From a virus: 29,827 nt of DNA. Shown one piece after another: positions 1-29,827 of the stretch. Where the stretch lies: positions 1-29,827 of IMG/VR virus record IMGVR_UViG_3300005663_000164, one strand, 5' to 3'. Under the pieces are notes generated by a model. The model was not told the origin of the DNA. It worked only from the letters and a program-made list of their open reading frames with translations, and made no database searches. Position 1 is the stretch's first letter. Every line of letters starts with the position of its first letter. The position numbers were made by a program, and so were the translations under genes.

Positions 1-828
1 AGAGAGTTTGTTAAGAGCACAATGGGTTATTACCCAGAGACAAAGTTTTATTTTGCTCACCCAAAAAACCCCAGAATGTTTGAAGACATATCCAATCTAA
101 AATATGCTAAAATTCAACCATTTATGCGGGGAGATAGGCACTTTATAATAGGAAATGAGCGTGATCTTTATATTAATACTTGGATAGGTTTAAATGGAAA
201 ATACGTAGGTCCTGGGGTTGCTTGTTCCATAGACAGGCACCAACTCTTGTGGAATGATTTAATGGACATGATTGGATTGAAAGTAAGGTTTGATGGTTCA
301 AGCACAAATTATATACCCAGAATAGATTACACGAAACTAAATCCAAAGTATATTAATAGAATAGAGACATTTATAAACAGACGCCCAATGAATAGAAAGG
401 TTCTCTTATGTAATGGGAATGTACAATCAAACCAAGCAAAAAATTTCGACTTTGAACCAGTAATAAAGTTATTGTGTGAAGAATTCCCGAAGACAGATTT
501 TATTACTACTAGTCGGGTTTCTTTCCAGTTTCCTAATTTATATTATACCGGAAATATAATTCAATCAAACGATAATTTTGATCTAAATGAAATTTCTTAC
601 CTAAGTACATTTACTCCAATTATTGTGGGAAGAAGTTCTGGACCTTTTTCCTTTACTCAGGTAGCCCAGAATTACACTGATAAATCTAAAACTTTTCTAT
701 CTTTTTCCTACCATAAAGAGGGAGGACATTTAGTAATGAAGGGCAAAACAAAAGCCAAAAGGTATTGGAGTGGAGTCGCTGATACCCAAGGGGTTTTTAA
801 GAAAATAAGGAGTGTGATTGTAGAATGA
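1..828 (+). CDS. Glycosyltransferase-like protein (5' end outside window)
   Basis: The reading frame is open from base 1. The first in-window ATG (22) has no convincing ribosome binding site, so the gene very likely starts upstream and is 5'-partial here. From that ATG 268 residues are visible. The C-terminal half resembles the nucleotide-sugar-binding half of GT-B enzymes of the heptosyltransferase/GT9 type: a strand-turn LLCNGN (about residues 128-133), a helix, a second strand (TDFITTSR), then a block ending IIVGRSSGPFSFTQVA, which is like the late site of those enzymes where the donor is held. The stop overlaps the next glycosyltransferase by four bases (ATGA), so the two are translated together. 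The assignment rests on fold-like pattern, not on a full catalytic signature. It could act on a virion surface, on DNA, or on the host envelope; the sequence does not decide. Confidence 0.5.
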   Translation, partial: REFVKSTMGYYPETKFYFAHPKNPRMFEDISNLKYAKIQPFMRGDRHFIIGNERDLYINTWIGLNGKYVGPGVACSIDRHQLLWNDLMDMIGLKVRFDGSSTNYIPRIDYTKLNPKYINRIETFINRRPMNRKVLLCNGNVQSNQAKNFDFEPVIKLLCEEFPKTDFITTSRVSFQFPNLYYTGNIIQSNDNFDLNEISYLSTFTPIIVGRSSGPFSFTQVAQNYTDKSKTFLSFSYHKEGGHLVMKGKTKAKRYWSGVADTQGVFKKIRSVIVE

Positions 829-1730
829 GAACAATAATTGGAGTATGCACGTTCGGCGGTTTAGCCTTTACACAGTTAACTATTCGGTCCATCAGAGAGA
901 CAGTCACAAAACCATATCAATTATATGTGGTTGTTGGAAAGCCTGGAGACACAGTTACATGTAATTGGTTAAATGAACAAGAAATTCCACACACTGTCCA
1001 TGACATGAACCTAGGATTTCCTGCGGCAATAAATGATATCTACGATTTTACTTGGATAAAAAATAACTTTGATAATTTTGTAGCCATAGGAAATGACGTA
1101 ATAGCGTATCCACACGCTATAGATTCACTAATTGAAGTGGCAGACACAACGGACTACGAATGGGTTTGTTCAACTCAGTTTGATGTAAAGACTCTTATTA
1201 AAAGTTTCCCAGAAACCAAGAAATTTTTTCATGGTAATGATCTTAAATTTCACCACTTTCAAGAAAGACCTTGGGAAGTATTTAAGAAATGGAGTTCTGA
1301 AATCCAAATAGGGAAGTCAGGGCTAAGTGATGTACATAATTTAGCTTTGTATAAAAAATCTGTGTTTGAAAAAATAGGGTATATAGATGTGAATTTTTAT
1401 CCAGCATACTATTCTGATAACGACTATGTTAGAAGGGCGGTTCATGCTAAAACGAAGTCATGTAATTTAGTTAATTCGTGGTATTTTCATTTTTGGAGTA
1501 GAACAATAAAACAAGGAACAGGAGGCTCTACCCCCAAATATTTTGGTCTAAATAAGAAGTTCTATATAAGAAAGTGGGGAAATGATTTCGGCAAAGAAAC
1601 CTTTGTTGTACCTTTTAATGGAGCTGTTCATACTCTAACAAAAGATATACAACTACAACCAACAATAAACATCCAGAGCAGGGAAGATGAAAGAGAAATA
1701 GCCTTGTATTGGATGCGAAGAGGACAGTAA
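825..1730 (+). CDS. Glycosyltransferase, GT-A / family 2-like
   Basis: This 301-residue protein begins inside the stop of the preceding gene (ATGA overlap). It starts with a beta strand (RTIIGVCTF), continues with NLGFPAAIN at residues 62-70, which matches the N-x-G-x-x-x-x-x-N element of family 2 transferases, then AIGNDV (87-92) in the place of the metal-binding DxD strand, and YYSDNDYVRRA (195-205), which matches the late E/D-D-x-D/E-h-x-x-R-x acceptor/base motif. Family 2 enzymes move a sugar from a nucleotide donor to an acceptor. The acceptor here is unknown. Its pairing with another transferase directly upstream of the terminase suggests a two-step glycan built during late infection, on the virion or on DNA. 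Confident in the fold, not in the substrate. Confidence 0.75.
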   Translation: MRTIIGVCTFGGLAFTQLTIRSIRETVTKPYQLYVVVGKPGDTVTCNWLNEQEIPHTVHDMNLGFPAAINDIYDFTWIKNNFDNFVAIGNDVIAYPHAIDSLIEVADTTDYEWVCSTQFDVKTLIKSFPETKKFFHGNDLKFHHFQERPWEVFKKWSSEIQIGKSGLSDVHNLALYKKSVFEKIGYIDVNFYPAYYSDNDYVRRAVHAKTKSCNLVNSWYFHFWSRTIKQGTGGSTPKYFGLNKKFYIRKWGNDFGKETFVVPFNGAVHTLTKDIQLQPTINIQSREDEREIALYWMRRGQ

Positions 1731-1733
1731 ATA

Positions 1734-3284
1734 GTGATTGAAGAGAAAATAGATCGAGAAGAACTAATCGTTTATGAAATACTTAGGCATCCAGTTTTGT
1801 GTGCAGAGTTCCTAGAGAATGTTGATAGACAAGAGTGGGAAGAAGAGTGGAAGTTTACACTATATCAGAAACAATTTATTTGTGATTTTAATTCCTATGT
1901 AAGTTTATGTTGTGGTCGCTCTGTAGGAAAAACTGTAGCGATTGTGCATTTGCTCGTTTGGTATCTCATAAATAAAGTTTTTCCAAATGACTATTTAGTT
2001 TACACTGTACCAAATAAGGTCCACCTTGACCCTGTATTTATGGGGCTTACAAGACAATTTAGAAGTAATTCTATTTTAAGAAGTTATGTAGATAAGCGAG
2101 GAGGAATAAATGCATCTGACCACAATATTAAACTAAAAAATCTAACTATGTTGGATTGTAGAATCGCCGGAACGTCAGGCGGCGGTCAGAGCGTAATCGG
2201 GATGCATTCTCCAGTTGAATTCTTGGATGAGTCTGGGTTTTATCCCTGGGGAACGTGGATAGAACTTCAACCTACACTAAATACATTTCAAAAAGGATTT
2301 AGACAGTTTGTATCTGGAGTTCCTACGGGAATGCGAGAGAAGAATGTGTGCTTTTATGCAGACACTCTTGACCCAAAATTTTCTACCCATAGAATTTCAG
2401 CACATGAAAACCCAAGATATTCAAAAGAAGATGAGGAGAGAAATATTCACCAGTTTGGGGGTATAGATTCAGAAGATTATATACACCTAGTTCTGGGAAA
2501 GCATGGAACCCCAACATTTGCTGTGTTTGATAGAACTTTAATGAAGTTCGCAGATTACCCTGTATATAAGACCAAAATCAATGGGATAAAAATGACCACG
2601 CTACAAGAAATAATTGCTAGATTGGCACTTATCCCTTCAATAGATGCAAAGTATGATTTTCTTTTGGTAGGAATCGACTTAGGATATACAGACCCAACTG
2701 CTATTCATATCTTATACTCAAGAAATGGGATCAAAAGATATCATGCTAGGATTCAACTAGAAAAAGTCAAATATCCATTTCAGAAGAAGATCATTGATTA
2801 TTTAGACGAAAAGTTTGGGAGATTTGATATAATAGGTATAGATGCGGGAGGTCCTGGAAAACCAGTAGTACAGGACTTACTCGAAGGAGATGCATATATT
2901 CACAAAGACTATAAGAAGAGAATGATCCCTATAGAGTTTGGAGCCAACATTCATTTGGGAGAGGATTCTGAAGGGGAGGAAATAAAAACAAAGTTACGTC
3001 CCTTCGCTTTCTCTGTTCTACAGGAGTATACTAATTCTCATAGAATCATTTATTCATCTACAGATTTAGATTTAGTAGCTGAATTGGAAAGAACAACGTA
3101 CAGTAAGAATGTAAGGGGCGAGATTATTTACAGGACACTGACTCCAGGTGGAGGAAATAGAGGGGCAGATCATAATACTGCCGCCTTACTCTGTGCTGCA
3201 ATCGCCCATTGGCAAGTTAAAGATTCCGATATTCACAGATATAAACCTAAAAAGTTATTAACACCTAGATGGTTAAGAAGGTAA
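1734..3284 (+). CDS. terL: Terminase large subunit (packaging ATPase and nuclease)
   Basis: This 516-residue motor protein pumps DNA into the prohead and cuts the concatemer. It starts at GTG with AGAGGA upstream. Motifs in order: adenine-contacting LYQKQFI (43-49); Walker A GRSVGKT (61-67); Walker B with catalytic acid VEFLDE (161-166); coupling motif SGVPTG (194-199); then an RNase H-like nuclease with acids D315 (GIDLG), D370 (GIDAGG) and D479 (GADHNTAALL). All catalytic residues of both domains are present, so the protein should be active. The portal gene follows after four bases. No small terminase subunit is recognisable in the window; it probably lies upstream of base 1, before the glycosyltransferases. 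That would be an unusual separation of the two subunits. Confidence 0.95.
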   Translation: MIEEKIDREELIVYEILRHPVLCAEFLENVDRQEWEEEWKFTLYQKQFICDFNSYVSLCCGRSVGKTVAIVHLLVWYLINKVFPNDYLVYTVPNKVHLDPVFMGLTRQFRSNSILRSYVDKRGGINASDHNIKLKNLTMLDCRIAGTSGGGQSVIGMHSPVEFLDESGFYPWGTWIELQPTLNTFQKGFRQFVSGVPTGMREKNVCFYADTLDPKFSTHRISAHENPRYSKEDEERNIHQFGGIDSEDYIHLVLGKHGTPTFAVFDRTLMKFADYPVYKTKINGIKMTTLQEIIARLALIPSIDAKYDFLLVGIDLGYTDPTAIHILYSRNGIKRYHARIQLEKVKYPFQKKIIDYLDEKFGRFDIIGIDAGGPGKPVVQDLLEGDAYIHKDYKKRMIPIEFGANIHLGEDSEGEEIKTKLRPFAFSVLQEYTNSHRIIYSSTDLDLVAELERTTYSKNVRGEIIYRTLTPGGGNRGADHNTAALLCAAIAHWQVKDSDIHRYKPKKLLTPRWLRR

Positions 3285-3288
3285 AAAA

Positions 3289-4737
3289 ATGAGTGATGAT
3301 AAAATTTTACATAAAGCGAAAGCAAGTTTTACTCTGCTTAATCCCCAAAATAGTGGTTCCTATCCTTGGACGCCAGAGGATGTAGATAAGCTTGAGTTTA
3401 GTGAAAAAACATGGCACGCTACTGTTAAACTATGTAGATATTATTACAAGAAAGACCCATACGTTTCAACAGTAATAAATAAAATCGTAGATTTGTCTAT
3501 TAATGATTTAATAATCCGAAAGGGAAAAGCTAGAGAATCATCCGTTTTGGTGCTGAAAGCTATCAAGGGGCAGTTGTTAACTTTTCTTAGATCAGCGGCT
3601 CTTGAATACTTAGTTTCCGGACTAGTGATCCCAGAAATAGAATTTGAAGAATTAAATAAAGAACAGTTAGTGGAGTTAGGCATAAAAAGATTTAGAAAAT
3701 TAACTCTTCCTACAGATATGTGGATACGCAATCCAATGAATATAGAAATCCGTGACCCCATGTTTGGTGGGAAGGTATCTTATTTCATGAACTTACCTAA
3801 AGAACTGCTCTACTTTATCAAAAATAAAGGTAAATATGAAAACGGTACAGAAGATAGAGAACTATATAAAGAGTTTGTAGAAAGATTTCCTGAAATAATT
3901 GCATTGGTAAAATCGGGTAAGAAGAAACTTCTTTTGGAAAATCCAATGGCACTTAGATTTAGAACTTTGACAGGAAATCCTTACCCAATTCCATATACAT
4001 ACTCAGCATTAGAATCTCTAAAACACAAAAGAAATTTACGTAGGATGGACTATTCTATTGCATCAAGAGTAATTACAGCAATAATGTTAGTTCGTTTAGG
4101 AGATAAAGATTTCCCTTTGACTGAGGACAATGAAGAACAACTAGACGAATTAAAAGCAGAAATGCTCTGGAGAGAAACATCATCTTCTAAGGAAGTAGAG
4201 AGAATTTTTCAGTTGTTTGGAAACCATACTCTTGACATTTCTTGGGTGTTCCCAGATGTAGAGGGACTGCTCGATGATACAAAATACAAAAATGTAAATC
4301 AGGACATAGGGGTGGCGCTTGGTTTTCCTAGAATTTTAATCACGGGAGAAACAGAGAGATCGTTTGCATCTGATCCAGAAATAGCTACCATTTCCCCTAT
4401 TCAAACAATGGAAAGGATCAGGGAAGCTCTTTTTCCTATAATTACTCGGGTGGTTGATACTTTTTCCGAAGTAAATGATTTTGGGGGAAGCCCAATTGTA
4501 ATGTTTAAGCCTATTAATATGATGGCTGTTTCTTCCTTTATTGAGGGAGTTAAAGAACTCTATGCTTCTGGAAATCTTTCTAGAGAGGACTTTTCATCTA
4601 TATTTGGATTTGATTGGTATGAGACAGTTACACGAAGGGCTTTAGAGAATGAACGTCTGGAGGAGCTTGGGGTGGAAGAGTTTGCTCCCTTACCGTTCAG
4701 CAAGGAGCCTGGAGAATCAAAGAATAAAAGTAAGTAA
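3289..4737 (+). CDS. Portal protein
   Basis: This 482-residue protein follows terminase by four bases and precedes the protease/scaffold gene, the standard place of the portal, the ring through which DNA enters and leaves the head. The early part carries the YYYKKDPYVSTVINKIVDLSI pattern (clip/wing entry helix) seen in portals of this type. The later part has DIGVALGFPRILITGE, typical of the portal stem and crown region, followed by SPIQTMERIREALFPI. The C-terminus is basic and lysine-rich. There are no enzymatic motifs, as expected. An upstream AAAAAA stretch gives only a poor ribosome binding site, so translation is probably coupled to terminase. The identification relies on position, length and these segments together. 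Confidence 0.88.
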   Translation: MSDDKILHKAKASFTLLNPQNSGSYPWTPEDVDKLEFSEKTWHATVKLCRYYYKKDPYVSTVINKIVDLSINDLIIRKGKARESSVLVLKAIKGQLLTFLRSAALEYLVSGLVIPEIEFEELNKEQLVELGIKRFRKLTLPTDMWIRNPMNIEIRDPMFGGKVSYFMNLPKELLYFIKNKGKYENGTEDRELYKEFVERFPEIIALVKSGKKKLLLENPMALRFRTLTGNPYPIPYTYSALESLKHKRNLRRMDYSIASRVITAIMLVRLGDKDFPLTEDNEEQLDELKAEMLWRETSSSKEVERIFQLFGNHTLDISWVFPDVEGLLDDTKYKNVNQDIGVALGFPRILITGETERSFASDPEIATISPIQTMERIREALFPIITRVVDTFSEVNDFGGSPIVMFKPINMMAVSSFIEGVKELYASGNLSREDFSSIFGFDWYETVTRRALENERLEELGVEEFAPLPFSKEPGESKNKSK

Positions 4738-4750
4738 TAGTTGATAAGTA

Positions 4751-4759
4751 TGGTATAAT
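4751..4759 (+). promoter_or_regulatory. Extended -10 promoter for the HNH gene
   Basis: TGG-TATAAT is a perfect -10 hexamer with the TGN extension, 29 bases before the GTG of the HNH gene. There is no matching -35 box 16-18 bases upstream (only 2 of 6 bases fit), so it would work as an extended -10 promoter. It lies in the gap after the portal stop. Three other gaps have the same TRTGRTATAAT form. Confidence 0.6.
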
Positions 4760-4787
4760 AGGAGTACGGTAAGTCAAGGAGGTATAT

Positions 4788-5243
4788 GTGGATTATACAA
4801 AAATTAGAGGTATTGAAACCCAACGCATCAAAGATATACAACGTAAGTTGAGATCATTTTATGCTTGGAAAAATAAACCAGTTGAAAAATTCTGGGCAAA
4901 AGTCGAAATTCTTAATTCGGATAGTTGTTGGGAGTGGCAAAAAAGTAGACTCCCTACTGGATATGGACATATTGGTAGGTGGGGAAAGAAGATGAATACA
5001 TCCGCTCACAGAGTAGCCTGGGAAGTTACTTATGGTGAAATCCCTGAGGGATTACATATTATGCATCTCTGTGACAACCCTCCTTGTTGTAATCCTCAAC
5101 ATCTAATGGTGGGAACACACCAAGAGAACATGCGACAACGTAGTGAACGCAATGGAAAGTTGAAATCTATTGAAAAAATGGCTTCAGAATTACTTCATGG
5201 ATCAAAATTGTCCGAATTGGGAATTCTAATAATATACAATTAA
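4788..5243 (+). CDS. HNH endonuclease, probably free-standing homing type
   Basis: This 151-residue protein is an HNH_3-type endonuclease. The core runs from SCWEWQKSR (46-54) through AHRVAWE (first His, H74), GEIPEGLHIMHLCDNPPCCNPQHL (H93, zinc-type C95/C100/C101, N102, H105) to GTHQENM (109-115). Such enzymes nick or cut DNA at sites without the gene and spread by repair. It starts at GTG with a very strong AAGGAGG site. It has its own promoter and separates portal from protease, genes normally adjacent. The C-terminus looks truncated: after HGSKLSE family members usually continue with a DNA-binding helix-turn-helix such as V-x-x-I-R, while here the frame ends in LGILIIYN and stops. The nuclease core is intact. 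Recognition may be altered. Confidence 0.88.
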   Translation: MDYTKIRGIETQRIKDIQRKLRSFYAWKNKPVEKFWAKVEILNSDSCWEWQKSRLPTGYGHIGRWGKKMNTSAHRVAWEVTYGEIPEGLHIMHLCDNPPCCNPQHLMVGTHQENMRQRSERNGKLKSIEKMASELLHGSKLSELGILIIYN

Positions 5244-5251
5244 AATCTGAG

Positions 5252-5262
5252 TGTGATATAAT
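5252..5262 (+). promoter_or_regulatory. Extended -10 promoter for the head-gene operon
   Basis: TGTGATATAAT, a perfect -10 hexamer with TGN extension, starts eight bases after the HNH stop and 33 bases before the protease start codon. No good -35 is present. It would drive protease/scaffold, decoration and capsid genes independently of the HNH gene upstream. The stretch from here to AAGGAG resembles the one before the HNH gene. Confidence 0.6.
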
Positions 5263-5295
5263 TAAAGTGACAATAACCTAAATCAAGGAGTCAAT

Positions 5296-6366
5296 ATGAA
5301 AAAACAGGTTTTTATTGTCAACAATATTAAGTTTGTAGCTGAAAATGACAAGGAACTGCTAGAAAGTTTTGCTGCTTTATCCTTAAACCCAACTATTAAG
5401 TGGATTAAATTTGATCTTACTGATAGTAGTCCCAATGAAAATAAGGAAAGAATCCCTAAAAAAGAATTTGCCAATCTAATACGGACTGGAATTCACATGC
5501 CCATAAAGATGGGAGAGGGATTTATCCGAGATGGACACGAATTCGCTGTGCCAATCGGAACAATAACAGGTCTTATTGAGCAAGGGGATCAAGTTAAAGG
5601 TATCGCCGCACTATGGTCAAAGGAATTTCCGCACGAGGTAGAGATTCTTAGGAATATGTCAGAGGCAGAAATTAAGCCTCAGATATCTTGGGAACTTCTC
5701 TATCGTGATTCCGATATTGACGAAGAAGGAGTTACTAATTTAAGAGATGTTGCCTTATCTGCTGCTACAGTGGTAAATATGCCAGCTTATAATGGAAGAA
5801 CTTCCATAACTACAATGGCGAATGATAATTCTGATGCCTCTGTGGAAGAAGACAAACAAATAGAGGAGAATAATAAAATGGAAGAGAGAGTTGAAGAGTT
5901 AAAATCGTTGCTTGAAGCATCGAAAAATGAAAACACCACTCTCACCGAAAAAGTTTCAGGGCTTGAAGGTCAACTTTCGGATTCCGAAGGTCGAGTTAAA
6001 GAGCTTGAGACTTCAAACGAGGAACTTGCAAACTATAAGATTGGGGTTGAGGAAGAGAACGCTAATTCAGCAAAGCTAGAATCCATTTTGGAACTTTTGG
6101 CGAGTGCTGGAGTTTCCCTTCCAGAAGATTACCTCGAAGATAGTGAGAAACTAGCGTCTCTATTATCAATGGACTTGAATCAGATTGAATTCTTGATCCA
6201 GGACATTGGAATTTTTGCCTCTTTAGAAGACAATGATGAAGGAAACGAATCAGGAGCTTCTGTTAGATTGGGTTCTAGAACGAAAGCTCCCAACTTAAAC
6301 AGTCGGGAGAAAGATAAACCCAGCGTAGAAAAGATTGTTAAATCTTTGAAAAAGCGGGCAAAATAA
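5296..6366 (+). CDS. Prohead protease fused to scaffold domain
   Basis: This 356-residue protein starts at ATG with AAGGAG upstream. Residues 1-170 look like a prohead maturation protease of the S78/U35-like serine type: IHMPIKMGEG, then DGHEF (H81, candidate catalytic His), KPQISWELL (S131, candidate nucleophile) and LRDVALSAATVVNMPAY (149-165), which matches the conserved h-x-x-h-S-h-V-x-x-P-A strand of these enzymes. Residues 175-300 are acidic and form heptad-rich coiled coil (EERVEELKSLLEASKNENTT and on), the scaffold. The C-terminus is basic (KIVKSLKKRAK), as in scaffolds that bind the capsid shell. The protease would digest the scaffold after assembly. The gene stands directly before the decoration and capsid genes. 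The catalytic residues are assigned by pattern and are the least certain part. Confidence 0.82.
   Translation: MKKQVFIVNNIKFVAENDKELLESFAALSLNPTIKWIKFDLTDSSPNENKERIPKKEFANLIRTGIHMPIKMGEGFIRDGHEFAVPIGTITGLIEQGDQVKGIAALWSKEFPHEVEILRNMSEAEIKPQISWELLYRDSDIDEEGVTNLRDVALSAATVVNMPAYNGRTSITTMANDNSDASVEEDKQIEENNKMEERVEELKSLLEASKNENTTLTEKVSGLEGQLSDSEGRVKELETSNEELANYKIGVEEENANSAKLESILELLASAGVSLPEDYLEDSEKLASLLSMDLNQIEFLIQDIGIFASLEDNDEGNESGASVRLGSRTKAPNLNSREKDKPSVEKIVKSLKKRAK
5878..6366 (+). CDS. Nested in-frame scaffold protein (internal start)
   Basis: Inside the protease gene, ATG 5878 (residue 195) is in the same frame and has GAGGAG at 5863-5868, nine bases upstream, an ideal spacing. It falls exactly at the junction between protease and coiled coil, so translation from it would give a free 162-residue scaffold (MEERVEELKSLLEASK..., ending in KIVKSLKKRAK). 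The same arrangement is known from lambda, where scaffold Nu3 is made from an internal start in protease gene C. It lets the phage make many scaffold copies per protease. The site, frame and domain boundary are seen in the sequence. Use of the start is inferred. Confidence 0.65.
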   Translation: MEERVEELKSLLEASKNENTTLTEKVSGLEGQLSDSEGRVKELETSNEELANYKIGVEEENANSAKLESILELLASAGVSLPEDYLEDSEKLASLLSMDLNQIEFLIQDIGIFASLEDNDEGNESGASVRLGSRTKAPNLNSREKDKPSVEKIVKSLKKRAK

Positions 6367-6387
6367 ACTTTTGGAGGAATTTTAAAA

Positions 6388-6981
6388 ATGGAAATCAGAA
6401 AATATACTGATATCATGGGAGTTGTGGTAATCGAGGATATTCCAGAGGGCCGTATGGTCCTAATAACTGCGAATACTCCTGGAGAACTCACAGGTTCCTT
6501 CGGAAGTCGATTAGATTTACCTGGAGTTAAACTGCCTGATACTGCTGCGGAAGCGGCACTTGCTAAGTATGTTGTAACTTGGCCTGTTCCCTATCAGACG
6601 ACTCCACTGTATATCCCAGTACCTTCAGTTGATTATGCTTTTCGACAGGGTTTTGGGACTCCTGGCTGGGATAGTCTCCCGCTCACGAGTACCACAATCC
6701 ATCTTACGTGGCCTGGACAAAAAGAGGGGATTACAATTCCTTCTGGATACCTAGGCATTGCATTTGACCGTGGAGTATTCACTGTTCCTTCTGGAGCTTT
6801 TGTATACGAAGCCAATGTTGAAGTGGTTGGGTCGTACCTTGTTGTTGCAAATACCAATGATGATGGTGCGGGAGAAGCAGGTAAATTGAAATATTCGGCT
6901 ACCGCGACGAATGCTATTGCTATCGTTGAACATTATGATAGCTCAAATACTAGACTAACATTTAGAACTCTACATTTCTAA
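6388..6981 (+). CDS. Probable capsid decoration/stabilisation protein
   Basis: This 197-residue protein starts at ATG after GGAGGAATT and lies between scaffold and major capsid genes, the usual place of a decoration protein (lambda gpD position). It has no signal peptide, no membrane segment and no enzyme motif. The N-terminal part has MGVVVIEDIPEGRMVLIT, a pattern common in such proteins, and the remainder is rich in beta-forming residues, Gly, Pro, Thr and Trp/Tyr, with few charges. It ends in short strands (IAIVEHYDSSNTRLTFRTL). It could decorate the shell surface or clamp capsomers. A vertex or fibre role cannot be excluded. Confidence 0.6.
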   Translation: MEIRKYTDIMGVVVIEDIPEGRMVLITANTPGELTGSFGSRLDLPGVKLPDTAAEAALAKYVVTWPVPYQTTPLYIPVPSVDYAFRQGFGTPGWDSLPLTSTTIHLTWPGQKEGITIPSGYLGIAFDRGVFTVPSGAFVYEANVEVVGSYLVVANTNDDGAGEAGKLKYSATATNAIAIVEHYDSSNTRLTFRTLHF

Positions 6982-7007
6982 GATAGAATGAGAGGAGGAA
7001 TTTAAGA

Positions 7008-7913
7008 ATGAGCGATAATTTTGAATATAAGGAAGCACTGGCGGAAATTATGCGCTCCGACAAGGAATCTTTCGCTGAGATTTTGGTTGAGTTTATTAAC
7101 CCAAATCATCTCACCGAGGAAGTTCTCAGCCTTTTACTCAACACTCGGCAACTAGAAGCAGGCGACTTGCTTGTTAAGAAAGTACGTAAGGGAATTGAAG
7201 TGAAAACTTTGGTCCCTGGTGCTGTTCACTTGGCAAGCGAAATCACGATCACCGACAGAATTAACTTTATTCTTGACGGTGCAGATGTGAAAGTTACCTA
7301 CAATGAGTGGGAACTAGAGCGAGGCGAGATCGGTACAGTTGATTCCATTACTACGGAGATGCGTGATAAACTAAGGGACTATTTTGTGAACAAAGTCTTT
7401 ACTGCTTTGTCCTCAATTTGGACCGCTGGAAATACCCCCCTGAACTATACAGCAGTTGGTGGGGCCGTTACAGCCGCAGCCTTAGAAAATGCAATCGACA
7501 CGATCAATCAGACGACTCCTGGAGCGAAACTAATTGTTGGTGCTCGTGAAGCAGTTACTCCGATTACGAAGTTTGGTGCCTTTTGGACTGACGGCTCAAA
7601 CGTTGGATATGCAGAAGAACTCATTATGCGAATCTTTGACAATGGTGCTTTAGGACGCTATTACGGTGTTCCGATCTTAGCCCTTGAGCAAGTGTTCGAT
7701 AATATTGAGGATTGGAATGCATTAATCCCTGTAGATAAGATTCTAGTAATTGGTGAAGATGTTGGAGATTTTATTACCTATGGCGACGTGAAAGAAAAGC
7801 AATGGGTTGATATGAATCCGACTCCTCCACAATGGATGCTCGAAATCTATCAGCAATTTGGTATGATTATCGACAACGCCAGAGGAATCTTTGTTCTGGG
7901 TAATTTAAGCTAA
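7008..7913 (+). CDS. Major capsid protein (HK97-like fold)
   Basis: This 301-residue protein has a strong AGGAGG site and richer, less A-biased codons than its neighbours, as expected of a highly expressed gene. The N-terminal helical arm (residues 1-45) is followed by the long-strand region (VKTLVPGAVHLASEITITDR), an E-loop/spine-helix block (ERGEIGTVDSITTEMRDKLRDYF, a long amphipathic helix) and an A-domain block with AKLIVGAREAVTPI and GRYYGVPILALEQV, the G-x-P-h-h-x-x-x pattern common in HK97-fold capsids. The C-terminus ends with QFGMIIDNARGIFVLGNL. It forms the head shell. A strong hairpin follows 10 bases after the stop. No long cleaved delta domain is visible; the scaffold is encoded upstream. 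Confidence 0.88.
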   Translation: MSDNFEYKEALAEIMRSDKESFAEILVEFINPNHLTEEVLSLLLNTRQLEAGDLLVKKVRKGIEVKTLVPGAVHLASEITITDRINFILDGADVKVTYNEWELERGEIGTVDSITTEMRDKLRDYFVNKVFTALSSIWTAGNTPLNYTAVGGAVTAAALENAIDTINQTTPGAKLIVGAREAVTPITKFGAFWTDGSNVGYAEELIMRIFDNGALGRYYGVPILALEQVFDNIEDWNALIPVDKILVIGEDVGDFITYGDVKEKQWVDMNPTPPQWMLEIYQQFGMIIDNARGIFVLGNLS

Positions 7914-7923
7914 CTGGAAATTA

Positions 7924-7951
7924 AAGGGAGGGGAGGAAACTCCCCTCTCTT
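7924..7951 (+). terminator. Strong hairpin after the capsid gene (GAAA loop)
   Basis: Bases 7924-7935 pair with 7940-7951 over 12 bp (one G-U) around a GAAA (GNRA) tetraloop. The run after it is A-rich rather than a clean U tract (ATAAAAATAAAA), so it may be a weak or partial intrinsic terminator or a 3' stabiliser that raises capsid mRNA over downstream genes. The pairing is seen directly. The function is inferred. Confidence 0.7.
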
Positions 7952-7979
7952 ATAAAAATAAAAAGGTAAGGAGGAAGAT

Positions 7980-8495
7980 ATGCCCAAAATAGAGTCTTTT
8001 AGTGCTCAACAATTTTCGGCAATGCAGGAAGGGAAGCCTTTAAAAAGATACAGAAAGACCATTTTAGGGAAAGTCTGTGTTCTTGTACTTAATCCTTTCT
8101 CGGGTGAACCAGAAGAGATTATTTTAGAAGGCAATCCAAATAATCAAGCTCATTTAGATGATCTAGTGGTTGACATCTGGGATGTTCAACAGGATCAATT
8201 CTTTTTGAGGTTCAACAAAACGCACTTTCAATCAGGTACAATCGAAGAATTTGATAAGGTGGTTGTTGAACAAGCGTCTCCAAACGTGATTTCAGATGAT
8301 GATATTAGAGAAGCCCTAGATAAGCCGTTCTTGGCTCTGAAGGCTTTGCTGAATAAATTCTCTGAAGTCATTCCTGTTTATAGGGTACTCACTCTAGCAG
8401 AAGAAATGGAGAAATCAGAAAAAATTCTAAATGCGATTCGTGCTAGAGCTACTGAATTAGAGTTAGAACCTTACGGTGAACGTCCTGGAGATTAA
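7980..8495 (+). CDS. Hypothetical head protein
   Basis: This 171-residue soluble, acidic protein starts at ATG after AAGGAGG. I do not recognise its family. The first half is predicted beta-rich (VCVLVLNPFSGEPEEIILEG; VVDIWDVQQDQFFLRFNKTHF). The second half is helical and charged (DDDIREALDKPFLALKALLNKF; LAEEMEKSEKILNAIRARATELE) and may form a coiled coil. It stands between the capsid gene and a probable head-tail connector, with the next start codon three bases after its stop, so it is probably a head-neck protein or an assembly helper. It is the first gene after the capsid hairpin and has its own strong ribosome binding site. Confidence 0.55.
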   Translation: MPKIESFSAQQFSAMQEGKPLKRYRKTILGKVCVLVLNPFSGEPEEIILEGNPNNQAHLDDLVVDIWDVQQDQFFLRFNKTHFQSGTIEEFDKVVVEQASPNVISDDDIREALDKPFLALKALLNKFSEVIPVYRVLTLAEEMEKSEKILNAIRARATELELEPYGERPGD

Positions 8496-8497
8496 TA

Positions 8498-8992
8498 GTG
8501 TCTATAACGGATACAAATGTAAATTACCTAATTGAGAGGTTGAGACTTCATTTAGGAGATTTTACTGCACCATATAGGTATTTGAATGAGTGGCTTGAAA
8601 CTTCTCTTTTGGTTGCAGTTGAAGCACTCATGCCAAGATGGAACTACAAATACATATTATCCGAAACGAATCAAGTCTCTAGAAACGCTAATCATGTCTA
8701 TGCCTTTGCATCTCCTCCAATTATACAAAGAGGAGATGTTTGGCCGATAGTTGTACAAGCATCAATCATTATAAAAGAGGGTTCCTTAGAAAACCAGTCT
8801 TGGAATTTTGCTGCTTGGCGTGATGCGGAGATTCAATACTCCAATCTTGAAGGATCAAGATCAAAGGATGCTTCTTTAAGGAGAGACATTGCTTTATTGG
8901 AGGATATGTTGCCAGAGAGAACAAAGAGATTAGCCCAACCCAGGAAAGGACATCTACCTGGATATTTGGGAAATCCATATGAACACGATTAA
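8498..8992 (+). CDS. Probable head-tail connector (adaptor) protein
   Basis: This 164-residue protein begins at GTG two bases after the previous stop. It opens with YLIERLRLHLGDFTAPYRYL, which matches the opening of helical adaptor proteins (HK97 gp6 / SPP1 gp15-like: h-x-x-L-R-x-x-h-G-D, then a helix with W/L contacts), followed by LETSLLVAVEALMPRW. The rest is helical with a charged C-terminus (DASLRRDIALLEDMLPERTKRLA). Adaptors sit under the portal and carry the tail joint. The position directly after the head genes fits. The name is by pattern and place rather than by a unique motif. Confidence 0.6.
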   Translation: MSITDTNVNYLIERLRLHLGDFTAPYRYLNEWLETSLLVAVEALMPRWNYKYILSETNQVSRNANHVYAFASPPIIQRGDVWPIVVQASIIIKEGSLENQSWNFAAWRDAEIQYSNLEGSRSKDASLRRDIALLEDMLPERTKRLAQPRKGHLPGYLGNPYEHD

Positions 8993-9016
8993 GTAAAAAT
9001 TTACGGGAGGTTAGGG

Positions 9017-10285
9017 ATGGGCAGGAGAAAGAAGGTAAAGATTCCTATATTGGTAGTTGGAGATGGAGTAGCAAGTACGGGTTTCTCAAGAGTAATTCAT
9101 AATGTAATGAGAAACTTACCTCGTAATAAATATGACATCCACCACTTAGCGGTGAATTATAGGGGCGACCCTCACGATGAAGCGTGGAAGATTTATCCCG
9201 CATCGTTGGGTGGAGATATTTATGGAATAAAAAGGGTGGGTGACTTAGTTGACCAAATAAAGCCAAAATTAATTTTTGTTCTAAATGACCTTTGGGTTCA
9301 TGGCTTTTATATGAAAGAAGTACTAAAAGGATATGTGGATAAAATTCCATTAATAGCCTATGCTCCAATAGATGCTGCACCTGTTCAGGAAGCTTGGTTA
9401 GAGGACCTAAATGGAATCTCTAGACTTGTTGTATATACTGAGTTTGCAGCGAAAGAAGTAAAGAAAGCTTTAAGTGCAATGGTTATTGATGAGAACGGGA
9501 ACGTTCTATTAGATAGGGAAGTTCCTGCTCTAGAAGTTATTCCTCATGGAATAGATACATCCGTATTTTATCCTTGGAATGATGTAAAAGGCCCCAACGA
9601 TGTAGTGATTGAAACGGGAAGAGAGAGAGCAAAGAGAGAGCTTTACCCTAATAGAGAGGATTTTACAGGAGATTCATTTATCGTTTTGAATTCTAATAGG
9701 AACCAACCTAGAAAAAGAATTGACATTACTATAAAGGGATTTTCTGAATTTGCAAAAAATAAACCTAAAAATGTAAAGTTATACCTCCATATGGGAGTTG
9801 AAGATGCTGGTTGGAATATTGTACAACTCTGTAAAAGATATGGAATGGATGATAGATTAATTTTAACTAGTACATTAAATCAAATTCCTGGTGTTCCAGA
9901 TAAAAGAATGAACCAGATTTATAACGCCTGTGATGTTGGAATAAACACATCTACAGGAGAAGGGTGGGGACTAACAAGTTTTGAACACGCTGCCGCAAGA
10001 GCAGCCCAAATAGTTCCAGACCACTCTGCATGTACTGAAATTTGGGAAGGAAATGCGGAAATGTTAGATGCTACATATTCCTTGACTACCGAGAGAATTT
10101 TGACAGAGGGACGTTTCGTATCTCCAGGAGATGTTGCTGAAGCCCTAGAAAGACTTTATGAAGACCCCAAGTATTTAGAAGAGATGTCTAATAAAGCATA
10201 TAAATTGGTAACTCAGAATTGTTATAGCTGGAAAACTATAGCCAAACAATGGGATAAACTCTTTACGGATGTCTTAGATGATTAG
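9017..10285 (+). CDS. Glycosyltransferase, family 4 (GT-B)
   Basis: This 422-residue protein has a complete GT4 layout. The N-terminal acceptor half starts with ILVVGDGVASTGFSRV (Gly-rich loop, 11-26) and has LIFVLNDLWV and IAYAPIDAAP. The C-terminal donor half has IPHGIDTSVFYP (175-186), NRNQPRKRID (228-237) and the E-x7-E site in TGEGWGLTSFEHAAARAAQ (E315 and E323). All expected donor-binding residues are there, so it should be active with a nucleotide-sugar donor. It starts at ATG after GGGAGG. It splits the connector genes, an odd place for a transferase, and with the two transferases at the window start makes three in one late region. Likely targets are a virion protein or a surface glycan; DNA modification is also possible. 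Confidence 0.9.
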   Translation: MGRRKKVKIPILVVGDGVASTGFSRVIHNVMRNLPRNKYDIHHLAVNYRGDPHDEAWKIYPASLGGDIYGIKRVGDLVDQIKPKLIFVLNDLWVHGFYMKEVLKGYVDKIPLIAYAPIDAAPVQEAWLEDLNGISRLVVYTEFAAKEVKKALSAMVIDENGNVLLDREVPALEVIPHGIDTSVFYPWNDVKGPNDVVIETGRERAKRELYPNREDFTGDSFIVLNSNRNQPRKRIDITIKGFSEFAKNKPKNVKLYLHMGVEDAGWNIVQLCKRYGMDDRLILTSTLNQIPGVPDKRMNQIYNACDVGINTSTGEGWGLTSFEHAAARAAQIVPDHSACTEIWEGNAEMLDATYSLTTERILTEGRFVSPGDVAEALERLYEDPKYLEEMSNKAYKLVTQNCYSWKTIAKQWDKLFTDVLDD

Positions 10286-10352
10286 GGGAAATATATAAAG
10301 TTCCTAGAAGTACAATTTATCAAATAGTTTATAATAAACGATATGTGGAATA

Positions 10353-10802
10353 ATGGTTGTAACGATAGCTTGGCCCGACAATACAGCAGGAGTAACAGAT
10401 GCGATTCGAGATGCTATTGGTAGAGACGTTACTATCAATACCACGGTATCTGGAATTCCATGTCCTGTGTCTGGATGTCTTTTAAATCCTGTTACGAATT
10501 TAGCCACTGATCCGTTCTGTCTTGTATGTGAAGGACAACACTGGATAAACACAACTTCTGGGCTGGTTGTAAATGCACATGTAACTTGGAGGCCAGCAGA
10601 TATACCAGTGTGGGTTACTGGTGGAGTTATACTACAGGGAGACTGTCTAATACAAATAAAATACACTGATCTTAGGTTAGATCAAGTTAATGAAGCAACT
10701 AATTTTATAGTTGATAGTAAGGAAATGATTAAGCACGATGTTATATTGCGGGGAGTTCCAGATTTAAATAGAATCTTGGTTACTTTAAAAGAGGTAGATT
10801 GA
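10353..10802 (+). CDS. Probable head-closure/neck protein with zinc-type cysteines
   Basis: This 149-residue protein contains C37-x4-C42-x13-C56-x2-C59 (PCPVSGC...DPFCLVCEGQHW). That spacing suggests a bound metal ion, and similar Cys knuckles occur in small phage head-tail joining proteins. The remainder is beta-rich (VVNAHVTWRPADIPVWVTGG; CLIQIKYTDLRL), fitting a head-closure or joining beta barrel. It lies between the GT4 gene and the other connector genes. The 67-base gap before it contains a TATAAT (10330-10335) but no good -35 and no strong ribosome binding site, so the start codon and regulation are uncertain. No in-frame start exists upstream before a stop at 10335. Confidence 0.55.
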   Translation: MVVTIAWPDNTAGVTDAIRDAIGRDVTINTTVSGIPCPVSGCLLNPVTNLATDPFCLVCEGQHWINTTSGLVVNAHVTWRPADIPVWVTGGVILQGDCLIQIKYTDLRLDQVNEATNFIVDSKEMIKHDVILRGVPDLNRILVTLKEVD

Positions 10803-10812
10803 GGAGATTAAA

Positions 10813-11073
10813 ATGGGACGCGATAATATTGTACCTACCCAGGATACATTCGGCCAGATAACTATAGATGGAATAAGTATGCTGGATGTCCTAAGTTTTG
10901 TGAATAAAAATAATGGAAGATATATAGCAACAATGCTCTCTAATCTAGAGGGTGTTCTTCCAGCGGACTCAGAGGAATTTAAGGCCGTGAGAAAGATTTT
11001 ACTCGACGGAATGAATGATTTTACTCGGGCTATTCTTATAGAAATCTTTGGTAATATTGAAGGACTTAAATAA
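10813..11073 (+). CDS. Small hypothetical morphogenesis protein
   Basis: This 86-residue protein starts at ATG after GAGGAG and stops one base before the GTG of the next gene. It has a short beta N-terminus (QITIDGISMLDVLSFV) and then two charged helices (NGRYIATMLSNLEGVL; FKAVRKILLDGMNDFTRAILIEIF). No motif or membrane segment is present. I do not recognise it. The tight coupling to the head-neck genes on both sides suggests a small assembly factor or connector subunit. Confidence 0.55.
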   Translation: MGRDNIVPTQDTFGQITIDGISMLDVLSFVNKNNGRYIATMLSNLEGVLPADSEEFKAVRKILLDGMNDFTRAILIEIFGNIEGLK

Positions 11074-11901
11074 GTGGCCGAAGATTTTCTTGCAAAATTT
11101 GGGAGAAGTCTACGAAAGATAAGTAGTAAACTAGTTGAGATAGATGTAGATGGGATATTTAAAGAAGCTGAAAAGCCTATTGAAAAGGCTGTAAGAAATA
11201 TATTATTAACAAATCTAGAAAACGCTATTGCACAAACTCCGGAATTTCAAGACGAAGCTTTGTCAGAGAGACTCAGAGTTGTATTTTCTAAAGAAGATAT
11301 GGTAAAGGTTGAGGGAGAAAAAATTAGAATTTATGCTCCATCTAAAGCAGGGGACTATTACGATTTAGCTAGAATAATGGCATCAGCAAAAAATGAATAC
11401 AGTGATAGTAAGTTGTCTCCAGAAGATGCACTCAATTTTTGGAAAGAAAGAATTTATAAGCCTGCTAGAGAGAACACTGTTCCAACTAAAACAGATGATC
11501 CTAAGAGAAATTTTTATCGGGGAAATAAATTTGACTATAGAGGATACGGAAGGGAAGCTTATAGACAGGCCATAGATACTAGACTATCTCGAACCACTCA
11601 GATGCCATTTTGGAATTGGTTAGAGGATGGTCTTGATGCTAGTTATTATCCATCGTGGGGAGCAACAAATTTTGTACGTAATACAAAAGACCAAGGAAAT
11701 GCTTTATACCGAGAAGAGGTTTTAAAGTTAACTAGAGAAGTCACAAGTGTTATAAATGATGATATGGCTAAGTTTCTTGAAAATCCAGAAACCTTTGAAC
11801 CAGGAACAATTTTCTCAGAGATTATTGGATTTACAGAAGAAACATATTATGTCATAGTTACACCCAAAAGCAAACTTGGTGTAACTACAGAGAGACCATA
11901 A
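11074..11901 (+). CDS. Hypothetical neck/tail-completion protein
   Basis: This 275-residue protein starts at GTG immediately after the previous TAA, with AAGGA nine bases upstream. The N-terminal 75 residues are helical and charged (KFGRSLRKISSKLVEIDVDG; AEKPIEKAVRNILLTNLENA). The middle has an aromatic, Arg-rich stretch (RNFYRGNKFDYRGYGREAYR) and WNWLEDGLDASYYPSWGATN. The end is beta-like (EIIGFTEETYYVIVTP). Its place is just before the tail-terminator-like gene, where HK97 gp10-like completion proteins lie, but I cannot see a decisive motif. The conserved-looking aromatic patch could be an interface. It has no enzyme signature. Confidence 0.5.
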   Translation: MAEDFLAKFGRSLRKISSKLVEIDVDGIFKEAEKPIEKAVRNILLTNLENAIAQTPEFQDEALSERLRVVFSKEDMVKVEGEKIRIYAPSKAGDYYDLARIMASAKNEYSDSKLSPEDALNFWKERIYKPARENTVPTKTDDPKRNFYRGNKFDYRGYGREAYRQAIDTRLSRTTQMPFWNWLEDGLDASYYPSWGATNFVRNTKDQGNALYREEVLKLTREVTSVINDDMAKFLENPETFEPGTIFSEIIGFTEETYYVIVTPKSKLGVTTERP

Positions 11902-11903
11902 AT

Positions 11904-12353
11904 ATGAACATATTAAGAAAACGTGATTTAAGTATGTTCTACTTTGCCAAAGGTTTGTTCGACCCATTTTCTTTTGTAACGGTGGTGGACGCATATCCAG
12001 GCGAAGATATGGAAATCCCTACCATATCAGTATTGGCTAGGGAAGTAGATTCGGTATCACACGAACTTGGAAATCGTATTGGTTTAGACAATAGATTTTG
12101 GTCTATTGATGTTTATGCGGAAAACAAGGACCAACGAGACGAGTTCGCTTACTTAATATTAGACGAACTAAAAAACGGGGTTCCCGTATTCGATTATGAT
12201 GAAGGATTCCCACCCAGTACAAGTCCAACCCGAATAGGGACACTTGAGGCACTCGATATAGGATTATATCCGGTGTACGTGTTTCCAGACTTGGTGAAAA
12301 AACTTTACTGGAGAATGCGTGTTTCATTTGTAGTGAGATACCATTCTAACTAA
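11904..12353 (+). CDS. Probable tail terminator / tail completion protein
   Basis: This 149-residue protein starts at ATG two bases after the previous stop. The centre, FWSIDVYAENKDQRDEFAYL, with ILDELKNGVPVFDYDEGFPP and SPTRIGTLEALDI after it, matches the layout of small tail-terminator proteins: a strand, a D/N-K-x-Q-R-D helix start, then a helix and an edge strand. The C-terminus YWRMRVSFVVRYHSN is a final beta strand. Tail terminators cap the tube at its set length and connect it to the head. The tail tube gene follows after a 19-base gap, which is the usual order. The family call rests on pattern and position. Confidence 0.7.
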   Translation: MNILRKRDLSMFYFAKGLFDPFSFVTVVDAYPGEDMEIPTISVLAREVDSVSHELGNRIGLDNRFWSIDVYAENKDQRDEFAYLILDELKNGVPVFDYDEGFPPSTSPTRIGTLEALDIGLYPVYVFPDLVKKLYWRMRVSFVVRYHSN

Positions 12354-12372
12354 AGTAGGAGGAAAAAACTAG

Positions 12373-13584
12373 ATGGCTAAAAGACTATCTGTTCACTCAA
12401 AACATGTCCAGATAAAAATCGTAGGGCCAGTGGCTTCATTTGCTGCATCTAGGATTCAACGATTTAGTACCAATGCTGACCAACCAACGAATACCATTGA
12501 TGAATTGGGTAATCCAAATCACGCTGGTACTTCTAGGGACATTCCAAATGTCACCATTACCTTTCAGGCTATGGACGTTGGTATTAAGGTTATCTCTGTT
12601 CTTACTGGACAGGATGAAAATTCCTTTCCCGCCGCAGGTGTCAATATAGCAACAGGCGATAGTGCCATGAAAGAAATTGATATCGTAGGCTATGTAAAAT
12701 CAGAAACGGCTTCCGATTACGTAAAATCACTGCATCTTCGTAGGTGCAGGATTCAAAGCTTTACATTCAACTATACAGTTGATGGAGACTCGACAGAAGA
12801 GTATACTGCCGTTGGTTCTGCTAAACGATGGTTTACTACGGATGTCATGGTTGAACTCTTCAGTTCTGGGGCAGGTCCATTTGCCCTTGGAGAGACAGAA
12901 ATTGTATTAAAGAATGGTGATAGTGCTTTATCTGTAATCAAAGACGGTGTATACCTAGAAGAAGTCTCTGTTGCTCCGGCAGTGGGGGAGTATCGAATTA
13001 CCGGAAGCGCGGTTAATTTGAATGCTGGTGATCCTGTAGCAACTCAGATGCTTGTTGTTTATCAAGCAAGTCCCGCAGGGAACAATTGGGCAGACATTAA
13101 TGAACTTGATGCAATTCCGGCCGCGATCCGTGGTAAGGATGTATCAGTTAGTGTTGGAGGAACCGCTCAAGTACGTGTTCAGGCAGTTAGTGTTACGGCT
13201 AACTTCAATCCTCAAGCTATTCGCGAGATGGGGCGAAGGGATGTTGTTGGTTATCGAGAGCAAATCCCCGAAGTTACCGGAACTATCACGGTTCTGGATA
13301 CTGACACTGAGTTGATTGAGTTCTTTACAGTAGGTGAGTTCGACGGCGGCGATACAGAATTTGTGATTGGTGGCTGTTCCGTATCTGGAGCGGCTCTTGA
13401 GCTTCAACTTCTTGATCCGTCAGATTGTGAAGACCCGATTACTGTTCTAAAAACCGTATATCTGGATGAAATTGTTATCACTAGCGAAGGATTTACGTCC
13501 AACGTGAATGATAATGCCACACAAACATTTGACTACCGATCCGAAACAGGCTCCGTAGTTGTTTATAGTGGTGCAAGACCATAA
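12373..13584 (+). CDS. Major tail (tube) protein
   Basis: This 403-residue protein starts at ATG after AGGAGGAAAA, one of the best ribosome binding sites here, and has codon use like the capsid gene, both signs of high expression. It opens with SVHSKHVQIKIVGPVASFA and FSTNADQPTNTIDELGNP, the beta strand, loop and Asp/Gly block of tube monomers, followed by IPNVTITFQAMDVGIKVISV. Later segments with repeated beta strands (VSVGGTAQVRVQAVSVTANF; EIVITSEGFTSNVND) suggest extra Ig-like or inserted domains, which explains the length compared with the usual 150-250. It builds the tube through which DNA passes. No sheath gene is adjacent. A very strong hairpin lies in the following gap. Confidence 0.82.
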   Translation: MAKRLSVHSKHVQIKIVGPVASFAASRIQRFSTNADQPTNTIDELGNPNHAGTSRDIPNVTITFQAMDVGIKVISVLTGQDENSFPAAGVNIATGDSAMKEIDIVGYVKSETASDYVKSLHLRRCRIQSFTFNYTVDGDSTEEYTAVGSAKRWFTTDVMVELFSSGAGPFALGETEIVLKNGDSALSVIKDGVYLEEVSVAPAVGEYRITGSAVNLNAGDPVATQMLVVYQASPAGNNWADINELDAIPAAIRGKDVSVSVGGTAQVRVQAVSVTANFNPQAIREMGRRDVVGYREQIPEVTGTITVLDTDTELIEFFTVGEFDGGDTEFVIGGCSVSGAALELQLLDPSDCEDPITVLKTVYLDEIVITSEGFTSNVNDNATQTFDYRSETGSVVVYSGARP

Positions 13585-13590
13585 TATAAT
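13585..13590 (+). promoter_or_regulatory. Possible promoter before the GIY-YIG gene
   Basis: TATAAT at 13585-13590 follows the tail tube stop directly, and TTTATA at 13562-13567 (4 of 6 with TTGACA) stands 17 bases upstream, the ideal spacer. There is no TGN extension. In A+T-rich DNA such a match can arise by chance, so this is a weak call. It would produce a transcript starting before the hairpin at 13613-13655. Confidence 0.3.
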
Positions 13591-13612
13591 CAGACCGTAA
13601 GGGAGAAATAAT

Positions 13613-13655
13613 AGGGAGGTCACATATATACTTTCGGGTATGTTGTGACCTTCCT
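13613..13655 (+). terminator. Very stable hairpin after the tail tube gene (UUCG loop)
   Basis: Bases 13613-13624 pair with 13644-13655 (12 bp, one G-U). After one bulged base (13625) a further seven pairs (13626-13632 with 13637-13643) close a UUCG tetraloop at 13633-13636, giving a 19-bp stem. The following bases TAATTTAAG are not a good U tract, so it may be a partial terminator, a 3'-end stabiliser, or a structure controlling the GIY-YIG gene, whose start lies 22 bases downstream. The left arm contains GGGAGG, which would be sequestered. Confidence 0.75.
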
Positions 13656-13677
13656 TAATTTAAGCTAAAGGAGTATC

Positions 13678-14193
13678 ATGAGTGCAGGGATTTATCAAAT
13701 ACGAAACGTAGTAAATGAACATATTTATATAGGTAGTTCTACTAATTTAGACAGAAGAAAAAAGACTCATTTCAATGATTTAAGTAAAAATAAACACTAT
13801 AATGAGTATCTTCAAAGAGCTTATAATAAATATGGTGAAGATAAATTTATATTTGAAATCCTTATAACATGTTCTCCATCAGAGTGTATTCAACATGAAC
13901 AACAGTTTCTAGACCAACAAAATCCAGATTATAATTTATCCAAAAATGCTACAAAAAGTTTGGCTGGATGTAAGAGGTCCGATAGGTTCAGAAAAAGAGT
14001 AAGTAAGGGAAGAAAAGGAATGAAGTTTTCTGATGAACATAGGGAAAATATTAGAAAGGGACATTTAGGCATTAAACCTTCAGAAGAAACTAAAGAAAAA
14101 ATGAGGGCGGCTCAAAGGAAAAGACGATCTGATCCAAAAGATCGAGAAAAAACTAGTAAGGCCATCACAAAATGGTGGAAGGAGAGGAGATAG
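13678..14193 (+). CDS. GIY-YIG homing endonuclease with NUMOD3 motifs
   Basis: This 171-residue protein starts at ATG with AAAGGAG upstream. The GIY-YIG nuclease domain occupies residues 4-90: GIYQIRN (4-10), HIYIGSS (15-21), R26 and the H-x-x-L core with the NKYGEDKFIF motif (50-59), and the metal-binding glutamate in HEQQFLD (E74). Residues 100-150 hold two NUMOD3-type DNA-binding segments (RKGMKFSDEHRENIRKG; LGIKPSEETKEKMRAAQ), and a basic tail follows. These genes spread by cutting sites without the insert. It lies free-standing between tail tube and tail chaperone and overlaps the next start codon by one base. Flanking genes are intact, so no intron is needed. Confidence 0.92.
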   Translation: MSAGIYQIRNVVNEHIYIGSSTNLDRRKKTHFNDLSKNKHYNEYLQRAYNKYGEDKFIFEILITCSPSECIQHEQQFLDQQNPDYNLSKNATKSLAGCKRSDRFRKRVSKGRKGMKFSDEHRENIRKGHLGIKPSEETKEKMRAAQRKRRSDPKDREKTSKAITKWWKERR

Positions 14194-14903
14194 TGGATAT
14201 TGAGCGAAACGATGTTGATCTGACAAAGTTATTTAAGTGGAGTACGGAGATTGAAATACAAGACGAGAAAGGAAATTCAGTAACGTCCGTATTCATGAGA
14301 CTTGTTGGAGATTCGGAATTAAATCAGGCGAGGATTTTTGGTCTAAGAGAAAGCGCGAAGCTTAGAAGGGCTTTGAAAACTCTTGGAACTACAGAAAGAG
14401 ATGCTTTTGTGTCTGATCTGGAACTTAGAGAGCCAGAGTTTATTGCTAAAACAGTTACAATTCTATCTTTGAACTCGCTTTCTACGGATGCAAGACGAAA
14501 TGTGATTATATCTCTACCCATAGACTTACCTAGTGATGCATCTTCTGAAGAACTAGAAGAATATCAAGAAACAGTAGATAATTTTCCACTAGAGTATGCT
14601 AAAAAAGTTGAAGAAGAAATAACCAAATTGGCTGCTGAGATGGAAGAAAAGCTATTAAAACTTTCAGATGATGAATTACAAGATTCTTATGAAGAAGCTT
14701 TAATTAATAATCTTTGTTCTACAAGAATGACGAATAAATTTTTAGACATGTGTATTTTTCTAGGTACATTTTCTGATATAGATATGAAAGAAAGAAAGTT
14801 TTCGTCTCTTGAAGAATACGAAAATTTAGCAACAGAAGTAAAAGACCAACTAACTTACGCATATAATACTTTGGATATGCCAATAGAAAAATTAAAAAAA
14901 TAG
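14193..14903 (+). CDS. Tail assembly chaperone (G product)
   Basis: I place the start at GTG 14193, which overlaps the TAG stop of the GIY-YIG gene by one base (taGTG) and has GGAGAGGAG at 14181-14189. The upstream in-frame ATG at 14172 lies inside the endonuclease coding end and has no good site. The product of 236 residues opens with DIERNDVDLTKLFKWSTEIE and is charged and largely helical, with an acidic centre. It helps the tape measure fold and assemble and is not in the virion. Frame 0 ends at KLKK-stop, directly after the slippery heptamer, and the -1 frame continues into the GT domain. Confidence 0.85.
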   Translation: MDIERNDVDLTKLFKWSTEIEIQDEKGNSVTSVFMRLVGDSELNQARIFGLRESAKLRRALKTLGTTERDAFVSDLELREPEFIAKTVTILSLNSLSTDARRNVIISLPIDLPSDASSEELEEYQETVDNFPLEYAKKVEEEITKLAAEMEEKLLKLSDDELQDSYEEALINNLCSTRMTNKFLDMCIFLGTFSDIDMKERKFSSLEEYENLATEVKDQLTYAYNTLDMPIEKLKK

Positions 14904-15193
14904 CCCGTAGCAACGCAGTAAATTCTGCTTGGAGCGTTGCGGGCGGTGACTGGAAAGGAATGTTTCCTGGATTTAACAATACTATTGATCTTCCTTGGAC
15001 AATGAGTTTTGTTGTAAGAAAGAGAAAACAAATAGATTCTTTTAGGGAACTTCCAAAAGAAAAAAGACCACCTACCATCATGACTTGGTGGGGAACTCCC
15101 GAAGAAATTGATGTGTGGTTTGATAGAGTATTTGATAGAAAGAGTTCCGAACAAGACAACGAAATATTTATAGATGAGAGTGAGATTGGATAA
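14193..15193 (+). CDS. Tail assembly chaperone G-GT fusion by -1 frameshift
   Basis: A programmed -1 slip on A AAA AAA at 14894-14900 joins the G frame to the -1 frame, which is open with no stop from the slip to the TAA at 15191. The extension begins IARSNAVNSAWSVAGG and includes WKGMFPGFNN, WTMSFVVRKRKQI and TWWGTPEEIDVWFD. It adds 97 residues for a fusion of about 333. In lambda, the G-GT fusion binds the tape measure and recruits tube subunits, and the G to G-GT ratio matters. An ATG at 14960 in the extension has no ribosome binding site and is better read as part of the fusion than as its own gene. The tape measure start overlaps the TAA by one base. Confidence 0.9.
14894..14944 (+). promoter_or_regulatory. 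Programmed -1 frameshift site: slippery heptamer and stem-loop
   Basis: The heptamer A AAA AAA (14894-14900) is in the correct frame, with the last two zero-frame codons AAA AAA, and the zero-frame UAG follows immediately. A GC-rich stem forms from 14910-14916 with 14934-14940 (7 bp, all Watson-Crick, starting nine bases after the heptamer) and is extended by 14903-14906 with 14941-14944 (4 bp) across a three-base bulge (14907-14909). The 17-base loop could itself pair weakly (CAG with CTG). Both parts are typical of tail-chaperone frameshift signals. Confidence 0.88.
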
Positions 15194-18100
15194 TGGCCGC
15201 TGAAGAACTAAAACGAGATTTAGCAGATATACGTCAATTTATTGATGGGATAGTTGAATCTACACAAAGCTCAAGTACTGCCCTAGAAGAATTTAGGCGA
15301 CAATTAAAGGGTATCTCTGAAGGGCAGTTTGTGTCTGGAACCGCGGCTGGTGCTCAGAATTTCATTACAGAGTTTATCCGAAGTTTAGGGGAGGCCGAAA
15401 CCCAACTTATTAGGATGGAAGCGACAGTAAATAGAATTTTCGCTGAACCAAAAACTTTAGGAAGATTTGGTGGAGGCCGTCCAGTAGAGGGGGGAAGGTT
15501 TTTAAATCAAGGCCCCAAACCTATTGAAGTGGACATTGATTTTGATGAGAAATTTCTTGAAAAGATTGAAAGGCTAAAAGGCCAACTCGAAGGCATAGAA
15601 GACCAAGATATAAGAGTAGCAATTTCAGGGATAGAGGGTCTAGAAAGACTAACTATGCTTTATGATAAGGTACTATTTTTTAATAAGGAACCAGCTCATG
15701 CGAATGCTATGGGGGGAGATGCGGACTTAAAAAGACTAGATAACCTTCTTGGAAAAGTAAAAGGAGTAGCTCATGAAGCAGCTTTAATTGAAGACGCTTT
15801 TCGTATGGACATGAAAATAACAGGGACGGAAGACCTTGATGAGGCTTCGGAACGACTAATGGAGCTTCATGCCTCAACTACGGATGTAAAAACGGAAGGT
15901 GGAGATGTAAGAATTAAAGTAACTGGCCTGAAATCGGCAATAGAGATGAAGACCGCACTTAAGGAACTCGTAGCCTTAGAAAAGGAACTTCAACGAGTAT
16001 CAGACGAAGGTGGCTTTGGACAAAAGGATGTTGGTGGCCCCCAAGAACAATTGTTTGGAGGAAAAACTGTCAGTGATATAAATAGAGATGCTCTAAAACT
16101 TTCAACTACCTTTGATAAACTAGCTGATAATCCTCTATTTGTTAAAAGTCTTCCTGGTGGAGCTAATGCGGTAAAGAATATTACTCGTGAATTTGAAAAA
16201 TTTAATTTTTCATTGGAAAATATTAAAGACGTTTCTATTGATGGTTCTAGAGGAATTACACGATATAGTGCATCCATACTTGACAATTTTGGAAAAGTAC
16301 GGACTGCGACTGTTGTAACAGATAAGTGGGGAAATACTCTACAAAGTACCCAGAAAAACTTTAGAAATTTTGCAAGTGCAATTCAGAGGAATGTTGGAGA
16401 GGTTGTTAAGTGGACAGTTGCTATTGGGCTAGTTTATGGAACCATGAGAAAATTACAAGAGGTAATTACATTCTCAATTGAAATAGAAAGTAAACTAGCC
16501 GATGTGCAAGTAGTCCTAGGAAAAACAGGGGCCAATTTAAATGCCATATTTGAGAGTGCTGCTGTTATTTCTAGGGAACTCTCTGTTGAACTCACTGGTG
16601 TTGTAGAAGGATATGTATTAGCTATACGTGCCGCAGGTAAATACGCAGATGAGACTGAAAGAGCACATATGGCGACAGCACTTCTCAAAGATTCAATGAT
16701 TTTAGCCAAATTATCTGGCTTAGACCAAGCAGTAGCGTTGGATACTTTGGTTGGAGCATTATCACAAACAGGTAGGGAATTAGATCAAGGACAAGAATTA
16801 TTAGATAAGTGGGTGGCTGTAGCCAAAGAAGCCAATGTAAGTTTAGCTACACTAGCAGAATCTTTTGCTATTACATCTACAGCAGCAGAAAATGTTGGGA
16901 TTGATCTAGATAAATTAAATGGAATTATCGCCGCTGTTGCAGAGGTAACGACGCTCTCCGCTACCGAATCTGGTAATGCTGTTAGGGCGTTTGTTTCAGG
17001 ATTTCAAACCGTAGAAGCAGAAAGGGCTTTGGGTAAATATGGTATAGCAGTAAGAGATGCTAGAGGCGAGCTTCTGTCTTTCGTTGAGGTTATAGAAGGA
17101 ATTGTATCAAGACAACAAATGGGAATCATCTCAGATCGAGATGTAGCCAAGATTTCAGAATCCATTGGTGGGGGTGCTCGTCGTGGCGCTCAAGTCAATG
17201 CATTTATTGAGAACTATGCACGAGTTCTTACTCTTGCAGAAGTTAGTGCAAACGCTAGTGGAGATGCACAAGAATCTCTCGGAATTAAATTAGCTACAGT
17301 AGAATCTGCTTTAGTGAATTTATCCAATGCCTTTACTCAACTTTCTCGTGAAATTGGGGAAAGAGGAGGCTTTTTAGATTCAATATCTTCTGGTGTTGAT
17401 TTACTCACGAGTCTTATTGATGGAATTCGTTCTCTTATAGATTTTCTAGGACCAGCTACTAAAGCCCTTACAGCATTTGCCGCAGCTTGGTTAATCTTGG
17501 GTGGGATTGGGCCTATTAAGGGAATTGGAGGTCAACTTATCCCAAAATTGCCACAAGGTATAGGAATCCGCCAAGGGATAGGAATTGCTGGAGGAGCCGC
17601 TGGGGGTTTTATTGACAAAACATTTCTACCCAGCAAACAACACACACCTACTTTTGGAGGTCAACAGACTGTGGGAGGTTTCTTTGGGGGAACTCCGGCT
17701 GGTAGGGGTTTAGCTGGTGCAGGTATTGGCCTTCTTGGTGGACTTATATCAGGTGGGGAACCGAAAGAGATAGGGGGTTCAATAGCAGGAGCGATTGCTG
17801 GCAGCTTGATAGCTGGTCCAGTGGGAGCAGTTATTGGATCAGCTATGGGAATGGCTATGGTTGAATCGGTTGAACTTGAGGCATCTACTATAGTAGGAGC
17901 TTTTAGAGCCGCGGTGTTGGGACAACCTCTAGAGCTACTAATCCCTGAGGATGATGAAGACCCCGATAGAACTAGAGTAAGTGTCCTAGGAGAGCGATTA
18001 ACAGCTTCTATTGAGAAGGGACTTGCTCAAGTATTTACACCAATCTTTACAGGGACACAGATGGAAATATCAAGGAAAAAGGCGACAGAACCTATCCAAG

Positions 18101-19806
18101 AACTTTTAGTAGAACGAGGTAGATTAAAAGAAGGACAATTACTATCAGAAGAAGAACTCAAAAAACAATATACCCTTTTAATTGGAGAACTTTTAGCTGG
18201 AATATTAGACCCAGAAGATGCAGAAAAGATATTTGGGGCAGATATTGAATCATTTATGGATTTGTCTGGGTGGCTGGCTGGTGCTCAAATGACCAGAGAG
18301 GAAGTAAGAAAAGCCTTTGAGGAATTGAATGCTGCCATTTTAGAAGAAGCTAAGAAACTTGATTTAGAGACTGCTCTTGAAGGTACTCGTACTTTTGAAA
18401 GATTAAAAGGTGTTCAAACTGCAATAGCTCCAAGTGTAAGAGCTGTTGGAGAGGAAAGATTAGCACATCTAAGGCAACAAGCTATTAGAGGCGAGGGTGG
18501 AGTTGGACTAAAAGAAATAAAAGATTTAGCCGCGGATTTGCCTACACTACAAAATCAAGTTAGTGCTGTTTACGCGGCTTTAGAAGATAGCGATCAGGCT
18601 GTGGGTGGTATAGAGAATATTGTAGGCTCAGTAGAGGAGTTAACTCTGCTTATGTTAGTAGGAGGACAAGAAGTTTCTACCGAGTTTAATCGAATAGCAG
18701 GTGATATTCTTCGAGTTCAAGGAGAGATAGAAAAACTGGAAGATGCTGGATTAGGGCCTGAAGATAGAAAACTAGGACCACTTCTAGTAGATTTAAGGAA
18801 ACTTCGGGAAGAACTAGGTCTTGCAATAGATGTCTCTCAAAAGGGACTTATATGGGCCGATTTTGAAATGCCAGACATATTAGAAGTTTCCTCTGAATTT
18901 GAAAGTCAAATGGATGCACTTATAGCTAGAGCATTTGAGAAGTCTGAAGAGATTATGGATGCACTAGGTTTAGATGAAACTCAAAGAGAAAAAGTTAGAT
19001 CGACCTACCGTCAAGTTATGTTTGATATTGAAGGCGAGCTTGTACCTATAGACCAAGATGTTCCTCTTGATATTTTGCAGAATTTGATTCGTGAGGAGGG
19101 GTTGGGAGCAAAAGCCGATTCTCAAATGCAAGTTTTAACTCCTGACATATCTTCCGCAGAGGCACCAGCCTTAAGAGCTAAAATTAAAGAGTTTGAACGG
19201 ATACTATTGACCATCCCTGGTTTTGAGTTAGAACCAGAAACTCTAGGCGTTATATTTAGTGATTTTGTGACTGACACTCTGCATGGGGACAACTTAGCTA
19301 TTCAATTAGCTCTCCGAGACTTAATTAAGGTGAATGAAGATCAATTGGAGGGTATTTTCAATATCCCTGAAGGAATGTCTGCGTGGATTCCATTCACAGC
19401 AGCTATGAATTTGGGAAGTGGTGGGGGTGGTGCAACAATACCAGAGGTTCAACAAGAGCTTGAACAAGAGTTACCAAGAGAGTTTTCAGACCTTCTTGAA
19501 GCAAGTAAATTGATGGGCTTAAACGCTTTCAGAGATATGGAAAGGTGGGTAGCGGCCAAGATGGGACAAGGTGAAGGGGGTACTGGTGAGTTGCCGAGAA
19601 CAACAGAACAAGCTGCTGGAGATGCAATGCAACAACTACTGCCTGAGAGTATCAATGTATCTATTACCAATGATATAGAGATTGATATTCCTATCTACAT
19701 TCGAGGCGACATTATTCAGCGGGAAGTAAGAAAATTCTTAGAACGTGATCTTATTCAAACTGTGGCAAGAGTTGGTGCAGGTAGTTATCATCAAATTACA
19801 AAATAA
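15193..19806 (+). CDS. Tail tape measure protein
   Basis: This 1537-residue protein starts at ATG overlapping the GT stop by one base (taATG). The N-terminal 400 residues are helical and charged (heptad-rich). Residues about 400-770 form the conserved phage tail tape measure region, starting VVKWTVAIGLVYGTM and including SRELSVELTGVVEGYVLAIR, ASLATLAESFAITSTAAENV and AALATAWLIL-type hydrophobic helices near FLGPATKALTAFAAAWLILG. Residues about 770-895 are rich in Gly, Ala and Ile (LGGLISGGEPKEIGGSIAGA; IAGSLIAGPVGAVIGSAMG), like glycine-zipper sequences that could insert into the host membrane. The rest is helical again, ending with a beta segment (SINVSITNDIEIDIPIYIRG). It sets tail length and helps DNA entry. 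By the usual rough ratio of 1.5 angstrom per residue the tail would be on the order of 200 nm, which is an estimate. Confidence 0.95.
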   Translation: MAAEELKRDLADIRQFIDGIVESTQSSSTALEEFRRQLKGISEGQFVSGTAAGAQNFITEFIRSLGEAETQLIRMEATVNRIFAEPKTLGRFGGGRPVEGGRFLNQGPKPIEVDIDFDEKFLEKIERLKGQLEGIEDQDIRVAISGIEGLERLTMLYDKVLFFNKEPAHANAMGGDADLKRLDNLLGKVKGVAHEAALIEDAFRMDMKITGTEDLDEASERLMELHASTTDVKTEGGDVRIKVTGLKSAIEMKTALKELVALEKELQRVSDEGGFGQKDVGGPQEQLFGGKTVSDINRDALKLSTTFDKLADNPLFVKSLPGGANAVKNITREFEKFNFSLENIKDVSIDGSRGITRYSASILDNFGKVRTATVVTDKWGNTLQSTQKNFRNFASAIQRNVGEVVKWTVAIGLVYGTMRKLQEVITFSIEIESKLADVQVVLGKTGANLNAIFESAAVISRELSVELTGVVEGYVLAIRAAGKYADETERAHMATALLKDSMILAKLSGLDQAVALDTLVGALSQTGRELDQGQELLDKWVAVAKEANVSLATLAESFAITSTAAENVGIDLDKLNGIIAAVAEVTTLSATESGNAVRAFVSGFQTVEAERALGKYGIAVRDARGELLSFVEVIEGIVSRQQMGIISDRDVAKISESIGGGARRGAQVNAFIENYARVLTLAEVSANASGDAQESLGIKLATVESALVNLSNAFTQLSREIGERGGFLDSISSGVDLLTSLIDGIRSLIDFLGPATKALTAFAAAWLILGGIGPIKGIGGQLIPKLPQGIGIRQGIGIAGGAAGGFIDKTFLPSKQHTPTFGGQQTVGGFFGGTPAGRGLAGAGIGLLGGLISGGEPKEIGGSIAGAIAGSLIAGPVGAVIGSAMGMAMVESVELEASTIVGAFRAAVLGQPLELLIPEDDEDPDRTRVSVLGERLTASIEKGLAQVFTPIFTGTQMEISRKKATEPIQELLVERGRLKEGQLLSEEELKKQYTLLIGELLAGILDPEDAEKIFGADIESFMDLSGWLAGAQMTREEVRKAFEELNAAILEEAKKLDLETALEGTRTFERLKGVQTAIAPSVRAVGEERLAHLRQQAIRGEGGVGLKEIKDLAADLPTLQNQVSAVYAALEDSDQAVGGIENIVGSVEELTLLMLVGGQEVSTEFNRIAGDILRVQGEIEKLEDAGLGPEDRKLGPLLVDLRKLREELGLAIDVSQKGLIWADFEMPDILEVSSEFESQMDALIARAFEKSEEIMDALGLDETQREKVRSTYRQVMFDIEGELVPIDQDVPLDILQNLIREEGLGAKADSQMQVLTPDISSAEAPALRAKIKEFERILLTIPGFELEPETLGVIFSDFVTDTLHGDNLAIQLALRDLIKVNEDQLEGIFNIPEGMSAWIPFTAAMNLGSGGGGATIPEVQQELEQELPREFSDLLEASKLMGLNAFRDMERWVAAKMGQGEGGTGELPRTTEQAAGDAMQQLLPESINVSITNDIEIDIPIYIRGDIIQREVRKFLERDLIQTVARVGAGSYHQITK

Positions 19807-19819
19807 ATAAGAGGTAAAA

Positions 19820-20191
19820 ATGGCTTCAATTTGGACACTAGATGGTGGGGACTTCTATGTAGATACAGATAAGGAGGGAGTAAATCCACATGTTGTGGAA
19901 CATAACCCCATTAATTCATCAAATTCTTATTGGCATAAAATATACACACCAGATGATGAAATAACACTGGCTGGACACGTTGTTGGAAAAACACATATGA
20001 ATACATTGAGAGATGCTGCGGGCAATGTTGTAGTATTAATAACAGACGAAAATGGGATTGCTCCTTCTGGAATGAATATATTTTTCAAAAAATTCGATTA
20101 TGAAAGGCTAAATACTATTTGTCAAACAGTTGATCGAACCCAACCCGAAACCGCTCCTTTATATGCAGTTACAGTCTTACTGAGGCGATAA
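19820..20191 (+). CDS. Small tail-tip protein
   Basis: This 123-residue protein follows the tape measure after 13 bases with AAGAGG upstream. The sequence (WTLDGGDFYVDTDKEGVNPH; DEITLAGHVVGKTHMNTLRD; AGNVVVLITDENGIAPSGMN) is beta-rich, with repeated Gly/Asp turns. In many siphoviruses and myoviruses a small protein of this kind sits between the tape measure and the hub protein. It would belong to the distal tail or baseplate. Its end overlaps the hub start by one base (taATG). I cannot assign it to a named family with certainty. Confidence 0.55.
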   Translation: MASIWTLDGGDFYVDTDKEGVNPHVVEHNPINSSNSYWHKIYTPDDEITLAGHVVGKTHMNTLRDAAGNVVVLITDENGIAPSGMNIFFKKFDYERLNTICQTVDRTQPETAPLYAVTVLLRR

Positions 20192-21177
20192 TGCCCCGTC
20201 CAGAAATACAAACCCTCTATCACACTGTACCTAATGTCACACAACTCTTGACAGTAAGATTGACTGAGGCTTACAATGCGGCCATGAGTCAAGCACTTAT
20301 TACTTGTTATGACACAACTTTAGGTATTGGTGATGATATTACATTTGATTTAGGATATGAAGGAGATTTTGGAAAGGTATTTACCGGATATGTATCTAAC
20401 ATCGAAAGGGGCCTTCCCGAAGCAGAGTGTCTTATAACTTGTCATGATGAATTGTTTAAAGCAACAGAATACTTTATAGCTGTAGATGATCCTGGAAGTC
20501 CCTTACAATACTCTAATATTAAATCAGAAGACTTTGTAGAGGCAATTTTAAATCTAGCTTCAATTACTAGTTATTTTAGTGATATCCCACTAGAATTTAT
20601 CTGGGGAACAAACGGTCCAGTGGAAATAAATCTAGTAAATACTTGGCAACTGCTAAGTGACTTCGCTGGGATGTTAGCTTGGCATTTATACGCTGACAGG
20701 TCTGGAGTTGTAAATTATGTGGATAGAAAGCCATATGATATGGGAGGAGACTCAGCAAGTTTTACATGGACAACGGCTTCTGGGTATGAGGATATTAAGT
20801 CTATATCACACATCAAGTCTGTCAGAAAACTTAGAAATAGAGTAGTTGTTTATGGAAAGAATAATTTATCGTCTACAGCTTCGGCAGTTAGTCCTTATTT
20901 ACCCGCTGGATTTTATAAAACAGCAGTTATAGCAACTCCCTTACTAGATACAACGTCATTGACAAGTTCAGCGGCAAATTACAATCTAGCCCTTTATAAC
21001 AGACTTACTGAATCTCTTACAGTAGAAATAATTGGGGATTGGAACGTCAAACCTAGATTATTCGCTAATGTTACAGACTCGTTTACAGGTACATCAGGAA
21101 TGTGGTTTATTTATCAAGTGGAACACCAATTTGGACAAGGATCAGGGTACACTCAGAACATTACCCTAACTAAATAA
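20191..21177 (+). CDS. Tail hub / baseplate protein, gpD or gp27-like
   Basis: This 328-residue protein has the layout of the hub family: a first beta barrel (VTQLLTVRLTEAYNAAMSQ), the domain with VFTGYVSNIERGLPEAE (where hub proteins carry G-x-I/V-x-x-h), a helical insertion (EDFVEAILNLASITSYF) and a long C-terminal half with KSVRKLRNRVVVYGKN and QVEHQFGQGSGYTQNITL (the characteristic V-x-x-h-x-H-x-h-x-x-x-G-x-Y-T-x-x-h ending). Hub proteins form the ring at the tail tip on which tail fibres and the tape measure end sit. The end TAATG overlaps the following gene by one base. The assignment is by pattern. Confidence 0.7.
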   Translation: MPRPEIQTLYHTVPNVTQLLTVRLTEAYNAAMSQALITCYDTTLGIGDDITFDLGYEGDFGKVFTGYVSNIERGLPEAECLITCHDELFKATEYFIAVDDPGSPLQYSNIKSEDFVEAILNLASITSYFSDIPLEFIWGTNGPVEINLVNTWQLLSDFAGMLAWHLYADRSGVVNYVDRKPYDMGGDSASFTWTTASGYEDIKSISHIKSVRKLRNRVVVYGKNNLSSTASAVSPYLPAGFYKTAVIATPLLDTTSLTSSAANYNLALYNRLTESLTVEIIGDWNVKPRLFANVTDSFTGTSGMWFIYQVEHQFGQGSGYTQNITLTK

Positions 21178-22772
21178 TGTCATTACAAGAAGGAAAGTTC
21201 GTACATCTATTTATAAATGGAACGGAAAGATCAGAGTATATCTTGGAATATGAGAGAACAACTGGTCTTTGTTCTGTTGGGGATACGTTTTCCCTGTCTT
21301 TACAGGCAAATATACCAATAGTTCCTGATCCCTATGACAATATTTTAATAAAAGAATTCTGGGATGGAAGTTTAGGAACAGTTCTCAGAGGATACTCTAT
21401 TGAAATAAATCAAACTCATGATGCAATTATTTTAGTAGATGGACAAGATAAAAGTGTTCTCCTATCAGATTACTTTATACCTGCACAAAGAGAGGCTGCT
21501 GGAGAGACAGTAGACTATTGGGTTGCGAATATAGCGGCCCAAGCTGGACTATCAGTTACCTTTGGAGCCACTTCATCTGCTATTGTAGAAGAGGGAACTC
21601 CTATGGGGCTTCAGACAGCCCTAGATGTTATCTTAAATCTGGAAAGACTTGGGGGATATTTCATTAGATATAGTTCTCAGAATGATAGGCTAGAGACATT
21701 TAGACTTACCACATCTCAACCAACTATTACAATAGATGATTCTGGGGATGAACTAAACGTAGCTGAAAGATTGCGAGGGACAGAAAAAACAAGGAACGTT
21801 GTTAAAGTTTATGGAGGAATGAAGTTTAATCCATTTACAGAGGAAGAGGAAATTATATTTGCAAAGGCAAGCTCTAATATTCCTGAATTGCTAGTAGATA
21901 AGATAGTTGTAGTGGCTAATCCTATGATAAAGAAACAGACACACGCCTTTATTGTAGCAAACAAAGTCTTGAATATCATGAATACGGTAGACGATATCCA
22001 ACACTACACTTTACAGGGGTTTTATCCGTCATTAGATTATGGAGAATATGCACTAATTGATGTAGATACTTTGAACTATACATTCTATGGTCCTAAACAA
22101 ATAACTACTCTTTCTTCTAGGGCCGATGAACAGGGAGTATACACCACTGTAACTGTTGGAGAAAAGTGCGATAGAGTTTCAATTCAACTACCCACCCCTC
22201 CAGTTTACGCCTGCACTAACGGTGACGGCGTTGGAGTTTCTTGGGATGGAGGAGATAATTTTGCAGCCTCAAGTTATGGTTTAGTTGGAAATGCATTAGT
22301 GTGTTCAGGAATAGCTGTAAATAACTATGATAATCACATGCTTTGGACAGCAGATGGATTTTATCGTAGGTATTCTAGTCAGGGAACCTGGGTGAAGTTC
22401 ATGGATACGCTTCCGGACGGAGAAGAATTTGACGGTTATTCAGTCATAGGGTCAGAAGTAAAGATTGTAAAATTAGAGGCCAATAAAGCATCTCCGTCTA
22501 CATTCTATATTTTGGGTGTTTGGGGAAACAGAAATGACATTGCCCGAACAATAGTTTATAAGACAGTAGATTTTGGTAATACTTGGACATCTAACATTCT
22601 TTGGGCATATAAAGTTTTTCATAATGATATTGGTGGTTGGCCCACAGGAACTCCTAGTGGCTATGTTGGGATTAATCATGGTTCGATTCCTAGCGATTTA
22701 GTGTGTGGTCCTGATGGAACTCCCTATGTTATATTAAGAGGACTTGTTTTCATTGTTGGGCCTCCAGATTAA
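21177..22772 (+). CDS. Second hub-like protein with Asp-box propeller C-terminus
   Basis: This 531-residue protein starts at ATG overlapping the previous stop by one base. Residues 1-345 repeat the hub architecture: KFVHLFINGTERSEYILEYE, TVLRGYSIEINQTHDAIILV, a helical insertion (DYWVANIAAQAGLSVTFG), and the RNVVKVYGGMKF strand with an ending HYTLQGFYPSLDYGEYALID. From about 346 the type of sequence changes to a beta propeller or BNR region: SWDGGDNF near 354 and TVDFGNTW near 463 are Asp-boxes, the second a perfect (S/T)-x-D-x-G-x-T-W. Such domains sit at tail tips and bind carbohydrate. The next gene seems to continue the propeller. A receptor-facing tail-tip protein is likely. Confidence 0.65.
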   Translation: MSLQEGKFVHLFINGTERSEYILEYERTTGLCSVGDTFSLSLQANIPIVPDPYDNILIKEFWDGSLGTVLRGYSIEINQTHDAIILVDGQDKSVLLSDYFIPAQREAAGETVDYWVANIAAQAGLSVTFGATSSAIVEEGTPMGLQTALDVILNLERLGGYFIRYSSQNDRLETFRLTTSQPTITIDDSGDELNVAERLRGTEKTRNVVKVYGGMKFNPFTEEEEIIFAKASSNIPELLVDKIVVVANPMIKKQTHAFIVANKVLNIMNTVDDIQHYTLQGFYPSLDYGEYALIDVDTLNYTFYGPKQITTLSSRADEQGVYTTVTVGEKCDRVSIQLPTPPVYACTNGDGVGVSWDGGDNFAASSYGLVGNALVCSGIAVNNYDNHMLWTADGFYRRYSSQGTWVKFMDTLPDGEEFDGYSVIGSEVKIVKLEANKASPSTFYILGVWGNRNDIARTIVYKTVDFGNTWTSNILWAYKVFHNDIGGWPTGTPSGYVGINHGSIPSDLVCGPDGTPYVILRGLVFIVGPPD

Positions 22773-22780
22773 GGATTATT

Positions 22781-23518
22781 ATGTATTTTGATCGTGCGGG
22801 TTTTCTAGGAAACTATCCAGATGATTTAACTGCTTCAGGTAAATATATTCCTTTATCGGAATCAATGATCTGGTCAGAAGAGGATGGTTCGTGGAAACCC
22901 TTTGTAACTGTATCAGGGATCAAAACTATTGAGGAAACAAATAGATTTGAAACTTTATTTGTAGATATAGAAGATGTATATTTAATAGGTGGACATTATA
23001 TTAGTCCTTTACAAGAGTTTGTTAGACACGTTGACGCTGTACATGCTTTAGGAGACTTTACAAATATATCTCGCTGGAATAGAGAAACATATAGTGGAGT
23101 AGTGGTTGGAGAAGTAAAAGATTATTCAGGAGATTACCCATTTGATCCTGCATCAACATTCTCAGGGATGCTAAGACATTATTCTGCAAACGATGGGTTT
23201 GAGTTTGGATCATTGACAGTAAGATTTGATGCTGAAAGAAGTCCATACGTAGCACATGCTCTCTACCCAGCAGAGGGTGAATCTAGTTGGATTAGACATT
23301 CTACAGGAGAGGGCTGGATACAAGATGCAGTAGAAATGTTATTTGTTGATAAGGATGATTTTGGAAGAATCTTAGTTTCTACTACAGTGAGCGGATTACT
23401 GATTTTAGACACAGAACTCGGAATGATGCCATCACCTACATATGAGAAAGCGAATCTTTCGTTTATAGAAACATCCGGTGTCTTTGTTACAGATATGGAT
23501 ACATTGAGGATTTATTAA
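22781..23518 (+). CDS. Tail-tip beta-propeller-like protein
   Basis: This 245-residue protein begins at ATG after AAGGAT, eight bases downstream of the previous stop, in the -1 frame. It is rich in beta strands and Gly/Ser/Tyr/Asp turns (YIPLSESMIWSEEDGSWKPF; FETLFVDIEDVYLIGG; ESSWIRHSTGEGWIQDA). SEEDGSW is a degenerate Asp-box, so it may carry the last blades of the propeller begun in the previous gene. It could be a natural split of one gene, because the two together make about 775 residues, or a separate subunit. It overlaps the fibre gene by one base (taATG). No enzyme residues are visible. Confidence 0.55.
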   Translation: MYFDRAGFLGNYPDDLTASGKYIPLSESMIWSEEDGSWKPFVTVSGIKTIEETNRFETLFVDIEDVYLIGGHYISPLQEFVRHVDAVHALGDFTNISRWNRETYSGVVVGEVKDYSGDYPFDPASTFSGMLRHYSANDGFEFGSLTVRFDAERSPYVAHALYPAEGESSWIRHSTGEGWIQDAVEMLFVDKDDFGRILVSTTVSGLLILDTELGMMPSPTYEKANLSFIETSGVFVTDMDTLRIY

Positions 23519-25350
23519 TGCCACCGACGATACTTAGAGATTATCACGTAAATTTACTTGACACCATGCGTGGTATGTCAAATTCCGATAAGTGGTGGAC
23601 AGCACCTTTAAATCTGGGTGGAAGTTCTGGGGCAGATGGGGGTTCAGGAGTACCCCTTGGTGGAGTTTATGGGCAATTACCCCAAGGTAAGATTGCCTAT
23701 GACACTACAGAAGATAGTTATTCAGGGTATTATGATCCAGCACTTCCATCCATATTAGACAACTTAGCCCACATGAGGTATAGTATAGCCCTCATTAGTG
23801 GGGGAATATCTTCGATTCGAGAAGACGGAGTCGAGATTGTCTCAGATGCTACTGTTTTGAATTTTGATGCTGAATTTGAAATAACGGACGCGGGCGGAGG
23901 GGAGGCCCTAATTGGGTATGGTACCTTGCTCAGACAGCGTGATGACAGATATAATTATCACGAAGATGGTGCTATTACATTTTGGAGACATGGTTCTCAA
24001 CCAAATACAACTGGAATCGAGGTTGGCTATTATACTAATTTTATTAATGGATCTCATGGATTTAAAGTAAGAATCGTAGGAGATGATTTTGGCAAGCGAG
24101 GATTTTTAGAGGTAGGAGGTATAGAGGCAAGTACCTATTATCGAGATCGGTTTGTTGATATAGATGGAGATTTATCTCCCGCTACAAGTTCGATTACCCG
24201 TCTTTATGGTATAGTTTCGAGTCCAGGCCTTATTCCGAGGGATGATGGCACTGCTGCTCTAATGGCTGTTTATGGACGGGCTGATGTTGGGAAAACATCG
24301 AAGGACGTAGCTTCGGGGATTGCTTTTTTTGCTCAAACTCCAGGACAATATGCTCCTGGATATGGATTTTTTGACCTAACTTATGGTTTGTATGTAGAAG
24401 ACCAAAATGTAGGAAATGTCTCAGGCTATGCTATTTATACTAATCTTGGGCATGTAAGTTTAGGCGACACCCTAGATATGCGTGGAAATCGTATCATCAA
24501 TATTAGTGATACGTCTCTAAAATTCCAAAGCGGAATAACAATCACATCTGCTGATTATAATGATCTAACAGATGGTGGAGAAACTACATTACACAGTCAC
24601 GCTGGGGGCGGCGGTGGGAGCGGGGTAGGTCCACATACTCTAGGAAGTGATACTCATACCGATGTAACATTCTCTGGGGTAGTGACTGATGATGTTATAG
24701 CTTATGATATTAGTGAGTGGAAAAATCGACCAGGATTATTTGCGACACTTTCTGGACTCGCTAATGATGATGTATTAGCATATGATTTAGGTGATGATGA
24801 TTGGAAGAATACTCCAGCATTTTTAATTACAATATCTGGATTACAAGATGACGATATAATTCGGTATGATGATGAAACAGGGTTTTGGAGAAATGAACCT
24901 TCTGGGGAAACAATACAAGCTTATGGACACGCATACCAAAATAGTTCATTTGTAGTAACTATTTCTGATAATAATCCAACTGAAGTAGATGATGCTAGTA
25001 CTCCGACTATATCTGGCGGACTACTTAAAAATATTGCATTTACTGACCATTATCTTAGAGTCTTAGTCTCAGGAATATATAAAATAGATTGGTCATTAGC
25101 TATGTCAATGGATAACGCGGCAGGCACTCCAGAGGTTCATGGAGGAATTATGATAAATAACATGGCTCAAATAGAAGGAAGAACACAGAGGACAATTCAA
25201 ACAGCCAATGATGTTGGGGCTATGAGCAGTATATGTGTTTTAGATTTGGGAATTAATGCTCAAATTAGCTTATTTGTCCGAAATGAAACAAATAACAATG
25301 ATGTAACGATTGAACATTATAATGTAACTGTAGTATTCATTGGAGAGTAA
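23518..25350 (+). CDS. Tail fibre with C1q-like tip
   Basis: This 610-residue fibre starts with a helical/loop N-terminus (residues 1-75, tail attachment), then a beta-rich shaft. MRGNRIINI (about 320-330) is a motif common before fibre shafts. LHSHAGGGGGSG (358-369) is an HxH-plus-glycine linker found in fibre knobs, where HxH can hold metal. Three units beginning DDVIAYD, DDVLAYD and DDIIRYD follow (residues 391-461, 26-28 residues each, each with W-K/R-N-x-P). The C-terminal 130 residues, from about 480 (SGIYKIDWSLAMSM; SICVLDLGINAQISLFVRNE; VTIEHYNVTVVFIGE), have the jelly-roll order of C1q/BclA tips, which bind surfaces as trimers. It likely recognises the host. Confidence 0.8.
   Translation: MPPTILRDYHVNLLDTMRGMSNSDKWWTAPLNLGGSSGADGGSGVPLGGVYGQLPQGKIAYDTTEDSYSGYYDPALPSILDNLAHMRYSIALISGGISSIREDGVEIVSDATVLNFDAEFEITDAGGGEALIGYGTLLRQRDDRYNYHEDGAITFWRHGSQPNTTGIEVGYYTNFINGSHGFKVRIVGDDFGKRGFLEVGGIEASTYYRDRFVDIDGDLSPATSSITRLYGIVSSPGLIPRDDGTAALMAVYGRADVGKTSKDVASGIAFFAQTPGQYAPGYGFFDLTYGLYVEDQNVGNVSGYAIYTNLGHVSLGDTLDMRGNRIINISDTSLKFQSGITITSADYNDLTDGGETTLHSHAGGGGGSGVGPHTLGSDTHTDVTFSGVVTDDVIAYDISEWKNRPGLFATLSGLANDDVLAYDLGDDDWKNTPAFLITISGLQDDDIIRYDDETGFWRNEPSGETIQAYGHAYQNSSFVVTISDNNPTEVDDASTPTISGGLLKNIAFTDHYLRVLVSGIYKIDWSLAMSMDNAAGTPEVHGGIMINNMAQIEGRTQRTIQTANDVGAMSSICVLDLGINAQISLFVRNETNNNDVTIEHYNVTVVFIGE
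24688..24900 (+). repeat. Three tandem fibre repeats (26-28 residues)
   Basis: Units start at 24688, 24766 and 24850 with DDVIAYD, DDVLAYD and DDIIRYD, and each continues with W-K/R-N-x-P; the first two run on to LSGL/ISGL-x and the third is cut short after NEP. They sit between the glycine linker and the C1q-like tip and probably form a shaft segment. Clear at the protein level, diverged at the DNA level. Confidence 0.75.
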
Positions 25351-25373
25351 TTAGTACTTGACAAAAGTACTAA
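25351..25373 (+). promoter_or_regulatory. 9-bp inverted repeat overlapping a -35 box (possible operator)
   Basis: TTAGTACTT (25351-25359) and AAGTACTAA (25365-25373) are exact inverted copies around GACAA. The repeat begins one base after the fibre stop and covers the TTGACA -35 box (25358-25363). It could bind a dimeric protein that blocks the promoter, or form a small RNA hairpin. Nothing like it precedes the other three promoters. Confidence 0.6.
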
Positions 25374-25386
25374 AGTATGATATAAT
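25358..25386 (+). promoter_or_regulatory. Full-consensus sigma-A promoter with extended -10
   Basis: TTGACA (25358-25363), exactly 17 bases, TATAAT (25381-25386), with TATGA before the -10 giving the TGN extension. All 12 consensus bases match. It stands 21 bases before a start codon with TTGGAGG. It should be very strong unless repressed through the inverted repeat. Confidence 0.88.
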
Positions 25387-25406
25387 TAGTCTTTGGAGGA
25401 AAAAAT

Positions 25407-25949
25407 ATGGCTATAGTAGCAGGAGATTTACTATATAAACACACTGGAGCGGCATCACATAACGCTTCTCAATCTGATCCAGATGCGTGTTTAGGAAATT
25501 ATCGAGCATCAGAAAATGTTGGTGCTGGAGATAATAACCTATTCGATGATGTGTCTGGAGCAGAATCAGGTGCGGGTGATACAGAATATAGAGCGGTTGG
25601 TTTCTTGAACAATCATGGGTCTTTAACTCTTACATCTATTAAAGCTTGGATTCAAGTAGATACAGGTAATGCTGAAGATGATATTAGTTTTGATGTTGAA
25701 GTTCCAGCAGTCAGTGAAACAACTGGAGCAATCCAAACAATTGCTAATGAATCCACAGCACCGACTGGTCTAGGTGGATGGTCCGATGCCACATCTAAAG
25801 CAACGGGGAAGGCGGCTCCTGGTGGTGGAGGGGATTTAGCCTTTGGGGAATGGTTTGGACTTTGGGTCAGGCGAATTATCTCAGCAGCAGCATCAGCAGC
25901 AGCTGCTGAGTCAGTAACCTTTCGTATAGAAGGTGATACACCAGCATAA
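25407..25949 (+). CDS. Structural (probably surface) protein
   Basis: This 180-residue protein is preceded by the strongest promoter in the window and by TGGAGGAAAA. The sequence VAGDLLYKHTGAASHNASQS, NLFDDVSGAESGAGDTEYRA, VGFLNNHGSLTLTSIKAWIQ is a pattern I recognise from virion proteins of unassigned phages (N-terminal G-D-h-x-x-h-x-x-x-G-A, then a beta sandwich with h-x-N-x-H/x-x-L-T-L). A Gly-rich loop and a run of Ala and Ser (ISAAASAAAAESVTFRIEG) close it. It has no membrane segment or signal peptide. It could be a fibre or head surface component. Because its promoter is independent, the protein may be needed in large amounts. Confidence 0.55.
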   Translation: MAIVAGDLLYKHTGAASHNASQSDPDACLGNYRASENVGAGDNNLFDDVSGAESGAGDTEYRAVGFLNNHGSLTLTSIKAWIQVDTGNAEDDISFDVEVPAVSETTGAIQTIANESTAPTGLGGWSDATSKATGKAAPGGGGDLAFGEWFGLWVRRIISAAASAAAAESVTFRIEGDTPA

Positions 25950-25961
25950 AAGGAGAATAAG

Positions 25962-26417
25962 ATGGCTTATCAAATCGTAGAAAATGATGTACGATTGTTA
26001 AGAAGAATGTTAGTTTGTTATAACATCGGAGATTCTATGTCCGGAGATAGAGTTAGGGAACATCTATCTCAAAAGGGGCTAAATTTTGTACTGGGGTCGG
26101 AAATAGATTCAGAAGAACGTAGGGGAAATATGTTTGGTGGGATGCCAATAAATGAAGCTTGGTTAGCCAATGCGTTTGGTTTTGCTGTATTAATAGATTA
26201 TCAGAATGAGGTCATATTTTTAAATTCAATGTGGGCAAATCCTAGAACCTTGTATGTAAAATTAGTTAAAGAAGTTCCAGAGCTTGATAAATTAGGAACA
26301 ATAGTCTATCTACCATTCATAACTATAGATATCGCTAAATCTTTAGCGGAAGTGTATCATAAACAATACGCAGAATTCTTAGGGACAATAGAAGATGCAG
26401 AAAGTAAAAGTCACTAA
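25962..26417 (+). CDS. Hypothetical protein
   Basis: This 151-residue protein starts at ATG after AGGAG. I do not recognise it. It begins with a basic helical stretch (VENDVRLLRRMLVCYNIGDS), followed by SGDRVREHLSQKGLNFVLGS, hydrophobic strands (FGFAVLIDYQNEVIFLNSMW), and a helical end (LAEVYHKQYAEFLGTIEDAE). It has no signal peptide, transmembrane helix, or catalytic pattern. It is in the unit opened by the 25358 promoter, so it is probably a late or accessory virion protein. The next gene starts inside its last 23 bases. Confidence 0.45.
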   Translation: MAYQIVENDVRLLRRMLVCYNIGDSMSGDRVREHLSQKGLNFVLGSEIDSEERRGNMFGGMPINEAWLANAFGFAVLIDYQNEVIFLNSMWANPRTLYVKLVKEVPELDKLGTIVYLPFITIDIAKSLAEVYHKQYAEFLGTIEDAESKSH

Positions 26418-26799
26418 AGAACATATAGATATTCATAAATATCAAGGTAACTCTAAACTTTTCCTTTTTAGTGAAATCGAAGGTAGGAATGGTCAGAAAA
26501 AGGCAGATAAGATGTCTGCCAAAATTCAACGCGAATATTTAGATGAACGTATAAATATAAAATCTCTTCCAGAAGATGATCCAGACAGATATAAAGACCC
26601 AGACAATAAGAGTATGTTCTGGGAAGAAGATGAAGGAGAAACTTATTTAGTCTCTAGAGGGCACACGATTGAATTGAAATGGAAGGACGGTAAATATAGG
26701 TCTAGAGTCGCAAGAACCTCAGAATTTGATCCTTCAAAATTTAAACCAGAAGGTAGTGGGCCTAAAACACCCACAGATAAACCTAGTTGGGGATTTTAA
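26395..26799 (+). CDS. Hypothetical charged protein
   Basis: This 134-residue protein overlaps the previous gene by 23 bases and has only a weak ribosome binding site, so it is probably translated by coupling. It is strongly charged (KVTKEHIDIHKYQGNSKLFL; EIEGRNGQKKADKMSAKIQR; SLPEDDPDRYKDPDNKSMFW). The C-terminus is poor in hydrophobic residues, rich in Pro, Lys and Ser (SKFKPEGSGPKTPTDKPSWG), and probably disordered. I do not recognise a family. The next in-frame ATG at residue 40 lies within a conserved-looking stretch, so I keep the first one. Confidence 0.45.
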   Translation: MQKVKVTKEHIDIHKYQGNSKLFLFSEIEGRNGQKKADKMSAKIQREYLDERINIKSLPEDDPDRYKDPDNKSMFWEEDEGETYLVSRGHTIELKWKDGKYRSRVARTSEFDPSKFKPEGSGPKTPTDKPSWGF

Positions 26800-26802
26800 G
26801 AT

Positions 26803-28416
26803 ATGGCACTAACAGTTAATCTTATTGAGGGATTTGATGCGGGTGGACTCTATATCGCCGATGTTATCAACGGTTCCCCATCAGTTGACGCAGTTAATCA
26901 ATACACTGGTGCTGGTTGTTTTTTAGCCGGTGCTACAGGTGATGGAATTGAGATATTAACTACTATAGCCCAAAATGTAAATCAATTTGAGTATAATATT
27001 GGGCTTAGAGTTAGATTTGAAAATGTTACTACTGACCAAATATTTTGGGCATCCGAAGATAATACAGGTAGTCGTAATATTGCCTTGCAACTAGACTCCA
27101 CTGGTTATTTTCAAGTTATAGATGCGAATGGTGCTGTAGTAGTTACAGGAGTAGTTCCAATAAGTGTTGATACTTGGTATCATTTGGAAATGTACTGGTT
27201 TCAAAATGACTCAGCAGGAGAAGTATTTTTAGTTGTAGACGGAGTTGTTGATATTAATCATGGAAGTACCGAAGATTTTAAAGGTCTTGGAGGTAATTAC
27301 AGGCATATTTTACAAGCTGGAGCTAATTTTGATATTTGGATTGATGATTACTACCATATTACTGACAGTGGTGGCCCTGTAAATTTTATTGGAGTAGAGC
27401 ATGAAGTTTTAGGAGTTTATCAAAATACAGCCGAAGATAGTACAGACCAAGGTGATCCACTAACTGCGGGAACTTGGGCCAATGCCGGAGAAGTTCCCAA
27501 GAATGATAGCAATACAGCCGATTATGATACTGGTTCTGCTGGAACCGGATATGCTCGTATGGATGAAGGAACACGCTTGGGGCCACTCACCGATATAGAT
27601 GGTGCTGTTTATGCTGCATGGTGGATGTGGAACGTACGTAGAGGTAGTGGTAGCGGAACTACTCATTACCTAAGATACGGAGCTTATGATGGAGCTACGG
27701 ACCAAGTAACTGATTCGGTTGAAAGTTTAAATTCGGGTCTAAAAGTTTTTGCTAGATCATCTATAACCGCGTCGCGTGTTCCAGACGATACAGATGAATA
27801 TTTTTGTCAAGGTATCAGAAAAACTTCTGGAGGTCGAGAAATTTATTGTGCAGAAATGTGGGCATGTATCTTACATCAGGGACCCTCACCTTTTACACAG
27901 GTTAATAAAGATTTAGCTTTACAATGGGACATCATTGGACTCGTAAATAAGGATCAACAATTAACGTGGGATATTTTAAACTTAGTCAATAAAGATCAGC
28001 AATTTCAATGGGATATCCTAAATTTAGTAAATAAGGACCAACAATTTCAATGGGACATAGCAGAATTAGTTTATAAAGATTTGGCCCTTGTATGGGATAT
28101 GGCGGGTGCAGTTGGTAAAGATTTAGTTCTAGCGTGGGATATAGCAGAATTAATCTATAAAGATCAACAGATACAATGGGACATACTAAATTTAATTAAT
28201 AAAGATCAAACTTTTCAATGGGACATAGCAGAACTTGTCAACAAAGATTTAACTCTAGTTTGGGATATGGGAGAGTTCGTTTATAAAGATTTAGCACTTA
28301 TATGGGATATATTCACTTTTAATCCTGTATATAAGGATTTGTTATTGCGGTGGAGCATTAGACGAGTAGAAAGAGAAGGGCCGCACTTCTTAGGCTTTAA
28401 GGTAATAATACCGTAA
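26803..28416 (+). CDS. LamG-like virion protein with 14-residue tandem repeats
   Basis: This 537-residue protein has three parts. Residues 1-195 look like a LamG/concanavalin-type beta sandwich (LIEGFDAGGLYIADVINGSP; WYHLEMYWFQNDSAGEVFLV; VDGVVDINHGS), a fold that binds glycans. Residues 196-366 are a second beta-rich domain with Trp, Tyr and Gly (YAAWWMWNVRRGSGSGTTHY). Residues 367-506 are ten exact 14-residue repeats of the form (V/I)-(N/Y/G)-K-D-x-x-h-x-W-D-(I/M)-x-x-h, followed by an Asn-Pro insert and one diverged unit ending RWSIRRV. A short basic end follows. It lies at the end of the unit driven from 25358 and could be an adhesion fibre. The repeat is probably a structural beta unit. 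Family and function remain open. Confidence 0.65.
   Translation: MALTVNLIEGFDAGGLYIADVINGSPSVDAVNQYTGAGCFLAGATGDGIEILTTIAQNVNQFEYNIGLRVRFENVTTDQIFWASEDNTGSRNIALQLDSTGYFQVIDANGAVVVTGVVPISVDTWYHLEMYWFQNDSAGEVFLVVDGVVDINHGSTEDFKGLGGNYRHILQAGANFDIWIDDYYHITDSGGPVNFIGVEHEVLGVYQNTAEDSTDQGDPLTAGTWANAGEVPKNDSNTADYDTGSAGTGYARMDEGTRLGPLTDIDGAVYAAWWMWNVRRGSGSGTTHYLRYGAYDGATDQVTDSVESLNSGLKVFARSSITASRVPDDTDEYFCQGIRKTSGGREIYCAEMWACILHQGPSPFTQVNKDLALQWDIIGLVNKDQQLTWDILNLVNKDQQFQWDILNLVNKDQQFQWDIAELVYKDLALVWDMAGAVGKDLVLAWDIAELIYKDQQIQWDILNLINKDQTFQWDIAELVNKDLTLVWDMGEFVYKDLALIWDIFTFNPVYKDLLLRWSIRRVEREGPHFLGFKVIIP
27901..28320 (+). repeat. Ten 42-bp units encoding a 14-residue repeat
   Basis: The units are exactly 42 bases, in frame, and start with VNKDLALQWDIIGL. 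Lys-Asp at positions 3-4 and Trp-Asp at 9-10 are present in all ten units, while two forms alternate at positions 5-8 (mostly DLAL and DQQF). Synonymous changes are common, so the repeats are old and kept by selection on protein, not recent copies. A diverged eleventh unit follows at 28327-28368 after Asn-Pro. Confidence 0.9.
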
Positions 28417-28441
28417 AATATAACGATTTAACACCCGATTA

Positions 28442-28450
28442 TGATATAAT
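28442..28450 (+). promoter_or_regulatory. Extended -10 promoter before the 82-residue gene
   Basis: TGA-TATAAT (28442-28450) is a perfect extended -10 in the gap after the LamG-like gene, preceded by TTA as in the promoter at 25381. There is no -35 box at the right distance. It sits 21 bases before a start codon with TGGAGG. Confidence 0.55.
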
Positions 28451-28471
28451 TATATATGGAGGTTATGGAAA

Positions 28472-28720
28472 ATGGCGAAAGAGGAAAATTTGGTAGAACA
28501 AGAAGAACAGGAAACAAAAGAGCCTGTTCGCTTCAACTCTGATGATGCAAAAAATCTTCTGGTTGAAGAGAGTCAAAGGAATGTTGCGGATGGGGCGGCT
28601 GAGGTCCAAGAAGTTCTTGACCGTAGGAATTTAAGAATTTCTGTGTCAATGACTTCTTTTGAAGATGGTCGAAACGTTCCTAATATTCAACTTGTACCAA
28701 GACAAGATAGACAAGGATAA
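28472..28720 (+). CDS. Small hypothetical protein
   Basis: This 82-residue protein starts at ATG with TGGAGG nine bases upstream; an earlier ATG at 28465 in another frame is too near the site and leads to a short product. The first 50 residues are acidic and helical (EENLVEQEEQETKEPV; LLVEESQRNVADGAAEVQEV), the end is mixed (LRISVSMTSFEDGRNVPNIQ). There is no membrane helix, so it is not a typical holin. It has its own extended -10 promoter and lies just before the HNH and lysozyme genes. No family recognised. Confidence 0.5.
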   Translation: MAKEENLVEQEEQETKEPVRFNSDDAKNLLVEESQRNVADGAAEVQEVLDRRNLRISVSMTSFEDGRNVPNIQLVPRQDRQG

Positions 28721-28758
28721 AATAATGAGGAAATGTTTGCAACATAAGGTGTAAAAAT

Positions 28759-28785
28759 ATGAGTAGGTTTCAGGGTAGTAACTAA
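28759..28785 (+). promoter_or_regulatory. Eight-codon upstream reading frame coupled to the HNH gene
   Basis: ATG 28759 with AAGGTG eight bases upstream opens a frame for MSRFQGSN whose TAA overlaps the HNH start by one base (TAATG). The HNH start itself has no ribosome binding site. This looks like a leader that carries ribosomes to the endonuclease, or the remnant of a gene start broken by the insertion. Confidence 0.4.
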
Positions 28786-29132
28786 TGACTTTACTGTTTG
28801 GTGAAGCGGCCTATAACCAGTTGTACCATAATAATAAACGTAGTGCCAAACTAAGAGGACATAATTGGAATCTTAGAAAACAAGATTTCAAGTCTCTCAC
28901 TCAAATGCAGTGCTATTACTGTGGTATTGAGCCTAGTCAGATATATCACAATAAGGAACTTAATGGCGATTATCTCTACAATGGTGTCGATAGAATAGAT
29001 AACAATCTAGGGTATATCTACGGAAATGTATTACCTTGCTGTAAGACTTGTAACTATGTTAAATCTAATCAGTCAATGAGAGAGTTTCAAGCTTGGATTG
29101 ATAGACTAGTAGAACACCAAGGTAGACAATGA
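28785..29132 (+). CDS. HNH endonuclease with zinc-type cysteines
   Basis: This 115-residue protein has C43-x2-C46 (CYYCGIEP), then NGVDRIDNNLGYIYGNVLPC (67-85), ending C86-x2-C89 followed by N90 and K93 (CKTCNYVKSN). That is the C-x2-C, (V)-D-R-I-D-N, G-N-h-x-P-C-C-x-x-C-N-x-x-K pattern of a well-known group of HNH nucleases found in phages. It lacks the DNA-binding extensions of large homing enzymes. It overlaps the lysozyme start by four bases (ATGA), with the lysozyme ribosome binding site (AAGG) inside its last codons, so it is in the lysis region as a cassette. It probably acts as a mobile nuclease. A role in DNA packaging cannot be excluded but HNH packaging nucleases usually lie near terminase. 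Confidence 0.85.
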   Translation: MTLLFGEAAYNQLYHNNKRSAKLRGHNWNLRKQDFKSLTQMQCYYCGIEPSQIYHNKELNGDYLYNGVDRIDNNLGYIYGNVLPCCKTCNYVKSNQSMREFQAWIDRLVEHQGRQ

Positions 29133-29827
29133 ATAGAATTAGTGGATTAGATGTCTCGAAGTATGCAGGTACTTGGAAAGGTGGAAATAATTGGGAAGAC
29201 ACTACTGACTACCAAAAGATAGCTGATGCTGGATATAAATTTGTATACATCAGAGCGGCCTATGGTGCAGACTATCCAGACCCTTTGTTCTTACAACATT
29301 GGAATGGATACAAGGAGGTTGGTTTACTCAGAGGAGCATATCATTTTTGTCGTGCTCACCAGCCTGTAGATGACCAAATTAGTATTATGGTTGATACGGT
29401 TCCAGAAGATGATCGAGGGGAACTACCCCCTTGGTATGACCTAGAGCGGTATAGACTTGATCCAGTAGTAAAAGGAAAGCCTCTAGTAGATTTCAGCGAA
29501 GCATACATGCTTGGTGTAGAAAGTGTTTGGGGAAGCTACATGGATGTGTATGTAAATGCTTGGTTTTGGCAAGAAAATCTGCGAGTAAATTTCCAATACC
29601 CAAAGTGGTATGAAACTCGTGGATTAGCACTAGCCCAATGGCCTTATGGAATTCCAACAAATCCTTGGAAGATGCCTGTAGGATGGAATGATGATTGGGT
29701 TTGGTGGCAATATCGGGGAGATATCACAATAGATGGTATAGAGGGAGCGTGTGACCTAGGTTTCTTCAATGGTACATATCCAGAATTACTAGCTTATGCA
29801 GGACAACCCATTCCTTCCGACAGTCAT
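29129..29827 (+). CDS. GH25 muramidase (endolysin), 3' end outside window
   Basis: From ATG 29129 an open frame of 233 residues runs to the window end without a stop. It is a glycoside hydrolase family 25 lysozyme, which cuts the beta-1,4 link of peptidoglycan. Key parts are SGLDVSKYAG (5-14, with active-site D8), FVYIRAAYG (38-46), LLRGAYHFCRA (66-76), PPWYDLERY (100-108, with D104 and E106, the D-x-E pair) and VWWQYRGDITIDGIEGACDL, the conserved substrate-groove strand and final Asp. The catalytic domain is nearly complete, and a cell-wall-binding domain may follow outside the window. No signal peptide is present, so export probably needs a holin not seen here. The host should have a Gram-positive-type or accessible wall. 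Confidence 0.93.
   Translation, partial: MNRISGLDVSKYAGTWKGGNNWEDTTDYQKIADAGYKFVYIRAAYGADYPDPLFLQHWNGYKEVGLLRGAYHFCRAHQPVDDQISIMVDTVPEDDRGELPPWYDLERYRLDPVVKGKPLVDFSEAYMLGVESVWGSYMDVYVNAWFWQENLRVNFQYPKWYETRGLALAQWPYGIPTNPWKMPVGWNDDWVWWQYRGDITIDGIEGACDLGFFNGTYPELLAYAGQPIPSDSH

Follow-up and report, generated by a model that had tools for sequence, protein, structure and literature searches.

A 14-residue repeat array and a predicted beta-sandwich protein appear paired across unrelated phages and are candidates for a two-part virion module

Arrays of an aromatic 14-residue repeat and a separate 180-residue protein predicted to fold into a beta-sandwich are almost certainly paired across unrelated phages. 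The near-constant adjacency of the two genes suggests that their products probably build a virus surface structure jointly, and we give slightly better than even weight to the reading that the repeat units are repeated docking sites for the partner, forming a beaded virion fibre.

The window, meaning the whole stretch of DNA analysed, is a virus record of 29,827 bases with phage structural genes, including a terminase (1734-3284), a tape measure (15193-19806), and an endolysin (29129 to the end). The repeat-bearing protein of 537 residues (26803..28416, plus strand; open reading frame and translation) is laid out as an N-terminal beta-rich region, a second region, the 14-residue array, and a short tail. 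The original prediction counted ten exact-length units and one more after an Asn-Pro insert, and this count holds: ten consecutive units with the consensus V-N-K-D-L/Q-x-L/F-x-W-D-I-x-x-L cover residues 367 to 506 (27901..28320, plus strand), and the eleventh follows the insert with a spacing of 16 at residues 509 to 522 (28327..28368, plus strand). Its claim that silent-site divergence reflects selection on the protein pattern is borne out by the codons, as units 2 and 3 have 12 residues in common, 6 of them with different codons, and units 4 and 9 have 7 in common, 6 with different codons. Because identical residues in different units are often encoded differently, the protein pattern, and not recent DNA copying, accounts for the likeness of the units.

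Repeat number in relatives had been proposed as a check, and a near-identical IMG/VR phage (L002; DNA identity of 99.6% and 98.8% in two blocks) provides it. Its protein has 481 residues and lacks exactly 168 bp, or four units, between units 4 and 8, the zone of difference corresponding to 28045..28233 (plus strand) in the window, and 21 bp of homology lie at the junction. The copy number therefore changes in whole units, and recombination between repeats would give the observed length difference and junction homology. The unit profile chained along the L002 protein scores 217.6, compared to 4.0 ± 4.4 for shuffled sequences.

The N-terminal sequence of the window protein reads as beta-rich, and its first 190 residues or so (26803..27372, plus strand), for which the model draws low-confidence strands (pLDDT below 62), are possibly a LamG-like jelly roll; the region yields no Pfam match, and its best PDB matches are agrin G-domain chains with an E value of about 0.5. 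Directly upstream of the repeat gene lies a 134-residue protein without a family match (26395..26799, plus strand), and a 151-residue protein, defined as an open reading frame (25962..26417, plus strand), lies between the partner and the repeat gene. Translations compared by eye place relatives of the latter in the same cassette of L007 (6610-7065) and, upstream of LamG/repeat genes, in L015 (4492-4827). The window also encodes a fibre-like protein of 610 residues (23518-25350) with three copies of a repeat of about 30 residues (D-D-V-I-A-Y-D ... W-x-N-x-P), which is unrelated to the 14-residue unit. Three probable homing-type endonucleases (4788-5243, 13678-14193, and 28785-29132), two HNH-like and one GIY-YIG-like by eye, are found among the structural genes, one of them shortly behind the repeat gene.

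Neither the repeat protein nor its array matches a Pfam or NCBIfam family above the cut-offs, and the PDB gave no usable match for the repeat protein, the array, or the partner. The PHROG 6079 profile, named "tail protein", matches the array in most repeat proteins with E values down to 6.8e-31, and in the window protein it covers residues 365 to 488 (E value 5.7e-5). This family covers the array, and its name conveys neither a function nor anything about the repeat period, the associated partner, or the mosaic N-terminal regions. These searches support the original view of an undescribed repeat element in a virion-structural neighbourhood.

The partner gene (25407..25949, plus strand), assigned by PHROG profile, AlphaFold, and co-occurrence, matches PHROG 13135 (phrog_13135; "unknown function") over its full length (positions 1 to 182 of 182, E value 7.7e-19), with no Pfam or NCBIfam match above the curated cut-off. 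The AlphaFold structure, predicted from 45 sequences, is a beta-sandwich of about seven main strands (pLDDT 90.4, pTM 0.87). Among viral models it comes closest to that of an uncharacterised siphophage protein (TM 0.79), and among solved structures it has no match at an E value of 0.001 or lower. The weak structural neighbours are led by glycoside hydrolase family 123 domains, with many type 1 pilus subunits below; the Fim chains give E values of 0.015 to 0.2 (best about 0.01) and TM scores of about 0.2 to 0.3. The likeness in working to pilus subunits such as FimA and FimG, which are completed by donor strands, would lie in an alternating hydrophobic strand that completes a beta-sandwich, the fold similarity not being significant, and it is tempered by the general resemblance of beta-sandwiches to one another.

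Relatives of the repeat were gathered by DNA patterns spanning two or three units, which revealed arrays of 4 to 51 units in a dozen further IMG/VR records and in one Geobacteraceae metagenome-assembled genome (MAG) (L035). The latter is genuine, whereas most DNA-pattern matches in bacterial genomes are chance or simple repeats; Klebsiella tail-fibre matches were dropped, being on the strand opposite the annotated gene, and the plasmid collection gave no match. The 59 arrays retrieved by way of the partner give the consensus [VI]-x-x-D-L-x-h-x-[YW]-x-[VI]-x-x-x, where position 9 is aromatic and position 11 hydrophobic in 95% each, and the step is exactly 14 residues in 715 of 853 cases, a spacing of 16 or 17 being the commonest small exception. 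The shortest arrays have 3-5 units and the longest 51. Several arrays, in L011 (3945-5057) and L007, give way at their ends to a different short beta motif, with RTLVVEPEN or RSFVLTLEE as the repeat.

Partner relatives were first spotted near the arrays in L007, L012, and L035 and directly behind gp15 in KVP40-like Vibrio phages, and the docking idea was formulated before the co-occurrence tests. Starting from the repeat, phrog_13135 is present in 11 of 14 repeat-bearing records, the remaining three being fragments of 19, 6, and 13 kb, and in none of the five false-positive records with chance patterns. Starting from the partner, we picked 80 IMG/VR loci with the partner alignment alone, which was seeded from repeat-bearing phages, and compared periods of 9 to 24 residues in the 10 kb around. 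The strongest protein period, obtained with no repeat model, is 14 in 66 of the 80 loci, some of which are near-duplicates, so that these counts are not fully independent; the next commonest period is 12, in four loci. A repeat-profile score of 25 or more is reached in 59 of the 80, and 52 contain runs of at least four [WYF]x[VILMT] spaced at exactly 14 residues. When the six records with a known repeat are removed, period 14 is found in 60 of 74 loci and the profile in 53. The controls, 80 viral loci selected with a Walker-A-like pattern and amounting to 627 kb, roughly half the DNA of the partner loci, contain no profile match, no period-14 run, and no partner, and a strong top period (score of at least 80) only twice, in low-complexity sequence.

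Most of the partner loci in which no array was detected end within 2.5 kb beyond the partner on the usual array side, and in some, such as L081, L084, and L105, the array has diverged too far to be picked up by the profile; L131 combines the partner with 20 kb of sequence that contains no array. The repeat gene and the partner are on the same strand in all 59 of 59 loci, and a locus with two repeat proteins usually has one partner gene for both. The more the partners diverge, the more the repeat profiles do (Mantel r 0.60, p 0.0005, n = 54), a correlation to which shared descent contributes and which shared descent alone can produce. The 36 N-terminal domains of the repeat proteins fall into 27 groups without detectable similarity, and the proteins bearing the array in phage A5 and in Vibrio phages are unrelated, indicating that the partner follows the array: the N-terminal domains vary freely, while repeat and partner remain together.

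The pairing extends to isolates. Partner relatives are found in 54 of 50,697 phage records, comprising 52 Vibrio phages, one Alteromonas podophage, and one huge phage, and the repeat query matches 49 Vibrio phages; in the array of EniLVp02, Phe or Tyr replaces Trp and the 14-residue step is kept. In KVP40-like Vibrio phages, the tail sheath stabilizer gp15, a protein found in 1,993 phage records, has a C-terminal extension with 14-residue aromatic repeats (378 to 504 residues in total), and the partner gene comes directly after it. In six relatives (T4, RB16, and Aeromonas, Acinetobacter, cyanophage, and Klebsiella phages), gp15 has 266 to 278 residues, no array, and no adjoining partner gene. 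Extension and partner are thus present or missing together among those examined. Only the core of KVP40 gp15 matches Pfam (Pfam ID PF16724), and the extension and KVP40.0353, which present the same 14-residue aromatic repeat and the same adjoining partner family, bear no functional annotation. The window likewise has an exact 14-residue aromatic array and, within one cluster of structural genes, a phrog_13135 gene, although the anchor is a tail-terminator protein in the KVP40-like phages and a possibly LamG-like protein in the window.

In the N4-like podophage A5 (Alteromonas schitovirus), the partner's neighbouring gene contains five periods of 14 residues, the one place in the 75-kb genome that the repeat profile matches (E value 1.2e-4); the paper describing A5 contains no virion proteomics (PMC10579305). 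The phylum to which the Geobacteraceae MAG belongs was covered with 395 genomes, and these yielded one additional partner carrier, G295 (L273 7653-8633), in which the gene directly upstream of the partner repeats W-x-[IV] every 12 residues (EAAWKILAGISR). This is the only clear even-length variant seen, and its step, again even and constant, suits strands with the same face pointing the same way.

A few records speak against docking. The tail protein of Aeromonas phage AVP3 (L067 3963-8378) ends in a 14-residue array (VIADLTAPYGLQPG), and no partner was detected in any Aeromonas record, possibly because the array is convergent or its partner escaped detection. Conversely, the huge phage LR756511 (L063 14869-17080) encodes two adjoining, enlarged partner-like proteins of 425 and 309 residues, and no array was found anywhere in its 595-kb record; L131 is a second case of a partner without an array.

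The pair is located between the major head protein and the head-tail adaptor in L012, between the portal and the major head protein in L035, just ahead of the portal in L137, behind the tape measure in L100, and ahead of the endolysin in the window. This gene context, together with gp15 as a known virion protein with the same repeat, makes a virion location in the window phage very likely. Glycosyltransferase-like genes also lie within the structural clusters of the window (825-1730 and 9017-10285) and of its relative L007 (7598-8287), and they may serve in virion protein modification. The structural region of L007 furthermore encodes two possibly host-derived proteins (9203-11121), one a lipoprotein similar to periplasmic sugar-binding proteins and the other glycosidase-like.

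Direct binding between partner and array seems reasonably likely to us from the pairing. Each unit (V-x-x-D-L-x-h-x-[WY]-x-[VI]) would form a short beta-strand in extended conformation, its hydrophobic residues alternating, and would bind a single beta-sandwich partner, possibly through strand addition. The array with its bound partners would then form a beaded fibre on the virion, with the number of units setting partner copy number and fibre length and the exchangeable N-terminal part anchoring the fibre or bearing a functional domain. An extended unit of 14 residues spans about 46 to 48 angstroms, roughly the length of one beta-sandwich, so neighbouring units could hold partners side by side. 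Strand donation by the units is a more doubtful proposition than binding as such. Equally tentative is the full module, in which one chain of equal-length donor strands would complete one dedicated beta-sandwich each, giving beaded fibres with a length counted by repeats, as a cassette placed on tail, neck, head-region, and lectin-like anchors.

The best-surviving alternative, which we consider rather unlikely, is that the array folds alone into a beta-solenoid, a hairpin stack, or an intertwined trimeric beta-fibre, the partner being a dedicated chaperone, cap, or anchor that is not bound per unit. Alternating hydrophobic residues and an even, constant unit length would fit such a fold, and dedicated chaperones are common for phage fibres; one example is given in the A5 paper (PMC10579305). 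However, the AlphaFold monomer prediction, run on the whole window protein with 18 sequences (overall pLDDT 40.7), yields neither a beta-solenoid nor any usable fold for the array, drawing residues 365 to 525 as a helix with a pLDDT of about 60. Further points against self-folding are that 14 residues are short for a solenoid coil of one chain, that array length varies from a handful of units to 51, and that arrays are also carried by gp15 and by small proteins such as A5 gp16. The self-contained beta-solenoid or hairpin stack first envisaged for the window protein finds no support in this low-confidence monomer model, and the strongest evidence ties the array to a separate beta-sandwich protein to which that proposal had drawn no connection.

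An array serving as a flexible spacer or weak adhesive for mucus, particles, or cell surfaces, with the partner as an independent decoration protein of the same accessory cassette, would agree with the position of both among head, tail, or neck genes. We judge it improbable given that the pairing is near-complete in myo-, sipho-, and podophages whose neighbouring genes are unrelated, and a loose association of this kind would be expected to break more often than a pair that is kept through N-terminal exchange. A long alpha-helix or coiled coil, with 14 residues as two heptads, is very improbable despite the helix drawn by AlphaFold, as the model confidence is low and the strand-like alternation of hydrophobic residues at positions 5, 7, 9, and 11, the beta-branched residues (V/I) at positions 1 and 11, and the proline that recurs at position 8 of some arrays ("KDLAMPYDI" in L009) indicate strands.

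Several known systems resemble the proposed docking arrangement in part. On cohesin-dockerin scaffoldins, a single chain offers a series of equivalent sites where another protein docks, as the phage array would, but the scaffoldin docking unit is a folded module and the phage unit would be a 14-residue strand, with no sequence relation. In pili, each subunit has its own donor strand, whereas the proposed module would place all the strands in series on a single chain. In crAssphage, too, a structural protein carries tandem repeats that vary, the BACON repeats, yet BACON is a folded domain of a carbohydrate-binding type without a partner protein (PMC6949934). In the open-licence literature, we found no description of the 14-residue repeat or of the pairing, and within that scope we regard the two-part module as new as a kind, with the reservation that the docking mechanism is proposed.

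The pairing brings together two PHROG families, labelled "tail protein" and "unknown function", in a single module. Its carriers are T4-like Vibrio phages, an N4-like Alteromonas podophage, many uncultivated phages, and a bacterial MAG. Docking is open to testing in cultured phages, for example, nt-1 on Vibrio natriegens. If the units dock the partner, the module would give phages a fibre built from scaffold and subunits, its length encoded in the number of repeats and altered by recombination between them, and many unannotated virion genes would gain a function.
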